Origin: an uncultured Lachnospiraceae bacterium
GTDB lineage: Bacteria; Bacillota; Clostridia; Lachnospirales; Lachnospiraceae
NCBI GenBank assembly: GCA_902779575.1
Contig: CACZBW010000009.1
Coordinates: forward strand, 62,001-126,000
Reading direction: 5' to 3'
Length of the DNA stretch: 64,000 nucleotides
In this document: piece by piece, positions 1 through 64,000 of the stretch
How the letters are laid out: each line of letters starts with the position of its first letter
Position numbering within the stretch: position 1 is the first letter of the stretch
Position numbers and translations under genes: made by a program
Notes under the pieces: model-generated
What the model was told of the DNA's origin: nothing
Database searches by the model: none
The model's input: the letters and a program-made list of their open reading frames with translations, nothing else

Positions 1-1
1 C

Positions 2-1057
2 GTGCGGCTGAAAAACAGGAGTTTTATCACAGTCTTTATTTCCTTATTCTTTGTCGGAGCCTACTATTTCTTTTATTTCAAGGCAAACGGCTTTATCAGG
101 GAGTTTCTCCTGAACGCGGTAAGTTACGGCGAGAAGATCAAAGGTGCGGCCCGCGGGCTCTATCTGTTCGGACGCATTGGAGAAGGAGACGGGCTTGCGG
201 CAGGGATTTTCACGGCCGGCGCGGGGATCCTTTTCCTCTTGGTCTGGCAGGTTATGTCCAGGACATTTCTGAGCATCGCGGCTGCCGGCGGGAAGACTGG
301 AAAGACACGCTACGTGGAAAAGCAGGTCCGGCAGAAATCCGTGTCCGGAGCCCTGCTTGCCAAGGAGTTTGCGCGTTTTACGTCCAGCGCCGGCTATATG
401 CTTAACTGCGGCCTGGCGATTATTCTCATTCCGGCAAGCGGCGTGCTGCTTCTGGTCATGGGGCGGGAGATTCTGCCGGTGCTTACGGAGGTCTTATCCG
501 GCCGGCCGGACAGTGTCGCTGTTCTGCTCTGCGCAATGCTCTGCCTGCTGGCTTCCATGAATGATATGGCGGCTCCGTCGGTCTCCCTGGAGGGGAAAAG
601 CATCTGGATTCCCCAGTCCCTGCCGGTCACTCCTAAAGCAGTGCTGCGGGCCAAGACAGCGATGCATCTGATTCTGACGGGAATCCCTGTGCTGTTCGCC
701 GCCATATGTGCTGCTGTCGTTGTCCCGGCTTCTGTGCCTGTCCGTCTGCTGCTTTGTCTGACCGCACTGGTTTATACGGCGTTTTCAGCCCTGTTCAATA
801 TGGTTCTCGGCGTCAGGATGCCGATCCTGAACTGGACGAATGAGACCGGTCCCATCAAGCAGAGCGGTGCGGTGGTCGCCGCCATGTTCGGCGGATGGGG
901 CTTCGGCATTGTGATGGGCGGACTGTACATGCTGATCGGTTACAGGATCGGCGCAGTTGTCTATCTGCTTCTGTGCATTCTTCTGTTCGGCGCGGCGGCG
1001 CTTGCCATGCTGCACTGGCTGGATACAAAAGGCGCTGAGGAATTTGCGGCTCTGTAA
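2..1057 (+). CDS. ABC-2-like multi-spanning membrane protein, 3' part only
   Basis: The gene enters from the left edge, so the amino terminus is missing; 351 residues remain. The protein is very hydrophobic, with segments near residues 10-25, 65-85, 135-155, 170-185, 220-240, 245-270, 290-315 and 320-340, and short basic loops (KTGKTRYVEKQVRQK near residue 100). The central stretch SLEGKSIWIPQSLPV is followed by further helices, as in large clostridial ABC exporter permeases of the ABC-2 type that recognise no soluble substrate. The partner ATPase would lie upstream, outside the window. A strong hairpin terminator follows 40 bases after the stop. The transporter reading rests on topology and general resemblance; the cargo is unknown. 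Confidence 0.55.
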   Translation: MRLKNRSFITVFISLFFVGAYYFFYFKANGFIREFLLNAVSYGEKIKGAARGLYLFGRIGEGDGLAAGIFTAGAGILFLLVWQVMSRTFLSIAAAGGKTGKTRYVEKQVRQKSVSGALLAKEFARFTSSAGYMLNCGLAIILIPASGVLLLVMGREILPVLTEVLSGRPDSVAVLLCAMLCLLASMNDMAAPSVSLEGKSIWIPQSLPVTPKAVLRAKTAMHLILTGIPVLFAAICAAVVVPASVPVRLLLCLTALVYTAFSALFNMVLGVRMPILNWTNETGPIKQSGAVVAAMFGGWGFGIVMGGLYMLIGYRIGAVVYLLLCILLFGAAALAMLHWLDTKGAEEFAAL

Positions 1058-1097
1058 TGAAGAGAGCTGCCGGAATGCCGCCGGAAAAAAGTTTATG

Positions 1098-1128
1098 ACC
1101 CTCCCGGTTCTGCTTCGGGAGGGTTTTT
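1098..1128 (+). terminator. Intrinsic terminator after the membrane protein gene
   Basis: A perfect 9-bp stem ACCCTCCCG/CGGGAGGGT with a 9-base loop is followed directly by a T run. It closes the transcription unit that enters from the left edge. Confidence 0.85.
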
Positions 1129-1275
1129 CAATGAAGCCGGAGAAGCGCGTTCTGCCTGCATGAAGAGATGCCTGCGGGGTTGCGAATGTTTGGAAAAAAT
1201 GGAAATGCCGGCCGGGAGGATTCGTGGAAATGAGTTCCTCTGTCCGTATGTTAGGATGTCGGGAAGAAAAAACAC

Positions 1276-1304
1276 CTGACAGACTTTTATGCAGAGAATT
1301 ATAC
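1276..1304 (+). promoter_or_regulatory. Candidate sigma-A promoter of the secreted protein gene
   Basis: A -35-like CTGACA (1276-1281) and a -10-like TTATAC (1299-1304) are 17 bp apart, about 40 bases ahead of the start codon at 1346. Each box deviates from consensus by one or two bases; no operator was seen. Confidence 0.45.
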
Positions 1305-1345
1305 GAAAAATCCGAATAAATGATGCGATTCAGGAGGTAAATAAA

Positions 1346-2383
1346 ATGAAGAAATTAGTCGGAGCGCTTCTTTGCGCAGCACTGGCAGCAGGTTCCTTCA
1401 CCGCGTTCGCCCAGGAAAATACCGAAGCGGAGAAGAAGGCTGCGGCAGCAGAGGAATTTTCTTTTGAGGAACTGGACGATCTGGTCTTTTATTACAGCAG
1501 CGGCGTGGGCGGATGGTTTGTTGAACTGAATGTCGCCCCGGACGGCTCCTTTAAAGGGAACTATCATGATTCCGAGATGGGAGAAAGCGCGGATGAGTAT
1601 CCGAACGGAACGGTCTACGGATGCCTCTTCCACGGACAGCTCGAAGCAGGCGGCATGCTGGATTCCGGCGCGGTTGAACTGAATGTGGCGAGCGTTGAGA
1701 TGGATGAAGGCCAGCTTGATGAAGTGATCGAGGACGGAATCCGTTATGTGACGGTCGCCCCGGCAGGCCTTAAAGCAGGAGAGAGCCTGGAGCTTTTCAG
1801 ACCCGGTTATCCGGTTGAGGAGCTTCCGGAGGGCTATCTGTTCTGGTCTCATCTGAATATGCTGGATGAGAAGCCGGAAGAGCTTCCTTTCTACGGGATC
1901 TATAACGCGGCTGAGGACAGCGGCTTTACGGGCGAGCAGAAATATACCGGGCTGGCAAATCCCTGGAGCGAGACGGACGAGAACGGCTTTATGCAGACCG
2001 TCGGTATTTCGCTGAATCTGCCGGAAGGCGCTGAAGACGTATCCTGGCGGGTACTGAAAGAGAATGGCCTGGGAGAACTGATCTTCACTCTGGACGGTCA
2101 GGAGTATACAGCCAGGGTCTGCTCCTCCGGCGTATGGGAGGATATTTCCGGTCTGTTATATAATCAGTGGGATTCGGAAGAAAGCTGCAAGGTCGATTAT
2201 TGTGAGGGTACGCTCAGGAGCGTGAAGGACGAGAGCATGGGATACACGGTCTGCAGCTGCCTCTGGTTCGACGTTGTACCCGGCTTCATGTACTCTGTGA
2301 CGGCTGAAGCGGAGGATCCTGCAGCGGCTGATGTTCTCGGAGTGGCGGAAGCTGTCTTTGTACCGGCACAGGGAGATTCATGA
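1346..2383 (+). CDS. Secreted protein of unknown function
   Basis: I place the start at 1346 rather than at the upstream in-frame ATG at 1289, because AGGAGG stands at 1332-1337 and the protein then begins with a classical signal peptide (MKKLVGALLCAALAAG, cleavage near AFA-QE). The mature part, about 320 residues, is acidic and rich in Glu, Asp and Gly. It contains aromatic/Gly stretches such as YYSSGVGGWF and GYLFWSHLNML, a pattern I associate with extracellular beta-rich proteins of Lachnospiraceae. No catalytic motif, lipobox or cell-wall anchor is evident, so it is probably released. It is monocistronic between two terminators. I do not recognise the family. Confidence 0.75.
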   Translation: MKKLVGALLCAALAAGSFTAFAQENTEAEKKAAAAEEFSFEELDDLVFYYSSGVGGWFVELNVAPDGSFKGNYHDSEMGESADEYPNGTVYGCLFHGQLEAGGMLDSGAVELNVASVEMDEGQLDEVIEDGIRYVTVAPAGLKAGESLELFRPGYPVEELPEGYLFWSHLNMLDEKPEELPFYGIYNAAEDSGFTGEQKYTGLANPWSETDENGFMQTVGISLNLPEGAEDVSWRVLKENGLGELIFTLDGQEYTARVCSSGVWEDISGLLYNQWDSEESCKVDYCEGTLRSVKDESMGYTVCSCLWFDVVPGFMYSVTAEAEDPAAADVLGVAEAVFVPAQGDS

Positions 2384-2442
2384 ACCCTGCCGGAGAAATC
2401 CGGACCGGCGCAGGAGAATATATTTAAGATGAGATTCCGTTG

Positions 2443-2474
2443 GGCGCAGCGAAGAATTATCGCTGCGCCTTTTT
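2443..2474. terminator. Terminator shared by two converging genes
   Basis: The 9-bp stem GGCGCAGCG/CGCTGCGCC is followed by TTTTT on the plus strand. Its loop contains the stop codon of the minus-strand dehydrogenase (2457-2459), so the hairpin overlaps that gene's 3' end. It ends the secreted-protein transcript; in the minus direction the trailing T tract is weaker. Confidence 0.75.
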
Positions 2475-3536
2475 CTCTATGATAAGCCGGATCAGGGCGT
2501 CGGCGCAGCCGGAGGTGGAGGCGCTGCCTTTAAGGTCCGGCGTCAGATGCCTGCCTTCTGACAGGAGCTGTTCCATGCAGCTGAGAATCCGGCTTTCCCA
2601 CTCCGGATAGCCGAAGAAATTCAGCATCTGGGCCGCGGTCCAGATACTTGCCAGCGGATTGGCGATCCCTTTTCCGGCAATATCGGGAGCGGATCCGTGG
2701 ATCGGCTCGAACATGGAAGGATATTTTCTTTCCGGATTCAGGTTTGCGCCGGCCGCGAGCCCGATTCCGCCGGCGATGGCGGCCCCGAGGTCGGTCAGGA
2801 TATCTCCGAAGAGGTTGGAGGTGACCACGACCTGGAAACGTCCGGGGTCTTTTACCATAAACATGGAGGCGGCGTCGACCAGACAGGACCCGGTCTTCAC
2901 TTCGGGATAATCTTTCCCGACTTCGGCAAATATCTGGTCCCAGAAGACCATGGAATAATTGAGGGCATTGGCCTTACTGATACTGGTAAGGGTCCGGCCC
3001 TCTTTTTTTGCCAGTTCATAGGCGTAGCGGATGACCCTCTCGCAGCCCTTCCGTGAAAATACCCCGTTCTGGATGACCACTTCCTCCGGCTGGTCTTTGT
3101 AGAGCCAGGCTCCGGTTCCGGAATATTCGCCTTCTGAATTCTCCCGGATAAAGGTCATGTTGATATCTTCCCGCTTCACGTCCTTCAGGGGGCATGGCGC
3201 GCCTTCGAGCAGGCGTACGGGGCGCAAATTGATATACTGGTCGAATCCGCGGCGGATCTTAAGGAGCAGTCCGCGCAGGGAGATATGGTCCGGAACGCCG
3301 GGAGCGCCAACCGCACCCAGAAGGATCGCGTCAAAGTCCTTCAGGATTTCAAGTCCGTTATCAGGCATCATCTTCCCGGTCTTAAGATAATAGCCGCAGC
3401 CCCAGGGAAAGTCCGTAAAGGAAAATGCAAATCTGCCGTCGATTTCAGCCGCTGTCTTCAGTACCTTCACTGCTTCCGCGATTACTTCGGGACCGACGCC
3501 GTCGCCTGCGATTACCGCAATCCTGTATGTCTTCAT
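2457..3536 (-). CDS. Tartrate/D-malate dehydrogenase-like enzyme of the isopropylmalate dehydrogenase family
   Basis: A 359-residue member of the NAD-dependent beta-decarboxylating dehydrogenases. Family landmarks are the N-terminal GDGVGPEV, the segment IRRGFDQYINLRPVRL, FIRENSEGEYSG and the C-terminal EPIHGSAPDIAGKGIANP. The WGCGYYLKTGKMMPDNG and VPDHISLRGLLL segments are closer, from memory, to tartrate/D-malate dehydrogenases than to LeuB, and no leu genes lie nearby. The expected reaction is NAD- and Mn-dependent oxidation, with or without decarboxylation, of D-malate or tartrate to pyruvate, oxaloacetate or related acids. The start at 3536 is chosen over an upstream in-frame ATG because GGGAGA precedes it and the family motif begins right after it. 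It stands alone, converging on the secreted protein gene. The exact substrate is uncertain. Confidence 0.8.
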   Translation of the reverse strand: MKTYRIAVIAGDGVGPEVIAEAVKVLKTAAEIDGRFAFSFTDFPWGCGYYLKTGKMMPDNGLEILKDFDAILLGAVGAPGVPDHISLRGLLLKIRRGFDQYINLRPVRLLEGAPCPLKDVKREDINMTFIRENSEGEYSGTGAWLYKDQPEEVVIQNGVFSRKGCERVIRYAYELAKKEGRTLTSISKANALNYSMVFWDQIFAEVGKDYPEVKTGSCLVDAASMFMVKDPGRFQVVVTSNLFGDILTDLGAAIAGGIGLAAGANLNPERKYPSMFEPIHGSAPDIAGKGIANPLASIWTAAQMLNFFGYPEWESRILSCMEQLLSEGRHLTPDLKGSASTSGCADALIRLIIEKKAQR

Positions 3537-3927
3537 GATCCTGTCTCCCTTCTGACCGGCTCCGGTTTCTCCGTTTTCCCCGCAGTACTGTTTCCGCAAA
3601 ACACGGTTTTTGTCCGGATCTGTTTTCTTCGTCCGGCAGCTTTCATATTTCCCGCCATGGATACAATTGTACGGTTCCGGGATCGATTTGTGAAGCGGAT
3701 TTTACTGACAGTCCCGGTTAACAGGTGAACACTTTGGATGGGCTTTATGCTTCTGCCTGCCAGGACTTGCGGGAACCTGTTTCCCCGCGGTTGCCTTGCT
3801 TTTTTTGCCGTGATAAAATCAAAATGGCTGTAAGCCCGGTCCTGCTTTATCTTTTTTCATCGCAGGATACCTGCGGCTGAATTCCTGAGAAGGATGCACT
3901 TGCGAAAGGAACGGCAGATATTCGGCT
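3537..3927. other. Intergenic region between divergent genes
   Basis: These 391 bases separate the minus-strand dehydrogenase from the plus-strand MATE gene. I see one promoter-like sequence for the MATE gene (listed separately) and the ribosome binding site of the dehydrogenase at its left edge. No RNA gene or credible small protein gene was recognised. Confidence 0.6.
3791..3819 (+). promoter_or_regulatory. Candidate promoter of the first MATE gene
   Basis: TTGCCT (3791-3796) and TAAAAT (3814-3819) are separated by 17 bp and lie about 110 bases upstream of the start at 3928. Confidence 0.4.
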
Positions 3928-5298
3928 ATGAAAGAGGACAGAAATCGATCAGGATCGATGGTTAAGGATCTCACGGAAGGAAATGTGGCAGGGCTTCTGC
4001 TCGCCTTTGCCATGCCGCTGTTTGTGGCCAATGCCCTTCAGGCGGTATATAACCTGGTGGACATGGTGGTCGTGGGCCAGGTTATAGGCGGTCCCGGCAT
4101 GTCCGCCGTCTCGATCGGCGGGGATATTCTGCATATTCTTACCTTTCTTGCCATGGGTTTTTCCGCGGCAGGGCAGGTGCTGATTTCCCAGTTTGTGGGA
4201 GCCGGCGAGATGGATAAGGTGAGAAAGATGATCGGTACCATGTTCACTCTTCTGCTGGGAATCGCCCTGTTTCTCTCTGTCGTCTGCTATTTCATCCGCT
4301 TTTCCATTCTGGATATCCTTAATACGCCCGTGGAATCATATCGGTTCACCATGGACTATACGGTGACCTGCATCGTGGGACTGGTTTTCATTTACGGCTA
4401 CAATATTGTATCCGCCATTCTGCGAGGAATGGGGGATTCCAGGAGGCCTTTCTATTTCATTGCGATCGCCGCCATTCTGAATATGGTGCTGGATGTTTTC
4501 TTTGTCGGATTCCTGGGCCTTGAGGTGTTCGGGGCTGCCCTTGCCACGGTCATCGGGCAGGCGGTCAGCTTTATCGTTTCTCTTATTTATCTTTACCGGC
4601 GGAAGGAAGCTTTTGGGTTTGATTTTAAGCTGTCCAGTTTCCGGATTGACCGAACCATGATCGGCCCCCTGCTGAGCCTGGGCATCCCGATGGCCATTCA
4701 GTCCGCGGCCATAAGCATTTCAAAGATTGTGCTGACGGCCTGGATCAATGCGGAGGGAGTGATCTTTTCAGCTCTTTCCGGTATTTACAATAAGACCGGC
4801 ATGATGATGGGAATTGTGTCCAATTCTTTTACGACGGCCGGCAGTTCCATGGTCGGCCAGAATATCGGGGCCGGGAAATACGACAGGGTTCCGAAGATCC
4901 TCAGGGTTGTGATCGCGATCGGGCTGTCTATCGCCGCGGCGGCGTCTCTGCTGGTCCTGCTTTTCCCGGAACTTCTGTGTGAGATGTTCACAAGCGACAG
5001 GGAGGTTCTGGCAAAGGCATCGCTCCTGACCTTTCCGATTATACTGAATTTTTTTGGTGCCGCGACGCGGTCCGGGGCGTTTTCGATCATCAATGGCTCA
5101 GGCAATTCAAAAATGAATCTTCTGATCGCCCTGATCGACGGGATGATTTCCAGAGTAGGACTTGCCGCTCTGTTCGGATTTGCCCTGCATATGGGCTGCA
5201 AGGGCTTCTGGTACGGGGACGCCCTGGCCGGCTTTATGCCGATGGTGATCGGCGGTCTGTTTTACTTGTCCGGCAAATGGAAAACGAAGAGAAACTGA
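3928..5298 (+). CDS. MATE-family efflux transporter
   Basis: A 456-residue integral membrane protein with about 12 hydrophobic segments, the normal size and topology for MATE (MOP superfamily) sodium- or proton-driven multidrug antiporters. Typical features are the opening PLFVANALQAVYNLVDMVVVGQ, the loop ILRGMGDSRRPF after helix 4 and the mirrored second half (GIPMAIQSAAISISKIVL). The start at 3928 is tentative: its upstream AAAGGA lies far away, and ATG 3958 is an alternative that would remove ten residues. It is followed after 91 bases by fumarase, with no terminator seen between, so they may be co-transcribed. The substrate cannot be read from the sequence. Confidence 0.85.
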   Translation: MKEDRNRSGSMVKDLTEGNVAGLLLAFAMPLFVANALQAVYNLVDMVVVGQVIGGPGMSAVSIGGDILHILTFLAMGFSAAGQVLISQFVGAGEMDKVRKMIGTMFTLLLGIALFLSVVCYFIRFSILDILNTPVESYRFTMDYTVTCIVGLVFIYGYNIVSAILRGMGDSRRPFYFIAIAAILNMVLDVFFVGFLGLEVFGAALATVIGQAVSFIVSLIYLYRRKEAFGFDFKLSSFRIDRTMIGPLLSLGIPMAIQSAAISISKIVLTAWINAEGVIFSALSGIYNKTGMMMGIVSNSFTTAGSSMVGQNIGAGKYDRVPKILRVVIAIGLSIAAAASLLVLLFPELLCEMFTSDREVLAKASLLTFPIILNFFGAATRSGAFSIINGSGNSKMNLLIALIDGMISRVGLAALFGFALHMGCKGFWYGDALAGFMPMVIGGLFYLSGKWKTKRN

Positions 5299-5389
5299 CG
5301 ATGCAGCGTTTTTGCGGAAGAAGGGAAACCGGATGTGGACGACAGGGGAAAGACGGCGGCTGCGTCTGGCTTAAGGATGGAGGAAAAGG

Positions 5390-6787
5390 ATGGAGGAAAA
5401 GAGAGAGTTTCGGACAGAACATGATTCCATGGGGGAGGTAAAAGTTCCGGCGGACCGCTACTGGGCGGCGCAGACGCAGCGCAGTCATGAGAATTTTCCG
5501 ATCGGCGCCGGCATAGAGACGATGCCCGCGGAGATTATTCAGGCCTTCGGGGTTCTGAAGAAAGCGGCGGCTTCTGTGAACCGTGTCCTGAAGGGCGAGA
5601 AGATGACGGAAGAGAAGTATGCCGCGATTGCCCGGGCGGCCGACGAAGTCCGTTCAGGAGCCCTCATGGATCATTTTCCGCTGGTTGTCTGGCAGACCGG
5701 CAGCGGGACCCAGAGCAATATGAACGCCAATGAAGTCATTGCGAACCGGGCCAACGAGATCGCCGGGAAAAAACTCTGCCATCCCAATGATGACGTCAAT
5801 ATGAGCCAGTCCTCCAACGATACCTTTCCTGCTGCCCTCCATATCGCCGCGGTCTGTGCCCTGGAGGACAGGCTGCTGCCTGCTGTCCGGCATCTGACTG
5901 AGGTATTCAGGAAACTTGAGGAAGACAACAGGGGAATCGTCAAGAGCGGGCGCACGCATCTGCAGGACGCGGTGCCGATCTCCTTTTCCCAGGAAATCAG
6001 CGGCTGGAGAACTTCTCTGGAGCAGGACGTCAGGATGATCCGGCTCGCCCTGGATCCGCTTCGCGAACTGGCCCTGGGCGGGACGGCCGTTGGAACAGGG
6101 CTCAACGCGCCGGAAGGATTTGCGGAGAAGGCAGCGGAAGAGATTTCTGCCCTGACCGGGAAGCGTTTTGTGACTGCGCCGAATAAATTCCACGCGCTCA
6201 GCTCAAAGGATGAGCTGGTCTTTGCTCACGGCGCGGTGAAAGCTCTGGCGGCGGATCTGTTGAAGATTGCCAACGACGTGCGCTGGCTTGCTTCCGGACC
6301 GCGCTGCGGACTGGGAGAGATCCGGATCCCGGAAAATGAGCCCGGAAGTTCTATCATGCCCGGCAAGGTCAACCCGACCCAGTGCGAGCAGGTGACCATG
6401 GTTGCGGTCCAGGTATTCGGCAACGACGCGGCGATCGGCTTTGCCGCTTCCCAGGGCAATTTTGAACTGAATGTATTTATGCCGGTCATCGCCTATAATT
6501 TCCTTCAGTCCGTCCGCCTGCTCTCGGAATCCATCCTTTCCTTCGCGGACCGCTGCTGCTGCGGGATTGCGGCGGACCAGGAGAAGATGCGGGAGAATCT
6601 GAACCGTTCGCTTATGCTTGTAACCGCCCTGAATCCTTATATCGGCTATGAGAACGCTGCAAAAACCGCAAAGCTTGCCTTCCGGGAGAATCTTTCCCTG
6701 AAAGAAGCCTGCGTGAAGCTCGGCTTCCTGACTCAGGAGCGCTTTGACGAGGTTTTCCATCCGGAGAAAATGACCGGAGAATCGTGA
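5390..6787 (+). CDS. fumC: Class II fumarate hydratase
   Basis: A 465-residue cytosolic tetrameric enzyme that reversibly hydrates fumarate to L-malate. The fumarase/aspartase signature GSSIMPGKVNP begins at residue 319 and carries the catalytic serine loop; other marks are the N-terminal DSMGEVKVPADRYWAAQTQRS, SGTQSNMNANEVIANRA and the SQSSNDTFP region, and SGRTHLQDAVPISF. Length and motifs fit FumC rather than aspartase, which differs in the SSNDxxPT segment, though substrate was not separately tested here. GGAGG at 5379-5383 is well placed for the start at 5390. In an anaerobe it would work in a branched, often reductive, C4 pathway; the dehydrogenase at 2457 could share a malate-related pool, which is inference. 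Confidence 0.92.
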   Translation: MEEKREFRTEHDSMGEVKVPADRYWAAQTQRSHENFPIGAGIETMPAEIIQAFGVLKKAAASVNRVLKGEKMTEEKYAAIARAADEVRSGALMDHFPLVVWQTGSGTQSNMNANEVIANRANEIAGKKLCHPNDDVNMSQSSNDTFPAALHIAAVCALEDRLLPAVRHLTEVFRKLEEDNRGIVKSGRTHLQDAVPISFSQEISGWRTSLEQDVRMIRLALDPLRELALGGTAVGTGLNAPEGFAEKAAEEISALTGKRFVTAPNKFHALSSKDELVFAHGAVKALAADLLKIANDVRWLASGPRCGLGEIRIPENEPGSSIMPGKVNPTQCEQVTMVAVQVFGNDAAIGFAASQGNFELNVFMPVIAYNFLQSVRLLSESILSFADRCCCGIAADQEKMRENLNRSLMLVTALNPYIGYENAAKTAKLAFRENLSLKEACVKLGFLTQERFDEVFHPEKMTGES

Positions 6788-6912
6788 AGGGCAAGATCGG
6801 GAAGCTGCAGAGAAAAGACTTTGAGGAAAAAGAAGCATCAGCGGCATTTGCTTTTTTGAGAATGCTGTGCTATTTTAGAAAAAAGAAAAGAATAAATTCA
6901 GCCGGCTTAACG

Positions 6913-6957
6913 CGTGAAATCAGAGGAGTGCTGTCCTCGGATTTCACGTTTTTTTTT
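6913..6957 (+). terminator. Strong intrinsic terminator, possibly a leader attenuator
   Basis: CGTGAAATC (6913-6921) pairs with GATTTCACG (6940-6948), extended inward by GAGGA/TCCTC across one A-G mismatch, with a 6-base loop. Nine T residues follow directly. It lies 125 bases after the fumC stop and 37 bases before the second MATE start, so it could simply end the fumC transcript or act as the expression platform of a leader RNA for the MATE gene. Confidence 0.85.
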
Positions 6958-6993
6958 ATGCGCGGCGCTTTCAGCAGGAGGGTATCTACGAAA

Positions 6994-8337
6994 ATGGACA
7001 AAAAAAACAAGATGGAAACTATGCCGATGGGAAGACTGATTCTGAGTATGTCTCTTCCCATGATGGTATCGCTGCTGGTGCAGTCCCTTTATAACATCGT
7101 GGACAGCATCTTTGTCGCCCGGCTGAGCGAGCAGGCCCTGACGGCGGCTTCCCTGGCATTTCCCGTGCAGATGCTGATGATCGCGGTCGGCGTCGGCACG
7201 GCTGTCGGCGTCAACGCTCTGCTTTCGCAGACCCTGGGGAGAAAGGATTATGAGGAGGCTTCCCGGGTGGCCATGACCGGACTCTTTCTGTCAGTGATCA
7301 GCGCAGCTGTTTTTACGGCAGCGGGACTGGCCGGAGCAAGGTCAATCGCACGGTCTTTCACGGAGGATGCGCAGATCGGGCAGCAGTGCGGGGAGTATCT
7401 GTTTATCTGCATGGTATTCTGCCTTGGCAATCTGGTCTGCATGGTTTTCCAGAGGCTGCTGCAGGCGGCAGGCAGGGCTGTGCTGAGTATGATGATCCTG
7501 ATTTCAGGCGCTGTCACAAACCTGATTCTTGACCCGGTCATGATCTTCGGCCTGCTTGGATGCCCCGCCATGGGAATCCGGGGGGCGGCGTACGCTACTG
7601 TCATCGGCCAGTGGGTCAGTATGTTTGTAGGCCTGTACCTGAATCTGAATAAGAACCCGGATGTCCGTCTGGGGCTGAAAGGATTTTTCCTGAGCGGGAA
7701 GCTGATCATGGGAATCTACAGGGTTGGTCTTCCGACAATTATCATGCAGGCGATGAACAGTATGATGGTTACGGCTTTCAACGCGATCCTCCTGCCCTTC
7801 TCATCCACTGCGGTCGCATTCTTCGGCGTCTATTACAAGCTCCAGAATTTCCTCTTCATGCCGATGAACGGACTCGGGCAGGCAGCGATTCCGATTGTGG
7901 GTTTTAATTACGGAGCCGGCCATACAGACCGGATATTGGAGGCTTCGAAAATTACCTATGCGGCTGCGGCTGCAATCGCTGCTGTTGGAACCGTTGTCTT
8001 TCAGCTCTTTGGAAGAAATCTGCTCGGGATTTTTTCTGCCGGGGAGGCCATGCTTAAGATCGGAGTTCCGGCATTGCGTATTATTTCACTGACCTTTGTA
8101 TTTGCGTCTGTGACCATGATAACCGGCTATATTGCCTCCGGCCTCGGCGACGGGATGACAAATATGACCGGCTCTATCCTGCGTCAGTTTATGCCCCTGA
8201 TCCCCTGCGCGTATCTTCTCGCGAAGACCGGCGGAATCGGACCGGTCTGGTATGCCGTCTGGATTTCGGAAACGACCGCCCTGATTTTCTCGGTCTTCCG
8301 GATCTTTCGCCTCAGAAAGACCAGGTTGAAGCTGTGA
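6994..8337 (+). CDS. MATE-family efflux transporter (second copy)
   Basis: With the start at 6994 the protein has 447 residues and about 12 membrane segments. I reject the longer reading from 6784 because it runs through the terminator hairpin, while AGGAGGG at 6976-6982 precedes ATG 6994 and the protein then starts in the family's usual way (KMETMPMGRLILSMSLPMMVSLL). SLYNIVDSIFVARLSEQALTAAS is the typical first-helix motif. It is only distantly similar to the MATE protein at 3928, so this is not a recent duplication. Substrate unknown. Confidence 0.88.
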   Translation: MDKKNKMETMPMGRLILSMSLPMMVSLLVQSLYNIVDSIFVARLSEQALTAASLAFPVQMLMIAVGVGTAVGVNALLSQTLGRKDYEEASRVAMTGLFLSVISAAVFTAAGLAGARSIARSFTEDAQIGQQCGEYLFICMVFCLGNLVCMVFQRLLQAAGRAVLSMMILISGAVTNLILDPVMIFGLLGCPAMGIRGAAYATVIGQWVSMFVGLYLNLNKNPDVRLGLKGFFLSGKLIMGIYRVGLPTIIMQAMNSMMVTAFNAILLPFSSTAVAFFGVYYKLQNFLFMPMNGLGQAAIPIVGFNYGAGHTDRILEASKITYAAAAAIAAVGTVVFQLFGRNLLGIFSAGEAMLKIGVPALRIISLTFVFASVTMITGYIASGLGDGMTNMTGSILRQFMPLIPCAYLLAKTGGIGPVWYAVWISETTALIFSVFRIFRLRKTRLKL

Positions 8338-8380
8338 GAGGCTTCTGTTAAGGGATAACGGTAGACGGCTGTCCGTAAAC

Positions 8381-8389
8381 TGCTATAAT
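8381..8389 (+). promoter_or_regulatory. Extended -10 promoter element before the cyclase gene
   Basis: TGCTATAAT is a perfect extended -10 element (TG-N-TATAAT), 77 bases before the start at 8467. No good -35 box is present at 17-18 bp, as is common for extended -10 promoters. Confidence 0.5.
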
Positions 8390-8466
8390 GGCATCAGAGA
8401 AGGCCACAGCTGCGGGTTCGGGGCTATGACCACAGATTACTGCGAAATCCAGGGAGGGAAAATGTC

Positions 8467-9048
8467 ATGATTATCGATATTTCGCAGGAAGTTTTTTCCT
8501 GCCGTGTGTATCCCGGTGATCCCGCGCCGGAACGGCGTGTGCTGTCCACCATAGAGGAGAGCGGAATCTGCAATCTGACGGCTCTGTCCATGTGCGCGCA
8601 CAATGGAACCCATGTGGATGCCCCTTCCCATTTCATCCGGGGAGGGAAGACCATCGACCGGATTCCCCTGGATGTTTTTACCGGTCCCTGCTGGGTAGCC
8701 AGGCATGAGGGAGAAGTCAGCGGAGCAGATGCCGCCGCCATTCTGGAAAAAGCAAAAGCGGAACAGGCGGACAGGAGGATCCTGATCGCCGGAAAAGCGA
8801 CGGTTACCGGGGAAGCCGCACAGGTTTTTGCGGATTATGAAGTTATGCTGCTGGGAAATGAAAGCCAGACAGTCGGTCCGGAGGATGCCCCCATGCAGGT
8901 TCATCTGATCCTGCTCGGCGCGGACTGCGTCCTGCTGGAGGGCGTCGTACTTGACGGAGTGGAGGAAGGCGTTTACTGTCTCCACGCTGCGCCGCTGAAC
9001 CTGGGCGGCAGTGATGGAGCGCCGTGCCGCGCGTATCTGACGCGATAA
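8467..9048 (+). CDS. Cyclase-family (kynurenine formamidase-like) metal hydrolase
   Basis: 193 residues, the normal length for the cyclase superfamily. The diagnostic motif HNGTHVDAPSH spans residues 45-55; His45, His49 and Asp51 would bind metal, with His55 also conserved. DCVLLEGVVLDGVEEGVYCLHAAPLNLGGSDGAPCRAYL is the usual carboxy-terminal pattern, read here in separate parts. Members hydrolyse N-formylkynurenine, isatin or related cyclic amides, and many clostridial members are uncharacterised. GGAGGG lies about ten bases upstream of the ATG. It is followed after 25 bases by a small gene and probably forms a short operon with it. The substrate is not deducible. Confidence 0.8.
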   Translation: MIIDISQEVFSCRVYPGDPAPERRVLSTIEESGICNLTALSMCAHNGTHVDAPSHFIRGGKTIDRIPLDVFTGPCWVARHEGEVSGADAAAILEKAKAEQADRRILIAGKATVTGEAAQVFADYEVMLLGNESQTVGPEDAPMQVHLILLGADCVLLEGVVLDGVEEGVYCLHAAPLNLGGSDGAPCRAYLTR

Positions 9049-9073
9049 AGATATAGCTGAGGAGGATGGGATT

Positions 9074-9295
9074 ATGGGATTGTTTTCAAAAAAGAAGAAA
9101 GCTGAGAGCCTGTCTTTTGATCCGGAGAAGGAATATCCGGTTCTGCGATGCAGCATCTGCAACGGGGAACAGGTCGCCGGTTTCCGGGACCGGGCTACAG
9201 GACATTTTACAGAAGTGACGCTGATCCGGAATGAGCAGGAGCTCGAGGAATTCAAGCAGCGCTGCAACATCACGGAGATTGTGAAAGAATACTGA
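9074..9295 (+). CDS. Small conserved protein with a CxxC pair
   Basis: A 73-residue protein preceded by GAGGATGGGATT. It has a basic start (MGLFSKKKKAES), a single CSIC pair near residue 29 inside VLRCSICNGEQVAGF, and a charged end with EQELEEFKQRCNITEIVKEY. One CxxC pair plus a distant Cys could bind metal as a dimer or form a redox pair. I have seen proteins of this look annotated in Lachnospiraceae under unreliable enzyme names; I do not assign a function. It follows the cyclase gene closely and is probably co-transcribed. Confidence 0.65.
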   Translation: MGLFSKKKKAESLSFDPEKEYPVLRCSICNGEQVAGFRDRATGHFTEVTLIRNEQELEEFKQRCNITEIVKEY

Positions 9296-9362
9296 GAGAT
9301 CAGTATACCACGGATGTTTTTCCATTATTGTAATTATTTTTTATATTGGGAGGAAACAAATA

Positions 9363-9599
9363 ATGGCACTGGAACTGCTTCTGGAAGAGGCACAGGGAAT
9401 GTCAGAGGCTTCGCTTATGGAAGTCGTACGCTTTATGCGTTTTGTAAAGCAGGAAAACAATAGAGATTTAAAAGAATCTATTCCTTATTTACCGGAAGAT
9501 AATAAACCTGTGTTTCGAAAACCAGGATTATATAAAGGTCAGATCGTAATGGCTGATGATTTCGATGCACCGCTTGATGATTTTAAGGAGTATTCGTAA
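9363..9599 (+). CDS. VapB-like antitoxin of a type II toxin-antitoxin pair (DUF2281 type)
   Basis: A 78-residue acidic protein. Its N-terminal half is helical (EEAQGMSEASLMEVVRFMRF). The C-terminal tail RKPGLYKGQIVMADDFDAP resembles the toxin-neutralising tail of DUF2281/VapB antitoxins. GGGAGG precedes the ATG at the usual distance. The stop codon overlaps the start of the PIN-domain gene by one base (TAATG), the tight coupling expected of antitoxin-toxin operons. The stretch is visibly richer in A and T and uses more A/T-ending codons than neighbouring genes, which suggests acquisition. The N-terminal half probably binds the operon's own promoter, by analogy. Confidence 0.8.
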   Translation: MALELLLEEAQGMSEASLMEVVRFMRFVKQENNRDLKESIPYLPEDNKPVFRKPGLYKGQIVMADDFDAPLDDFKEYS

Positions 9600-9979
9600 T
9601 GCTGTTGTTAGATACACACGCTTTTTTATGGTTTCTAAGTGATGACAGCAGACTTCCCTCGGAAGTCTGTAAGATAATTCAATCTGATGAAGACGTTTAT
9701 ATTAGTATTGCCAGCTTCTGGGAGATAGCGATTAAAAACAGCCTCGGAAAGCTGCAAATACCAAAGTCAGTTTCACAAATAATGGAAGACTGTGTACAGA
9801 ATTCTTTTAAAATTCTGGAAATTCATGGGAAACATTTGGAAAGGCTGAAAGATCTTCCATGGTATCATCGTGATCCATTTGACAGATTATTGATCTGTCA
9901 GGCAAAGGAAGAAGGACTTACTTTAGTCACTGCAGATGGTAATATACAAAGATATGATATCGAAACATTATGGGGATAG
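9599..9979 (+). CDS. VapC-like PIN-domain toxin ribonuclease
   Basis: A 126-residue PIN-domain protein of normal length. The acidic metal-binding residues are present: Asp5 in MLLLDTHAFLWF, Glu42 in SFWEIAIK, Asp92/Asp95 in RDPFDRLLICQA and Asp113 in TADGNI. VapC toxins are Mg-dependent endoribonucleases that cut tRNA or rRNA when freed from their antitoxin. The gene starts one base into the stop codon of the upstream antitoxin gene. Every catalytic position looks intact, so the module may be active. The subfamily is the one paired with DUF2281 antitoxins; its RNA target cannot be told from sequence. Confidence 0.85.
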   Translation: MLLLDTHAFLWFLSDDSRLPSEVCKIIQSDEDVYISIASFWEIAIKNSLGKLQIPKSVSQIMEDCVQNSFKILEIHGKHLERLKDLPWYHRDPFDRLLICQAKEEGLTLVTADGNIQRYDIETLWG

Positions 9980-10097
9980 TTTATGTTAATTGTATCGCAT
10001 ATCATTTTGGCCTTTATCGATACGATATAGTTCGCTTAAAAACATCAGACAGGTGACAGGCTCTTTTGGGAAGTCTGCATGAGGAGCAGGAAAAAGG

Positions 10098-10700
10098 ATG
10101 ACAGTAGAAGGACAGCTTCGGCTGATAGAAGAAATTGAAAAATACGAGCCTTTCAATGAGATGGAGGAGCGGGACAAAGAACTGATTCTCAGGGCGCTTC
10201 GAAGGGAAGAGAATGTATTCAGCCGGGAGAATTCCCTCTGTCATATGACGGCGAGCGCCTGGATCAGCTCTCCTGACCGGACGAAAGTGCTGATGGCCTA
10301 CCATAATATTTACGATTCCTGGAGCTGGCTGGGCGGGCATGCGGACGGAGATACGGATCTTCTGCGCGTGGCGCTGAAAGAGGCGGAGGAGGAATCCGGG
10401 CTGAGTAAGGTAAAGCCTCTGATGCAGGATATCTTTTCCCTGGAAGTTCTGACGGTGGACGGTCACATGAAAAAGGGAAAGTATGTCAGTTCCCACCTGC
10501 ATCTGAATGTGACCTATCTGCTTGAAGCGGACGACCGGGAGATGGTCCGTGCAAAAGAGGATGAAAACAGGGGCGTACGCTGGTTTTCTCCGGAGGATGC
10601 AGTCGCAGCGAGTTCCGAGCCATGGTTCCGGGAACATATCTATTCCAAGCTGAACGAGAAGCTGTACGCATATCGGGCATTGACCGGTGAACCGCTGTAA
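10098..10700 (+). CDS. Nudix hydrolase
   Basis: A 200-residue protein with a Nudix box reading GGHADGDTDLLRVALKEAEE followed by ESGL; the KEAEEESGL part matches the metal-binding REUXEEXGU core with Lys in place of Arg. Nudix enzymes hydrolyse a nucleoside diphosphate linked to another moiety. The region before the box (HMTASAWISSPDRTKVLMAYH) and the aromatic WSWLGGH are common in the clostridial NUDIX hydrolase group that has no defined substrate. GGAG lies upstream of the ATG. It is followed by sbcD after 85 bases in the same direction, which may hint at nucleotide sanitising or repair but proves nothing. Confidence 0.85.
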   Translation: MTVEGQLRLIEEIEKYEPFNEMEERDKELILRALRREENVFSRENSLCHMTASAWISSPDRTKVLMAYHNIYDSWSWLGGHADGDTDLLRVALKEAEEESGLSKVKPLMQDIFSLEVLTVDGHMKKGKYVSSHLHLNVTYLLEADDREMVRAKEDENRGVRWFSPEDAVAASSEPWFREHIYSKLNEKLYAYRALTGEPL

Positions 10701-10785
10701 ATGGATCAAATCAGTTCCGGTACAAGTGCGTCCGGGTACGGCAGCTCAAATGCCGGATTTCAGGCTTTTGAAAGAAGGCTGAACA

Positions 10786-11943
10786 ATGAAAATACTGCAT
10801 ATATCTGACCTGCATCTCGGCAGGTCCCTGGCGGAGTATGATCTGAAGGAAGACCAGGAATATATCCTGCAGCAGATCATCTCGATCGCCGAAGAAAAAA
10901 AGGCGGACGCCGTCCTGATTGCGGGCGACGTCTATGACCGGCCGGTTCCCAGCGAGTGGGCGGTCGGTCTTTTCGACCGCTTTCTTTCCGGGCTTTCGGA
11001 CCGGGGATTCTGTGTATTTGTGATCTCCGGAAACCATGATTCCGATGAGCGGCTGAATTTCGGAAGCAGCCTGCTGAAAGCGCGCAATGTTTTTATCTCG
11101 GCAAAATACGAAGGAAAACTGCAGAGAGAAGACTTCACGGATTCCTGCGGGGAGGTCCGCGTTTATCTGCTGCCTTTTGTAAAGGCTTCGCAGGTGCGGC
11201 ATTTCTTCCCGGATGAAAAGATCGAAACATATGAGGACGCGGTCCGGGCTGCCCTTGCCCATGGCGGGATCGATCCCTCCGCGCGGAATATTCTTGTCGC
11301 CCACCAGTTTGTAATTGGTACGGGCGGCGGGGTCAGCTTCGGCGGGTCGGAGAGCAGCGCCGTGCGGAACGTCGGCCTGGTGGAGCAGATCTCCGCTTCC
11401 TGTTTTGAAGCTTTTGACTATGCGGCGCTCGGACATATTCATTCCGCCCAGCAGGTCGGGCGCAGGGAGGTGCGTTACGCCGGGTCGCCCCTGAAGTATT
11501 CGCTGAGTGAGGAGGGAAATGAAAAATCAGTGACATTTGCCGAGCTGGGGGAGAAGGGCGATGTCAGGATCGAGTTGATTCCTCTTCGTCCGCTCCGGGA
11601 TCTTCGCCATATTAAGGGAAAAATGGAGCAGCTGCTCAGCAATGATATTATCACGGATACGGACGATTACATTTACGCGACCCTGACAGATGAGGAACTG
11701 ATCGATGACGCCATGGGGATCTTCCGAAGATATTACCCCAGAACGGTGCGGATCGATTACGACAACAGTCATACCCGGGAGATTTCGGCTGCGGTCTTTT
11801 CTCCCGCGGAGGAGGAGAAAAGTTTTTCCGCTCTGATTTCGGAATTCTATCATGAGATGTACGGGTGTCCGATCTCGGAGGAAGAGCTGAGGGAGGTTCT
11901 GGAAGTGGCAAAGGAGGCGGGAGTGAGCGATGAAACCCATTAA
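10786..11943 (+). CDS. sbcD: Exonuclease SbcCD, nuclease subunit SbcD
   Basis: A 385-residue calcineurin-like phosphoesterase. The metal-binding motifs are DLHLGR near residue 8, GDVYDRPVP near 47, GNHDSDERL near 83 and GHIHSAQ near 220. With SbcC it forms the bacterial Mre11-Rad50 counterpart, a double-strand exonuclease and hairpin endonuclease that clears cruciforms at stalled forks and processes blocked DNA ends. Length is normal. Its last 14 bases overlap the start of sbcC, the usual coupling for this complex. Confidence 0.95.
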   Translation: MKILHISDLHLGRSLAEYDLKEDQEYILQQIISIAEEKKADAVLIAGDVYDRPVPSEWAVGLFDRFLSGLSDRGFCVFVISGNHDSDERLNFGSSLLKARNVFISAKYEGKLQREDFTDSCGEVRVYLLPFVKASQVRHFFPDEKIETYEDAVRAALAHGGIDPSARNILVAHQFVIGTGGGVSFGGSESSAVRNVGLVEQISASCFEAFDYAALGHIHSAQQVGRREVRYAGSPLKYSLSEEGNEKSVTFAELGEKGDVRIELIPLRPLRDLRHIKGKMEQLLSNDIITDTDDYIYATLTDEELIDDAMGIFRRYYPRTVRIDYDNSHTREISAAVFSPAEEEKSFSALISEFYHEMYGCPISEEELREVLEVAKEAGVSDETH

Positions 11944-14900
11944 ACTGGCACTTTCCGCTTTCGGCCCCTATGCGGACAGGGCGCCGGATATCGATTTTGA
12001 GCGGTTCAGCGAGAAAGGCCTGTTCCTGATCTCGGGAGATACGGGCGCAGGAAAAACCACGATCTTTGACGCGGTCTGCTACGCCCTCTTCGGGGAGGTG
12101 AGCGGCAGTTACCGGAAGACACAGAATCTGCGGTCGGAGTACGCGAAGCCGGAGACAGAGAGTTTTGTGGAGTTCACATTTTCTCATCAGGGAAAGGTCT
12201 GGACGATCCGCCGCACCCCGGTTTATGAACGGCCGAAGCTGCGCGGCGAGGGAGTGATCACCAGAAATGAAACGGCCATCCTGCAGTGCGCTTCTGAGAC
12301 GCCGACGGAGGGCGTGAAGAATGTAAATGCCGCGGTCACGGAGCTGCTCGGCATCAGCGCCAGGCAGTTCAAGCAGATTGTGATGATTGCCCAGGGAGAG
12401 TTCTGGACCCTGCTCAATGCCTCGACCAAAGAAAGGACGCCGATCCTTAGGACGATCTTTATGACAGAGGGTTATAACCGGATGGAAGGCCTGCTGAAAG
12501 AGCGCATGACAAGAAGCTATACGCAGAAGGCGGACCTTGAGAAAAGTATCCTGCAGCATTTCCGGGATGTGAAGGCGGGGGAGAACAGCGCATTTGCCGG
12601 AGAGCTGGAATGGAACCAGAACATGGGGACGGGGAACAGTTTCCGGATCGACGACCTGTTGGCCCTGATCGGCAGAATCTGCGAAGAAGACCGGGAAGAA
12701 TCCGCACGGCTTAAAGAAAAACTGGAGGCGGAGGACCGCCTTCTGGCGGAGATGGTTAAGGCTGTTGCGACGGCTCAGGCGGACAATGCCCTTCTGGATG
12801 AGCTGGAGAAGCTATCCGCGGAGAAAGCTTCGCTGGACGGCTGCCGGCCGGAGATGGAGGTGCTTTCTCAGACCCTGCAGCTCAGAAAGAAAGCCTCTTA
12901 TTTTGTAAAACCGGAATATGACCGCTGGAAGTCGGAGGAGAAGGCGCTGGAACAGGCGCAGCTGCAGCTGAGAAGGAAGGAAGCACTCCTTCCGGACGCG
13001 GAGCGGAACTGTGTCCTTGCGGAGGCGGAACTGGAAAGAGCACTGGCCGGGGAAGCGGAGGAAAAACGACTTGGCGCTCAGATCGCCCGGATCGAGGGCG
13101 ACAGAGAGAGATATGCTGAGCGGGACCGCCTGAAACAGAAACAGGAAACGCTTCTTCACGAGGCGGAAGGCTTTGCCCGGGAGGCGCAGCGGCTGAAGGA
13201 ACGGGAGGAGGCGCTCAGTGGGAAGATCGTTTCTCTGAAAAATGAAATCGCCTCCCGGCAGGATGCTCCGGCTGCCCTTGAGAAAGCCAGGGGCAGGAAG
13301 GAAAAGCTGGAGAGCCTGCAGGCGGAGATCGGAGAAATCTTCAGCCGGGATATTCCCTCCTGTAAAAGGCTTCAGAAAGAAAGAGACCGTTCGCAGAAGC
13401 GCTTCCTTGCCGACCGGGCAATATATGAGAAGGTCAGCCGCGAAGCGGAAGAAGGGGAGAAGCTGCTGGAAAATTCCAGAGCCGGCATCCTGGCCTCAGC
13501 CCTCAGGGAGGGGGAACCCTGCCCGGTGTGCGGCTCCATCCATCATCCTGCGCCGGCAGCGCTTCCGGAGCATTTCATCACGGAAGAGCGGATGAAGGAG
13601 CTCACGGACGCGGAGGAGAAAGCCCGCGCCGCCAAGGACGCTTCCCTGACCGCCGCCGAGCTTTCGAAAAACCGCTGCCTGGACGCAGAGAGCCGCCTGG
13701 CGGAAAGAATGCGGAAATGCCTTGCAAATGAGCTGTATGCGGCAGCTGATGCGGGAGAAAAGCAGGAGGATGAAGAGCGCCTTTTTGAGGAGAGAGCATT
13801 TACGGAAAAGGCCCTGCAGGATCTTGGCGCGCTTATGACCCGGCTGCAGGAGGACTGCCGGGTTCTGCTGAAGTCCCGGGAGAGCCTGGAAGCGGCAGCA
13901 GGAAAAGAGACAATGGAACTATCGGAACAGAAGACAGCGTTTGAGCAGAAGAAGAGCCGGAATGAGAAGGAGCGTGCCTCCGCCGGAGCTGCCCTGTCCC
14001 AGCTTAAAACCCTGCCTTATGGAAGCCTGAAAGAAGCTGAAAATGCCAGGAAACTGGCGGAGCAGGCAGCCGGGCAGATCCGGGCGGGGATTGAAAAAGC
14101 CAGGAATTTCCGGGATACTGCGCTGAAAGAGCGGACAGAGCTTCAGTCGGCGATTCTGGTTCTGAAAAAGGCCATGGAGGATTCCGCAGAAAAAGAGAAA
14201 GCGCTGAAGGGCGCATTTCAGAAGGTTCTTGCGGAGAACAGCTTTTCTGACGAGACGATGTTTCTGAACTATGCCGTGGGACAGAAGCAGATCGGGGAGG
14301 ACGAGAAGTCCATAAAAACATATGATGAGCTGGTGAAGACCAATGAAGTCCGGCTGGAGAGGGCACGGGAGAGCGCAAAAGGGAAAAAGCGCGCAGATCT
14401 TGCGGCTTTGAGCGCGGAGCGGGACGGACAGAAGGATAAAGCAGAAGCAATCCGCAGGGAGAAAAACCTGGCGGATAACCGCCTGGAGCTGAACCGCGGT
14501 AAGGAGAGCAGGATCCGGGAACTGAAGGACCAGCTGGCCCGGGCGCTGGAAAAATATACGGTTGAGGCAAGACTGTACAGGCTGGTGAAGGGCGATATCA
14601 GCGGCAAGGAAAAGATCACCCTGGAGCAATATCTGCAGGGTGCCGGATTTGACAGGATTATCGCCGCGGCAAACCGGCGGCTGCTGCCCATGAGCGAAGG
14701 GCAGTATGAGCTTTTCCGCAGGAAAGAAGCAGGAGGAAGACAGAGCGGCACTTTCCTGGATCTGGAGGTACTGGATAATTTCACCGGCCGACGCAGGCCG
14801 GTCAGCAGCCTTTCAGGAGGAGAGAGCTTTAAAGCGTCCCTGAGCCTGGCGCTCGGTCTGTCCGACACGGTGTCATCCGGCGCGGGCGGCATCCAGATGG

Positions 14901-15106
14901 ACGCTCTTTTTATCGACGAAGGCTTCGGGACTCTGGACCGCCGCTCCATCGAGAGCGCCATGGAGATCCTGACAAGTCTTACCGGAGCGGGCAAACTGGT
15001 CGGCGTGATCAGCCACCGGGAGGAGCTGATGGAAAGTATCCCTCAGCAGATCCGGATCACGAAAACCCGGGAAGGCAGCAGGATCTGCTTCAGCGACGGT
15101 GTGTGA
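11930..15106 (+). CDS. sbcC: Exonuclease SbcCD, ATPase subunit SbcC
   Basis: A 1,058-residue SMC/Rad50-type ATPase. Walker A GDTGAGKTT lies at about residues 36-44. Two long coiled-coil arms rich in Glu, Lys, Arg and Ala flank a central zinc hook with CPVCGS near residue 530, through which two molecules dimerise. The ABC signature SLSGGESFKASLSLALGLS lies near 960 and Walker B ALFIDEGFGTLD near 990. The protein is full length. It starts inside the 3' end of sbcD, and a bidirectional terminator follows. Confidence 0.95.
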   Translation: MKPIKLALSAFGPYADRAPDIDFERFSEKGLFLISGDTGAGKTTIFDAVCYALFGEVSGSYRKTQNLRSEYAKPETESFVEFTFSHQGKVWTIRRTPVYERPKLRGEGVITRNETAILQCASETPTEGVKNVNAAVTELLGISARQFKQIVMIAQGEFWTLLNASTKERTPILRTIFMTEGYNRMEGLLKERMTRSYTQKADLEKSILQHFRDVKAGENSAFAGELEWNQNMGTGNSFRIDDLLALIGRICEEDREESARLKEKLEAEDRLLAEMVKAVATAQADNALLDELEKLSAEKASLDGCRPEMEVLSQTLQLRKKASYFVKPEYDRWKSEEKALEQAQLQLRRKEALLPDAERNCVLAEAELERALAGEAEEKRLGAQIARIEGDRERYAERDRLKQKQETLLHEAEGFAREAQRLKEREEALSGKIVSLKNEIASRQDAPAALEKARGRKEKLESLQAEIGEIFSRDIPSCKRLQKERDRSQKRFLADRAIYEKVSREAEEGEKLLENSRAGILASALREGEPCPVCGSIHHPAPAALPEHFITEERMKELTDAEEKARAAKDASLTAAELSKNRCLDAESRLAERMRKCLANELYAAADAGEKQEDEERLFEERAFTEKALQDLGALMTRLQEDCRVLLKSRESLEAAAGKETMELSEQKTAFEQKKSRNEKERASAGAALSQLKTLPYGSLKEAENARKLAEQAAGQIRAGIEKARNFRDTALKERTELQSAILVLKKAMEDSAEKEKALKGAFQKVLAENSFSDETMFLNYAVGQKQIGEDEKSIKTYDELVKTNEVRLERARESAKGKKRADLAALSAERDGQKDKAEAIRREKNLADNRLELNRGKESRIRELKDQLARALEKYTVEARLYRLVKGDISGKEKITLEQYLQGAGFDRIIAAANRRLLPMSEGQYELFRRKEAGGRQSGTFLDLEVLDNFTGRRRPVSSLSGGESFKASLSLALGLSDTVSSGAGGIQMDALFIDEGFGTLDRRSIESAMEILTSLTGAGKLVGVISHREELMESIPQQIRITKTREGSRICFSDGV

Positions 15107-15146
15107 GCAGAAGAAATACCTGCATACAAAATACTCGCATACAAAA

Positions 15147-15183
15147 ATACCCCTTGGCCTGTTGCCGGCTAAGGGGTATCTTT
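15147..15183. terminator. Bidirectional terminator between sbcC and the hydrogenase gene
   Basis: ATACCCCTT (15147-15155) pairs with AAGGGGTAT (15171-15179). TTT follows on the plus strand and a run of A precedes it, giving a T run for the minus strand. The two flanking genes converge here. Confidence 0.75.
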
Positions 15184-15250
15184 ATTCCCGAAATGATCTC
15201 TTCGCCTGCCGCAATTCGGCGCGCCCGTCGGGTGAGCGCTCAGTTTTTGA

Positions 15251-16738
15251 TTATTCGGCGTCCGGCTCCATATGGCCGTCGCGGTGCATGGAGAAGCTGT
15301 CCATGGGATAGTTTTTCAGATTCTCCAGAATTTTCCGGCCGTCCGCCTTTTTCAGAAGCGCGTTCCTTGCGCGCATGGTTTCCGCCTCTGTCTTGACCCG
15401 GGAGGGTCCACCGACACAGCCGCCCGGGCACATCATTCCTTCGATAAAATCTTCCTGAAGCTTTCCGCTCTTGAGCTGCAGCAGAGCCTTTCTGCAGTCC
15501 GCTCCGCCCGCGCAGGCCAGAAGGCTGATCTGAGAAGTATCTTCCCCCATCTCCTCCATGACTTCGAGGACAGCGGCTGCGACGCCGCCGGTACCGGCAA
15601 ATTTCTTTCCGTAGAGGGAAGCTTCCTGGTAATCTTCCTGAACCGCCTCAAGATCGATATCTCTCGATGCGAGAAGATCCTTAAGTTCCCCGAAGGTCAG
15701 CGCGCAGTCCGGGCGGTCGGCGATATATTCGTTCAGGGTTTCCCCTTTCTTTGCGATGCAGGGCCCGATGAATACGGTCACACAGCCCGGATGGACCGCT
15801 TTCAGGTAACGGGATACGGCTACCATCGGGGAGACTGTGGCGGACTTGTTTTCCTCATACTGCTTCGGGAACTGATGACGGAGCATGGAAATAAAAGCCG
15901 GGCAGCAGGACGTGGTCATTTTCCTGCCTTCTTTTTTTGCCTCAACCCACTCCTTCGCTTCATAGGCAGCGGTCATATCGCCGCCGAGGCCGACCTCCAC
16001 CATATCCGTGAAACCGATCTTTTTCAGGGCGGACCGGAGGGAACCCATGCCGATGTCATTCCCGAACTGGCCTTCCGCTGCCGGCGCGCACATGGCGTAT
16101 ACTTCCTTTCCGGCCTTGATCGCGTCGATGACGGTGCGGAAGAACCGCTTGGAGCTGATTGCGCCGAAGGGGCAGGCGTGGACACAATGTCCGCAGTGGA
16201 CACATTTATCTTCGTCGATATTACAGTAGCCATATTCATCGTAAGTAATGGCGCCGGCCGGGCAGGCTTTTTTGCATGGCCGTTCCACATGGATAATGGC
16301 TCCGTAGGGGCAGGCCTTCGCGCACATGCCGCACTCCCTGCATTTGAGCGGGTCGATGCGCATGCGGTGCTCGCCCTGGGAGATGGCGCCGAATTTGCAG
16401 GAGTTCAGGCAGGCCTTGCCCAGGCAGAAGCGGCAGATGTCTGTCACGGAATAGGATGCGATCGTACAGTCGTCGCAGGCCGGCTTGATTACCTGAACCA
16501 CATTGGTGGTGGTACTGCCAACCTCTGAATTTTTCTGGCAGGCGAGACGGATTCTGTGACGGACGATCTCTCTTTCTTTATAGACGCAGCAGCGGTATTC
16601 CGGTTTGGGACCGGGGCTGATTTCGTAGGCAATCTTTTCCAGATGGTCCGAATCGACATTGCCCTCCCACATCAGACGGCAGACCGCTTCATTGACTTTA
16701 TGGGTTACTTCTGAAATACCGGTATCATTTTTTACCAT
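15251..16738 (-). CDS. [FeFe]-hydrogenase with ferredoxin domains, group B-like
   Basis: A 495-residue iron-sulfur protein. The first 200 residues carry several cysteine clusters, including CRECGMCAKACP (133-144), CKKACP (155-160) and CVHCGHCVHACP (179-190). The H-cluster domain has L1 TSCCPAF (276-282), L2 GPCIAKK (325-331) and L3 CPGGC (437-441). Compared with the well-known group A enzymes (TSCCPxW, MPCxxKxxE), Trp is Phe and Met is Gly; this fits what I recall of the group B clostridial hydrogenases. The expected role is reversible proton reduction with ferredoxin as partner, but group B physiology is poorly known. GAGGAG precedes the start. It is divergent from the iorAB operon, whose product reduces ferredoxin. 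Confidence 0.87.
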   Translation of the reverse strand: MVKNDTGISEVTHKVNEAVCRLMWEGNVDSDHLEKIAYEISPGPKPEYRCCVYKEREIVRHRIRLACQKNSEVGSTTTNVVQVIKPACDDCTIASYSVTDICRFCLGKACLNSCKFGAISQGEHRMRIDPLKCRECGMCAKACPYGAIIHVERPCKKACPAGAITYDEYGYCNIDEDKCVHCGHCVHACPFGAISSKRFFRTVIDAIKAGKEVYAMCAPAAEGQFGNDIGMGSLRSALKKIGFTDMVEVGLGGDMTAAYEAKEWVEAKKEGRKMTTSCCPAFISMLRHQFPKQYEENKSATVSPMVAVSRYLKAVHPGCVTVFIGPCIAKKGETLNEYIADRPDCALTFGELKDLLASRDIDLEAVQEDYQEASLYGKKFAGTGGVAAAVLEVMEEMGEDTSQISLLACAGGADCRKALLQLKSGKLQEDFIEGMMCPGGCVGGPSRVKTEAETMRARNALLKKADGRKILENLKNYPMDSFSMHRDGHMEPDAE

Positions 16739-17010
16739 TTGCTTTCTCCTCAGCAGGAAGTTCAGTTTTCTTCTGTCATGTCTGCATTGTAACAGAATCG
16801 GGCCGGAAATGCCATGCGAATTGACTTTTATTTCACAGATGCCCTGGCAGAATCAGCTTCCCGGCAGCTTTATCATTTGATTGCGGGAACGGCCGGAACG
16901 GAGTATATTTACACTATGCGGAAAAAGAGAGGGCCCGGGTATTTATGCGGCCAGCCTGGCGGGCGGTAAACGCCGGGAACCCTCGAATTTCAGATTAGAG
17001 GTAAACAGTT

Positions 17011-18840
17011 ATGCACAGAGAATTTCTTATGGGGAACGCCGCGATCGCGATGGGAGCCCTTGCCGCCGGCGTGGAGCTGACAAGCGGCTACCCCGGAACG
17101 CCCTCCACGGAGACACTGGAGACGATCGCGAAAAACAGGGGACCGGACACTTACGTAGAGTGGTCCGTCAATGAGAAGGCGGCCATGGAGGTCGCCGCGG
17201 GGGCGGCTTACGCCGGTGCCAGGACGCTGGTAACCATGAAGCAGGTGGGGCTGAATGTGGCTTCCGATCCGCTGATGAGCCTGGAATACGTCGGCATCAA
17301 AGGCGGCATGGTTGTCCTGGTCGCGGATGACCCGGGTCCCATTTCCTCCCAGACGGAACAGGATACCAGGCATTACGCCTCTTTCAGCAAGCTTCCCTGC
17401 TTTGATCCCACTTCCGTCCAGGAAGCGTATGAGATGATACAGGAAGCCTTTGATTTCTCGGAGAGATACGGAACGCCCGTATTCTTCCGGCCGACTACGA
17501 GGATCTGCCACGCATACGCGTCCATTGACGTCCTCGATCCGGATCAGTACCGGAAACACCGTGCGGAAGGTTTTGTGAAGGACAGCAGGCGCTGGGTTAT
17601 CTTCCCGCGTCTGTCTTACGCGGCGCACCAGAAAATCGAGAAGCGGAACGCGGAACTGAAGGATGTCTTCTCGGAATACGGGAGAAATGAAATCTTCCCT
17701 GCCCGGGGAGACGCGGAAGCCGGTCCTGTCCGCCGCGGAATTGCGGCGGGCGGCATCAGCTGCGCGCTGGTCAGGGATATTCTGGAGGAGAAAGAGACTG
17801 CGCCGACGCTGCTGAAGGTGGCTACGCCCTATCCTTTCCCGGAGCGCCTGGCGCTTCAGTTCCTTGAAGGCCTGGACGAGGTTCTCTGTATTGAGGAACT
17901 TGATCCGGTCATTGAGGAGGAACTGATACAGATAACAGGAAAATATCAGCTCTCTGTCCGGATTCTGGGACGCCTGAGCGAGGATACCCAGGTCGCGGGC
18001 GAGAATACGCCGGACCGGGTGAGAGGATACCTGGATCATTTTATGGGCCGGGAGAGGGAAGCGCTGCCGGACCGCGGGGAGATTCCCGCTCCGCCCGTCC
18101 GTCCCCCCGTTCTCTGTGCCGGATGTCCGCACCGCTCCTCCTTCTACGCGGTAAAGAAGGCCATGAAGGGGAAGAAGACCATCTTCTGCGGAGATATCGG
18201 CTGCTATACTCTTGGGAACGCCATGCCTCTGGATATGGTGGACACCTGCCTGTGCATGGGAGCCGGCATCGGGATCGCGCAGGGCGTTTACAGGATGGAG
18301 CCGGATACGACAGCATTTGCCTTTGTGGGCGATTCCACTTTCTTCGCCTCGGCGATCACGGGAATCATTAACGCTGTCTACAATCAGGCAGAGCTGACCG
18401 TCGTCATTCTGGACAATTCCACTACGGCCATGACCGGCCACCAGCCGCATCCGGGAACCGGAAAGACCATGATGGGTGACGTCGCGGCGGCAGTGGATAT
18501 CGCGGCGATTCTGCGGGGAATCGGCCTGACCTTCGTGGAGACCGTGGATCCCATGAAGCTGGACCAGGCGGTGGACGCGGTGAAGCGCGCGGCAGCTGAG
18601 AAGGGTGTAAAAGCGATCATTTTCAAATCTCCCTGCGCGGCGATTATAAAACCCGGAAAGCCGCTGGAGATAGATCCGGAGAAATGCATCGGCTGCAGAA
18701 AATGCATTAAGGAGATCGGCTGCCCCGGCATCGTGCTGGAGAACGGAAAGGTCTGCATCGATCCCGCACAGTGCGCCGGCTGCGGCTTCTGCGCGCAGCT
18801 CTGCCCGGCCGGAGCGATCGGAGGTGGGAGAGATGAATAA
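17011..18840 (+). CDS. iorA: Indolepyruvate:ferredoxin oxidoreductase, alpha subunit
   Basis: A 609-residue thiamine-diphosphate enzyme subunit. It begins with the pyrimidine-binding domain (GNAAIAMGALAAGVELTSGYPGTPSTE), continues with the pyrophosphate-binding domain (GDIGCYTLG, then GDSTFFASAITGIINA with the metal-binding DNSTTAMTG), and ends with two ferredoxin clusters, CIGCRKCIKEIGCP and CAGCGFCAQLCPAG. With IorB it oxidatively decarboxylates aryl pyruvates from Trp, Phe and Tyr transamination to aryl-acetyl-CoA, CO2 and reduced ferredoxin. GAGG precedes the ATG. It overlaps iorB by 8 bases and leads the iorA-iorB-paaK operon. Confidence 0.95.
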   Translation: MHREFLMGNAAIAMGALAAGVELTSGYPGTPSTETLETIAKNRGPDTYVEWSVNEKAAMEVAAGAAYAGARTLVTMKQVGLNVASDPLMSLEYVGIKGGMVVLVADDPGPISSQTEQDTRHYASFSKLPCFDPTSVQEAYEMIQEAFDFSERYGTPVFFRPTTRICHAYASIDVLDPDQYRKHRAEGFVKDSRRWVIFPRLSYAAHQKIEKRNAELKDVFSEYGRNEIFPARGDAEAGPVRRGIAAGGISCALVRDILEEKETAPTLLKVATPYPFPERLALQFLEGLDEVLCIEELDPVIEEELIQITGKYQLSVRILGRLSEDTQVAGENTPDRVRGYLDHFMGREREALPDRGEIPAPPVRPPVLCAGCPHRSSFYAVKKAMKGKKTIFCGDIGCYTLGNAMPLDMVDTCLCMGAGIGIAQGVYRMEPDTTAFAFVGDSTFFASAITGIINAVYNQAELTVVILDNSTTAMTGHQPHPGTGKTMMGDVAAAVDIAAILRGIGLTFVETVDPMKLDQAVDAVKRAAAEKGVKAIIFKSPCAAIIKPGKPLEIDPEKCIGCRKCIKEIGCPGIVLENGKVCIDPAQCAGCGFCAQLCPAGAIGGGRDE

Positions 18841-19453
18841 GAATATCGTGCTTTGCGGAGTCGGCGGACAGGGGACAGTCCTCGCGTCCAGGCTGATCGC
18901 GGCGGCGGCCATGGAGAAGGGGCTTAAGGTTATGAGCGCCGAGACGATCGGCATGGCGCAGAGAGGGGGAAATGTCTTCAGCAATCTCAGGATCGGTGAG
19001 AATCTGAAAGCGCCCCTGCTTTCTTCCGGGCAGGCGGACCTGATTCTCGGTTTTGAACCGGGAGAGACGGTACGCATGCTGCATTATCTGAAAAAGGACG
19101 GGATCGTTGTGACGAATACGCGGGCGGTGAAACCTACTACCGCGACGCTCACGGGATCGGACTATGACGGGAGCGATATGGTCGCTTACCTGAAGAAGCA
19201 GATCAGCCCGGAACGGCTCTTCCTGGTTGACGGAGAACAGGCGCTGAGGGATCTGGGCTCGCCCAGAGTCCTGAATGTGGTGCTGCTGGGCGCGGCCGTC
19301 CGCACCGGAGTCCTGGGGCTTAAGGCGGAAGATATTGAGAAGGTCATGGAATCCATGATCCGTCCGCAGTTTCTGGAACTGAACAGAAAAGCTTTCCTGT
19401 TTTTTAATCACAATCATTTAGGTTTTTACCGATATGCAGCGATTTTCTCATGA
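18833..19453 (+). CDS. iorB: Indolepyruvate:ferredoxin oxidoreductase, beta subunit, C-terminus altered by an insertion sequence
   Basis: The gamma-domain subunit of IorAB, with the opening NKNIVLCGVGGQGTVLASRLI and MSAETIGMAQRGGNVFSNLRIG. I choose ATG 18833 over GTG 18824 because GGAGGTG lies just ahead of it. The reading frame runs into the IS element at 19409: residue 192 (Asn) is native and the last 14 residues (HNHLGFYRYAAIFS) are encoded by the element's terminal repeat. Removing the element and one copy of the target duplication restores AAT-CAA-TGA, a native protein of 193 residues, the usual IorB length. The subunit has therefore lost one residue and gained a short tail, and is probably still functional. 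Confidence 0.92.
   Translation: MNKNIVLCGVGGQGTVLASRLIAAAAMEKGLKVMSAETIGMAQRGGNVFSNLRIGENLKAPLLSSGQADLILGFEPGETVRMLHYLKKDGIVVTNTRAVKPTTATLTGSDYDGSDMVAYLKKQISPERLFLVDGEQALRDLGSPRVLNVVLLGAAVRTGVLGLKAEDIEKVMESMIRPQFLELNRKAFLFFNHNHLGFYRYAAIFS
19403..19408. repeat. Target site duplication, left copy
   Basis: TTTAAT directly abuts the left end of the IS element and is repeated at 21108-21113 at the right end. It is part of the last codons of iorB. Confidence 0.85.
19409..19436. repeat. Left terminal inverted repeat of the IS element
   Basis: Begins CACAATCATTTAGG and ends ACCGATATG. It lies just downstream of the transposase stop codon and supplies the first residues of the altered iorB tail. Confidence 0.88.
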
Positions 19454-20929
19454 ATCCGCCACCATTATCTTCGGCTCGAAGCCCATTTGCTTCAATATCT
19501 GGAGATCCCGCTTACGCGCATTCCTGAGATTCCAGTTGTTGCCACGCCGTTCCATCTTCATGCATCTTGCCATCAGCAGGATGTCGTGGACAGAAATGGC
19601 ATTGTTATCAAGCTTTTTTATTGCGGCAATCATCTTCTGATGGATCTGCCCGGTGACCAGCATGATGAATGACAGTCCCTGCTCCTTGTAATAATCCTGA
19701 ACCATGAGGTCGTTGAAATCGGCCTTGTTCTTCAGGTACTGGTATAATGTTTCAATGCCCCAGCGCTTTTTGTAACCGCCAAATATATCTTCTGCCGGTT
19801 TCGCACTGTTGCTCTGCAGGACATACACACCAAAGGTTTCCTTGCTCTGCTCGAACTTTTCCTGTGTGTATCCGGACCTGCCAAGTTCCATGCAGTGCTG
19901 GTAGTTGTAACGGCATTTTTCGTTTTCATCAATGTCGCGGAACACATAAACGTATTCGCTGTCAGACAGCCTCCGGGATGTGTATTCGATCCTTGCATGC
20001 TTTTTGCCGGACCGATAATAGAAACTGTCCGTATACCTGACATCTTTCATTGCATTTTTGAAAACATCCGTATGGGACGGCACAGGTATGATGTAGGTAT
20101 TGTCGTTTGAGGAGAGGATCTTCAGGTTTTTCGCGCTGTAGAAGCCCCGGTCCACGATAAACAGGATACCGGAGAAATCCAGCAGGTCTGTAAGGTCCTC
20201 AATCGTGGATTTATCATTGCAGGCACCGCGGTACATCCGGGCGAATAAAGGAACATTGGTATTTACGTCGTATCCCATAAGGAGGTTTACCTGGTCCTCT
20301 TTCAGGGAACTGAACTTGTAACCGGCCTCGCCGAGGCAGTTCTCATCTGAGCAGCTGCGGATCGCATGGCCATCGATTGCAATTGCAGAGGAATTACTGA
20401 TTGCGGCATTTTCATACTTTACAACCCTTGTTGTCCGCCTGCCAAGGTCATCCAGCAGGGTGCTAAGGGCAGTTTTGCCCATTTTAAACGGGAATGACCT
20501 GTATTCCTGTGACAGCCAGCTCTGCTCATAATAGCTTTGTACCTGGTCGAGATGGACAAAACCATTCGTGAAGAAGATGCAGGCATACGCAAAGATCTGG
20601 GCAGCCCGGTCTGCAGGGAAACACTGTTCCAGGGAAGCAAGTACATCTTTGGCGACTTCCGCTGTCAGGGCATACTGGCCGTACTCAAGGACCGTGATCT
20701 CATCCTGGGATTCCTCACCTTTGTAAAGGTGGTAGTTCCTGTTTGGGATGAACCCTGTACCGGGGATGATTGTACCGATGCATTTGCCGGTCTTTTTGCC
20801 CCATTTCCCGCTTGGAAGCTGCAGGGACTGGTACATGTAAACGTAGTAATGGCCACTGATGAGTTTCACTTCGGTGCACGGGCCCGGACGGTACTGTTTG
20901 ATCTCTTCTGGAATCGATGTTTTTGCCAT
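19448..20929 (-). CDS. IS4-superfamily transposase (IS1634-like)
   Basis: A 493-residue DDE transposase. The catalytic Asp residues fall in SAIAIDGHAIRS and GILFIVDRGFYSAKNL, and the catalytic Glu in YKKRWGIETLYQYLKNK, which has the Y-(2)-R-(3)-E signature of the IS4 superfamily. The frame is uninterrupted from ATG to TAA, so it is probably active. It reads opposite to the iorAB-paaK operon. Confidence 0.9.
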   Translation of the reverse strand: MAKTSIPEEIKQYRPGPCTEVKLISGHYYVYMYQSLQLPSGKWGKKTGKCIGTIIPGTGFIPNRNYHLYKGEESQDEITVLEYGQYALTAEVAKDVLASLEQCFPADRAAQIFAYACIFFTNGFVHLDQVQSYYEQSWLSQEYRSFPFKMGKTALSTLLDDLGRRTTRVVKYENAAISNSSAIAIDGHAIRSCSDENCLGEAGYKFSSLKEDQVNLLMGYDVNTNVPLFARMYRGACNDKSTIEDLTDLLDFSGILFIVDRGFYSAKNLKILSSNDNTYIIPVPSHTDVFKNAMKDVRYTDSFYYRSGKKHARIEYTSRRLSDSEYVYVFRDIDENEKCRYNYQHCMELGRSGYTQEKFEQSKETFGVYVLQSNSAKPAEDIFGGYKKRWGIETLYQYLKNKADFNDLMVQDYYKEQGLSFIMLVTGQIHQKMIAAIKKLDNNAISVHDILLMARCMKMERRGNNWNLRNARKRDLQILKQMGFEPKIMVADS

Positions 20930-21079
20930 GGTATCACTCTCTTATTCATATCGGTAATATCTCTAAGATTATGATACCATAAATGTCCGGAAATGGCAAC
21001 TACAAAATGCGAGTTTTGCTTGATTTTATAAGGTTTTTCAAGGTTCTGATATGTGCCTGAACGACCCGTATCGGTAGCA

Positions 21080-21107
21080 CATATCTGTAAATTACTTAAT
21101 GATTGTG
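21080..21107. repeat. Right terminal inverted repeat of the IS element
   Basis: Ends TTAATGATTGTG on the plus strand, the inverse of the left end. It is on the transposase promoter side. Confidence 0.88.
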
Positions 21108-21113
21108 TTTAAT
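21108..21113. repeat. Target site duplication, right copy
   Basis: TTTAAT, identical to 19403-19408. It is followed by CAATGA, the displaced last codon and stop of native iorB, and then the paaK ribosome binding site. Confidence 0.85.
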
Positions 21114-21145
21114 CAATGAAGTTTTAAGGAGAAAGGGTTCGAATT

Positions 21146-22381
21146 ATGAGAATCAGTGAAAAACAGCTTGCTCAGGTGAACGACAGAATCCGGGCGCTGG
21201 TCGGCGCCGGAAGTTTCTACGGGAAAAAGCTTTCCGAAGCGGGTATCACCAGCGTTTCATCCGCGGAAGAGTTCGAAGCGCTCCCGTTTTCTGAAAAAAG
21301 CGACCTCAGGGAGGCGTATCCGCTCGGCCTTATGACCGCTCCGGAGGAGGAGATCGTGCGCATTCATTCCTCTTCGGGAACGACAGGTCTTCCCGTGATT
21401 ATTCCCTATACCGCGAAGGACGTCGATGACTGGGGCGAGATGTTTAAGCGCTGTTACGAGATGGCCGGCATCACGAACCGTGACCGGATTCAGATTACCC
21501 CGGGCTACGGTCTGTGGACAGCGGGAATCGGTTTCCAGAACGGGGCCGAGAAGCTGGGTGCCATGGTAATCCCCATGGGACCGGGCAATACCGAGAAGCA
21601 GCTCCAGATGATGATGGACATGAAGTCGACGGTGCTCTGCTCCACTTCCTCCTATGCGCTTCTTCTGGCGGAGGAGATCGAGAAACGGGGAATCCGGGAC
21701 AAGATCCACCTGAAGAAGGGCGTGATCGGCTCCGAGAGATGGGGCAAGGCGATGCGCGAGCGGATTCAGGGCATCCTGGGCATCGAGCTCTATGATATCT
21801 ACGGGCTGACGGAGATATACGGACCGGGCATCGGCATCAACTGTCCGGGCGAGGAATATATGCATTACTGGGATGACTATCTCTATCTGGAGATCATCGA
21901 CCCGGTCACGAAGAAGAATCTTCCCGACGGGGAATGGGGTGAGATCGTTATCACCACTCTCGTCAAGGAAGGCGCTCCGCTGATCCGTTACCGTACGCAC
22001 GACCTGTCCCGGATCGTGCCCGGACAGTGCAGCTGCGGAAGTGCTTATCCGCGTATCGATGTCATCCGCGGCAGAACGGACGATATGATCAAGATCAAGG
22101 GCGTAAATGTCTTCCCGGCCCAGATCGAGGAAGTCCTGAACCAGTTCGACGAAGTTTCCAGCGAATATCAGATCCGTATTTCCCACCTTGACGGCAGGGA
22201 TACGATGCGTCTCTATGTGGAGACAAACGGACATGTGGACTTCGCGGAGCTTTCCAGAAGGATCGCCGAGAAGGTCAAGAGCAGGATCGGCTTCACGCCG
22301 CTGGTAAAGGTCGTGGAAGAGGGCGTACTGCCCAGAAGCGAGAAAAAGACAAAGCGCGTGATCGACGAGCGGTATGAATAA
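21146..22381 (+). CDS. paaK: Phenylacetate-CoA ligase family protein
   Basis: A 411-residue adenylate-forming ligase. The nucleotide-binding motif SSSGTTGLPVIIPYTAKDVDDW is at about residues 73-94. The A8-type hinge region GRTDDMIKIKGVNVFPAQIEEVL and the C-terminal EVSSEYQI domain follow, as in PaaK. It would activate or release aryl acetates (phenylacetate, indoleacetate) with CoA and ATP; paired with IorAB it can run toward ATP formation from aryl-acetyl-CoA, as known in archaea and inferred in clostridia. AAGGAG precedes the ATG. Without the IS element the gene would start 26 bases after the iorB stop; the insertion now cuts it from the operon promoter. Confidence 0.9.
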   Translation: MRISEKQLAQVNDRIRALVGAGSFYGKKLSEAGITSVSSAEEFEALPFSEKSDLREAYPLGLMTAPEEEIVRIHSSSGTTGLPVIIPYTAKDVDDWGEMFKRCYEMAGITNRDRIQITPGYGLWTAGIGFQNGAEKLGAMVIPMGPGNTEKQLQMMMDMKSTVLCSTSSYALLLAEEIEKRGIRDKIHLKKGVIGSERWGKAMRERIQGILGIELYDIYGLTEIYGPGIGINCPGEEYMHYWDDYLYLEIIDPVTKKNLPDGEWGEIVITTLVKEGAPLIRYRTHDLSRIVPGQCSCGSAYPRIDVIRGRTDDMIKIKGVNVFPAQIEEVLNQFDEVSSEYQIRISHLDGRDTMRLYVETNGHVDFAELSRRIAEKVKSRIGFTPLVKVVEEGVLPRSEKKTKRVIDERYE

Positions 22382-22427
22382 AACAGAAAGGGACGGGGGA
22401 AACAGAACGGTCCCTGTCAGCTGAAAG

Positions 22428-22461
22428 GAGCCGGGAATCCGCTCTGGCGGATCTCCGGCTC
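22428..22461 (+). terminator. Hairpin after paaK, probable terminator
   Basis: GAGCCGG/CCGGCTC and ATCCGC/GCGGAT form a 13-bp stem with one 2x2 internal mismatch and a TCTG loop. Only a weak T-rich stretch follows, so termination may be partial. Confidence 0.5.
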
Positions 22462-22592
22462 AATCTTCTGTCAATTCAGTTTTTCAGACGCTGACCTTAC
22501 GTCCGCCGGACGCAAAGATCCATGATATCTCCGGCAGCCGGTCATCCCTGATCTGCAATTCGTCCGGGGAAAACACAGCGCTGCGGAGGGGA

Positions 22593-23117
22593 TCAATAAT
22601 AGCGGCTGCCGACGCGCTGTGCGTATTCCTTTATCTTCTTTGCCTGCGGCTTAACCTGTTTCATATGTTCTTTCACATAATCCGCGGACGAGGATACCGG
22701 GCGGGTGCCGAGAGAACGGATGAAAGTCAGTTCGCCCTGGATGCAGCTCTGCACATAGAGCAGAAGTTTGCGGCCCCTCTTTGTGACGCCCTTGTCCAGC
22801 AGGCGGTTGATTTTCGAGTTGATGGATTCAAGACGCTGAATGGCTTTCCCGGAAGCGGCAGGAAAGCCGGGCAGGCCGCTGTAAACCGTGGTGCTGCCTA
22901 CGGCTGCGGCGCCTGAAGTGAGGGAAGCGGATAACTCAGTATAGAAGGTACTGGTTGTGGTCAGATAGTCTTTGGCACAAGTCAGGCATTTCACGGCTCT
23001 CTTTCCGGTCATGCCGCGGGAAACCGGCTTAACAACTTCCGCATGGCCTGTGACTGAGAAAGAAAATACCATCAGCAGCAGGCAGAACAGGGGTAAAACT
23101 TTCCATTTGTTTTTCAT
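22593..23117 (-). CDS. Small secreted protein of unknown function
   Basis: A 174-residue protein with a clear signal peptide (MKNKWKVLPLFCLLLMVFSF, cleavage near GHA-EV). The mature part is basic and mostly helical. It has a CLTCAKDYL motif near residue 45 and a single later Cys in LYVQSCIQGEL, a Ser/Thr-rich stretch, and KEHMKQVKPQAKKIKEYAQR near the end. The helical pattern with few Cys could suit a periplasm-like or surface-associated protein, but no family is recognised. AGGAGG precedes the ATG. It stands alone between paaK and the divergent PAP2 gene. Confidence 0.7.
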   Translation of the reverse strand: MKNKWKVLPLFCLLLMVFSFSVTGHAEVVKPVSRGMTGKRAVKCLTCAKDYLTTTSTFYTELSASLTSGAAAVGSTTVYSGLPGFPAASGKAIQRLESINSKINRLLDKGVTKRGRKLLLYVQSCIQGELTFIRSLGTRPVSSSADYVKEHMKQVKPQAKKIKEYAQRVGSRYY

Positions 23118-23257
23118 TTGCTGTCTCCTCCTACAAGCAAGATTGTGATGGGGTACCGGTGTTTTGGCGGCGCTGTCCGGGGTTGTTCCGGACCGCGCGG
23201 CTAAGCTGCCGGTCAGATTGTTACCGATAGTATAGCATACTTTTGGGGGTATTCGGA

Positions 23258-24217
23258 ATGAATAGTGTATCCTTTTATTTCGGCTGGGAAGTCCGTCTTA
23301 TGGAATTTCTGCAGAAGGAGATGGGACCTTTCGGGACTGCGGCCGCGTCCTTTTTCACGATGTTCGGGGAAGAGATCATTCTTGCGGCAATTCTGTTTTA
23401 CATATATCTGTGCCGGGACAAGGAGTTCGGAAAGGTTCTGGGACTGAACCTGATCATCGGGACGGTCTGGAATCCCATGATCAAAAATGTCTTTTTCAGG
23501 AGACGCCCCTATTTTGATCATCCGGAAATCCGCTGCCTGAGGAAGGTGAGTGCGAAAGCGGATGCCCTGGATATAAAGGCGCAGGGATATTCCTTCCCAA
23601 GCGGGCACTCCACAAACGCGGTCACTGCGTTCGGGACGATCGCCCTGCATCCGGATATGGAGGGAAAGCGGAAAAAAACGGTGGAAGCCGCCGCAGGCGT
23701 ACTGATCTTCCTGGTCGGCCTGTCCCGCGTACTGCTGGGCGTTCATTACCCGACGGACGTTCTGACAGGATGGATACTGGGTTTTCTGATTATTCTGTTC
23801 CTCGGATTTCTGCGTCAGAAAATCCGGGACAGGCGGATTCTCTATGCCCTCCTGCTGGCAGTTTCCCTGACAGGCGTGTTCTACTGCAGAACCGAGGAGT
23901 ATTTTGCGGGACTGGGTCTTCTGACCGGCATGCTTCTGTCCTTCCTTTTTGAGGAGCGCTTTGTGAATTTTGAAAAGACTTCCTGCATTCAGGAAACGCT
24001 GCTGAGGACGCTCGGCGCGGCTGCCTTATTCGGAGCGCTGACCTTTCTTCTGAAAAAGCTCTTTTCCGTATGCTTTCCGGATCCCGGGACAGGGCTTGAG
24101 ATGTTTCTGCGTGTAGTCCGCTACGGTGTTATGGCCTTTGTGATATTCGGCCTGTATCCGATGCTGTTCCGGCCGGTAAGAGACCGGTTCCTGCGGAAAG
24201 AAGATGCGCAGAAATGA
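23258..24217 (+). CDS. PAP2-superfamily membrane phosphatase
   Basis: 319 residues from ATG 23258, which I prefer over TTG 23243. The three acid-phosphatase motifs are complete: KNVFFRRRP (residues 76-84), PSGH (114-117) and SRVLLGVHYPTD (156-167), with the catalytic His117 and His163. About eight membrane segments surround them, so the active site probably faces outward. Such enzymes dephosphorylate lipid phosphates such as undecaprenyl pyrophosphate or phosphatidylglycerol phosphate; the long C-terminal membrane extension after residue 180 is typical of one clostridial subgroup. Substrate not deducible. Confidence 0.85.
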   Translation: MNSVSFYFGWEVRLMEFLQKEMGPFGTAAASFFTMFGEEIILAAILFYIYLCRDKEFGKVLGLNLIIGTVWNPMIKNVFFRRRPYFDHPEIRCLRKVSAKADALDIKAQGYSFPSGHSTNAVTAFGTIALHPDMEGKRKKTVEAAAGVLIFLVGLSRVLLGVHYPTDVLTGWILGFLIILFLGFLRQKIRDRRILYALLLAVSLTGVFYCRTEEYFAGLGLLTGMLLSFLFEERFVNFEKTSCIQETLLRTLGAAALFGALTFLLKKLFSVCFPDPGTGLEMFLRVVRYGVMAFVIFGLYPMLFRPVRDRFLRKEDAQK

Positions 24218-24377
24218 CCGTACAGCGCAGCTGACGGTTTCTGCAGAGAAAGACAGTATACGGAGGAATTGACACAGGACCCGCAGACGGAATACAGAAT
24301 CGGCATTCTGCAGCGGCGGCGGGGACGATGCCGCATATAAACAGCGGTGGAAAGGTTTTTCAGGAGTTTCAGGATTT

Positions 24378-25106
24378 TTGGATACGGCAAAAAAAGCTTT
24401 TACGGCATCGCTGCCCGTCATGGCGGGCTATTTTGTACTGGGTTCAGCGTTTGGCGTTCTTCTGAGCGACAAAGGCTATTCATTTGTGTGGGCTTTTGCG
24501 ATGAGTCTGTTTATTTATGCGGGCTCCATGCAATATGTCGCAATCAGCCTCCTTACGGGAGGCGCTTCGCTGATTTCCACTGCGCTTATGACCTTCATGG
24601 TGAACCTGCGTCATCTCTTTTACGGGATCAGTATGCTGAAAAAATACAGCGGGACGGGGAAATACCGGCCGTATCTGATCTTTTCGCTGACGGACGAAAC
24701 CTATGCCCTGGTTGTGAATGGGGCGCCGGAAGGAACAGACGAGCATCTGTATTATTTCCTGCTCTCGCTTTTTGATCATTGCTACTGGGTAGCCGGCAGC
24801 ACGATCGGCGGCCTGATCGGGGCAGCTCTGACCTTTGACACAACCGGAATTGATTTTGCCATGACAGCCTTGTTTGTGACCATATTTCTGGAGCAGCTTC
24901 TTGCGGCGGAGGACTATTTTCCAGCCATTACAGGTGTTCTTGCCACAGTTCTTTCTCTGATTCTGTTCGGACCGGATACATTCCTGATCCCGGCCATGCT
25001 GCTGATCAGCGTGATTCTGACAGTTTACGGTCTTCTGCAGATGAAGAGGGAAAAGACGGCGGAAACAGATGCCCCCGCAGCCGGCAGAGAGGAGGAAGAG
25101 AGATGA
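24378..25106 (+). CDS. azlC: AzlC-family branched-chain amino acid exporter subunit
   Basis: A 242-residue membrane protein. AzlC marks are TASLPVMAGYFVLGSAFGVLL, SLFIYAGSMQYVAISLL and TFMVNLRHLFYGISML. The start is TTG 24378, preceded by AGGAG at 24362-24366, because family similarity begins with that codon (DTAKKAFTASLP) and the next in-frame ATG would cut into the first helix. AzlCD pairs export branched-chain amino acids or analogues. The gene overlaps azlD by four bases (ATGA). The carboxy tail (KREKTAETDAPAAGREEEER) is charged and longer than usual. Confidence 0.88.
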   Translation: MDTAKKAFTASLPVMAGYFVLGSAFGVLLSDKGYSFVWAFAMSLFIYAGSMQYVAISLLTGGASLISTALMTFMVNLRHLFYGISMLKKYSGTGKYRPYLIFSLTDETYALVVNGAPEGTDEHLYYFLLSLFDHCYWVAGSTIGGLIGAALTFDTTGIDFAMTALFVTIFLEQLLAAEDYFPAITGVLATVLSLILFGPDTFLIPAMLLISVILTVYGLLQMKREKTAETDAPAAGREEEER

Positions 25107-25426
25107 TGCACTCCGCGCTTATCGTTGCGGTTATTGCGCTGGTGACGGCCCTGATCCGCTTTGCGCCTTTTCTGCTTTTTCCTCAGGACCGCGAGCTGCC
25201 GGCGATCGTGACAAAACTCAGTTCGCTGCTGCCTTCCGCCGTGATCGGCATGCTGGTTGTTTACTGCCTGAAAGGTGTAAAACTGCTGAGCAGCCCGCAT
25301 GGGATTCCGGAGCTTGTTTCCTGTGCCTTTGTTGTCCTGCTCCATGTCTGGAGACGGAATACCCTGCTGTCCATTCTGGGAGGGACGGCCCTGTACATGA
25401 TCCTGCTGCAGCTGGTTTTCAGATAA
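25103..25426 (+). CDS. azlD: AzlD-family branched-chain amino acid exporter subunit
   Basis: A 107-residue protein with four membrane helices, typical AzlD length. LIRFAPFLLFP near residue 20, SSLLPSAVIGMLVVYCL and HVWRRNTLLSILGGTALYMILLQ match the family. It is translated from an ATG overlapping the azlC stop and is required with AzlC for export. Confidence 0.88.
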   Translation: MMHSALIVAVIALVTALIRFAPFLLFPQDRELPAIVTKLSSLLPSAVIGMLVVYCLKGVKLLSSPHGIPELVSCAFVVLLHVWRRNTLLSILGGTALYMILLQLVFR

Positions 25427-25560
25427 TCCGCCTTCCGGTTTTCGAACGCCGGATCTCCATCCGGAAGCAGAGGAGCGGTCTGGGGGCGGCAGGATGTATT
25501 ATTTCCGTCTGCCGGCAGGCGGAAGAGAGGAAGAGCAGAGAAACGGAGGCGCGTTCAGCC

Positions 25561-26337
25561 ATGCGGATAAGATACAGGAAAAATAGAAGGCGCTGGCCGC
25601 TGTATGTCCTGGCCGTCCTGTGTATGGCGCTTACTGTGCCGTCCGCTTACCGCGTCTTTCAGGAGCAGGCGCAGAGGGGAGAGGCGGCAAAACTTGCCGG
25701 ACTTGTCTCAGAGAGCATTGTGCAGGCAGATCCGCAGCAGATTCCGGATTATTCCGGGGAGGATGTAATCGTCCTGAACGGAAATTCCCCCTCTTTTACA
25801 GCGGAGGACCTTACCGGCTTTACCGGAGAATACTACAGCAGCCTGGACATTCTGGGCCGCTGCGGGACAGCGGCGGCGCTGCTGCACCGGTCCATGATGC
25901 CGCTGCAGGAGCGGGGCGAGATCGGGAATGTGCGGCCGTCCGGATGGGAGCAGAAAAAATACCCCGGCATCGTGGACGCAGATCCGCCCTATCTGTATAA
26001 TCGCTGTCATCTGATCGCCTACGCCTTTACCGGACAGAATGACAATGAAAAGAACCTGATCACCGGGACCCGTTATATGAACGCGGCGGTAATGTACTCC
26101 TGGGAAGAGCAGGTAATACATTATCTGTACCGGACGGGCAATCATGTGCTTTATCGGGTGACCCCGTATTTTAAAGGGATGGAGCTTCTGGCCAGAGGGG
26201 TGGAAATGGAGGCCTACTCGGTGGAAGACGGGGGATCCGGAATCTGTTTTCATGTATTTGTCTACAACGTGCAGCCCGGCGTTGTTCTTGATTATATGAC
26301 CGGAATCAGCCATGCGGCCCGGGAAAATCCGGAATGA
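25561..26337 (+). CDS. Membrane-anchored NUC1-type DNA/RNA non-specific endonuclease
   Basis: I place the start at ATG 25561, giving 258 residues; the frame is open farther upstream but there it overlaps azlD. A basic stretch and one hydrophobic segment (WPLYVLAVLCMALTVPSAY) at residues 12-30 anchor or export the protein. The nuclease domain includes YLYNRCHLIAYAFTGQNDNE, with the likely general-base His150 in RCHLIA, then KNLITGTRYMN, which supplies the metal-ligand Asn. This is the pattern of streptococcal EndA/competence nuclease-like proteins (Endonuclease_NS family). It may degrade extracellular DNA for nutrition or act in DNA uptake; no competence genes are near. Confidence 0.82.
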   Translation: MRIRYRKNRRRWPLYVLAVLCMALTVPSAYRVFQEQAQRGEAAKLAGLVSESIVQADPQQIPDYSGEDVIVLNGNSPSFTAEDLTGFTGEYYSSLDILGRCGTAAALLHRSMMPLQERGEIGNVRPSGWEQKKYPGIVDADPPYLYNRCHLIAYAFTGQNDNEKNLITGTRYMNAAVMYSWEEQVIHYLYRTGNHVLYRVTPYFKGMELLARGVEMEAYSVEDGGSGICFHVFVYNVQPGVVLDYMTGISHAARENPE

Positions 26338-26712
26338 CATGGCCGGTTTGAGCCGGGCGGCTTGAAAAGCCCCTGCGGCCTTCCAAACGCGGCCGGCACT
26401 GCTGTCACCGTATCATCACGATTCTAAGGAAACAGCTGCCATCAATGGAACAGGCGGGGTGGTCAGAACCATCCGCGTTGTGAAATAAACGAAGTGCGTA
26501 TCTGAAATTTGTACTGGTTTTAAATAAATTTGTTCTGTTTTTACAACTATTTCACTATATTTTTTCAGAATGAAACACAAGAACCCTGTTGATTTGCACA
26601 AAAAAATATTCTATAATGTGTGCATATTATGAAGGTCGGCGAAGGGGATACCCGGGGCATCCGCCGGCCGGGCTGAAAGGGAGATGCCGGCACAAAAAAG
26701 GAGGATACGTAG
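26338..26712. other. Intergenic region before the sugar transport locus
   Basis: This 375-base stretch holds the leader of the transport operon. The first half is GC-rich with no evident gene. The second half is AT-rich and contains a good promoter (listed separately) and the AGGAGG before the binding-protein gene. No operator palindrome or riboswitch was recognised. Confidence 0.6.
26589..26617 (+). promoter_or_regulatory. Promoter of the sugar ABC transporter/GH31 locus
   Basis: TTGATT (26589-26594) and a perfect TATAAT (26612-26617) are 17 bp apart in AT-rich DNA, 96 bases before the binding-protein start at 26713. Confidence 0.7.
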
Positions 26713-27990
26713 ATGAAAAAAAGACTGACCATGCTTGCTGTCTGCGCGGCGGCAGCGCTGTCCATGGGCCTTGCGGCTTATGCAAGCGAGGACATTTTCG
26801 GACCGGACAACGGCGGCGATCCGATTGAGATCTGGCATTATTTTGAGGGTGAGGCAGATGCTCTGAACGCTCTCTGCAAAGATTACAATGCCATGCAGGA
26901 TGAGATTTACATCACCGCTACTTTCGTATCTCGTGAAGAGCTGATGAAACAGTACACCATCGGCGCTGTTTCCGGAGAGCTTCCGGACATCGGCATGGTT
27001 GACTCACCGGATATGGCTTCCTACATTTCCCTGGGCGTGTTCGATGACATCACGGACGATCTCGAAGCATGGGGCGAGCTGGACAATTTCTATGAAGGAC
27101 CGCTCAACAGCTGCCGTGATTCCGAAGGCCGTCTCCATGGTCTTCCGAACAACTCCAACTGCCTTGCGATCCTCTGCAACATGGATATGCTGAAGGCTGC
27201 GGGAATCGAGAAAGCTCCCGAAACCATGGAAGAGTTCCTGGCTGCCTGCGAAGCGACCAGCAATCCGGATGAGGGCGTCTATGGCTTTGCGATGTGCGCT
27301 GTTTCCAATGAGGAAGGCACATTCCAGTTCATTCCGTGGCTGTATACCACCGGCGGTTCCGTCGGCGATATCGACAGCGCAGAAAGTATTGAATCCTTCC
27401 AGATCATTGGCGACCTGATCGCAAAGGGCTGGATGAGCAAAGAAGCTGTCAACTGGGGCCAGGGCGACGCTCTGAACGCATGGGCTGCAGAGAAGGCAGC
27501 GATGCTTGAGTCCGGCACATGGCAGATCGCCCAGAACCTGGATGATTCCCTGAAGGATACCATCACCTGGGAATACGCATATGTTCCGATGCCGAAGAGC
27601 GCCAACGGCGCACAGGCTTCCGTTATCGGCGGCGAGAACTTCGGCGTCTGCACAGGCGCTTCTCACAGAGATGCCTGCGTTGCCTTCCTGGAGTTCATGC
27701 AGACAGCTGAGAACAACGCTGACTGGTGCGAGAAGGCCGGCAAGCTTCCGGTCCGCGGCGATGCAGTCGGCCTGAAGGATTTCTGGACCGCAGATGAAAG
27801 ATACGCGGTATTCAACGAGTCCATGAACTTTGCAGTGCCGAGAGGCCCGCATCCGCAGTGGCCGACCATCTCCGAGGCTCTTTACACCGCAGAGCAGGCT
27901 GTCATCCTTGGCGAGAAGGACGCAGCTACGGCAGCGGCAGACGCAGCGGCAGTGATCGATCCGATCCTTGCGGAGACTCCGCTTCCGTAA
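26713..27990 (+). CDS. Sugar ABC transporter, extracellular substrate-binding protein
   Basis: A 425-residue family 1 solute-binding protein. The signal peptide MKKRLTMLAVCAAAALSMGL ends near AYA-SE; the Cys in it has no clear lipobox, so membrane attachment is uncertain. Family landmarks are IEIWHYFEGEADALN, YNAMQDEIYITATFVSREELMKQ, GELPDIGMVDSPDMASYI and the late MLESGTWQIAQNL. Such proteins bind oligosaccharides. It heads the locus, has the strongest promoter, and is followed by a stable hairpin that may hold its transcript level above that of the permeases. The GH31 enzymes downstream suggest alpha-linked xylosides or glucosides as ligands. Confidence 0.9.
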   Translation: MKKRLTMLAVCAAAALSMGLAAYASEDIFGPDNGGDPIEIWHYFEGEADALNALCKDYNAMQDEIYITATFVSREELMKQYTIGAVSGELPDIGMVDSPDMASYISLGVFDDITDDLEAWGELDNFYEGPLNSCRDSEGRLHGLPNNSNCLAILCNMDMLKAAGIEKAPETMEEFLAACEATSNPDEGVYGFAMCAVSNEEGTFQFIPWLYTTGGSVGDIDSAESIESFQIIGDLIAKGWMSKEAVNWGQGDALNAWAAEKAAMLESGTWQIAQNLDDSLKDTITWEYAYVPMPKSANGAQASVIGGENFGVCTGASHRDACVAFLEFMQTAENNADWCEKAGKLPVRGDAVGLKDFWTADERYAVFNESMNFAVPRGPHPQWPTISEALYTAEQAVILGEKDAATAAADAAAVIDPILAETPLP

Positions 27991-28031
27991 GCGGCAGCTG
28001 TATAACAGCATAACAGACGATAAAAAGGGGG

Positions 28032-28051
28032 CTGGTGCCGGCTGGCACCAG
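28032..28051 (+). promoter_or_regulatory. Intercistronic hairpin after the binding-protein gene
   Basis: CTGGTGCC (28032-28039) pairs perfectly with GGCACCAG (28044-28051) around a GGCT loop, preceded by an AAAAAGGGG run and without a T tract. Placed between binding protein and permease, it probably stabilises the upstream message or weakly attenuates, as in many sugar ABC operons. Confidence 0.55.
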
Positions 28052-28182
28052 TCCTCCTGCTATATAGGCAAAAAACGCTTTTCCGATTGAGCGATAAGTC
28101 GGAAAACGGCTGTCACGCCTGTAAAAAGTGTCTCTTATGCGTCCGTCAGAACCGCTGCGAGGAGAGAAAGAAGGAGGCTTCC

Positions 28183-29070
28183 ATGAAAATAGCAACCAAG
28201 AAAAAACTGGAAGGCTATATTTTTATCCTTCCCGGTTTCATCTACATCCTTGTCATTCTGGGGTATCCGCTTATTTATAACGTGGTTCTTGCCCTGCGCA
28301 ACGTCAATGTAAAGACCTTTGCTTCCCATACGGACGTCTTTGTCGGGCTTGGAAATTTCAAGATGCTGATCGCGGACCCGACCTTCCGGAAGATTTTCCG
28401 CAACACGCTGGTATTTACCTTCGGCTGCCTGTTTTTCCAGTTTACAATTGGTTTCATCTTCGCGCTGTTTTTCTCACAGAAGTTCAGCCTTGCGGGACCG
28501 ATCCGCGGCCTGGTGCTGGTTGCCTACATGATGCCCATGTCCGTTACGGCTCTTCTTGGTAAAAACATGTTCGACGTATCCAGCGGTGTCTTTAATGACC
28601 TGCTGATGAAAATGCACCTCATAAAATCGCCCGTGGAGTGGCTGCTGTCAGGCGGAACCGCGATGGCGGCGGTCATATTCATGAACTGCTGGGTCGGCAT
28701 ACCCTTCAATATGCTGCTGCTGACTTCCGGACTGACGGGCATCTCACAGGATATCTATGAGAGCGCCGAGGTGGACGGCGCCAGCAAGTTCCAGAAGTTC
28801 ATCTATATCACGCTCCCGCTGGTAAAACCGGCGATCACCGCCGTCCTGATGCTCGGCTTCATCTACACGTTCAAAGCCTTCGACCTGCAGTTTGTCATGA
28901 CCAGCGGAGGACCGCTGAACGCCACGGACGTGCTTGGCACCTACTCCTATCAGCTGTCGTTCACGCAGTATGAATTTTCCAAAGGATCCGCTTCGGCGAT
29001 CATCCTGTTCTGCTGCCTCTTTATCGTAGGGCTTTTCTACCTGCGCATGATTGCAAGGGAGGATGACTGA
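28183..29070 (+). CDS. Sugar ABC transporter permease (MalF/UgpA type)
   Basis: 295 residues with six membrane segments. I use ATG 28183, preceded by AAGGAGG at 28171-28177, rather than the earlier in-frame ATG at 28087. The EAA loop that contacts the ATPase reads YESAEVDGASKFQKFIYITLPLVKP in adjoining parts, and the amino terminus KLEGYIFILPGFIYIL is typical. It overlaps nearly end to start with the second permease (one base between). No ATPase is encoded in the locus, so it presumably uses a shared MsmK-type ATPase from elsewhere. Confidence 0.92.
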   Translation: MKIATKKKLEGYIFILPGFIYILVILGYPLIYNVVLALRNVNVKTFASHTDVFVGLGNFKMLIADPTFRKIFRNTLVFTFGCLFFQFTIGFIFALFFSQKFSLAGPIRGLVLVAYMMPMSVTALLGKNMFDVSSGVFNDLLMKMHLIKSPVEWLLSGGTAMAAVIFMNCWVGIPFNMLLLTSGLTGISQDIYESAEVDGASKFQKFIYITLPLVKPAITAVLMLGFIYTFKAFDLQFVMTSGGPLNATDVLGTYSYQLSFTQYEFSKGSASAIILFCCLFIVGLFYLRMIAREDD

Positions 29071-29071
29071 T

Positions 29072-29926
29072 ATGACTGAAAAAATTAGCTTCCGTACCTC
29101 CAAAGAGGCCAGAAAGAATCTGATCCTCTCCATCATAGCACTGCTGATCGCGATCGTTTTCCTGTTTCCGCTCTACTGGCTGGTCTGCATGTCCTTCAAG
29201 TCGGATGCGGAGTCTTTCGGAAAGATCGTCACCTATTATCCGCACAATTTCACTGTTTCGCCCTGGCTTGAGAACTTTACGGACAAGGATTTCCTGTTCT
29301 CCCTCAGAAACAGTTTTCTGATTGCCCTGATCGCCATGACGATTTCCATGGTATTCGGCGTCACGGCCGCCTACGGCATGGGCCGGTATAAGGTGCCCGG
29401 ACAGAAGGGCTTCATGCTCAGCTTCCTGATCACCCAGATGCTTCCCGCATCCCTGACACTGACCCCCATGTACCTGATCTTCAGCCGCCTGCACCTGCTC
29501 GGCACCTACCTGGGCCCTGCCCTTGCGATCGCTTCCGGAACCGTCCCCTTCATTGTGGTAACGCTCCGACCTTATTTCAAGAGCGTGCCGACGGCGCTGG
29601 ACGACGCCGCCAGAATTGACGGCTGCAATGTATTCCAGGCTTTCTTTAAGATTATGATCCCGGCAATCAAGACCGGTATCATCACCTGCCTTGTCATCTC
29701 CTTCCTCAACGGCTGGAATGACCTGGCTTACTCCATGACCTTCAACGTAAAACCGGAGATGCGTCCTCTGACAGCGAACATTTACCGTTTCCAGAACAAA
29801 TACGGCACAAAGTGGAACTGTATCATGGCGTACGGCGCGATTCTGGCCATGCCGGTTGTAATCCTGTTTGTATTCCTGCAGAAATATATCGTCGGCGGCA
29901 TGACAGCCGGTGCTGTAAAAGAATAA
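29072..29926 (+). CDS. Sugar ABC transporter permease (MalG/UgpE type)
   Basis: 284 residues and six membrane segments. ATG 29072 has GGGAGG upstream inside the previous gene; an earlier in-frame start at 29051 would overlap without its own binding site. The EAA loop lies in DDAARIDGCNVFQAFFKIMIP. The C-terminal QKYIVGGMTAGAVKE is the usual end of MalG-type permeases. It partners the upstream permease and feeds the GH31 enzymes downstream. Confidence 0.92.
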   Translation: MTEKISFRTSKEARKNLILSIIALLIAIVFLFPLYWLVCMSFKSDAESFGKIVTYYPHNFTVSPWLENFTDKDFLFSLRNSFLIALIAMTISMVFGVTAAYGMGRYKVPGQKGFMLSFLITQMLPASLTLTPMYLIFSRLHLLGTYLGPALAIASGTVPFIVVTLRPYFKSVPTALDDAARIDGCNVFQAFFKIMIPAIKTGIITCLVISFLNGWNDLAYSMTFNVKPEMRPLTANIYRFQNKYGTKWNCIMAYGAILAMPVVILFVFLQKYIVGGMTAGAVKE

Positions 29927-30062
29927 GAACGGCGCGGAAAATACCCTGCGCTGCCGCAGCTGCGCCGGACCGAGCCGGCGCTGTCAGGGAATAATAAGGA
30001 TGATAATGACGCGAAAATGCGGAGATAAGGAATGGGCAGGAATTCCGGAAAGGAGATAAGAC

Positions 30063-32129
30063 ATGCCCGATTTTGTGAAAAAAGAAGGGGAAGCCGGGGG
30101 AGATTTCCGCTCGGACAACCGTTTTCTGCTTGGATTTTTTGAAGAAAAAGACGGAGCGCTGCATTACCGCTACGACGCGGAGCGCGTGATCATCGAGCCC
30201 TGGGGCCCTGACAGCCTGCGCGTGAGAGCGTCGAAGATGCCGGAGATGCCGCAGGAATGCTGGGCTCTGTCGGAAGAACCGAAGCCCTCCCGCAGCTGTG
30301 TCGAGATTTCGGAGTATTCCGCGAAGATCAGCAACGGCAGAATCTGCGCCGAGGTGAACAACATCGGCAAGATCACATTCTTCAACGCGAAGGGGGAAGT
30401 CCTTCTGGAGGAATACGTCCGCAACCGGGAGGATATGTTTGCGAAGACCACCAGTTCCCTGGAGGTGGAAGCCAGAGAATTTAAGCCGATCATCGGCGGG
30501 GATTACCAGCTGACCGCGCGCTTTGAGTCCAATCCGGATGAGAAGCTCTACGGCATGGGCCAGTATCAGCAGAAGTTCCTGAATGTAAAGGGCGCGGAGC
30601 TGGAGCTGGCACACCGCAATTCCCAGGCCAGCGTTCCCTTTGTCCTTTCTTCGCTGGGATACGGTTTCCTCTGGAACAATCCGGCGGTAGGGCGCGTAAG
30701 TTTCAATAAGAACATTACTACCTGGCAGGTGCAGTCCTCCAAAAAACTGGATTACTGGATCACGGCGGGCGATACGCCGGCAGAGATCGAGGAAGCCTAC
30801 GCGGACGTGACCGGAAAAGTTCCCATGATGCCGGAGTACGGCATGGGCTTCTGGCAGTGCAAGCTGCGTTATCAGACCCAGGAAGAGCTTCTTGAAATCG
30901 CCAGGGAATATAAAAAGAGAAATATCCCGCTTGATGTAATCGTCGTGGACTTCTTCCACTGGCCCAAGCAGGGCGACTGGCGCTTTGACCCGACCTACTG
31001 GCCGGATCCGGACGCAATGATCGCCGAGCTGAAGGAGATGGGCATCGAGCTGATGGTCTCCGTCTGGCCGATGGTGGATTACAAGAGTGAGAATTTTGCC
31101 GAGATGAAGGCGAAGGGGCTCCTGACCCGCGTAGAGAAGGGCGTCCGCATCGACAATACCTATATGGGGAATACGATCCAGTTCGACCCGACCAATCCCG
31201 AAGCGCGGGAGTATGTCTGGGGCAAGATCAAAAAGAACTATTACGATAAGGGCGTAAAGATCTTCTGGCTGGATGAGGCGGAGCCGGAATATACGGTCTA
31301 CGATTTTGAGAATTACCGCTATCATCTGGGACCGAACTGCCAGATCGGCAACATCTATCCGGTCATGTACGCGAAAGCCTTCTTCGACGGCATGAAGGCG
31401 GAAGGCCAGGAAAATATCGTCAACCTCCTGCGCTGCGCCTGGGCAGGCAGCCAGAAATACGGCGCCCTGGTCTGGTCCGGGGATATTCACTCCACCTTCG
31501 AGAGTCTGCAGAATCAGTTTGCTGCCGGCCTGAACATGGGTATTGCCGGCATTCCCTGGTGGACGACGGATATCGGCGGCTTTTTCGGCGCAAATATCTA
31601 TGATAAAGAATATCATGAAGTATTTGCCCGCTGGTTCGAGTACGGGGCATTCTGCCCGGTGATGCGCCTGCACGGCTACCGGATGCCCTATCAGCCCCAG
31701 TACGGCACTACGGGCGGAGCCGAGTGCGTTTCCGGCGCCCCGAATGAGATCTGGTCCTACGGGGATGAGATCTATGAGATCTGCAAAGAATACATTAAGA
31801 TCCGCGAAAACATGAGGCCTTATATCCGGACCCTCATGCAGGCGGCCCACGAGAAGGGTTCGCCCATTATGCGCCCGCTTTTCTATGATTTCCCGGAGGA
31901 TCCGGTATGCTGGGAGAGGGAAGCTGAGTTTATGTTCGGGCCGGATGTGCTGGTCGCTCCTGTCATGGAGAAAGGCCAGAGAAAGAAAGAAGTATATCTG
32001 CCGGCCGGCGCGGAGTGGACCTGCATCTGGTCAGGAGAGCGTTATGCGGGCGGACAGCTCGTTACGGTGGATGCCCCGCTGGCTCAGCTGCCGGTGTTCA
32101 CAAGAGATGATTTCGTCATCGAAATCTGA
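30063..32129 (+). CDS. Glycoside hydrolase family 31 enzyme (alpha-xylosidase/alpha-glucosidase), first tandem copy
   Basis: A 688-residue cytosolic GH31 enzyme with no signal peptide. The amino-terminal beta domain is followed by the TIM barrel; the nucleophile is Asp404 in FWLDEAEPE and the acid/base Asp474 in ALVWSGDIHSTF. AGIPWWTTDIGGFFG and PVMRLHGYRMP are further GH31 landmarks. The WLDEAEPE variant is the type I associate with alpha-xylosidases or alpha-glucosidases acting on oligosaccharide ends, with retention of configuration. GGAAAGGAG precedes the ATG. It is clearly related to the next gene along the whole length. It probably trims the imported oligosaccharide. Confidence 0.9.
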   Translation: MPDFVKKEGEAGGDFRSDNRFLLGFFEEKDGALHYRYDAERVIIEPWGPDSLRVRASKMPEMPQECWALSEEPKPSRSCVEISEYSAKISNGRICAEVNNIGKITFFNAKGEVLLEEYVRNREDMFAKTTSSLEVEAREFKPIIGGDYQLTARFESNPDEKLYGMGQYQQKFLNVKGAELELAHRNSQASVPFVLSSLGYGFLWNNPAVGRVSFNKNITTWQVQSSKKLDYWITAGDTPAEIEEAYADVTGKVPMMPEYGMGFWQCKLRYQTQEELLEIAREYKKRNIPLDVIVVDFFHWPKQGDWRFDPTYWPDPDAMIAELKEMGIELMVSVWPMVDYKSENFAEMKAKGLLTRVEKGVRIDNTYMGNTIQFDPTNPEAREYVWGKIKKNYYDKGVKIFWLDEAEPEYTVYDFENYRYHLGPNCQIGNIYPVMYAKAFFDGMKAEGQENIVNLLRCAWAGSQKYGALVWSGDIHSTFESLQNQFAAGLNMGIAGIPWWTTDIGGFFGANIYDKEYHEVFARWFEYGAFCPVMRLHGYRMPYQPQYGTTGGAECVSGAPNEIWSYGDEIYEICKEYIKIRENMRPYIRTLMQAAHEKGSPIMRPLFYDFPEDPVCWEREAEFMFGPDVLVAPVMEKGQRKKEVYLPAGAEWTCIWSGERYAGGQLVTVDAPLAQLPVFTRDDFVIEI

Positions 32130-32240
32130 TCCCGCTGCGATTTACGGCATTACCTGTTTTTATCTGCGGGCACGGCCGGCCGGAGACGGATTTCAGACCG
32201 GCCTTGGACAGTTATTTGATAGTTCAGACAGGAGAAATAT

Positions 32241-34247
32241 ATGATTTATAGAAAAAACAATCAGCTGTTCAGACGGAATGACAAAGAACTGCTGCTGGTG
32301 GAACCCTGGGGGAAGAACAGCTTTCGAGTGAGAGCGACGCAGCGAAGCGCATTTCTCCCCGATGAACTCAGCGCCCTGCTGCCGGTGCAGGAGACAGAAG
32401 CTGAGATCAGCATCGACGGTGACCGCGCCCGGATCGTCAACGGAAAGCTGACCTGTCAGATGATGGAGGACGGGATTCTCCAGTTTACCGACCGGAAGGG
32501 AAAAGTCCTCCTGCAGGAGTATGACCGCACCCGCAGCATGTACGAGGGCTCCGGAAAGTTCGCCAGCGCGCTGGAGATCGTGCCGCGGACCTTCATGCCA
32601 AAGGCCGGGGCGGACGGATATAAGCTGATTTACCGCCTGGAAGCCAATGAGGGCGAAAAGATCTTCGGCATGGGCCAGTATCAGCAGCCTTATCTGGACA
32701 TGAAGGGCTGTGTGGTGGAGCTTGCCCAGAGAAATTCCCAGGCAAGCGTTCCCTTCCTGATCTCCAGCCGGGGTTACGGCATGCTCTGGAACAATCCGGC
32801 CATCGGCAAAGTTACCTTCGGGAAAAACCTGACGGAATGGATCGCGGAAAACACAAAACAGCTGGATTACTGGATTACGGCGGGAGATACGCCCGCCGAG
32901 ATCGAAGAAGCATATGCGGACGCGGCGGGGAAAGTTCCCATGATGCCCGAGTACGGACTGGGTTTCTGGCAGTGCAAGCTGCGCTACCAGACCCAGGAGG
33001 AACTGCTCGAGGTTGCCAGGGAATACAGGAGAAGAGGGATTCCGGTGGACGTCATCGTAGCGGATTTCTTCCACTGGCCGCATGAAGGCGACTGGAAGTT
33101 CGACAAAGACTTCTGGCCGGATCCGGCAGCCATGGTGAAAGAGCTGGAGGAGATGGGCACGAAGCTTATGGTTTCCATCTGGCCGACCGTGGACGGTGAG
33201 AGTGAAAACTATGAGAAGATGAGGGAGATGGGCTATCTTGCCCGCTCCGAGTACGGCAAGCGGCTGGGGCAGATCGGAAACGCCTGCTTCTTCGACCCGA
33301 CAAATCCGGATGCCCGGAAATTTGTATGGGAACGGATTAAGGAAAACTATTATAAGGACGGCATTCAGATTTTCTGGCTGGATGAGGCGGAGCCGGAATT
33401 TACCGGTTACGAGTATGAGCACTACCGCTATTTTGCCGGCGCGGATCTGGAAGTGGGAAACATGTATCCCAAAGCTTACGCGCAGATGGCATATGACGGC
33501 ATGGAGGAGGCAGGCCAGGAAAATATCGTAAACCTGCTCCGCTGCGCCTGGGCAGGTTCCCAGAGATACGGAGCCCTGGTCTGGTCCGGCGACATCGATT
33601 CCTCCTTCCGGGCGCTGCGCAATCAGCTGGCCGCGGGTCTGAACATGGGTCTTGCGGGAATCCCCTGGTGGACGACGGATATCGGCGGCTTCCACGGCGG
33701 CAATATCCATGATGAAGGCTTCCGGGAGGTCCTGGTCCGCTGGTTTGCCTGGGGCTGCTTCCTTCCTGTCATGCGTCTGCACGGCTTCCGGGAACCCTTC
33801 AAACCGGCGCTGTCTGAGAGCGGCGGCGGGAAACAGATCAGCGGCGCGGAAAATGAAATCTGGAGCTACGGCGACAGGGTCTATGAAATCTGCAGAAAAT
33901 ATATTACACTCAGAGAGAATATGCGGCCTTACGTGCGCAGCCTGATGAAGGCTGCCCATGAAAAGGGGACGCCGCTGATCCGGCCGCTCTTCTATGATTT
34001 CCCGGAGGACGAAAAAGCCTGGGAAACCGGCGATGAGCACATGTTCGGACCGGATGTGCTGGTCGCGCCGGTACTTTATGAGAACATGAGAGAGCGCAGC
34101 GTATACCTGCCGGAAGGCAGCTGGAGAAATATCAATGACGGCGAATGCTTTGAGGGCGGCCGGACGATTACGGCGCCGGCGCCTTACGAGGCCATCCCGG
34201 TATTTGTAAAAGCAGGCAGCGAAGTGGAAAAGATGCTGATCCCGTAA
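32241..34247 (+). CDS. Glycoside hydrolase family 31 enzyme, second tandem copy
   Basis: A 668-residue paralogue of the upstream enzyme, sharing long stretches such as YWITAGDTPAEIEEAYAD and VPMMPEYG. The nucleophile is Asp381 (FWLDEAEPE) and the acid/base Asp451 (ALVWSGDIDSSF), so it looks active. Differences from its neighbour concentrate in the first 100 residues and around RLGQIGNACFFDPT after the substrate-binding loops, suggesting a changed aglycone or linkage preference rather than simple redundancy. It starts 111 bases after the first copy, with GGAG before the ATG, and a terminator follows. Confidence 0.9.
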   Translation: MIYRKNNQLFRRNDKELLLVEPWGKNSFRVRATQRSAFLPDELSALLPVQETEAEISIDGDRARIVNGKLTCQMMEDGILQFTDRKGKVLLQEYDRTRSMYEGSGKFASALEIVPRTFMPKAGADGYKLIYRLEANEGEKIFGMGQYQQPYLDMKGCVVELAQRNSQASVPFLISSRGYGMLWNNPAIGKVTFGKNLTEWIAENTKQLDYWITAGDTPAEIEEAYADAAGKVPMMPEYGLGFWQCKLRYQTQEELLEVAREYRRRGIPVDVIVADFFHWPHEGDWKFDKDFWPDPAAMVKELEEMGTKLMVSIWPTVDGESENYEKMREMGYLARSEYGKRLGQIGNACFFDPTNPDARKFVWERIKENYYKDGIQIFWLDEAEPEFTGYEYEHYRYFAGADLEVGNMYPKAYAQMAYDGMEEAGQENIVNLLRCAWAGSQRYGALVWSGDIDSSFRALRNQLAAGLNMGLAGIPWWTTDIGGFHGGNIHDEGFREVLVRWFAWGCFLPVMRLHGFREPFKPALSESGGGKQISGAENEIWSYGDRVYEICRKYITLRENMRPYVRSLMKAAHEKGTPLIRPLFYDFPEDEKAWETGDEHMFGPDVLVAPVLYENMRERSVYLPEGSWRNINDGECFEGGRTITAPAPYEAIPVFVKAGSEVEKMLIP

Positions 34248-34263
34248 GTCTGTGTGTAAACGC

Positions 34264-34294
34264 CAGGCAGCTGCGTTACGCAGCTGCCTGTTTT
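34264..34294 (+). terminator. Intrinsic terminator after the second GH31 gene
   Basis: A perfect 12-bp stem CAGGCAGCTGCG/CGCAGCTGCCTG with a TTA loop is followed by TTTT. The short T run may allow some read-through into the DUF624 gene. Confidence 0.7.
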
Positions 34295-34428
34295 ACGCTG
34301 AGGCGATCCGTAAGAAGGATGCAGGCCGGCCTCTCGCGGTAAAGCTTTTCAGGAAGAGATGTGGACGGAGCACACAGCCGGGCTGAAAAGGCGCGGGCGG
34401 AAACAGTCAGGACAGAAGAATTGATCGT

Positions 34429-35088
34429 ATGAAAATCGGCGGAAAAAAAGGAAACAGGAAAAAACAGAACAACGGCGGGGGGACCTTCGGTTTCGGAGGC
34501 AGTTTTACGAATTTCGGGAGCAAGCTTTTTGACGTGTGGATGCTGGGAATCTGCTGGCTCTTCTGCAGCCTGCCGGTTATCACCATCGGGGTGTCCAGCA
34601 CGGCCCTTTATTACGCCCTGATCCACAGCGTAAAGGCGGACGACGGCTACGCCTCGACGATGTTTTTCCGCTCCTTCAGAAGGAATCTGAAGCAGGGAAT
34701 CATCCTCTGGCTTGTGACCCTTGCCGTATTTATGCTGATGCGGCTGAATACGGGAATCCTGGAAGCAAAAACCGACGGAATGGCCGGCCTTGTGATGATC
34801 GGTTTCTATACGGCGGTGATGGTATACACGATTCTTGCCGCCCTTTATCTGTTTCCTCTTCTGGCCAGGTTCGACATGGATATCTTCTGGTTCCTCCGGG
34901 TTGCGGTCTACATGGTGGTCCGTTACCCGCTCAGCAGCCTGATGCTGGCCGTTGTGGCGGGAGGAGCCGGGGCTCTGGTCTACCGCTTCCCCTTCCTGAT
35001 TTTTGTGCTGCCGGGCCCTGCCATGTGGCTGATGAGTGAATTCCTGGAACCCGTGCTGGACCGGCACGCGCCCGGGGAGACTACTTGA
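34429..35088 (+). CDS. DUF624 (YesL-like) membrane protein
   Basis: A 219-residue protein with five to six hydrophobic segments. The opening (GGTFGFGGSFTNFGSKLFDVWMLGICWL) and the GVSSTALYYAL motif are typical of DUF624, the family of YesL. These proteins usually sit beside sugar ABC transporters and glycosidases and are thought to assist uptake or assembly; no biochemical role is established. The basic, Lys-rich start is cytoplasmic. It lies between a GH31 gene and the yicI-type gene, in keeping with that habit. Confidence 0.82.
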   Translation: MKIGGKKGNRKKQNNGGGTFGFGGSFTNFGSKLFDVWMLGICWLFCSLPVITIGVSSTALYYALIHSVKADDGYASTMFFRSFRRNLKQGIILWLVTLAVFMLMRLNTGILEAKTDGMAGLVMIGFYTAVMVYTILAALYLFPLLARFDMDIFWFLRVAVYMVVRYPLSSLMLAVVAGGAGALVYRFPFLIFVLPGPAMWLMSEFLEPVLDRHAPGETT

Positions 35089-35225
35089 GGCCTCGCTGCC
35101 GGCAGCAAGGACGGCCGGGGGAATTGCCTGCGCTTTCACTGCCTGGCCGGACGGATCTGCGCTCAGGGAAAACGAAGAGCAGGCCTGTCCGGCGGGATAC
35201 AGGAAAAAAGAACAGTGCCGCCTGG

Positions 35226-35244
35226 AAAGGCGGCGGAATGGAGA
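35226..35244 (+). repeat. 19-base leader repeat at yicI (copy 1)
   Basis: AAAGGCGGCGGAATGGAGA, identical to 37465-37483. It contains the GGAG ribosome binding sequence and ends five bases before the start codon. Confidence 0.7.
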
Positions 35245-35249
35245 TCTGT

Positions 35250-37289
35250 ATGAAATTTACAAATGGCTTCTGGCTTGTCCGGGACGAGTACACGCCGGAT
35301 TATGTCCGGGATTTTTACACGGTGGAAGAGGATGAGGACAGTGTCCGCGCCTACGCGCCTTATAAAAAGATAGACGGGCGCGGAGATATGCTCAACATCG
35401 GCGTCATGACCTTCTCTTTCACGGCGCCGGCGGAGGACGTCCTGGGCGTTAAGATGCAGAATCACATGGGAAACTATGATCATTCCCCCTCCTATATCCT
35501 CGGCGGGATGCAGGGAAGAAAGGCGCTTGTCAGAGAGGTGAAAAACGCGGAGGGCGGAAAGGAGATCTCCTCCTGGGAGATTTCATCCGGAAAAGTCAGC
35601 GTCAGGTTTTCCCAGGGCAGCCCGGAAATGAATTATTTCGCGGAGGGAAAGCCGCTTACCTGCACAAAATCCCGGAGCATGGGGATGATGCATGAAAAGA
35701 GCGGGAAGAATTACATCCTCACAGGCCTGAACCTTGGCGTGGGAGAACTGGTCTACGGACTGGGCGAACGGTTCACTCCCATGGTAAAAAACGGCCAGGT
35801 CGTGGATATGTGGAATGAAGACGGCGGCACCGCCAGCGAGATCGCCTATAAAAACATCCCCTTCTACTATACTTCGGCCGGCTACGGCGTGTTTGTCAAC
35901 CATCCGGGCGCGGTCAGCTTCGAGATCGGAAGCGAAAAAGTGGAGACAGTCCAGTTTTCCGTGGAGGATGAGGAGCTGGAGTTCTTTATCATTTACGGGC
36001 CGACTCCGAAGGAGATCATTGAGAAATACACTGCCCTGACCGGCCGTCCGGCGCTTCCGCCCGAATGGTCCTTCGGCCTCTGGCTGACGACCTCTTTTAC
36101 GACCAATTACGACGAAGACACCGTCACGGGATTCATCGAAGGCTTCCGGCAGAGGCAGATCCCCCTCCAGGTCTTCCATTTTGACTGTTTCTGGATGAAA
36201 GGCTTCGAGTGGTGCAATTTCCTCTGGGATAAGGATATGTTCCCGGATCCGGAAGGAATGCTCCGCCGCTACCATGAGCGGGGCCTGAAGATCTGCGTCT
36301 GGATCAACCCCTATATCGCGCAGAAATCGCCTCTCTTCCGCGAGGGGATGGAGGCGGGATACCTCCTGAAGAAAAACAGCAGGAAAGTCTGGCAGTGGGA
36401 TCTGTGGCAGGCCGGAATGGCCCTGGTGGATTTCACGAACCCGGATGCCTGCGCCTGGTATCAGTCGAAACTGAAGGCCCTGCTTGACATGGGAGTGGAC
36501 TGCTTCAAGACCGATTTCGGCGAGAGAGTTCCCACGGACGTGGTCTGGTATGACGGTTCGGATCCGATGAAGATGCATAATTATTACACGCATCTTTACA
36601 ACAAGTGCGTCTTTGACCTGCTTGTCAGGGAAAGAGGAGAAGGGGAGGCCTGCCTCTTTGCCCGCAGCGCCACGGCCGGCGGCCAGCAGTTCCCGGTTCA
36701 CTGGGGCGGGGACTCTACCAGCCAGTATATTTCCATGGCGGAAACCCTGCGCGGTGGCCTTTCCCTGATGGACAGCGGCTTCGGTTTCTGGAGCCATGAC
36801 ATTGGAGGCTTTGAAGATCAGGGCTCGGCAGATCTCTACAAGCGCTGGGTTGCCTTCGGCCTGCTTTCCTCCCACAGCCGCCTGCACGGGTCCAGCTCTT
36901 ACCGGGTGCCGTGGAATTACGACGACGAAGCCAGTGATGTCCTTCGCTTCTTTGTAAACCTGAAGCAGAAGCTGATGCCTTATATCCTGGAGCTCGCGAA
37001 ATGCGCGCATGAGAAAGGCATTCCGGTTCTCAGACCCATGCATATGGAATTCCCCGATGACCCGGCCTGCGCTTACCTGGACCAGCAGTATATGCTGGGC
37101 AGCCGGATCCTGGTCTCGCCGGTCTTCTCTGAGGACGGCAGGCAGCGCTTCTATCTTCCGGAAGGAAAATGGGTGCACCTCATCAGCCGTGAGCCGGCAC
37201 AGGGCGGACGCTGGATGGAAGGATGCTATGACTATTTCAGCCTGCCGCTCTATGTGCGCGAGGGCGATCCTCTTCTTGAGATGGTGTGA
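35250..37289 (+). CDS. yicI: YicI-type alpha-xylosidase, GH31
   Basis: With the start at 35250 the protein has 679 residues. I choose this ATG over those at 35085 and 35238 because GGAG lies six bases ahead and the E. coli homologue also begins MKFT-like. The nucleophile is Asp422 in KTDFGERVPTD and the acid/base Asp488 in VHWGGDSTSQYIS; the 66-residue spacing equals that of E. coli YicI (416 and 482). The enzyme removes alpha-D-xylose from isoprimeverose and similar disaccharides with retention of configuration. It would complete breakdown of a xyloside brought in by the upstream transporter. Confidence 0.92.
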   Translation: MKFTNGFWLVRDEYTPDYVRDFYTVEEDEDSVRAYAPYKKIDGRGDMLNIGVMTFSFTAPAEDVLGVKMQNHMGNYDHSPSYILGGMQGRKALVREVKNAEGGKEISSWEISSGKVSVRFSQGSPEMNYFAEGKPLTCTKSRSMGMMHEKSGKNYILTGLNLGVGELVYGLGERFTPMVKNGQVVDMWNEDGGTASEIAYKNIPFYYTSAGYGVFVNHPGAVSFEIGSEKVETVQFSVEDEELEFFIIYGPTPKEIIEKYTALTGRPALPPEWSFGLWLTTSFTTNYDEDTVTGFIEGFRQRQIPLQVFHFDCFWMKGFEWCNFLWDKDMFPDPEGMLRRYHERGLKICVWINPYIAQKSPLFREGMEAGYLLKKNSRKVWQWDLWQAGMALVDFTNPDACAWYQSKLKALLDMGVDCFKTDFGERVPTDVVWYDGSDPMKMHNYYTHLYNKCVFDLLVRERGEGEACLFARSATAGGQQFPVHWGGDSTSQYISMAETLRGGLSLMDSGFGFWSHDIGGFEDQGSADLYKRWVAFGLLSSHSRLHGSSSYRVPWNYDDEASDVLRFFVNLKQKLMPYILELAKCAHEKGIPVLRPMHMEFPDDPACAYLDQQYMLGSRILVSPVFSEDGRQRFYLPEGKWVHLISREPAQGGRWMEGCYDYFSLPLYVREGDPLLEMV

Positions 37290-37357
37290 AATCCAGCATC
37301 CGTCAGGCGGATGATCTGTCTGCCCGGATGACGGATCCGGAAAAATACAGTGTGCTT

Positions 37358-37398
37358 CAGCGCCTTTTCGCGCCGGAAAGGCGCTGAATTATTGTTTT
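37358..37398 (+). terminator. Intrinsic terminator of the GH31 locus
   Basis: CAGCGCCTTT (37358-37367) pairs with AAAGGCGCTG (37377-37386) around a 9-base loop, followed by AATTATTGTTTT. It closes the sugar locus. Confidence 0.75.
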
Positions 37399-37464
37399 AT
37401 CCTTCGGTATTCTGACAGGGTGATTCGTATCGGAGCGACTGTCTGACTGTCTGTACAGGCGGAT

Positions 37465-37483
37465 AAAGGCGGCGGAATGGAGA
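37465..37483 (+). repeat. 19-base leader repeat before the acetyltransferase gene (copy 2)
   Basis: Identical to 35226-35244 and again followed by five bases and an ATG. Confidence 0.7.
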
Positions 37484-37488
37484 ATTAA

Positions 37489-37956
37489 ATGAGTTTGGAA
37501 CAGATGGAAGTGCTGCGCGCCGGCGAGGAATGGGCAAGGGCGGGAGCTTATTCGGTACGGATCCAGGGCATGAACAGGCAGCACCACATTTCCCTGAGAG
37601 AAGAATTTGATGAACATGACGGGGATGGCACGAGATATATCGTGCTTCTGGATGAAGGCTATCCGGTGGCGACATGCCGTTTCTATGAGCTTGACAGGGA
37701 ACGGGTCATGATCGGCCGGGTCGTTGTACTTCCCGAATACCGGGGCAGCGGACTGGGCAGGAAGGTTATCCTGGAAGCGGAATCCTGGATCCGCGAGCTG
37801 GGATATACTGCGGCGGAGATTGAGAGCAGAACGGTCGCAACGGGTTTCTATCTGAGACTCGGCTATGAGATCGAAGACGGCAGCGTCGTCCGGAGCGGGG
37901 TCTTTGAATGCGTCCGGATGCGGAAAGACCTGAAGAAGGATCAAAGAGAATTATAG
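37489..37956 (+). CDS. GNAT-family N-acetyltransferase
   Basis: 155 residues, normal for GNAT. The acetyl-CoA-binding P-loop region reads VVLPEYRGSGLGRKVI near residues 80-95, followed by EAESWIRELGYTAAEIES and the C-terminal GFYLRLGYEIEDG. GNATs move an acetyl group from acetyl-CoA to an amine; the acceptor is unknown. The short N-terminal part resembles ElaA/YjcF-type members. It is the first gene after the sugar locus terminator and shares that locus's leader repeat. Confidence 0.85.
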   Translation: MSLEQMEVLRAGEEWARAGAYSVRIQGMNRQHHISLREEFDEHDGDGTRYIVLLDEGYPVATCRFYELDRERVMIGRVVVLPEYRGSGLGRKVILEAESWIRELGYTAAEIESRTVATGFYLRLGYEIEDGSVVRSGVFECVRMRKDLKKDQREL

Positions 37957-38010
37957 GAGCGCGGAGCCATCCGTAACTATACTTAAGGCGAATAATACAG
38001 ATTGTGAGAG

Positions 38011-38970
38011 ATGGAATTTATGGGCGGACAAAAAGAAGAAAAGAAAAGCTCAATGATTACAGAACAGATTTTTGATGTCATTTGTCTGATTACGTCATAT
38101 GGCATTCTGTTCCTGCTTCCGCAGAAGATCGATGTTTTCTTTTATCTGATCTTCGGAATATCCGCTTTTCTCTTCTGCATAGGGTTCTTTCGTCTGGGAT
38201 TCACCTTCCATGCACCGGCAGGCGCAAATGGGATTCTGATCGCCGGATTATTTTATGTCATTATCGGAGCTTTGATCAATGCGGCAGCTTTATATGAAAT
38301 CTGCCGGGATCAGGGCAGCGGACGCAGTATTACGATTGCGACGCTTCTGCTGATTGAGGCTCTTGTGTTATTTGCCATGGCTGCGGGCAGAAGCAGCACG
38401 CCGGAAAGTCAGCGCAGAGCAGCGGTTCTTTTACGGGCTGCGGCTGTTTTTGCCGTTCTTTTCGGAATTGCATTTGCTCTCTGGAAGCATTTCAGCGAGG
38501 CTGCTGTGATAATGGGGACCATACTCCTGATCGAAGCTGTCTGCCTGTGGAAAATGGGAGGCGGCAGCAATCCCTTTAACACACTGACTCCTGAAATACA
38601 GTCAGTCCCGGGGATGCGGATTCCGATCGGGGAGCTGAAATCAGTTTTTGCCGATGTTGAGACGCAGCTGGGGTATCCCTGGATCGGGAAAATTCAGACG
38701 ATGAAGCAGGATTCCATCATTTACGGTCCTTCGGAAGACGGGTTCTGTGTTTATGGGTATTATCTGTTCGGCCAGTTTTATATATCAGGCAGTACGAATC
38801 CTCTTTTCCCCGACCCTGAAAATGCACAGGGTCATATCACAGAGGAAATCCCGGACAGCGATGGAATTTTGCTGGCAAAAGAAAATCTTCCGGAAGCATA
38901 CAGAAATATGTTCACCCGATATACGGAAAAAGGGGAGGCCCGCTGGAGTACGGATCTTTCGGATCATTAA
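38011..38970 (+). CDS. Membrane protein of unknown function with cytosolic C-terminal domain
   Basis: A 319-residue protein. The first 190 residues hold about six hydrophobic segments (for example ICLITSYGILFLLP, FYLIFGISAFLFCIGFF, GILIAGLFYVIIGALI, AAAVFAVLFGIAFAL). The rest is a hydrophilic domain with several aromatic residues (PWIGKIQTMKQDSIIYGPSEDG, FCVYGYYLFGQFYI) that I cannot place. ATG 38020 is an alternative start. AT-richer codons than the GH31 genes suggest a different history. It lies between acetyltransferase and macrodomain genes on the same strand; no function is inferred. Confidence 0.6.
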   Translation: MEFMGGQKEEKKSSMITEQIFDVICLITSYGILFLLPQKIDVFFYLIFGISAFLFCIGFFRLGFTFHAPAGANGILIAGLFYVIIGALINAAALYEICRDQGSGRSITIATLLLIEALVLFAMAAGRSSTPESQRRAAVLLRAAAVFAVLFGIAFALWKHFSEAAVIMGTILLIEAVCLWKMGGGSNPFNTLTPEIQSVPGMRIPIGELKSVFADVETQLGYPWIGKIQTMKQDSIIYGPSEDGFCVYGYYLFGQFYISGSTNPLFPDPENAQGHITEEIPDSDGILLAKENLPEAYRNMFTRYTEKGEARWSTDLSDH

Positions 38971-39016
38971 GAAAGAACAGGATTGAGAAAATTACAGACA
39001 GACGGGAGGATTCACG

Positions 39017-39532
39017 ATGCGTTCCATTCAAATTCAGAAAATCAGTATAACGGACCTGGAGACAGACGTTGTTGTAAATGCGGCAAATGAAGGCCTGTGG
39101 GCCGGCGGCGGCGTATGCGGCGCGATCTTCAGGGCAGCGGGACACTGGCAGCTGCAGGACGCCTGTGACAGAATCGGTCACTGCGATACGGGGGCGGCTG
39201 TTATCACGCCGGGGTTTCAGCTTAAGGCAAAATATATCATTCATGCTGTCGGTCCCGTCTGGAGAGACGGAAAGCATAATGAACCGGAACTGCTGTACGG
39301 CGCATACCGGAAGTCGCTTGAACTGGCAGCGGAAAACGGCTGCTCCTCCATCGGCTTTCCGCTCATTTCTGCCGGAATCTTCGGATATCCTGCGGAGCAG
39401 GCATGGCAGACGGCGATACAGGCATGCCGTGATTTTCTGAATAAAGGAAATGAGATCGACATTGTATTTGCGGTTCTTGACGATGCCATGCTGAGGAAGG
39501 GGCAGCGGATCCTGGAGAATACCGGAAGGTGA
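39017..39532 (+). CDS. Macrodomain protein (ADP-ribose binding or hydrolysing)
   Basis: A 171-residue protein made of a single macrodomain. VVNAANEGLWAGGGVCGAIFRAAG carries the ADP-ribose-binding Asn-Ala-Ala-Asn and glycine loop, and SIGFPLISAGIFGYP the second loop; both match O-acetyl-ADP-ribose deacetylase/YmdB-type proteins. It would bind or hydrolyse ADP-ribose derivatives. GGGAGG precedes the ATG. Its neighbours give no hint of an ADP-ribosylating toxin or a sirtuin partner. Confidence 0.88.
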   Translation: MRSIQIQKISITDLETDVVVNAANEGLWAGGGVCGAIFRAAGHWQLQDACDRIGHCDTGAAVITPGFQLKAKYIIHAVGPVWRDGKHNEPELLYGAYRKSLELAAENGCSSIGFPLISAGIFGYPAEQAWQTAIQACRDFLNKGNEIDIVFAVLDDAMLRKGQRILENTGR

Positions 39533-39556
39533 CAGTTCACTGACGGACCAGACAAA

Positions 39557-39601
39557 AAAGGACGTTTCTTTTCTGCATTTCGCAGTAAGGAAACGTCCTT
39601 T
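39557..39601. terminator. Bidirectional terminator between convergent genes
   Basis: AAAGGACGTTTC (39557-39568) pairs with GAAACGTCCTTT (39590-39601), with an inner CTGC/GCAG stem. An A run precedes it (T run for the minus strand). It separates the macrodomain gene from the end of the minus-strand sugar island. Confidence 0.8.
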
Positions 39602-39651
39602 CTGAATTTTAGCGGCGGAGTCGGCTGACAGCGGAGCCGGCGGCCTTTCAT

Positions 39652-40815
39652 TTATAACACAACGGTTCTGTTCTGCTCTGCGGCCAGATAGGCGATCTGC
39701 GTAAGTTCCGCGGCTTCTCTGGCGATCTGAAAGCCTGACAGGGGCTCCCGCCCCTCCAGCATACATTCCAGGAAATCCTGGATCTCGCCATAATAGCCCC
39801 GGATGATCTCTTCACTCACGATGGCCCTGTGATGGCCGATGTTGCTGTCGTTCTTCTCAACGAAATGCTCGTCCTCAATGCCTTTATCGTCCGAGAAGTA
39901 GACGTCCAGCAGATCCGCCTGGGAAAAGCGGCATTTGAATACGGCATCGTTGCCGTACATATCGAAGGTCGTCACGGATTCACCGACAAAGGTGTCGCCC
40001 GAGGTCAGGGTGGCTTTGGAACCGTCACGGAAGGTGAGCACCACATGCGCCCAGTCTTCGGTATCCACCGGGTCCGCTTCGATGTAGCGGTTCTCGATGT
40101 GCTTCATAACCTGCGAACAGTCGCAGGCGACGGACTTCACGCCGTATTCCAGCCCCCTGCTCTCCATTTCCAGGCGCTTGGCATAGATCGCTGCGCTCAG
40201 CGGATGGATGAGATTGCGCGCAAGGGTCCCTCCGCCGCTTTGTTCCCAGTATTTTACGTAGGATGCCGGGGAACCTTTATGTCCGGCGATGCTGTCCATC
40301 TGCACAAGCGTTGTGCCTTTGCTGCGCATCAGCTCGCAGGCGCGGATAAAGGCAGGCGCGTAGATCCAGTTTTCCGCGTAGAAGAAGCGCCGCCCGGTGA
40401 CGTTCATGACCGCTTCGAGTTCATCGATGGTCTTTCTGACTTCCCGCAGCATCTTCTCTTTTGAGACATTTCCGACTGGCTTTTTATCGTCAGGCATACC
40501 GAAATAACCCGTCAGGGGTTTCTCACAGATGACATCCTTCCCGGCACGCATTGCCTTCACGATCATATCCGCGTGCAGAAATGGAGGAGTAGTGATGTCA
40601 ATGAGATCGACTTCCGGGTCCCGCAGGATCTCCCCGAAATCGCGGGTACAGCTTTCGAAGCGGAACTGCTGCGCGAATTCAGAGAGATTCTCCTCCAGGC
40701 CGCATACCGTCTTGCGGCGTACGTCGATCCCGTAGACGTGGTTGTATGCCCGTGCATGCATTCTGCCCGCCCAGCCGATTCCGACCAGGGCGACGCAGAT
40801 TGTTTTATTATTCAT
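39652..40815 (-). CDS. Gfo/Idh/MocA-family oxidoreductase A, last gene of the TRAP island
   Basis: 387 residues with an N-terminal Rossmann fold (VALVGIGWAGRMHARAYNHV) and the family's CEKPLTG motif, in which the Lys is the usual catalytic base. The C-terminal half is the alpha/beta substrate domain with NLIHPLSAAIY and GSKATLTSGDTFVGES. These enzymes oxidise or reduce sugar ring carbons with NAD(P), often tightly bound. It is longer than the two other Gfo enzymes of the island because of an insertion near residues 110-130 (FGMPDDKKPVGNVSKEKM). It lies 73 bases after the MDR gene, the widest gap among the metabolic genes, with a decayed repeat between. Substrate unknown. Confidence 0.88.
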   Translation of the reverse strand: MNNKTICVALVGIGWAGRMHARAYNHVYGIDVRRKTVCGLEENLSEFAQQFRFESCTRDFGEILRDPEVDLIDITTPPFLHADMIVKAMRAGKDVICEKPLTGYFGMPDDKKPVGNVSKEKMLREVRKTIDELEAVMNVTGRRFFYAENWIYAPAFIRACELMRSKGTTLVQMDSIAGHKGSPASYVKYWEQSGGGTLARNLIHPLSAAIYAKRLEMESRGLEYGVKSVACDCSQVMKHIENRYIEADPVDTEDWAHVVLTFRDGSKATLTSGDTFVGESVTTFDMYGNDAVFKCRFSQADLLDVYFSDDKGIEDEHFVEKNDSNIGHHRAIVSEEIIRGYYGEIQDFLECMLEGREPLSGFQIAREAAELTQIAYLAAEQNRTVVL

Positions 40816-40825
40816 AATGATCCTT

Positions 40826-40921
40826 AAAACTTGATAACTTTCTCAAAAGCTGTAGACGGCTTTGACAGATTCTCCCGGCCGGGCAGTCTCAAAACTTGAT
40901 AACGGCCTTGATGGCTTCTCC
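40826..40921. repeat. Degenerate repeats of the 3' end of the MDR dehydrogenase gene
   Basis: The last bases of the MDR gene plus its stop (40887-40921) recur at 40841-40875 with 26 of 35 positions identical, including the TTTTGAGA at the stop codon. A further 13-base exact piece of the same tail (AAAACTTGATAAC, 40891-40903) recurs at 40826-40838. This looks like the remnant of a former tandem duplication or of a deleted paralogous gene. Confidence 0.65.
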
Positions 40922-41920
40922 CGATTTTGCGTCCTCAAATGCCTGAAGGGCATCTTTAAAGTCGTAAACACGGATGATCTTTGCAAGATCATCTTTCATC
41001 AGGGACATCATGTGCACTACCGCGGAGCTTCCGTCCGTTCTCAGGAACGCGCCCGGGCCCTTTGCTCCGACAATGGTCAGTTCCCTGCGGAAAATGGGAA
41101 GCGGGTCAAACTCCGGGATTGTGCCGTGATAGACGCTTGCCGCCACGACCCGGCCGCCGTACCGTGCCGTCGTCATGGCCTGGGACAGGACGGAAGGAGT
41201 ACCCGTTGCCTCAATTACCACGTCCGCGCCGTGCTCGCCGCAGATTTCGCGGATCACCGCCATCCCTGCTTCGTCGTTGCCTACTACTGCGTCAAAAATA
41301 CCGGTCTGACGGGCCTTTTCCTGGCGGGCAGGACGGCGTCCCACGCAGATGATGGCTCCCGCGCCGAGATGCCTGAGGATAATCGCCGCGATGATACCCA
41401 TAGCGCCCAGGCCGTAGACGACCACATTGTCACCGGGTTTGATATTCGCCTTCATGGCGATCTGATAGGCGCAGTTGGTGGGCTCCATCAGCGCGGCGGT
41501 GACATCGTCTATGGCATCGGGAACAGGGCTTAAAAAGCTGTAATCCGGCGTGCTGCGCGCCAGAGTGTATTCGGTGAAACCGCCGGGAGTAATGGCGTCG
41601 TTCAGGCTGCGGCAGTATTCCGATAGACCGTTCAGGCAGTACCAGCAGGTACCGCAGGTGCGGGAAACCTCACTGGCCACTCTCATACCGGGCTCGATCT
41701 TCACGCTGCCTTTTGAAACTTCTGTGACGACGCCGGAGAATTCGTGTCCGAAATACAGTTCTTTGCTCACATCCCTTTTTCCGCTGAGCAGTGCCAGGTC
41801 GCTTCCGCAGATCCCGCAGGCGCTGACGTGTACCTTTACCATACCGTCCTGAAGGGCGATCTCGTCTTCAGGATATCTCAATTCCAGCTTACCGCCGGCA
41901 AGCAGTGCGATTTTCTTCAT
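40889..41920 (-). CDS. Zinc-dependent medium-chain dehydrogenase (sorbitol/threonine dehydrogenase-like)
   Basis: 343 residues. Catalytic-zinc ligands are Cys35 (SACGICGSD) and His59-Glu60 (FGHEF); four structural-zinc cysteines lie in RTCGTCWYCLNGLSEYC; the NAD-binding loop is GLGAMGIIAA. This is the polyol/threonine dehydrogenase layout. In this island it probably oxidises a hydroxyl of a polyol or sugar acid. It starts two bases after the stop of the upstream epimerase gene, with GGGGGA as ribosome binding site. Confidence 0.9.
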   Translation of the reverse strand: MKKIALLAGGKLELRYPEDEIALQDGMVKVHVSACGICGSDLALLSGKRDVSKELYFGHEFSGVVTEVSKGSVKIEPGMRVASEVSRTCGTCWYCLNGLSEYCRSLNDAITPGGFTEYTLARSTPDYSFLSPVPDAIDDVTAALMEPTNCAYQIAMKANIKPGDNVVVYGLGAMGIIAAIILRHLGAGAIICVGRRPARQEKARQTGIFDAVVGNDEAGMAVIREICGEHGADVVIEATGTPSVLSQAMTTARYGGRVVAASVYHGTIPEFDPLPIFRRELTIVGAKGPGAFLRTDGSSAVVHMMSLMKDDLAKIIRVYDFKDALQAFEDAKSGEAIKAVIKF

Positions 41921-41922
41921 CT

Positions 41923-42705
41923 TCAGATCCCCCTTATGCAGGTGTCCAGCAGCTCCCGGGCGTCTTTTCCCGCGGCCTGCCAGTCGTCGGGAACGTCAGC
42001 TTCAATGGTCAGCGTGCCGTCGTAGTCTTTCAGCCGGTCAAAGAATGACTGGTAATTATATCCGTCTCCCAGCTTCGGCCAGCGTCTCTCGGGCCAGGAC
42101 AGCGGAAAGTCGACGTGGATGTGTTTAATGATATCGCGGTATTTCACCAGGTCGTCAAAACTTTCACCGGACCACACAAAGTGGCGGAGATCCGCCATGA
42201 CGAACAGGTTCGGCCTGTCTGTAAGTTCTATTACCCGCGCCGCCTCGGGTACGGTGTTCATATAGTTGGAATACTTCGGCCCCAGGGGCTCGATCAGAAT
42301 CCGCTGGCCCTGCCCGCCGGCGATGTCGCAGAGCATCCGCAGGAAATCCACGAACACATGCTCGCGGGAGAGACTGTCTTCATCGATCAGCCAGCGGGCC
42401 TTTCCGTTGCCGAAAAGAATGTTTTTGATGCCCGCTTTCGCGCATTTCGCGCAGGAGGAGCGGACATAGGCTTCGAGGCTGGATACCTGGAAACCCGGAA
42501 CAAAGAATGTCGGCTCCGTGATGGGCAGGATGCGGGCTCCGTTGGGGATGTCGAATGCCGTCTCCTTAACATGGGCAAGGAAGCTGTCGAACTCCTTATC
42601 GCCCAGGGCTTCGATCTCCGGCATGTCCAGCTCGGCGTAGTCGAAACCCGCACGCTTTATTTCATCGTAATCTTTGATAAATCCAAATCCACCCAGCTTA
42701 ATCAT
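41923..42705 (-). CDS. Sugar phosphate isomerase/epimerase-family TIM-barrel protein A
   Basis: 260 residues from ATG 42705. I take this start because GGGAGGG lies six bases ahead; the in-frame ATG six bases earlier abuts that site. The start also overlaps the upstream kinase stop (ATGA). The AP-endonuclease-2-like barrel has acidic metal ligands in ILIEPLGPKYSNYMN, ADLRHFVWSGES, HIHVDFPLSW and LTIEADVP. Members include tagatose epimerases, IolE-type dehydratases and newer 3-keto-glycoside-cleaving lyases. The substrate is unknown; the company of three Gfo/Idh enzymes makes ketosugar chemistry likely. Confidence 0.85.
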   Translation of the reverse strand: MIKLGGFGFIKDYDEIKRAGFDYAELDMPEIEALGDKEFDSFLAHVKETAFDIPNGARILPITEPTFFVPGFQVSSLEAYVRSSCAKCAKAGIKNILFGNGKARWLIDEDSLSREHVFVDFLRMLCDIAGGQGQRILIEPLGPKYSNYMNTVPEAARVIELTDRPNLFVMADLRHFVWSGESFDDLVKYRDIIKHIHVDFPLSWPERRWPKLGDGYNYQSFFDRLKDYDGTLTIEADVPDDWQAAGKDARELLDTCIRGI

Positions 42706-43706
42706 CTGCATCCCTCCCTGAGCACGTCCAGAACGGAAGCGTCGAAGCCCTGATAGTTTCGTTCACGCATCAGCGCCTGCACCTCGTCAAGGACCGGCAG
42801 GCTGTTGATGGCGCCCATGCGGGACACAGTGATTGCCGCGGTATGGCTGGCAAAATCCAGTGCCTGCGCCTGGGGCAGCCCGGCTGACAGCGCCGTGCAG
42901 AAGGCAGCCACGAAAGAATCTCCGGCGGCGGTGGGGTCTGCCACATGGGGCATCTTTACGCAGGGCGTATGATGAATGCCGTCCTGTCCCGCGATCACCG
43001 AACCGTTGCCGCCCATGGTGATGATGAGGTTCTGAACGCCTCTGTCATGAAAGGCCTTAGCCACAATTGCCACATCGTCAAAATTGATCCCGTTCTCCAC
43101 ATTGATCTCATGTCCGGCCAGCAGCGCCGCTTCATGCTCGTTGGGAGAGAGAAAGGCGGCACATTCGAGAAGACCGTCGGACATGGGCGCTGCGGGGGCG
43201 GGGTTGATCATCACCGGAACGCTGGCGTCATGGGCCCAGCGGGCCACGGTCTCCACTACAGGCATCGGCAGCTCAAACTGCATGATGACCATGTCGTAAG
43301 AAGCAATCCCCTCCCGGAGCCAGGAAAGCTCCTCCGCAGTAATGGTGAAGTTCGATCCGGGGCATACCGTAATACGGTTCTGCGTGCCTGTTTCGCTGAC
43401 TTCCAGCTGGATCATGGCCACACCGGTAGACTCGTTTTCATCCGTCAGCACGCGGGAAACATCCACTCCGGATTCCTGCGCCACAGCCAGCAGAGCCTTT
43501 CCGAAATCGTCCTTTCCGACTTTACCGGCCATAGTGACTTCAGCGCCCAGACGGGCGCACTGTACGGCCTGGTTCAGGCCCTTTCCGCCCGGCGCGGTCT
43601 GAAACTTCATTCCGATCACTGTTTCACCGGAATTGGGAACTCTCTTCGCCGAGGCGGTCAGATCCATGTTCAGGCTGCCGACTACCAGTATCTTCGGTCG
43701 CTTCAT
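42702..43706 (-). CDS. Ribokinase-like PfkB-family sugar kinase
   Basis: 334 residues. The N-terminal NMDLTASAKRVPNSGE and GGKGLNQAVQCARLGA match ribokinase (GGKGANQA). The C-terminal DPTAAGDSFVAAFCTALS holds the anion hole and catalytic Asp. It phosphorylates a sugar or keto-sugar acid with ATP; in this setting the substrate could be a pentose, a 2-keto-3-deoxy acid or another product of the island, so I do not name it RbsK. It overlaps its upstream neighbour's stop by four bases. Confidence 0.88.
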   Translation of the reverse strand: MKRPKILVVGSLNMDLTASAKRVPNSGETVIGMKFQTAPGGKGLNQAVQCARLGAEVTMAGKVGKDDFGKALLAVAQESGVDVSRVLTDENESTGVAMIQLEVSETGTQNRITVCPGSNFTITAEELSWLREGIASYDMVIMQFELPMPVVETVARWAHDASVPVMINPAPAAPMSDGLLECAAFLSPNEHEAALLAGHEINVENGINFDDVAIVAKAFHDRGVQNLIITMGGNGSVIAGQDGIHHTPCVKMPHVADPTAAGDSFVAAFCTALSAGLPQAQALDFASHTAAITVSRMGAINSLPVLDEVQALMRERNYQGFDASVLDVLREGCR

Positions 43707-44683
43707 TTTTTTGTCCTCTCTGCAGCCGCGTTCATGTCATCCAGAATGCGGCGGGTTGTAAGCATCTCCGGCAGCGCGGCTCTCGGCCTGCGGCCGCAGA
43801 CAAAGTCTTCAAGAGATGCGGCGGCAAATTTGGGATAATATACGTCGCTGTCGGTGCTCAGCGGGATGCGCACGACTTCTTTGCCGTACTCCCGGGCTTC
43901 CAGGCAGTTGTCCGCAAGAATATAATAGCCGTTTTCGGTGACGATGGTCCAGCGGTTTTCCCGTTTGATGCCGTCCTCCATCGGGTAGGCGTAGCCGGTC
44001 TCCAGAGTAAGCGACGCGCCGCTGGAGAGCCTCAGCAGCGAAGACGCGTAAGTCTCGATGTCATATTCTCCGTACTGATATACCGAAGCCAGCACATCGG
44101 CACCGTCGGAATCCGTAAGGTGCAGCGCCATATCAATAAAGTGGACGCCCAGGTTGGTCATGCAGCCGCCGCCCGCGGTATCCGCATGGAGCATCCACGG
44201 CGAGGTATCCAGGTAGCGGGAGGGCGGACCGGCGATGAAGCGGTAGGACATATGGATGATCTTTCCGCTGAGAAGTTCCTCCTTGAGCTGGGCGACGGTA
44301 TCGGAATAACGCCAGACAAAGGGAATGGCGCAGAAGGCGCGGGCTTTCTCAGCCGCGGCGATGATTTCGTCCACATCCTCCGCCCGCATGCCCATGGGCT
44401 TTTCCATGGTAAACGGCAGCCCCCGGGCGATGAGTTCCAGGGCCATCTCCTTCATATCACAGTGGCGGGCAAAAGCAAATACGAAATCCGGCTTCACCTC
44501 GTCCAGAAGCTTTCTCCAGTCCGTGTAGCAGGGGCAGTTCAGCTGCCCCGCGAAACGCTGCGCGATCTCAGGACTTGCGTCACTGACAGCGACGACCGAG
44601 TTTTCCGGCAGACCCGGAAAATAGAGCGGAACATGCCAGTGGCTGACGCCCAGAAACGCGATTCTCAGTTCATTTACAGTCAT
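43703..44683 (-). CDS. Gfo/Idh/MocA-family oxidoreductase B
   Basis: 326 residues. I start at ATG 44683, preceded by AAGGAGG, instead of an in-frame ATG 45 bases upstream. The fold opens IAFLGVSHWHVPLYF, less canonical than GxGxxG, with the EKPMG motif near residue 100. GGGCMTNLGVHFIDMALHL holds the conserved active-site His region. NAD(P)-dependent oxidation or reduction of a sugar or inositol-like ring is expected. It lies between a third Gfo gene and the kinase gene, and its stop overlaps the kinase start by four bases. Confidence 0.86.
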   Translation of the reverse strand: MTVNELRIAFLGVSHWHVPLYFPGLPENSVVAVSDASPEIAQRFAGQLNCPCYTDWRKLLDEVKPDFVFAFARHCDMKEMALELIARGLPFTMEKPMGMRAEDVDEIIAAAEKARAFCAIPFVWRYSDTVAQLKEELLSGKIIHMSYRFIAGPPSRYLDTSPWMLHADTAGGGCMTNLGVHFIDMALHLTDSDGADVLASVYQYGEYDIETYASSLLRLSSGASLTLETGYAYPMEDGIKRENRWTIVTENGYYILADNCLEAREYGKEVVRIPLSTDSDVYYPKFAAASLEDFVCGRRPRAALPEMLTTRRILDDMNAAAERTKK

Positions 44684-44696
44684 TGCTTCTGCCTCC

Positions 44697-45641
44697 TTAT
44701 TCCATGCCCGGAAGTCCCGCGCTGACAAGGATCCGGTTCAGGAGCTCATGGGTCTTATAAGCGTCCTGGGGGCTGGTGAGCGGCGTGGTATCATTGCGGA
44801 TGCAGTCAAAGAAATGGCGGATGGCGTAGCTGAATCCCAGCTTATCCTCGGACTTGGCCCAGCCCATTGCAAGGGGGGTCAGCTCCGTGGTATGACGCTG
44901 CGCATTGTCTACAACCGTCAGGCTCTCCGGCATATGCACCAGCACCGTACGGTTCAGGCCGTGCATCTCGATGCTCTCTTCCCACTGGCCGGCGCTGCGG
45001 TCGGCAATGAGGATGCCCGAGGATCCGCTTTCAAATTCAATCTGTGCGGTGGTAAAGGTTTCATAGTCCCTGTCGGTATATTTTGAGAGAGCTTTCACGT
45101 CCTTTGCTTCCCCGCAGAAATAGCGCATCAGGTCCACCATATGTACGGCATTTTCCAGTGTCGCGTGATATTCGGTCTGGGGACGGTTTTTCTGGGCGAT
45201 GATAACGTCCGGCATGGAGCCGCCCCACGCTTCCTTCGCCTGGGTGATCACCGGCGCGTAACGTCTGTTGAATCCGATCATCAGCTTCCTGCCGGTCTTT
45301 TCAGCCAGTTCGCAGACCATGGAGCAGTCACGAAGGGTGGTGGCCATAGGCTTTTCGCAGAAAGTATGTACGCCGTGGTTCATGAGGAAGGAGACCTGCT
45401 CGGCGTGGACGGCCTTGGGGGTCAGCACGAAAGCGCAGTCCAGACCCAGGTCCACAAGTTCTTCAATTGTCTGTACCGCGTGCTGCGCGCCGAAGGATTT
45501 GGCGGCGCGGACGGCGTTCTCATAATTCTTTGCCATCACGCCCACAAATTCGATGTCCTCGGTCTGTGCCAGCACGGGCAGATAGTTGTTTTTGGAGACA
45601 TAACCGGTGCCGATGACACCTACGCGAAGCTTATCAGCCAT
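44697..45641 (-). CDS. Gfo/Idh/MocA-family oxidoreductase C
   Basis: 314 residues from ATG 45641 (AAGGAGG ahead), not the longer reading from 45725. The Rossmann motif is GVIGTGYVSKNNYLPVL and the catalytic Lys lies in FCEKPMATT. HMVDLMRYFCGEAKDVKAL is the conserved second-domain His segment. Like its two relatives it would act on a sugar ring carbon. It overlaps the aldolase gene by eight bases, so translation is coupled, and it precedes Gfo B by 13 bases. The three enzymes differ enough that they probably catalyse separate steps. Confidence 0.88.
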   Translation of the reverse strand: MADKLRVGVIGTGYVSKNNYLPVLAQTEDIEFVGVMAKNYENAVRAAKSFGAQHAVQTIEELVDLGLDCAFVLTPKAVHAEQVSFLMNHGVHTFCEKPMATTLRDCSMVCELAEKTGRKLMIGFNRRYAPVITQAKEAWGGSMPDVIIAQKNRPQTEYHATLENAVHMVDLMRYFCGEAKDVKALSKYTDRDYETFTTAQIEFESGSSGILIADRSAGQWEESIEMHGLNRTVLVHMPESLTVVDNAQRHTTELTPLAMGWAKSEDKLGFSYAIRHFFDCIRNDTTPLTSPQDAYKTHELLNRILVSAGLPGME

Positions 45642-46548
45642 TGATCTTTTCCTCCTTGCAGTATTCTTCCCAGATATCTGTGAGCTTCTGAACCTCGTCA
45701 TCCGTGAGCGGACGCAGCGGTGCACGGCAGGCGTCGCACTGGATCACGCCGCGCAGCTTCAGGAGGGTCTTCAGGGCCGGGATGCCGGGAATGGCAGCCA
45801 GTTTTCTGTCCGTATCGACGATCTGCTTCTGGGTGGCCATCGCGCCTTCCAGGTCGCCTTCGCAATACTGTTTATACATCCGGGTGAAGCGCTCACAGAA
45901 CAGGGCGCCGGGACCGCTGACTTCGCCGACGCCGCCGATGGTAAGGCAGGGGACAAAGAGGCTGTCGCAGCCGATCAGCAGATCGGGGCGGCGGTCACAG
46001 GCAAGCATGTAGTCCTCGAGACGCATGAGGTCGGGTTTGGAGAACTTGATTCCTTTGATGTTGGGGAATGCCTTCAGCAGACGGGCCAGGAGGGCCGGAC
46101 TCACGTCATTGCCGGTACAGCCCGGAATATTATAGATATAGACCGGGAAATCCTCAGGCAGCGGAGCGACGACGGCGCTGAAATACCGGAACAGTCCTTC
46201 TTCATCCATTGTGAAGAAAGCAGGCGTCATGACGCCGATGCCGTCCGCGCCGATCTTTACCGCGTGCTGCGCGTGGCTGGCGGCTTCTTCGGTGGTCATG
46301 GCACCGCACTGGATAAATACGGGCACCCGGCCGTTGCTTACTTTCACAAAAATCTCGGCGATCTTTTCCCGTTCTTCTTTTGTCAGCAGCAGGCTTTCGC
46401 CGTTTGTGCCGTTGGGATAAAGGCAGTTGACGCCTGACTGTACCAGATATTCGGCAAAGTCTTCCACACCTTTATAGTCAATGCTTCCATCCTGATTCAT
46501 AGGGGTAATCGCTGCGATTACCACACCCTGCATACGCTTGTTATCCAT
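45634..46548 (-). CDS. DapA-family (N-acetylneuraminate lyase-type) aldolase or dehydratase
   Basis: 304 residues, a class I TIM-barrel lyase. The Schiff-base Lys168 stands in NIKGIKFS and the proton-transferring Tyr139 in VYIYNIPG; PNGTNGESLLLT matches the GTxGE substrate loop. No lysine-biosynthesis genes are near, so I take it as a catabolic member that cleaves or dehydrates a 2-keto(-3-deoxy) sugar acid to pyruvate and an aldehyde, or a related keto acid. It follows a hairpin and an operator-like site and may have its own promoter. Confidence 0.87.
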   Translation of the reverse strand: MDNKRMQGVVIAAITPMNQDGSIDYKGVEDFAEYLVQSGVNCLYPNGTNGESLLLTKEEREKIAEIFVKVSNGRVPVFIQCGAMTTEEAASHAQHAVKIGADGIGVMTPAFFTMDEEGLFRYFSAVVAPLPEDFPVYIYNIPGCTGNDVSPALLARLLKAFPNIKGIKFSKPDLMRLEDYMLACDRRPDLLIGCDSLFVPCLTIGGVGEVSGPGALFCERFTRMYKQYCEGDLEGAMATQKQIVDTDRKLAAIPGIPALKTLLKLRGVIQCDACRAPLRPLTDDEVQKLTDIWEEYCKEEKING

Positions 46549-46606
46549 TATAAACCCTCTCTGTACTTTCTAAGTCTGAAATTCCAAAATGAATGTCAGG
46601 TTATCG

Positions 46607-46620
46607 TGTAATCGTTTTCA
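46607..46620. promoter_or_regulatory. Candidate internal operator before the aldolase gene
   Basis: TGTAATCGTTTTCA resembles operator O1 (TGTAATCGATTACA) in 12 of 14 positions but has lost symmetry in its right half. It lies 59 bases upstream of the aldolase start. Confidence 0.4.
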
Positions 46621-46634
46621 TCTCTGTTAAAATC

Positions 46635-46671
46635 AGCGCCCGACGATCACTGATATGAGTCGCCGGGCACT
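46635..46671 (-). terminator. Attenuator-like hairpin after dctP
   Basis: On the minus strand AGTGCCCGGCGA pairs with TCGTCGGGCGCT over 12 bp including two G-U pairs, followed by GATTTT. The weak T run suggests partial termination, leaving the binding-protein gene more highly transcribed than the enzymes downstream. Confidence 0.55.
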
Positions 46672-46690
46672 GTGAATGGCTTAATACGGA

Positions 46691-47677
46691 TCAGCCGCGG
46701 ACTTCCAGAAGCAGATTATAGAGCTCAACCTGTTCGGGAGTGCCGTTGCTTGCGAAATCGTCACGCACGGACTGGGTGGCTTCGATGAACGGAGCTTTGT
46801 CGATTTCATTTACTTCGCAGCCTGCTTCGGCGATTGTCTTGAGGGCAGCTTCTTCGGCATCAGGCCAGATCTCTTCGTTCCAGACACGGGTATACTCTTC
46901 GCCTGCCTTCAGGACGCCTTCCTGCTCTTCAGGTGTCAGCATGTTGAACCAGGTGGCGCTGACCAGGATCGGGTCGGGCATGATGAACTGCTCAGTCAGA
47001 GAATAGTATTTGCCGACATTTTCCATGGAGTTTGCTACGATAACAGGAGCGGAATTCTCAAGGCCGTCGATGGTGCCCTGCTCCAGACCGGAGTAGCACT
47101 CAGACCATGCCATTGCCACCGGAGCGCCGCCCATTGCTGCGATACTGTCTACCAGAACGGGGTCCTGGATGACGCGGATGGTCATGCCCTTCAGGTCGTC
47201 AGGCGTATTGATCGCCTGCTTGGTATTCAGGATGTTGCGGGAACCGAGGTTCTGCCATGCAATCGCCATCATGCCGTTCTCTTCCAGATCGTTCTCCAGA
47301 ACCTCTTTTACTTTCTCAGAGGTGATGACGTCGATCGCTTCCTGGCCGCTGTTCCACAGATAGGGCAGGGAGAAGGTGGACCAGATGTCAGAATATGCGG
47401 AGATGGCGGTCAGGGACAGCTCGGTAGCTTCGATGGTGCCCATGCGGAGACCTTCCATGGATTCGGTGTTTCCGCCGAGGGTGGAAGCGTAGTAGATTTC
47501 CACTTCAACGCTGCCGTCGGTATATTCCTTTACCAGATCGGCAAACTTCTGGGCACCGTCAGCCTGAGTGCCTGCGCTGGGGAAGGTAACGGCGTATTTC
47601 ATGGTGGCTCCGAAGCCGGTGGTGGACAGGGCCATAGTCATAGCTGCTGCTGCGGTGAGTACCAGGATCTTCTTCAT
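46691..47677 (-). CDS. dctP: TRAP transporter solute-binding protein, DctP family
   Basis: 328 residues from ATG 47677, which has GGAGG seven bases ahead. The signal peptide MKKILVLTAAAAMTMALSTT is cleaved near GFG-AT and there is no lipobox. DLKGMTIRVIQDP contains the conserved Arg that salt-bridges a substrate carboxylate, and ECYSGLEQGTIDGLEN is the DctP signature. It captures an organic acid, probably a sugar acid, and delivers it to DctQM. It is separated from the membrane subunits by an epimerase gene. Confidence 0.92.
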   Translation of the reverse strand: MKKILVLTAAAAMTMALSTTGFGATMKYAVTFPSAGTQADGAQKFADLVKEYTDGSVEVEIYYASTLGGNTESMEGLRMGTIEATELSLTAISAYSDIWSTFSLPYLWNSGQEAIDVITSEKVKEVLENDLEENGMMAIAWQNLGSRNILNTKQAINTPDDLKGMTIRVIQDPVLVDSIAAMGGAPVAMAWSECYSGLEQGTIDGLENSAPVIVANSMENVGKYYSLTEQFIMPDPILVSATWFNMLTPEEQEGVLKAGEEYTRVWNEEIWPDAEEAALKTIAEAGCEVNEIDKAPFIEATQSVRDDFASNGTPEQVELYNLLLEVRG

Positions 47678-47798
47678 GATAATTTCCTCCATTTCATGAA
47701 AATATGTGGTGGGTTGTAAATGAATACTGCTTATATTTATGTTTCAAAACAGTGCTGCCGGAATGAGCAGCCGCACTATTTGATAACGGTGTTCCGAT

Positions 47799-48689
47799 TT
47801 ACAGTGTGATGCTCTTGAGATAGTCTGCGGATTTCTTCATCCCGATGGACGCGTCCGGAATGTCGTCCGGATGCCAGCGGCGCTCGTACTCCAGGGACAG
47901 CCAGCCGTCGTAGCCGTCGGCCTTCATGCGCCTGAGGATTTCCGGCCATTCTATGATGCCTTCGCCCACGATGCGGGTGATGACGTTGCGGGAATCCTCA
48001 TCCGGATGGGACACATCGTCATTGCCTACGAATGCCCGGTTCTGGCCCTTGAATACCAGATCCTTCACGTGCATATGTCCCACGAGGCCCTTCTGGATCT
48101 CAGTTGCTTCCTGCCAGTCTTCGTTGCCGGTGAACGTCAGGTTTGCCTGATCATAGAGGATCTTCACATTGGGGTGGCCGATCTCAAGGATGGTGTCCGC
48201 GGTCTGGCGGGCAGACATGGTCATGGTGTTGAAATGGTTCTCTATGACCAGCGTCACGCTTTTTTTCGCAGCCATGTCGCCCAGGGTTCTCATGGACTCC
48301 ACAAGCTTTGCGTGTTTCTCATCCCAGTGATCGTTCTCTTCTCCGGGGGCAATGTTGCCGCCGTAAATGCGGATGTACTTCGCGCCGAAGAATTCACAGT
48401 AGTCGATGACCTTCCCGACCGCCCGGATCTCTGACTGCCGTACTTCCTCGTCAAGGCTGTTGAATCGGGAGTTATAGGGAGTCAGCGCGATGATTTCAAT
48501 GTGATTGGCTCCGGCGCATTCCCTGACCTGCTCAAGCAGTTCCTGCGGGCAGTCGACCGGCAGACCGGATCTGTAATTGTCCTGGATGACGATCTCCGCT
48601 CCGTCCAGGCCGATGCGGTGAAAGAGTTCGATCGCTTCCGGAACCGTATATTCCGGGGTGCCCATAGTGTGTCCTGCAATCTTATACAT
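47799..48689 (-). CDS. Sugar phosphate isomerase/epimerase-family TIM-barrel protein B
   Basis: 296 residues. The metal site of the AP-endonuclease-2/xylose-isomerase-like barrel is complete: Glu in LVIENHF, Asp in ILYDQANL, His in HMHVKDLVF and Glu in WLSLEYE. That matches ketose 3-epimerases and IolE/lyase-type members. It lies between dctM and dctP, an unusual place for an enzyme and a sign that it acts on the transported compound. It is only distantly similar to the second epimerase at 41923. Confidence 0.88.
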   Translation of the reverse strand: MYKIAGHTMGTPEYTVPEAIELFHRIGLDGAEIVIQDNYRSGLPVDCPQELLEQVRECAGANHIEIIALTPYNSRFNSLDEEVRQSEIRAVGKVIDYCEFFGAKYIRIYGGNIAPGEENDHWDEKHAKLVESMRTLGDMAAKKSVTLVIENHFNTMTMSARQTADTILEIGHPNVKILYDQANLTFTGNEDWQEATEIQKGLVGHMHVKDLVFKGQNRAFVGNDDVSHPDEDSRNVITRIVGEGIIEWPEILRRMKADGYDGWLSLEYERRWHPDDIPDASIGMKKSADYLKSITL

Positions 48690-48701
48690 ATTTCAGACCT
48701 C

Positions 48702-50018
48702 CTAGATGGCGTAGCCCATGGCCTGGGGGAACCAGGTGCACAGCGCGGGGATGTAGGTAACCAGCAGCAGTACGATCAGTTCGGTAAAGATATAGGGCAG
48801 GGCGCCTTTGACGCCGCGTTCCACGGGGATGTCCGCTATCTTGCAGCCGATGAACAGGCAGGCTCCCAGAGGAGGCGTGCCGGCACCGATGATCAGATTC
48901 AGTACCATGATGACGCCGAAGTGCAGGGTGCTGATCCCCATGGCGGCAGCGACAGGCATAAGGATGGGGGCCAGCAGGATGACTGCGGCGGATCCGTCCA
49001 TGAACATGCCCATGATCAGCAGTACGATGTTGACAAGCAGCAGGAACACATACTTGTTGCTGGTGAGGGAAAGGATGGCGTTGGCTACGATGGTGGACAT
49101 CTGCAGCGTCGCCAGTGCGTAGCTGAAGATCTTCGCGCAGGCAATGATCAGAAGTACCGTTGCGGACATCGTGGCGCTCTTGAGCAGCATCGGGTACAGG
49201 TCTTTCACCTTCACGTTCCTGGTAATGAACAGGCCTACGATCAGGCTGTAGAACACAGCGGCCGCGCCTGCTTCAGTGGCAGTGAAGACGCCGCCCATGA
49301 TTCCGCCGAATACGATGATGGGCATTCCAAGGGGAAGCAGTCCTTCTTTAATGATGCGGAGGCGTTCTTCCTTCGTATAACGTCCGGTACGGCGGGGGAA
49401 ATGATACTTGCGGTCACGGATCAGCACCATGCCCATCAGGAAGAAGCCAATCATCAGTCCCGGGATGACGCCTGCCATGAAGAGGCCGCCGATGGAGCAG
49501 CCCACCGCTACGCCGTACACCACCATCATGATGCTGGGCGGGATGATCGGGCCGCAGGTGGAAGAGGTAATGGTGACGCCCACGGCTTCCTCCGGGCTGT
49601 ATCCTTCGTCTACCATGGCCGGGATCAGAAGGCCGCCGATGCAGGAGGTATCAGCCTGGCAGGAACCGGTGATGCCGCCGAAGAACATGCTGGAAACGAT
49701 GTTTGCCTGGGCAAGGGAAGCGGGGAGCCTGCCGATCAACAGCTGGGCAAATGCCACCAGCTTCTTGGTGATGCCTCCTTTATTCATCAGCTCGCCGGCA
49801 AACACGTAGAAGGGGATGGCAAGCAGTGAAATAGCTGTAGCTCCGTTGTAGATAGAGGAAGGAATGACGATCCAGGAGAGCGCCGCTCCTTTGGTAACGG
49901 TCAGGGCGATCAGGCTGATGGTGCCCGCAAGGCCCAGGCTGGCGTAGACCGGCACACCAAAGATGATGAGCAGAAAGGCTGCGACAACCAGAAGAAGTAT
50001 CAGAAGTCCGGTATTCAT
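48702..50018 (-). CDS. dctM: TRAP transporter large membrane subunit, DctM family
   Basis: 438 residues and about 12 membrane segments, full length. IFGVPVYASLGLAG, FYVFAGELMNKGGITKKL, SCQADTSCIGGLLIPAM and GAGTPPLGACLFIG are family landmarks. It forms the sodium-driven transport channel with DctQ. The first bases overlap the dctQ stop (ATGA). Confidence 0.93.
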   Translation of the reverse strand: MNTGLLILLLVVAAFLLIIFGVPVYASLGLAGTISLIALTVTKGAALSWIVIPSSIYNGATAISLLAIPFYVFAGELMNKGGITKKLVAFAQLLIGRLPASLAQANIVSSMFFGGITGSCQADTSCIGGLLIPAMVDEGYSPEEAVGVTITSSTCGPIIPPSIMMVVYGVAVGCSIGGLFMAGVIPGLMIGFFLMGMVLIRDRKYHFPRRTGRYTKEERLRIIKEGLLPLGMPIIVFGGIMGGVFTATEAGAAAVFYSLIVGLFITRNVKVKDLYPMLLKSATMSATVLLIIACAKIFSYALATLQMSTIVANAILSLTSNKYVFLLLVNIVLLIMGMFMDGSAAVILLAPILMPVAAAMGISTLHFGVIMVLNLIIGAGTPPLGACLFIGCKIADIPVERGVKGALPYIFTELIVLLLVTYIPALCTWFPQAMGYAI

Positions 50019-50539
50019 AAATCTTCCTCCCCTCTGTAGTTTTCCGGATCATACACATCGATGGCCGGACGGGTGATTCTGTGCCTGATGGTCTTTACAA
50101 ATTCATACAGCATAAAGCAGGAACCGACGGCCAGTACCATATAGCAGTACTTCATGGGGATCCGCAGGTTGGTGGTCTTAAGCTTGCCCGCGCTGTTCAC
50201 AAAGATGAAGCTGGAATACACGAAGATCACCAGGAAAGCCAGGGTCGCCAGAGTAGTGATCACGCGAACCACCGTACGGGGACCGGCAGGCAGGGAATCC
50301 GACGTACCGGTCAGTTCCGTATGCTCGCCGGTGCGGATCGCTCTCGCGCCTCCGAACATGATGCATACCACAAGCAGGTTGATGATGACTTCATCGCTCC
50401 ATGGAATACCGCTTCTGAGAACGTACCGAAAGAACACCTGCACGATCTCTACGGTCAGTATGACGGCCATGGGAGCGGCGCAGAGTACGTTTTCAATGAT
50501 CTCAACGATCCGGTCGAAAACGCTGAATGCTGACTTCAT
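50015..50539 (-). CDS. dctQ: TRAP transporter small membrane subunit, DctQ family
   Basis: 174 residues with four membrane segments. VFFRYVLRSGIPWSDEV is the typical DctQ helix-loop motif with FGGARAIRTGEHTEL after it. First gene of the island on the minus strand; its promoter and operators lie in the next 100 bases. Confidence 0.9.
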   Translation of the reverse strand: MKSAFSVFDRIVEIIENVLCAAPMAVILTVEIVQVFFRYVLRSGIPWSDEVIINLLVVCIMFGGARAIRTGEHTELTGTSDSLPAGPRTVVRVITTLATLAFLVIFVYSSFIFVNSAGKLKTTNLRIPMKYCYMVLAVGSCFMLYEFVKTIRHRITRPAIDVYDPENYRGEEDL

Positions 50540-50594
50540 TTTGATCAGACACCTCTCTTTCTTTATTAAATGATGTTGTCGTGAACGCTTTCGG

Positions 50595-50600
50595 ATTATA
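50595..50600 (-). promoter_or_regulatory. -10 element of the TRAP operon promoter
   Basis: On the minus strand this is TATAAT. The expected -35 position, 17-18 bp upstream, falls within or beside operator O1 and is a poor TTGACA match, typical of a promoter blocked by a bound repressor. Confidence 0.55.
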
Positions 50601-50608
50601 TCGGAACA

Positions 50609-50622
50609 TGTAATCGATTACA
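50609..50622. promoter_or_regulatory. Operator O1
   Basis: TGTAATCGATTACA, a perfect 14-bp palindrome eight bases upstream of the minus-strand -10 box. Its central CG and symmetrical arms fit LacI-family sites; it also resembles a CcpA cre site, which cannot be excluded. Confidence 0.75.
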
Positions 50623-50673
50623 CAGAACCGGAAAAAATAATGCGGGATCGATTGTTCCGTCCGTCGCTTCTTG

Positions 50674-50687
50674 TGTAATAGATTACA
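50674..50687. promoter_or_regulatory. Operator O2
   Basis: TGTAATAGATTACA, one base from O1 and 65 bp away from it centre to centre, about six helical turns. Confidence 0.7.
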
Positions 50688-50766
50688 TGAACATCAGGTG
50701 CCTGTCAATGTACAGAGTGTACATATTAGCAAGCACAAATTTGTGCAATATTCATTAAATGCGTCC

Positions 50767-50796
50767 TTGATTGACGCATAAACCCCATGATACAAT
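50767..50796 (+). promoter_or_regulatory. Promoter of the LacI-type regulator gene
   Basis: TTGATT (50767-50772) and TACAAT (50791-50796) with 18 bp spacing. Operators O3 and O4 follow right at and after the likely start point, suggesting autorepression. Confidence 0.5.
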
Positions 50797-50806
50797 CATG
50801 TTAGGA

Positions 50807-50820
50807 TGTAAAAGATTACA
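50807..50820. promoter_or_regulatory. Operator O3
   Basis: TGTAAAAGATTACA; same TGTAA/TTACA arms as O1, asymmetric centre. It covers the expected transcription start of the regulator gene. Confidence 0.7.
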
Positions 50821-50834
50821 CTATATGAAGAGGA

Positions 50835-50848
50835 TGTAACTGTTTACA
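50835..50848. promoter_or_regulatory. Operator O4
   Basis: TGTAACTGTTTACA; same arms except one base, 28 bp from O3. Confidence 0.65.
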
Positions 50849-51002
50849 TACTCCCGGGCAGAGGCGTTTGCTTCTGAACGCAGTAGGAACCCGGTTGTAC
50901 AGAGGCCGGCCGGCGGCCGTCGGCCGTCCGATAACAGTTTGTGAAACAGGAGATTCTGTTATAAACTGAAAGCTGTCTTTAATCATTCAGGAGGTAAAAT
51001 CC

Positions 51003-52013
51003 ATGGCGACCATTCAGGATGTCGTGAAACTGTCCGGCGTTTCGGTAGCGACAGTCTCGAGAGTCATACATAACAGCCCCAACGTACTCCCGGCCACCCG
51101 GGAAAAAGTACTGGCTGCGATCCGTGAGCTGGATTACCACCCCAACAGGCTTGCGCAGCAGTTCCGGACACAGCGCACAAAGTGCGTACTGGTGCTTCTT
51201 CCCCGTCTCGGGGACAGTTTTTATTCGGAAATACTCAAGGGCATAGAGGAAGTTGCTTCAGCAGCGGGATATCACATTTTCATCGCCAATACCGGCAATA
51301 ATCCCGAGATGGCAAAGTTCTATTATGAAGCCCTGATTCAGAAACAGAACGACGGCATTATCGATTTTTCCGCCTGCCTGCCCAGGGAATATATGGAGGA
51401 AATCGCCGGCCAGAACCCCGTGGTGGTGGCCTGCCGTTATCTGAGCAATTCGAACGTCCCGAATGTGACGATAGACAATCTGGCCGCGTCCCGCGAAATG
51501 ACGGAGTATATGCTGAATCTCGGTCACCGGCGCATCGCCTATATCGGCGGCAATACGGAGCTCGCCCTTTACCGCTCCCGCCTTTATGGATATCGCCAGG
51601 CGCTGGAAGAGCGCGGAATTCCTGCGGAAGAAACGATCATATACACTGCCGACCCGGATATCCAGGGCGGCTATGACGCCGCCATGCAGCTGCTGCGCTC
51701 CGGGGAAAAGTTTACCGCCATCGTCACAAGCGGCGATACCCTGGCGGTGGGCGCCATAAAGGCGCTGCAGGAACGGAAGCTGCAGGTACCGGAGGAGATT
51801 GCGGTCTGCGGCTTCGACGATATTGAGATTTCTTCCCTGCTCAGCCCCACCCTGACCACCATCCGCCAGCCGCGCGGCCTGATCGGGCGGCATGCCATGG
51901 AAAAACTGCTGGGACTCATTTCCGGCAAGGATGAAAATCTTTCCGAGCAGATCGTGCTGCCTTATGAGCTCGTAATCCGCGCCAGCAGCGGGAAATTCAG
52001 AAACAACAAATAA
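51003..52013 (+). CDS. LacI-family transcriptional regulator of the TRAP island
   Basis: 336 residues. The helix-turn-helix with hinge is IQDVVKLSGVSVATVSRVIHN and LPATREKVLAAIRELDYHPN. The effector domain contains GHRRIAYIGG, the ligand-binding signature VCGFDDIEISSLLSPTLTTIRQP and the usual length. It lies divergent from the TRAP operon. It probably represses both directions through the palindromes at 50609-50848 and is released by a sugar or sugar acid from the pathway. AGGAGG precedes the ATG. Confidence 0.92.
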   Translation: MATIQDVVKLSGVSVATVSRVIHNSPNVLPATREKVLAAIRELDYHPNRLAQQFRTQRTKCVLVLLPRLGDSFYSEILKGIEEVASAAGYHIFIANTGNNPEMAKFYYEALIQKQNDGIIDFSACLPREYMEEIAGQNPVVVACRYLSNSNVPNVTIDNLAASREMTEYMLNLGHRRIAYIGGNTELALYRSRLYGYRQALEERGIPAEETIIYTADPDIQGGYDAAMQLLRSGEKFTAIVTSGDTLAVGAIKALQERKLQVPEEIAVCGFDDIEISSLLSPTLTTIRQPRGLIGRHAMEKLLGLISGKDENLSEQIVLPYELVIRASSGKFRNNK

Positions 52014-52034
52014 TGTGCATTTCTGCGGAATCTC

Positions 52035-52043
52035 TGGTATAGT
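52035..52043 (+). promoter_or_regulatory. Candidate extended -10 promoter of the NHLM export genes
   Basis: TGGTATAGT (TG-N-TATAGT) lies 140 bases before the start at 52183. No clear -35 box. Confidence 0.35.
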
Positions 52044-52182
52044 AGAATGGTATTGTACAGAAGCTCTTTTTTTACACCACATATAGAGGCGGACGCTGCC
52101 GGCGCGCTGTTGAAGTCCGGCAGCCGGAGCTGCCGCGCCCGGGAGTTTTCTGTGCCGGGGCGGAATTGATTGGAGAAGCAGG

Positions 52183-52425
52183 ATGAACGAAAAGCAGGAT
52201 AAAAAAGTCAGGGCGGAACGACCGACTTCCCCTGAGCAGATTGACGATTATATCAGAGTGACGACACCCGGCATGTGGGTTCTGGTCTCAGGCATGCTGG
52301 TGCTGCTTCTGGCCGGCCTGATCTGGGCTTATGCCGGCAGGATTGAGAAGAGGGATATGACTCCGGACGGTCAGGTAACTACGGAGTATGTTGCCCCGGC
52401 GTCTTTTCTGACGGACGCTGAATGA
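52183..52425 (+). CDS. Truncated HlyD-like accessory protein of an NHLM export system
   Basis: An 80-residue protein: acidic/basic start, the segment PTSPEQIDDYIRVTTPGMWV, one membrane helix (VLVSGMLVLLLAGLIWAYA) and a 25-residue outer tail. Residues 15-60 closely match the start of NHLM bacteriocin-system HlyD family proteins, which normally continue with a periplasm-like coiled-coil adaptor. Here the adaptor is missing, and the frame ends in ASFLTDAE at the first copy of a 36-bp tandem repeat. GGAG precedes the ATG. It is either a remnant or a small membrane partner in a Gram-positive exporter that needs no adaptor; I favour the second only weakly. Confidence 0.7.
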   Translation: MNEKQDKKVRAERPTSPEQIDDYIRVTTPGMWVLVSGMLVLLLAGLIWAYAGRIEKRDMTPDGQVTTEYVAPASFLTDAE

Positions 52426-52605
52426 GAGATTTCGGTATCTTTTCTGACAGACGCTGAATAGGAGATTTCGGTATCTTTTCTGACAGACGCTGAACGGGAG
52501 ATTTCGGTATCTTTTCCGACGGACGCTGAATAAGAGATTTCGGTATCTTATCTGACGGACGCTGGATGGGAGATTTCCGGCATCCTTTCTGAAGGATGCT
52601 GAAAT
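52399..52605 (+). repeat. 36-bp tandem repeat across the end of the HlyD-like gene
   Basis: Four clear units (52426-52461, 52462-52497, 52498-52533, 52534-52569), a degenerate fifth (52570-52605) and a partial copy inside the gene end (52399-52425). The unit core is GAGATTTCGGTATCTTTTCT and GACRGACGCTGAA plus a variable triplet. Because 36 is divisible by three, the gene's frame continues through every unit; the variable triplet is TGA, TAG, CGG, TAA, TGG in order. Conceptually the units read EISVSFLTDAE-stop. Confidence 0.9.
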
Positions 52606-52666
52606 GACAGCTTTCACGGTACAGAAAGTCTGAGAAACTGCTGCGGACTGCAGCCCGGAGACAAAT

Positions 52667-54859
52667 ATGATCGGATCGGACAGAAAAGCCATAAAGGCAC
52701 CGGTTAAAGGAAATAAGGTGGCGAAGGTCCCGGTGATCATGCAGCTGGAGGCGCTGGAATGCGGTGCTGCCTGCCTGGATATGGTCCTTGCCTATTATGA
52801 AAAATGGATACCGCTGGAGCAGGTCCGCAAGGACTGCGGCGTTTCGCGCGACGGTTCGAATGCCAAGAACGTCATGCTGGCAGCGCAGAACTACGGCCTG
52901 AACGCCGAAGGCTTCCGGGTGGAGAAAGAGTATCTGGAAAAGAACGGTTCTTTTCCCTGCATCATTTACTGGAACGGCAATCATTTTGTGGTTCTGGACG
53001 GATTCAGGAAGGGGAGGGCCGTTTTAAATGACCCCGCGCGGGGCGTGGTAGAGGTCTCCATGGAGGAATTTGACCAGGCCTTCACGGGAATCATCCTGGA
53101 GATGTCGCCGGGTGAAAACTTTGAGCCCGGAGGCCATCCCAAGAGCATCATGGGCTTCGTGAAGAAAAAGCTGAAGGGACTGAAGTCTGCCTTCATTTTT
53201 GCCTTCAGTCTTTATCTGATCACCGCAGTCTGCGACATGTTCTATCCCGGTTTTCAGAGAGTCTTCCTCGACCGGCTGCTGACCGGGAAGAGTCCGGAAT
53301 GGGTGACGCCCTTCCTGATCCTCCTCTGTATCCTGACCGCGATCCAGATTACGAACAGCCTGATCAACCGCTTCTTTCTGCTGCGGCTGGAAGGAAAACT
53401 CGCGATTTCCTCCAATTCGTCCTACATGTGGCATATCCTGCACCTGCCCATGGAATTCTATTCGCAGAGGCAGGCCGGGGACATCGCGATGCGCAAGCAG
53501 ACGAATGCCACGATCGCGGCGACTCTGATCAGTACCTTCACCCCGCTGGTGATGGATACTGCCCTCATGTTTTTCTACCTGTACCTGATGCTCCGCTATG
53601 ATTTCAGCCTCTCCCTGATCGGCGTGGCGGGAATCCTGATCAACACGGTGGTACAGAAATATATCTCTGACAGGAAGGTCAATATCTCCAGAGTAATGAT
53701 GCGCGATATGGCCAAGCTGCAGTCCACAACCGTAGCAGGCGTCGAGATGATCGAGACCATCAAGGCCAGCGGCGTCGAGGATGAATTCTTTGCCAGATGG
53801 GCAGGCTATCAGGCTTCCGTGAACCGGCAGAACACATCCTCCGCGCGGATCAGCAACGGATACGGGCTGATTCTGCAGTTCGTCTCCCTGGCGGCCAACA
53901 ACCTGATCCTCGGCCTGGGGCTTCTGTATACCATGGAAGGCCATTTTACCGTCGGTATGCTCTTCGGATTCACAACCCTGCTGACCCGTTTCAGTTCCCC
54001 GGTAGGCCAGCTGACTTCGGCCCGGGACATGATCCGTCAGATGCGTACGGACATGGAGCGTATCGAGGACGTTATGGAATATAAGGCGGACGTGCCCGAG
54101 ACAGATCCGGTGCGGACGGAGGAGACCAACTATACAAAACTGAGCGGCAAAATCGAGATGAAAAATGTCACCTTCGGCTATTCTCCCCTCGCGAAGCCGC
54201 TGATCGAGAATTTCAACCTGACCATTGAACCCGGGCAGAAGATCGCCCTTGTCGGAAGCTCCGGCTGCGGGAAATCAACCCTCGCAAATCTCCTGACCGG
54301 CCTGTATAAACCCTGGAGCGGCGAGATTCTGTTCGACGGGATACCCCGCGAGGAGATTGACAGGAACCGCTTCACAGGTTCTGTCGCCATGGTGGATCAG
54401 GAAGTGACCCTCTTCGAGGATACGATCGAGAACAATATCAAGCTCTGGGACAATTCCATCGAGGACTTCGAGATGGTTCTTGCGGCCCGGGACGCCAGCA
54501 TTCATTCGGAGATCATCCAGAGGGAAGGCGGATATAATTATATCCTGAATGAAAATGGAAAAGACCTGTCCGGCGGCCAGCGGCAGAGGGTCGAGATTGC
54601 CCGCGTGCTGGCGCAGGATCCCACGGTTATCATCATGGACGAAGCGACCTCGGCCCTTGACGCGAGGACGGAGGCTGAGGTGGTCCAGGCGATCCAGGAC
54701 AGGGGAATTACCTGCATCGTGGTTGCGCACAGACTTTCGACGATCCGGGACTGCGACGAGATCATCGTCATGGAAAACGGGCATGTCGTGGAGCGCGGAA
54801 AGCACGATGAGCTGTATCGGAAAGGAAGCTTCTACACAAAGCTTGTGACGAGTGAATAG
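52667..54859 (+). CDS. NHLM-type peptidase/permease/ATPase ABC transporter
   Basis: 730 residues in three parts. The N-terminal C39 peptidase has Cys32 (QLEALECGAACLDM), His106 (GNHFVVLDG) and Asp122 (LNDPARG), the triad that cuts double-glycine leader peptides. A six-helix membrane domain spans about residues 165-470. The ATPase has Walker A GSSGCGKST near 530, signature LSGGQRQRVEIAR and Walker B VIIMDEATSALD. NHLM proteins process and export ribosomal peptides with nitrile-hydratase- or Nif11-like leaders. All catalytic residues are present. No such precursor gene was seen in the window. Confidence 0.92.
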   Translation: MIGSDRKAIKAPVKGNKVAKVPVIMQLEALECGAACLDMVLAYYEKWIPLEQVRKDCGVSRDGSNAKNVMLAAQNYGLNAEGFRVEKEYLEKNGSFPCIIYWNGNHFVVLDGFRKGRAVLNDPARGVVEVSMEEFDQAFTGIILEMSPGENFEPGGHPKSIMGFVKKKLKGLKSAFIFAFSLYLITAVCDMFYPGFQRVFLDRLLTGKSPEWVTPFLILLCILTAIQITNSLINRFFLLRLEGKLAISSNSSYMWHILHLPMEFYSQRQAGDIAMRKQTNATIAATLISTFTPLVMDTALMFFYLYLMLRYDFSLSLIGVAGILINTVVQKYISDRKVNISRVMMRDMAKLQSTTVAGVEMIETIKASGVEDEFFARWAGYQASVNRQNTSSARISNGYGLILQFVSLAANNLILGLGLLYTMEGHFTVGMLFGFTTLLTRFSSPVGQLTSARDMIRQMRTDMERIEDVMEYKADVPETDPVRTEETNYTKLSGKIEMKNVTFGYSPLAKPLIENFNLTIEPGQKIALVGSSGCGKSTLANLLTGLYKPWSGEILFDGIPREEIDRNRFTGSVAMVDQEVTLFEDTIENNIKLWDNSIEDFEMVLAARDASIHSEIIQREGGYNYILNENGKDLSGGQRQRVEIARVLAQDPTVIIMDEATSALDARTEAEVVQAIQDRGITCIVVAHRLSTIRDCDEIIVMENGHVVERGKHDELYRKGSFYTKLVTSE

Positions 54860-55042
54860 GATATCCCGGTTTTTCCGGGAAAGCTCCGGCTTTTTTACAG
54901 GCAGCTGATCAGATGGTATTTTTATCATTTCGGAAGGAGGAGCGGCTGAGACTGCCGGCAGATTCTGTCTGCCGAAGAAGACGGGAAAGGAGCGGCGAAG
55001 AAGACGCCGCCCGGCCTTCAGGCAGTCCGGTCCACAGAGCGC

Positions 55043-57229
55043 GTGGGTTGGTTTGACGAGCAGATCCGACAGCGGATACAGAATGATGATGACATTCTGG
55101 CCGATGCTTACGCCAGAATGGCCAATGCTGTAAATGGAAAAGACAAGATCCGGATCCTGTTCCAGTCTGACCGGGAACTGGCGGAAGCGGCCGTGGGGGA
55201 AATCCTGCGCTATTACCGTGTCCGTGCCAGAATCATCCCGGAAGGAATGGAGGATTACGAAGAGATCCTTGAATATCTGCTCCGGCCGTCCGGCATCCTG
55301 AGAAGGAGGGTCCGCCTTACAGAAGGCTGGTATAAGGACGCGGCCGGCGCCATGCTCGGATCAAAAAAAGACGGGACCATGGTGGCCCTGATTCCGGGGA
55401 AGCTGAGAGGCTATACGATCGTCGACCCGGCCAGCGGGAAGAATGAGGTCGTGAACGCCCGTACCGCGGCGGAGCTGGATACTGACGCTGTGTGCTTCTA
55501 TAAGCCTTTCCCGCTGAAGGCGATCGGCGTGAAAGATGTGATCTTCCATGTGATCTCCCTGCTCCGCACCAGAGACTATGCCTGGATGATCGGGCTGACG
55601 GCGGTGATCACGCTGATCCAGGCGATCGGTCCGAGGATTACCCTGAAGATCTACAGTCCGGAGTTCCTGGGAACCGGCAGTCATCTGCTCCTGATCAGCA
55701 TGATCATGGTCCTGACCCTGTCCGAAGTGTCAAAGATCCTGTTCAGTCTTGCCAAAAACCTGATCAGTCAGAACATTCAGGATCAGCTCAGGCTTCAGGT
55801 CGAGAGCGCGGCGATGATGAGGATTCTGTCTCTGCCGATCTCCTTTTTCTCACGCTTTAATTCGGGAGAGATCATCACAAGGCTGCAGGCAGTGTCAACC
55901 CTGTGTTCCACCATCTCGTCAACCTTTTTCTCGGTATTCCTGACCGCGGCGTTTTCGCTGGTCTATATGGTGCAGATTTTCAACTATGCCGCCTCACTGG
56001 TCCTTCCGGCGATGGCGGTGACCCTGCTCACGGCCGTGCTTACACTTCTGACTTCTTTCCTGCAGATGGGAATCTCCCAGAAGCGCATGGAAGCGGAAGG
56101 AAAGGAAAATGGAATCGTCCTGGCGCTGCTGGGAGGAACGGACAAGATCAAGGTTGCGGGAGCGGAGAAAAGAGCTTTTGCCGAGTGGGCGGAGCGCTAC
56201 GCGGTCTGCGCGGGCCTGACCTACAATCCTCCTTTCCTGCTGAAAGTCAGCGGCCCTCTGTCTCAGATCATCACCCTCTGCGGGACGGTAATGATGTATT
56301 ACATGGCCCTCAAGGGCGGTCTTTCCGCCCAGAATTACCTTGCCTTCAATGCGGCCTACGGACTGATCTCGGGGGCGTTCGGCGGCCTGGTCGGCGCTGC
56401 TGTGGCAGTCGCTGGCGTCAAGCCGGCGCTGGAGATGGCGAAGCCGATCTTTGAGACCGCGCCGGAGATCCAGGAAAAGAAGGAAGTCATCCAGCACCTG
56501 GAAGGTATGATCGAACTGAATAATGTGACCTTCCGTTATACGGATTCAACGCCATATGTGCTGAATAACCTGTCGCTGAAGATCCGCAAGGGAGAGTACG
56601 TCGCCATCGTCGGAAGAACCGGATGCGGCAAATCAACCCTGATGCGTCTCCTGCTGGGCTTTGAGAAGCCGGTCATGGGCGGAATCTACTACGACGGCAG
56701 GGATATCCAGTCTCTGGATATGAAGTCTCTGCGCAGAAATATCGGCGTTGTCCTTCAGTCCGGCAAACTGTTCCAGGGAGATATTTATTCCAATATCTCA
56801 ATCTCCGCGCCGAACCTTTCCCTTGACGACGCATGGAAAGTCGCGGAGATGACGGGAATGAAGGAAGATATCGAGCGCATGCCCATGGGAATGCATACCC
56901 TGATTTCCGAGGGTTCCGGAGGCATCTCCGGAGGCCAGAAGCAGAGGCTGATGATCGCCAGGGCGATCGCGCCTAAGCCGTCCATCCTGATGTTCGACGA
57001 GGCGACCTCCGCCCTTGACAATATTACGCAGAAGGTGGTATCCGATTCCCTGGATACGCTCCGCTGCACCAGAATCGTAATCGCCCACAGGCTTTCCACC
57101 ATACGCAACTGCGACCGGATCCTGGTTCTTGACGGCGGCCGCATCATAGAGAGCGGGAATTATGAGGAACTGATCGCGAAGAACGGATTCTTCGCAAAAC
57201 TTGTGGAGCGTCAGAGAGCGGACATCTGA
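55043..57229 (+). CDS. NHLM-type ABC transporter, permease/ATPase partner
   Basis: 728 residues, starting at GTG 55043; MGWFDEQIRQRI is the usual beginning for this family even though the ribosome binding site is weak. The first 160 residues are a soluble domain without the C39 Cys. Six membrane helices and an ATPase follow: Walker A GRTGCGKST near 525, signature ISGGQKQRLMIAR, Walker B SILMFDEATSALD. It works with the peptidase-containing transporter, probably as a heterodimer. Between the two genes are 183 bases with a hairpin but no evident gene. Confidence 0.92.
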   Translation: MGWFDEQIRQRIQNDDDILADAYARMANAVNGKDKIRILFQSDRELAEAAVGEILRYYRVRARIIPEGMEDYEEILEYLLRPSGILRRRVRLTEGWYKDAAGAMLGSKKDGTMVALIPGKLRGYTIVDPASGKNEVVNARTAAELDTDAVCFYKPFPLKAIGVKDVIFHVISLLRTRDYAWMIGLTAVITLIQAIGPRITLKIYSPEFLGTGSHLLLISMIMVLTLSEVSKILFSLAKNLISQNIQDQLRLQVESAAMMRILSLPISFFSRFNSGEIITRLQAVSTLCSTISSTFFSVFLTAAFSLVYMVQIFNYAASLVLPAMAVTLLTAVLTLLTSFLQMGISQKRMEAEGKENGIVLALLGGTDKIKVAGAEKRAFAEWAERYAVCAGLTYNPPFLLKVSGPLSQIITLCGTVMMYYMALKGGLSAQNYLAFNAAYGLISGAFGGLVGAAVAVAGVKPALEMAKPIFETAPEIQEKKEVIQHLEGMIELNNVTFRYTDSTPYVLNNLSLKIRKGEYVAIVGRTGCGKSTLMRLLLGFEKPVMGGIYYDGRDIQSLDMKSLRRNIGVVLQSGKLFQGDIYSNISISAPNLSLDDAWKVAEMTGMKEDIERMPMGMHTLISEGSGGISGGQKQRLMIARAIAPKPSILMFDEATSALDNITQKVVSDSLDTLRCTRIVIAHRLSTIRNCDRILVLDGGRIIESGNYEELIAKNGFFAKLVERQRADI

Positions 57230-57256
57230 CAGATACGGGGCACTGACAATCTGCGG

Positions 57257-57299
57257 ATTGCCGGTGCCTTTGTGATATAAAATGAATTGCCGGTGCCTT
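57257..57299. repeat. Short direct repeat before the aminopeptidase gene
   Basis: ATTGCCGGTGCCTT occurs at 57257-57270 and 57286-57299, on both sides of an AT-rich TGATATAAAATG. It may be a regulatory site or a chance duplication. Confidence 0.4.
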
Positions 57300-57402
57300 A
57301 ACCGATTCAGGAAATGGAAGACGGAGTGTGCCGGCGGCTATTGCGGATGAAAGAGCAGGATTATAAAGATATACCCGCAGCTTTGGCAAACGAGGAGCGA
57401 TT

Positions 57403-58800
57403 ATGACACAGACAGCAGGGGTTTATGCAGAAACAGAAGAACTGGCCGGGCTGAAGGAATTTCTGAAGAAAAGTCCGACGGCGTTTCACGCGGCGGATAC
57501 GATCCGCCGGGAACTTGAGGCGGCAGGCTTTCAGGAACTGAAGGAAAGCCGGCGCTGGCAGCTTGAAAAAGGCGGTGCTTACTATGTCGTGCGGAACGGC
57601 TCCAGCGTGATCGCCTTCCGGATCGGGGAAGACTACAGGGAGACAGGCTTTCTCGTGACAGCCTCCCACAGTGATTCTCCGGCATTTAAAATCAAGGAAG
57701 AGGCTGAAATCACGGTGCGGGACCACTACATGCAGCTGAACACGGAAGGCTACGGCGGCATGATCTGTTCCAGCTGGATGGACCGTCCGCTTTCCATAGC
57801 GGGGCGCGTCCTGGTCCGCAAAAAGGGCGAAATAAAGGATCCTGGTCAGACAGAGGAAATGCAGTCCGTACAGGGCGGCGGGGAGATCTACGAGGCCAGG
57901 CTGATCGACTTTGACCGGGATTTGGTCCTGATACCGAATCTTGCCATTCATATGAACCGGAAGGTCAATGAAGGCATGGCCCTGAACCTGCAGACCGATC
58001 TGCTTCCCCTTCTGGGAGGCGCGCCGGTAAAAAGCGGCCGCTTCCGGGAAATGGCCGCAGCGGAAGCCGGAGTCAGTCCCGAAGATCTTCTCGGGATGGA
58101 CCTGTATCTTTACAACCGCATGGAGCCCTCTGTCTGGGGCGCGGACCGGGAGTTTTTCTCCGCCGGGCGGCTGGATGACCTGGAGTGCGCATACGGAACT
58201 TTGCAGGGATTGCTCCGGAGCAGGGCAGGAAGCGGTATCCGGCTTTACTGCTGCTTTGATAATGAGGAGGTGGGCTCCGGTACGAAACAGGGCGCCAGGT
58301 CCACCTTCCTGCAGGACGTTCTCAGGCGGATCGTCTTCGGACTGGGGATGGACGAAGAAGATTACCGCTGCATGTGCGCGCGCAGCTTTATGCTCAGCTG
58401 TGACAATGCCCACGCGGTTCATCCGAATCATCCGGAAAAAACCGACGTAAAGAACTGCGCCTATATGAATGAAGGGATCGTGATCAAGTCCCACGCCGGG
58501 CAGAAATACACCAGCGACGGAGTCAGTGTTTCCGTTTTCCGCGGAATCTGCGAAAAGGCGGGCGTTCCTGTGCAGTATTTCTCCAACCGTTCCGATGAGG
58601 CCGGCGGAAGCACACTGGGGAACCTTGCCATGTCCCAGGTTTCCATGAACTGCGCGGATATCGGCCTGGCGCAGCTGGCCATGCACAGCGCTTATGAGAC
58701 AGCCGGCGTAAAAGACATCGCATATCTGATAAAAGCATGCCGGCAGTTTTATGACAGCCGGATCGTCTCCGACGGAAACCGTGTCTATGTCCGGTCGTGA
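57403..58800 (+). CDS. M18-family aminopeptidase
   Basis: 465 residues, a cytosolic binuclear-zinc aminopeptidase of the aspartyl-aminopeptidase family. Metal and catalytic segments are TASHSDSPAFKIK (His and Asp), FDNEEVGSGTKQGA (Glu pair) and LSCDNAHAVHPNHPEK, with a late His in NLAMSQVSMNCADIGLAQLAMHSAYE. It removes N-terminal, preferably acidic or hydrophobic, residues from peptides. Start ATG 57403 has GAGGAG nine bases upstream. It is likely transcribed apart from the ABC pair, 173 bases away. Confidence 0.92.
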   Translation: MTQTAGVYAETEELAGLKEFLKKSPTAFHAADTIRRELEAAGFQELKESRRWQLEKGGAYYVVRNGSSVIAFRIGEDYRETGFLVTASHSDSPAFKIKEEAEITVRDHYMQLNTEGYGGMICSSWMDRPLSIAGRVLVRKKGEIKDPGQTEEMQSVQGGGEIYEARLIDFDRDLVLIPNLAIHMNRKVNEGMALNLQTDLLPLLGGAPVKSGRFREMAAAEAGVSPEDLLGMDLYLYNRMEPSVWGADREFFSAGRLDDLECAYGTLQGLLRSRAGSGIRLYCCFDNEEVGSGTKQGARSTFLQDVLRRIVFGLGMDEEDYRCMCARSFMLSCDNAHAVHPNHPEKTDVKNCAYMNEGIVIKSHAGQKYTSDGVSVSVFRGICEKAGVPVQYFSNRSDEAGGSTLGNLAMSQVSMNCADIGLAQLAMHSAYETAGVKDIAYLIKACRQFYDSRIVSDGNRVYVRS

Positions 58801-58958
58801 GTTTATTCTCAGCTCCGGATATAAGACGACTGATTCCGGAGACAGACAGCCCGCAGGAAGGGTTTCAGGTGTAAGGCGGCAAAACTGCCGGATGAAATAT
58901 GTGTGCGAACCGGAGTACAATGAACAGGAGAGAATAACAGAAGCAGAGAAAGGATTTT

Positions 58959-59705
58959 ATGAGTCTGTATACAATCGGCGACCTGCATCTTCATTTTCAG
59001 TCCGAGCTGAAATCAGAGGAGCAGCTTCATGGAAAACTGTGGAAAAACCATGAGAAGCTCTTTCAGGAAGCCTGCTCTGAACTGCTGAAGGAGGAGGACA
59101 CCCTGGTCCTGGCCGGGGATCACAGCTGGGGCAGGAAGCTGTCGGAATGTGAAGAGGACCTTGCCTACATCATGGGTCTGCCCGGAAGAAAGATCCTGCT
59201 GAGGGGAAATCATGACAGCTTCTGGGATGTCAAAAAGACAGAGCGCCTGAATGAGCTGTACCGGGGAAAACTGGAATTTCTGCAGAATAATTTTTATACT
59301 TATAAGGATTATGCCCTGGTCGGAACGAAAGGATATACTTTTGAAGGTCCTTTTTACCTCAGCCGCAGGGGATATATCATGGGCTGGGACGAGGAAGAGG
59401 CTGCGCGCGCGGAGAAGCTGGTGGAGCGGGAGTATGACCGCCTGCAGCTTTCTTTCAAAGCCGCGGTTCAGGCGGGATACTCCAGGTTTATCATGTTCCT
59501 TCACTATCCGCCGACCAATGTACTGCAGAAGGAGAGCTGCTTTACCAGAATTGCGGAACAATATGGGGTCGAACAGGTGATATACGCGCACTGTCATGGG
59601 GCGTCCAGATTTCATGACAGTATCTGCGGGATGAAGAACGGAATCCGCTATTCCCTGGTATCGGGGGACTGCCTGCGCTGGCGGCCCATGAAGGTTCTGG
59701 ATTGA
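58959..59705 (+). CDS. Metallophosphoesterase of the calcineurin-like family
   Basis: 248 residues with the full motif set: GDLHLHF near residue 7, GDHSWG near 53, GNHDSFW near 85, FLHYPP near 180 and YAHCHGASRF near 205. These bind two metals and hydrolyse a phosphoester. It belongs to the group of clostridial metallophosphoesterases whose substrate is unknown. AAAGGA precedes the ATG, and the PfkB gene follows after 25 bases, so the two are probably one operon. Confidence 0.87.
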   Translation: MSLYTIGDLHLHFQSELKSEEQLHGKLWKNHEKLFQEACSELLKEEDTLVLAGDHSWGRKLSECEEDLAYIMGLPGRKILLRGNHDSFWDVKKTERLNELYRGKLEFLQNNFYTYKDYALVGTKGYTFEGPFYLSRRGYIMGWDEEEAARAEKLVEREYDRLQLSFKAAVQAGYSRFIMFLHYPPTNVLQKESCFTRIAEQYGVEQVIYAHCHGASRFHDSICGMKNGIRYSLVSGDCLRWRPMKVLD

Positions 59706-59730
59706 AGAAAGGAAAGAAAGGGGAAACAAG

Positions 59731-60897
59731 ATGTCGGACTGCAAGATGATTGTGGCGGGATATATCTCGCTGGATATTACGCCGGTTTTCCCGGAGAATT
59801 ACAAAGGAAGAACCATGGGTGATATCGTGCGTCCGGGCAAGCTCAGAAGAGTCGGCCCGGCCGAGGTTTCACCCGGAGGATGCGTCTCGAATACGGGACT
59901 GGCCCTGCATCAGCTCGGGGCGGATGTGGCGCTGGTCTCGAAAGTCGGAGATGACGAGTTCGGGCGTCTCCTGCAGGATACCTACCGGAGAAAGGGCGCC
60001 GACGCGGAATTTATTGTATCGAAAGATGTCGATACATCCTATACGCTTGTAATCGCGCCTCCCGGAAGCGACCGCTGTTTTCTGGTAGATTCGGGAGCGA
60101 ATAATTATTTCTTCCCGGAGGATCTGGATTACGAGAGAGCAGCCGGCGCCCAGTATTTTCATTTCGGTTACCCGGCCCTGATGGAAAGCTTTTTTTCCGA
60201 CGGAGGTCAGCGGCTCGCGCGGATGATGAGGCAGATGCAGGAGAAAGGCCTTGTCACCAGCCTGGATACCGCCCAGCCCGACCCGGGCTCCGAGTCCGCC
60301 GGGGTTGACTGGGAAAGCCTGCTGGCAAAAGCGCTCCCCTATGTCGACTTTTTCTTCCCCAGCATTGAAGAACTCGGAATTATGCTTGACCGCAGCCGTT
60401 ATGAGCACTGGCAGAAGAAGGCGGACGAGACGGGGGAGGATATCTGTATGATGCTTTCTCTGGAGGAAGACGTGCATCCTCTGGCAAAGAAGGCGTTAGA
60501 CCTTGGCTGCGGAAGCGTGCTGCTCAAGTGCGGCGCCGCGGGGATGTATTTCCTGTCGTCCTCTGAAGCGCATATGGAACAGATCGGAGAAAGGCTGAAG
60601 AAAAAACATGAAGGCGCGGCTTTTACCGGAAAAGGATGGGGAGATCTCGCCGTCTTCCAGGACAGTTTCAGGCCGGACCGGGTTCTGTCCGGCACAGGCG
60701 CGGGTGACACGGCGATTGCCGGTTTCCTTTACGGAGTCAGCGCGGGTATGGATCCCGATCTCTGCCTGAAGATCGCCGCCGGATGCGGTTCCATGTGCGT
60801 TACCACTTACGATACATTGTCCGGACTTCTGCCGGTTGACAGGCTGATCGGGCGGATCCGGTCCGGCTGGGAGACCCAGCATTTCATCCGGCCGTGA
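59731..60897 (+). CDS. PfkB-family carbohydrate kinase
   Basis: 388 residues, longer than ribokinase. The N-terminal GGCVSNTGLALHQLGADVALVSKVGDDEFGRLL and the C-terminal LSGTGAGDTAIAGFLYGV are PfkB signatures; the catalytic Asp lies in GAGD. An insertion near residues 225-250 (SLEEDVHPLAKKAL) is not in ribokinases. It would phosphorylate a sugar or sugar phosphate. Together with the class II aldolase that follows it could make and cleave a ketose bisphosphate; this is inference from position. AAGGGGA precedes the ATG. Confidence 0.86.
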   Translation: MSDCKMIVAGYISLDITPVFPENYKGRTMGDIVRPGKLRRVGPAEVSPGGCVSNTGLALHQLGADVALVSKVGDDEFGRLLQDTYRRKGADAEFIVSKDVDTSYTLVIAPPGSDRCFLVDSGANNYFFPEDLDYERAAGAQYFHFGYPALMESFFSDGGQRLARMMRQMQEKGLVTSLDTAQPDPGSESAGVDWESLLAKALPYVDFFFPSIEELGIMLDRSRYEHWQKKADETGEDICMMLSLEEDVHPLAKKALDLGCGSVLLKCGAAGMYFLSSSEAHMEQIGERLKKKHEGAAFTGKGWGDLAVFQDSFRPDRVLSGTGAGDTAIAGFLYGVSAGMDPDLCLKIAAGCGSMCVTTYDTLSGLLPVDRLIGRIRSGWETQHFIRP

Positions 60898-60921
60898 TAT
60901 TTTTATACCGAAACGAAGCTG

Positions 60922-61018
60922 TTCGGAACAGGCTCTGTTTAACCCGTTATGACAAATCATTCGGAACAGGTCCTGTTATCTGATTTCATATCGGAAGTCA
61001 TTCGGAACAGAGCCTGTT
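60922..61018. promoter_or_regulatory. Three phased palindromes before the aldolase gene
   Basis: AACAGGCTCTGTT (60927-60939), AACAGGTCCTGTT (60965-60977) and AACAGAGCCTGTT (61006-61018) each follow TTCGG. Spacing is 38 and 41 bp. The second is a perfect palindrome; the first and third are reverse complements of each other. The third is followed by TTTT, so the first and third can also pair into a terminator-like hairpin. Either a regulator array or a terminator with internal repeats is possible. Confidence 0.6.
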
Positions 61019-61075
61019 TTTCGTTTATTTCAGAAGCTGTAAACGGATCTTTTTGCTGTCAGGAGGAGAAAAGTT

Positions 61076-61936
61076 ATGCTCATCACATTAAAAAACATTC
61101 TGAAGATCGCTGAGGCTGAAAATATCGCGATCGGCGCTTTTAACGTCACATCTCTGGAAGGCATCCGGGCTCTCTTTAAAGCCGCGGAAGAGCTGAATAC
61201 CCCGGTAATCGTCCAGTTTGCCAATGAAGCCCATAAACAGTATATCTCCCTGTCAGAGATCGGACCGGTCATGATGCAGTACGCGGAGCGGTCGAAGGTT
61301 CCGGCCTGTGTCCATCTGGACCATGGCGCGAATCTGGATGAGATCAGGGAAGCCCTGGAACTGGGATTCACATCGGTTATGTATGACGGCTCTGCCCTTT
61401 CTTATGAGAAGAATGTCGCTTACACGAACGCGGCTGTAGAGCTGGCGGAGAGTTATGGCGCCTCGGTGGAGGCGGAGATCGGCTCCATGGGACGGGAGGA
61501 ATTCCTGTCAGCGGGCGGGAGCGCGGAAGACGCGGCGGTCGAGGGGGCCTACACAGATCCGCAGCAGGCGGCGCAGTTCGTTGAGGATACCGGGATTGAC
61601 GCTCTTGCCTGCTCCTTCGGAACCGTTCACGGGATTTATCTCTCCGCGCCTAAGCTTGATTTTGACCGGATCAAAGCAATCCGGGAAGCGACCGGGAAGC
61701 CGGTAGTCATGCACGGCGGCTCCGGCATCAGCGACGAAGATTTCCGGAAATGCATCACGAACGGAGTCCGGAAGATTAATTTCTATACCTACGCAGCCAA
61801 ATTTGCCGGGGAATACGTAAAAGAAAAAGCGGACGCGCAGAAGGGGAACGTCTATTTCCATGACATGGCGCTCTGGGCGGAAGAGTCCATGAAGGAGACC
61901 TATCTGCACGCGATCCGGGTATTCTCGGGGAAGTAG
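61076..61936 (+). CDS. Class II ketose-bisphosphate aldolase (FbaA/GatY family)
   Basis: 286 residues. The zinc site includes His83 in VHLDHGANLDE, with catalytic Asp82, plus His in GTVHGIY and VMHGGSGI. YDGSALSYEKNVAYT and EAEIGSMGRE are also conserved. It reversibly cleaves fructose- or tagatose-1,6-bisphosphate to two triose phosphates; sequence does not settle which. AGGAGG precedes the ATG. It follows the kinase gene across the three-palindrome region and is closed by a strong terminator. Confidence 0.92.
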   Translation: MLITLKNILKIAEAENIAIGAFNVTSLEGIRALFKAAEELNTPVIVQFANEAHKQYISLSEIGPVMMQYAERSKVPACVHLDHGANLDEIREALELGFTSVMYDGSALSYEKNVAYTNAAVELAESYGASVEAEIGSMGREEFLSAGGSAEDAAVEGAYTDPQQAAQFVEDTGIDALACSFGTVHGIYLSAPKLDFDRIKAIREATGKPVVMHGGSGISDEDFRKCITNGVRKINFYTYAAKFAGEYVKEKADAQKGNVYFHDMALWAEESMKETYLHAIRVFSGK

Positions 61937-62047
61937 TACGCCCTTTTCTTTCTGCTTATGAAAACTCAGTCACTGCCTGGTCCTGCAGGGCAGCTCTGCC
62001 GGAATATGGAAAAGCAGTGGTTTTAGAATTCATCGGATTTTCATATA

Positions 62048-62089
62048 AAAACTCCGCATGTGTGACAGAAAACGCACATGCGGAGTTTT
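62048..62089. terminator. Strong bidirectional terminator
   Basis: ACTCCGCATGTG (62051-62062) pairs with CACATGCGGAGT (62075-62086), with AAA before and TTTTT after. It serves both the aldolase gene (plus) and the ABC permease gene (minus). Confidence 0.9.
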
Positions 62090-62105
62090 TTCAGTAGTTT
62101 TGTTT

Positions 62106-62900
62106 TTATTCGAGATTCAGCCGGCTGTCCAGAAGTTTCCAGGTAATGGTGCCGTAGACCAGGATTCCAACAAGCGAGAACACTACCGCTGCGGGGAAAG
62201 CCCCGCTGAGCTGTTCGTTGTAGAGGAGGCCGCCCCGCTCACCAAGCTTCCTGATGAAAGGCATGAAGCCGAGGCACATTTCGATAATGGAAAATACGAT
62301 ATAAGCCGCGATGCTCATGATTCCGCGATGGCTGTTGAACTGATGCCCGACAGCCATGGAGGCATAGATTTCACTGAGCGATTTCAGGACGCCCAGAATC
62401 AGGACCAGTACCATCATTCCCAGCTGACGCATGAGGCTTCCGCTGCCAAAGAGCGCATCCAGATTGTTCATGATCTCGGAGATAAATTCATTGAAAGTCT
62501 TCAGGTCGCTTATGATGGCGACCATCAGAAATCCGGCGGAGGTTCCGGCAAGGATTCCGACGACAATCCAGATCATGGAGCTGAGCATCTTGCTCAGGAT
62601 GTGCTCCAGTGTCGAAGCCGGCAGGGTAAACATCAGATAGCCTTCCTGTCCGAGAAGATTCTTGTAAAAGCGCTGGACAACCAGGAAGATCATTACAATG
62701 ACCACCACAAAGATGCAGGCTACAAACAGAATCGTGGTGATGATGGAAAGAATGTTCATAAAGCCGGACAGTGTCTGGGCTTTGTCGTTCAGCTTGATAT
62801 TCACGGCAAAGAGACCGGCTGCGAGAATCAGGACCAGATAGAGAGGCAGGATAATCCGCCCCATGGCTTTCAGCTCATATTTTAAAAGTTTTCCTAACAT
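62106..62900 (-). CDS. ABC-2-type transporter permease
   Basis: 264 residues with six hydrophobic segments (for example IILPLYLVLILAAGLFAV, LSIITTILFVACIFVVVIVMIFLVV). FYKNLLGQEGYLMFTLPAS is typical of this clostridial permease family. It starts inside the 3' end of the ATPase gene and is the membrane half of a small exporter. The substrate is unknown; homologues sit beside GntR regulators of the YtrA type. Confidence 0.85.
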   Translation of the reverse strand: MLGKLLKYELKAMGRIILPLYLVLILAAGLFAVNIKLNDKAQTLSGFMNILSIITTILFVACIFVVVIVMIFLVVQRFYKNLLGQEGYLMFTLPASTLEHILSKMLSSMIWIVVGILAGTSAGFLMVAIISDLKTFNEFISEIMNNLDALFGSGSLMRQLGMMVLVLILGVLKSLSEIYASMAVGHQFNSHRGIMSIAAYIVFSIIEMCLGFMPFIRKLGERGGLLYNEQLSGAFPAAVVFSLVGILVYGTITWKLLDSRLNLE

Positions 62901-63589
62901 CTGAATACCTCCCTGAAATATTCATCCACACTCTTCCCGGTTTCCGTCCGGATCTCATCCGCCGGCTTGTGAAGGACGATGTGCCCCTGCTTCAGGAAGA
63001 CCGCTTCGTCCAGCACCGACTCCACGTCCGCGATCAGGTGGGTGGAAATGAGAACCAGTGAGTTTTCTTCATAGTTCTGTATGATGGTGCGCAGGATATA
63101 ATCCCTCGCCGCGGGATCCACGCCGGCAATCGGCTCGTCCAGCAGATAGACTTTTGCCCTTCTGGACATCGTGAGGATCAGCTGTACCTTTTCCCTGGTT
63201 CCTTTGGACATCTTTTTCAGAACCATATCGGAAGGGATATCGAGGCTTGACAGCATCACGCTTGCTCTCCGGGGATCAAAATCATCATAGAAATCACCGT
63301 AGAAGTGCATGAGCTGCCGGGTATTCATCCAGTCCGGAAGATATTCCTTGTCCGGAAGATAGGCAATGCTTTTCTTGGTTGCAACGCCCGGCGCCTTCCC
63401 ATCGATTAAAATCGATCCGGAAGTCGGCTGAAGCAGACGGTTCGCCAGCTTGATCAGCGTGGTTTTTCCGCTTCCGTTCGGCCCCAGAAGACCGACGATC
63501 CGTCCGCTCTCCAGCTCAAGATCGATATTGTCCAGGGCTGTCAGCTTCCCGTAACGCTTTGTCAGGTTCTGACACGCGAAAATACTCAT
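62894..63589 (-). CDS. ABC transporter ATP-binding protein
   Basis: 231 residues. Walker A GPNGSGKTT near residue 37, signature MSKGTREKVQLIL, Walker B VYLLDEPIAGVDP and the His-switch in LISTHLIADVE. It powers the permease encoded next. The start is one base after the stop of the regulator gene, and the end overlaps the permease start by seven bases. Confidence 0.93.
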   Translation of the reverse strand: MSIFACQNLTKRYGKLTALDNIDLELESGRIVGLLGPNGSGKTTLIKLANRLLQPTSGSILIDGKAPGVATKKSIAYLPDKEYLPDWMNTRQLMHFYGDFYDDFDPRRASVMLSSLDIPSDMVLKKMSKGTREKVQLILTMSRRAKVYLLDEPIAGVDPAARDYILRTIIQNYEENSLVLISTHLIADVESVLDEAVFLKQGHIVLHKPADEIRTETGKSVDEYFREVFRC

Positions 63590-63590
63590 G

Positions 63591-64000
63591 TTATCCCTCC
63601 TTCACAGCTGCCGGCGTTCCGGCAATTACACTTACATCATCCTGCGGAAGATTGCCTTTTTCCCCCGCTTCCTGCCTCCAGTTCCGGACCGCTTCAACGA
63701 TTTCCTCGTCGGAGAGACCCAGCCGCCGGAGATTTATAAACATTTCACCGATAACAGAATTACCGAGCTCCATCCGCAGCGTCCGGAGCCGTTCTTCGCT
63801 GCCGGTCACCAGCCTTCCGCTTGTCCGGACTGTCATCAGCAATCCTTCCCTTTCCAGCTCCGCCAGCGCCCTCTGCATGGTATTCGGATTGACCCCGGCT
63901 TCCAGCGCCAGCTCCCGCACGGCAGGAAATTTACTTCCCGGCGGGTAGGTACCGTTCGCAATCCGGAACTTGATCGCCAGCACGATCTGCTGATAGATCG
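63591..64000 (-). CDS. YtrA-like GntR-family regulator, 5' end cut by the window
   Basis: About 136 residues are visible; the frame continues beyond the window edge with IYQQIVLAIKFRIANG, the usual start region of this group, so the N-terminus is missing. The winged helix-turn-helix is YPPGSKFPAVRELALEAGVN and PNTMQRALAELEREGLL. The tail is short, as in YtrA-type regulators without an effector domain. It leads the operon and probably represses it. Confidence 0.87.
   Translation of the reverse strand, partial: IYQQIVLAIKFRIANGTYPPGSKFPAVRELALEAGVNPNTMQRALAELEREGLLMTVRTSGRLVTGSEERLRTLRMELGNSVIGEMFINLRRLGLSDEEIVEAVRNWRQEAGEKGNLPQDDVSVIAGTPAAVKEG

Follow-up and report, generated by a model that had tools for sequence, protein, structure and literature searches.

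A LacI-linked gene island of a Lachnospiraceae bacterium carries a conserved GfoA-B2-GfoB module and may serve the catabolism of a hexuronate-like acid

Introduction

According to the accessible parts of the published accounts, the levoglucosan pathway LgdA-LgdB1-LgdB2-LgdC combines Gfo/Idh/MocA dehydrogenases with xylose-isomerase-like barrels and follows a logic of oxidation, elimination, hydration and reduction, and the Bacillus smithii cluster includes a LacI regulator (PMC7676230, PMC10066097). The glycoside beta-eliminase operons of Agrobacterium and of strain PUE also hold Gfo oxidoreductases and two barrels; in the O-glycoside eliminase the metal ligand His132 and the catalytic His134 lie on strand 5, and in C-glycoside eliminases Glu replaces His132 (available text of PMC10628242). 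The classical hexuronate route, UxaC-UxuB-UxuA-KdgK-KdgA, starts with hexuronate import, for which a TRAP-type system is known in the case of glucuronate, and the D-glucuronate binder STM3169 contacts its ligand through R150, R170, N210 and D237 (available text of PMC7660916). Inositol catabolism (IolG, IolE, IolO, IolM) makes use of Gfo, barrel and Zn-dependent alcohol dehydrogenase families. Here we describe a gene island that draws on the same families, located in a window of 64,000 nucleotides, the whole stretch of DNA analysed, from an uncultured Lachnospiraceae bacterium.

Results

Gene content and layout of the island

Open reading frames and Pfam matches define an island of 11 genes, i.e. 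three Gfo/Idh/MocA genes, two barrel genes, three TRAP genes and one gene each for a kinase, a DapA-type protein and a Zn-dehydrogenase. All lie on the minus strand, transcribed in the order DctQ, the TRAP small membrane subunit (50015-50539; PF04290, 85 bits), DctM, the large membrane subunit (48702-50018; PF06808, 380 bits, and TIGR00786, 406 bits, above its cut-off), the xylose-isomerase-like TIM barrel B2 (AP_endonuc_2; 47799-48689; PF01261, 143 bits), the TRAP solute-binding protein DctP (46691-47692; PF03480, 225 bits), the DHDPS-family aldolase (45634-46548; PF00701, 203 bits), the dehydrogenase GfoA (44697-45641, longest reading frame from 45725; PF01408, 90 bits), GfoB (43703-44683, longest reading frame from 44728; PF01408/PF22725), the ribokinase-like sugar kinase PfkB (42702-43706; PF00294, 215 bits), the second TIM barrel B1 (41923-42711; PF01261, 83 bits), a Zn-dependent alcohol dehydrogenase as third redox enzyme (40889-41920; PF08240/PF00107) and GfoC (39652-40815; PF01408, 68 bits). 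A LacI-family regulator is encoded divergently on the plus strand (51003-52013; PF00356/PF00532). Past GfoC, a terminator-like inverted repeat with a T run on the minus strand (39554..39599) was recognised by eye; its loop is longer than 8 and hence outside our inverted-repeat scan, which had a loop limit of 8. The eleven co-directional genes and the divergent LacI gene of the initial annotation were thus recovered, and so were the families listed in its title, which had left out the Zn-dehydrogenase. Its "tight overlaps" hold in part: with our choice of starts, 4 of the 10 junctions overlap (by 4, 8, 4 and 10 nt) and three are gaps of 2-13 nt, but the other three are gaps of 73, 106 and 142 nt.

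Four operators, TGTAAnnnnTTACA, lie at 50609, 50674, 50807 and 50835 (span 50609..50848; exact pattern search). Searching the draft genome (3.55 Mb, 75 contigs, 95.3% complete) located TGTAANNNNTTACA at exactly four places, all at the island, and the reversed control pattern at none; ten mononucleotide shuffles of the window held a mean of 0.1 exact copies. The four shared palindromes noted initially are therefore the sole exact copies in the draft genome, and we regard these operators as dedicated to the island, which counts in favour of a single LacI-controlled catabolic unit. A fifth operator-like site with one mismatch (46607..46620) lies in the gap between DctP and the DHDPS-family gene, upstream of the latter, about one such site being expected per window by chance. 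In related loci, an exact copy is found directly upstream of the DHDPS gene (L045, at 12008) and another copy between lacI and a separate gfoC (L059, at 2298). From layout and operators we infer that the island is co-transcribed.

The GfoA-B2-GfoB module is conserved

A search with B2 gave 80 loci. GfoA is present in 78 of them; in 75, a GfoA gene shares the strand of B2 and lies no more than 200 bp away, and GfoA, B2 and GfoB occur together in 72/80; one locus (L059) holds all 12 genes and another (L046) ten of twelve. GfoA-B2-GfoB is thus a conserved module, with carriers placed in about six phyla, and the named isolate loci are from Succinatimonas hippei, Agathobaculum massiliense, Arthrobacter and Paenarthrobacter strains. 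Among aligned rows, the Lys and His of GfoA are kept in 70/71 and its Asp in 71/71. GfoB, in which a GxSHWH motif replaces the glycine-rich loop, keeps Lys, His and Asp in 60/60 rows and HWH in 59/60. GfoC, whose second catalytic Asp is replaced by S, T or G in 8/8 rows, is present in 2/80 loci and is an optional part of the island.

The PDB matches of GfoA include DgpA. On the LgdA model NF052479 (cut-off 650 bits), GfoA, GfoB and GfoC score 56.5, 37.6 and 77.5 bits, respectively. Paenarthrobacter LG01, a carrier of the module, has an LgdA match of 753 bits (G723:C12:28196-29350) on contig C12, and its module Gfo matches lie on contig C67, in agreement with the coordinates of its locus (L087). 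Given the separate contig and Gfo scores far below 650, we rejected the island as a levoglucosan locus. The inositol models also score far below their NCBIfam cut-offs (IolG 42-97 versus 355, IolE 57 versus 290, and IolM, the best model for the Zn-dehydrogenase, 157 versus 450 bits), and the island was rejected as an inositol pathway. Among the ten island proteins scanned with NCBIfam, no sialate or levoglucosan model exceeded its cut-off and the KdgD model stayed far below its own. The earlier statement that this exact gene set is not known as a described pathway agrees with these comparisons (levoglucosan, inositol, sialate and KdgD models), none of which gave a match.

Active sites of the two barrels

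B2 residues E150-x-H152, D180, H207 and E267 are invariant in 30/30 aligned rows, and its AlphaFold model (pLDDT 92.1) places strands at 146-150, 175-180, 203-208 and 263-266. By sequence position, without structural overlay, this agrees with the motif of 3-keto-glycoside beta-eliminases, an E/H-x-H ending strand 5 together with Asp, His and Glu on strands 6-8; the LgdB1 candidate of strain LG01, 23% identical to B2, has H-P-H at the position of the E-x-H. These residues suggest that B2 is a probable metal-dependent beta-eliminase or dehydratase. The E-x-H is no proof of glycoside cleavage, since a comparable motif may also occur in IolE-like dehydratases; PDB sequence matches of B2 include IolE and AsbF, the latter presumably a dehydroshikimate dehydratase. 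Fold neighbours found by Foldseek include Art22, UlaE, D-tagatose 3-epimerase, AtHYD, YcjR and IolE, and as an isomerase and epimerases rank higher among them than the hydratase of the eliminase pathway, this comparison counts against an elimination. B1 has E-P-L where B2 has E-x-H; both this motif and the metal ligands are kept in 21/22 rows, the other row being a gap. By motif, B1 would be of isomerase or epimerase type, and as the two active sites differ, one common job for the barrels is unlikely.

Two aldolase types replace each other

The DHDPS-family protein scores 178.4 bits on the TIGR00674 dapA model (cut-off 206.15), and at the position that we take to be that of the substrate-binding Arg of DapA it has C, A or Y in 17/17 rows (at least 55% identity), Lys and Tyr being kept in all 17. 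DapA was rejected on both grounds, as was N-acetylneuraminate lyase on the scores of the NanA models (144.2 versus 281 and 116 versus 382). Across the 80 loci, a DHDPS-family gene is found in 27, a KDPG-type Eda in 48, both in none and neither in 5; the Eda of the Bacillus locus (L070) scores above the eda cut-off. This mutual replacement suggests a 2-keto-3-deoxy acid endpoint. The swap largely follows taxonomy, Actinobacteria versus gut bacteria with one Bacillus as main cross-over, and therefore represents few independent events. All 48 Eda loci have, in the place of PfkB, a small P-loop protein (AAA_33, two copies scanned) that had no NCBIfam match and that, by analogy, may be a kinase. 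PfkB is found in 18/80 loci, 15 of them with DHDPS, and never together with the P-loop gene; 12/27 DHDPS loci have no PfkB match within the locus sequence available. PfkB scores 289.7 bits on TIGR02152 (cut-off 299.65) and is ribokinase-like, not KDG-kinase-like, which counts against the catabolic unit proposed below.

Transporters and a probable acid substrate

TRAP transporters mostly carry acids, and DctP, DctQ and DctM are all above the Pfam cut-offs of PF03480, PF04290 and PF06808. By sequence as well as by fold, the best PDB match of DctP is 4pf8 (fold match at 32% identity), and by profile it is 4x8r; its nearest structures include, among others, 4pf8, 4ovq, 4xfe, 4x04 and 4x8r, which we take to be glucuronate or galacturonate complexes. 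R152, R173, N213 and D240 of DctP, matched by spacing only, are spaced almost like the ligand contacts of STM3169; an 18-row alignment shows no variation at R152 and R173 and next to none at D240, but N213 lies outside its conserved columns, which counts against the match. By its closest structures, DctP is probably of the hexuronate-binder type. Other loci carry a CitMHS-type carrier (L050 and L052; L050 copy scanned) or an MHS organic-acid symporter type (38/80 loci; the L116 copy scores 336 bits, below the cut-off of 443), and together with TRAP and the DctP relatives these were counted for an acid substrate. Sugar-type ABC parts beside the core could instead indicate a neutral sugar or glycoside: L066 has them with a GH78 rhamnosidase, clustering assigns an identical set to L069 (GH78 copy scanned), and L116 has an SBP_bac_1 protein, with similar binding proteins in 18/82 loci. 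UxaC is present in 10/12 carrier genomes and UxuA in 8/12; both are absent from the genomes of L063 and L066, which are MAGs and may be incomplete. The source genome (G000) encodes both away from the island, and since these already provide a route, plain glucuronate is a less likely substrate.

Discussion

We propose that the island works as a single LacI-controlled unit that catabolises a hexuronate-like sugar acid through oxidation, elimination, reduction, phosphorylation and cleavage, a reading to which we give slightly less than an even chance; we infer all of the reactions as well as their order and the class of substrate. DctPQM would import the acid, GfoA would use NAD to oxidise a hydroxyl group to a ketone, and the metal barrel B2 would catalyse the ketone-assisted elimination of a neighbouring group (water, alcohol or aglycone). 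Reductions by GfoB and the Zn-dehydrogenase and isomerisation by B1 would then yield a 2-keto-3-deoxy acid, to be phosphorylated by PfkB and cleaved by the DHDPS-family aldolase, giving pyruvate plus a triose. The net balance, one oxidation, two reductions and one elimination, would equal that of uronate to 2-keto-3-deoxygluconate, along a route bypassing UxaC, UxuB and UxuA. The initial annotation had suggested degradation of a carboxylated glycoside or rare sugar acid by oxidation, elimination or epimerisation, phosphorylation and aldol cleavage. This is borne out in part; in its favour are the acid-type transporter with a DctP near presumed uronate binders for the substrate, enzyme families that fit together with the B2 metal ligands and E-x-H for oxidation and elimination, and the swapping of two unrelated 2-keto-3-deoxy-acid-type aldolases across loci for aldol cleavage. 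More tentatively, and with more doubt than confidence, we suggest that GfoA-B2-GfoB could form the centre of a so far undescribed pathway of oxidation, elimination and reduction, present in about six phyla and leading from a modified hexuronic acid to a 2-keto-3-deoxy acid. The modified acid could, for instance, be a uronate that the UxaC/UxuA route cannot process because of its 4-position or its aglycone, and lineages would differ in the transporter, third dehydrogenase, kinase and aldolase that they combine with this core through exchange.

The island might, although we consider this unlikely, cleave uronic-acid glycosides such as glucuronides or aldobiouronic acids in the manner of a split-up glycosidase, in which GfoA would form the 3-keto glycoside, B2 eliminate the aglycone, a second barrel hydrate the glycal and GfoB reduce it to free uronate for UxaC and UxuA. 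Families and E/H-x-H are as in the O-glycoside eliminase, the LgdB1 candidate and the C-glycoside eliminases, as far as these are described in the available sources, DgpA is among the GfoA matches, AtHYD and YcjR are among the fold neighbours of B2, and the source genome has UxaC and UxuA; however, this scheme leaves no job for the kinase or for the aldolase, although one aldolase type or the other is linked to the core in 75/80 loci, B1 has E-P-L and no eliminase motif, and two of the 12 carrier genomes, both possibly incomplete, would have no UxaC and UxuA to finish the route. DUF6379, a partner of C-glycoside eliminases, is also missing among the 11 proteins at E values up to 1e-3.

A substrate of another kind, i.e. 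a cyclitol with a carboxyl group or a related ring acid, processed inositol-like by Gfo oxidation and IolE-type dehydration, appears improbable: IolE and IolM are the best NCBIfam models for B2 and the Zn-dehydrogenase and IolE and AsbF are sequence matches of B2, but none of the model scores comes near its curated cut-off and the KDPG-type aldolase of 48 loci better suits a straight-chain 2-keto-3-deoxy acid. We also see little chance that the island is a known pathway under another name, e.g. one for the use of levoglucosan, sialic acid, anhydro-sialic acid or sulfoquinovose. Such pathways have enzyme families in common with it, and TRAP, DapA-type lyase and Gfo together are reminiscent of sialic-acid loci; against this, the levoglucosan dehydrogenase of LG01 is on a different contig from the module, and the NanA, sialate and levoglucosan models remained below their cut-offs for the ten island proteins scanned.

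If the catabolic unit for a hexuronate-like acid that we prefer is correct, gut and soil bacteria would share a second route from acidic sugars to pyruvate without the textbook isomerase and dehydratase, and a function would be added to three large families annotated mostly by guess (Gfo/Idh/MocA, xylose-isomerase-like barrels and DHDPS). The named isolate loci make the question testable.

Compared with the levoglucosan pathway, which it resembles in families, proposed reaction logic and LacI regulator, the island has a TRAP instead of an ABC transporter, its own kinase and aldolase, and a Zn-dehydrogenase, as far as the available accounts go (PMC7676230, PMC10066097). With the beta-eliminase operons it shares, besides Gfo enzymes and two barrels, the metal site of B2 and, by sequence position, a catalytic His two residues past the strand-5 ligand; the available text on these operons names no aldolase, kinase or TRAP genes and gives glucosides as substrates (PMC10628242), and B2 is 14% identical to AtHYD in the fold match. 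The likeness to inositol catabolism is one of Gfo, barrel and Zn-dehydrogenase families. Compared with the classical hexuronate route, family scans found no member of the UxaC, UxuA or UxuB families among the 11 island proteins; both routes would begin with hexuronate import and end in a 2-keto-3-deoxy acid that is cut to pyruvate and a triose.

Gene content, operators and flanks of the island

Open reading frames, Pfam families and palindrome positions bore out the eleven co-directional genes, divergent lacI and four palindromes that the initial annotation had described for the island at 39652-52013. The gene products are the TRAP carrier DctPQM, the Gfo/Idh/MocA proteins GfoA, GfoB and GfoC, the xylose-isomerase-like barrels B1 and B2, a PfkB kinase, a DHDPS-family aldolase, LacI and a Zn-dependent alcohol dehydrogenase (Zn-ADH), the last of which is missing from the title of that annotation. 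The exact operator TGTAANNNNTTACA occurs four times in the 3,546,291-base draft genome, always between dctQ and lacI, and a reversed control pattern gave no copies in the same genome. A copy with one mismatch, at 46607, lies ahead of the DHDPS gene in a gap of 142 nt; chance alone would give a window one copy of this kind. Scanning 18 relative loci (L numbers) revealed at least one exact copy in ten (L045, L050, L051, L052, L054, L056, L059, L060, L066 and L069) and none in the other eight (L048, L053, L055, L057 and L061-L064). In the Blautia-named L045 the copy, at 12008, is just upstream of the DHDPS gene, in L059 it lies between lacI and a separate gfoC, and L056 has another one, at 13663, that is remote from the set. 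Most copies in these ten loci are near lacI or near the gene that opens the set. The operator positions point to a putative local regulator with a local regulon. The LacI match of L060 (7095-8137) is split across two overlapping frames.

The left flank of the island encodes a GH31 glycosidase (35085-37286), a GNAT acetyltransferase (37489-37953) and a macro-domain protein (39017-39529), and the macro-domain gene adjoining the island was found in 2 of 19 genus genomes (E up to 1e-50). Two neighbouring stretches at 30540-31957 and 32655-34066, about 73% alike in DNA judging by cross-matches to L038, are probably a tandem gene duplication. To the right, a 36-bp tandem repeat (52402-52615; 5.9 units, 84% matches) separates lacI from an ABC transporter that begins with a C39 peptidase domain and is of the peptide or bacteriocin exporter type (52667-54859).

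Distribution of the module

Searching the 18 other genomes of the genus with GfoB gave, among the matches listed, a single near-identical piece, in genome G001. The G001 contig (L038, G001:C30) keeps both flanks at 85-97% DNA identity by block, and between them (10098-12016) only remnants of the island are left, namely the whole kinase gene (97%) and the 3' ends of gfoB (86 nt) and lacI (16 nt). The simplest reading is that G001 underwent two deletions and that the island was present in its common ancestor with the window's genome, G000; an assembly error or a different order of events could also account for the remnant pattern. Searches for B2 in 295 genomes of the order (E <= 1e-30) and 398 of the phylum (E <= 1e-25) each yielded one genome, G000 itself, indicating that the module is sporadic there. 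Five other genomes of the order carry GfoC relatives (E <= 1e-40); these were rejected as the same module on their differing contexts, only L036 adding matches to DctM (37%) and LacI (29%), and the GfoB relatives carried by two plasmids, one from Agrobacterium and one from Paraburkholderia, likewise have other surroundings.

Genome contigs were searched with a B2 profile built from three sequences, one from the window and two from plasmid loci of Actinobacteria. The search gave 91 relatives, and among the best 80, which were kept for analysis, GfoA was present in 78 loci, in 75 of them no more than 200 bp from B2 and in the same orientation, and the trio of GfoA, B2 and GfoB was complete in 72. 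The eight loci lacking the full trio are L065, L072, L073, L075, L080, L082, L096 and L113, L065 and L080 being short contigs. By record title the carriers include Lachnospiraceae, other Clostridia, Succinatimonas, Anaerobiospirillum, Synergistales, a Spirochaetales bacterium, Chloroflexi, Arthrobacter, Streptomyces and others, which by our own placing spans about six phyla; many of the gut carriers are metagenome-assembled genomes (MAGs) whose taxon labels are the submitters'. A group of 28 loci (L045-L071 and L073), loosely named gut-type as it takes in Bacillus sp. MRMR6 and a Spirochaetales MAG, contained at any identity GfoA (28), GfoB (26), DHDPS (24), Zn-ADH (21), B1 (19), DctP (18), DctM (16), LacI (15), kinase (14), DctQ (12) and GfoC (2), many of these loci being truncated by contig ends.

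All twelve genes are present in L059, from an Oscillibacter-named MAG. L045 follows the window's order without the kinase as far as its contig end, and L046 has DctM-DHDPS-GfoA-B2-DctP-GfoB-kinase-B1-ADH-GfoC. The B2-DctP pair is thus placed differently in the window and L045 than in L046 and L059. Four loci (L053, L055, L060 and L063) have a larger version of the module, with genes for a ROK kinase, a SIS-domain protein, one more Gfo protein and one more barrel, whose best model is IolE at 50 bits; three of these loci also have a cupin. The identifications come from scans of the L055 copies, to which the other loci were matched by similarity. Separately, an SDR and barrel gene pair is 87% and 78% alike between Pseudarthrobacter L116 (2414-4191) and Bacillus L070 (18345-20199), far more than the core genes of the same two loci (B2 43%, GfoA 44%, GfoB 32%).

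Exchange of the aldolase and possibly the kinase

Among the best 80 of 91 loci, 27 carry the DHDPS-family aldolase and 48 a KDPG-type aldolase (Eda), never both; the five with neither are four contigs of 4-7 kb and L094. The Eda of Bacillus L070 passed the eda cut-off (186.5 against 156.05) as well as the KHG/KDPG subfamily cut-off. Replacement of one aldolase by an unrelated one implies a common type of intermediate, which would be a 2-keto-3-deoxy acid. The exchange tracks taxonomy for the most part, arguing for few events. The kinase side of the exchange is weaker: PfkB was found in 18 of the 80 loci, 15 of them with DHDPS and three without (L047, L080 and L094), and a PfkB match is absent from 12 DHDPS loci. 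In place of PfkB, each of the 48 Eda loci encodes a small protein, assigned to the P-loop family AAA_33 by Pfam in two copies scanned and with no NCBIfam match in one copy scanned, which we infer to be a kinase.

Active-site motifs and proposed chemistry

Motifs were compared across open reading frames whose best island match was the gene in question (at least 30% identity for GfoA and 55% for DHDPS), with five relatives from other contexts added for GfoC. The EKP lysine and the H-x-x-D pair were kept in 70 or 71 of 71 GfoA rows and in 60 of 60 GfoB rows, GfoB having GxSHWH where the glycine-rich loop belongs, and the second Asp was missing in 8 of 8 GfoC rows. For B2, 30 rows were aligned, the window's own and 29 selected among the 80 loci, and E150-x-H152, D180, H207 and E267 were invariant in all 30; B1 has E-P-L at the E-x-H place in 21 of 22. 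In PMC10628242, strands 5 to 8 of the O-glycoside eliminase supply the metal ligands His132, Asp163, His189 and, as a weak one, Glu233, with His134 as the essential catalytic residue, and the C-glycoside eliminases have Glu instead of His132. Going by motif, E-x-H would place B2 among eliminases or dehydratases, and E-P-L would place B1 among isomerases or epimerases. An LgdB1 candidate of LG01 (L128), picked by its position between the LgdC and LgdA candidates, has H-P-H at this place and is 23% identical to B2, and Foldseek placed isomerase Art22, UlaE and tagatose epimerases first for B2, while the hydratase AtHYD came 17th, YcjR 18th and IolE 25th. In the proposed scheme GfoA would catalyze one oxidation, B2 one elimination, and GfoB and Zn-ADH one reduction each, and the net change of these four steps would equal that from a uronate to 2-keto-3-deoxygluconate.

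Transporters and candidate substrate

Carrier types vary around the core, TRAP among them. A CitMHS-type carrier is found in L050 and L052 (L050 copy scanned). L056 and L057 each have a peptide-type ABC binding protein, and L073 and L072 one of the NMT1 type; the L056 and L073 proteins were scanned, those of L057 and L072 assigned by clustering. The MHS organic-acid symporter type is present at 38 of the 80 loci, the L116 copy scoring 336 bits, below the cut-off of 443. Sugar-type ABC parts occur in L066 and, among 82 loci searched, in L116 and 17 others. Several of these types are typical of organic acids; the sugar-type ABC group is not. Beside the core trio, L066 (1082-6742) and L069 (826-3414) both carry a GH78 alpha-L-rhamnosidase. 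L066 also encodes a binding protein of the SBP_bac_1 family and a pair of ABC permeases, with the same set in L069 by clustering, and neither locus has a TRAP match.

The best matches of DctP were 4pf8 and its relatives by sequence and fold, and 4x8r by profile search. Several of its structural matches were, we assume, solved with glucuronate or galacturonate. According to PMC7660916, R150, R170 and N210 are conserved in glucuronate binders, and Asn35, Gln36, Glu74 and Asp237 are common to these binders and Apre_1383. R152, R173, N213 and D240 of DctP, matched by spacing, are nearly spaced as R150, R170, N210 and D237 of that account, and Q43 and E80 are possible counterparts of further residues in it. 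Across 18 aligned DctP rows R152, R173, Q43 and E80 were invariant and D240 nearly so, N213 standing outside the conserved columns. Overall, the structure matches and residues agree with a hexuronate-like ligand but do not prove it. Of 12 carrier genomes searched, 10 have UxaC and 8 have UxuA, G000 having both and the genomes of L063 and L066 neither. Their presence in most carriers disfavours plain glucuronate as the food; likelier candidates are a glucuronide, a uronate that bears a modification, or some other sugar acid.

Comparison with known pathways

Curated models for LgdA, IolG, IolE, IolM, NanA, KdgD and DapA all scored below cut-off in the ten island proteins scanned. The levoglucosan pathway was rejected on this LgdA score and on its locus, the LG01 match to LgdA (753 bits) lying on contig C12 and the matches to the module's Gfo proteins on C67. 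The sialic acid pathway was ruled out on the NanA scores, and a DapA function for the DHDPS-family protein on the model score and the conserved-residue rows. Searches of openly licensed papers listed no title or abstract beginning that described the gene set, which is weak evidence of absence. The island is judged to be a real, conserved catabolic module under putative local regulation, with a plausible mechanism class.
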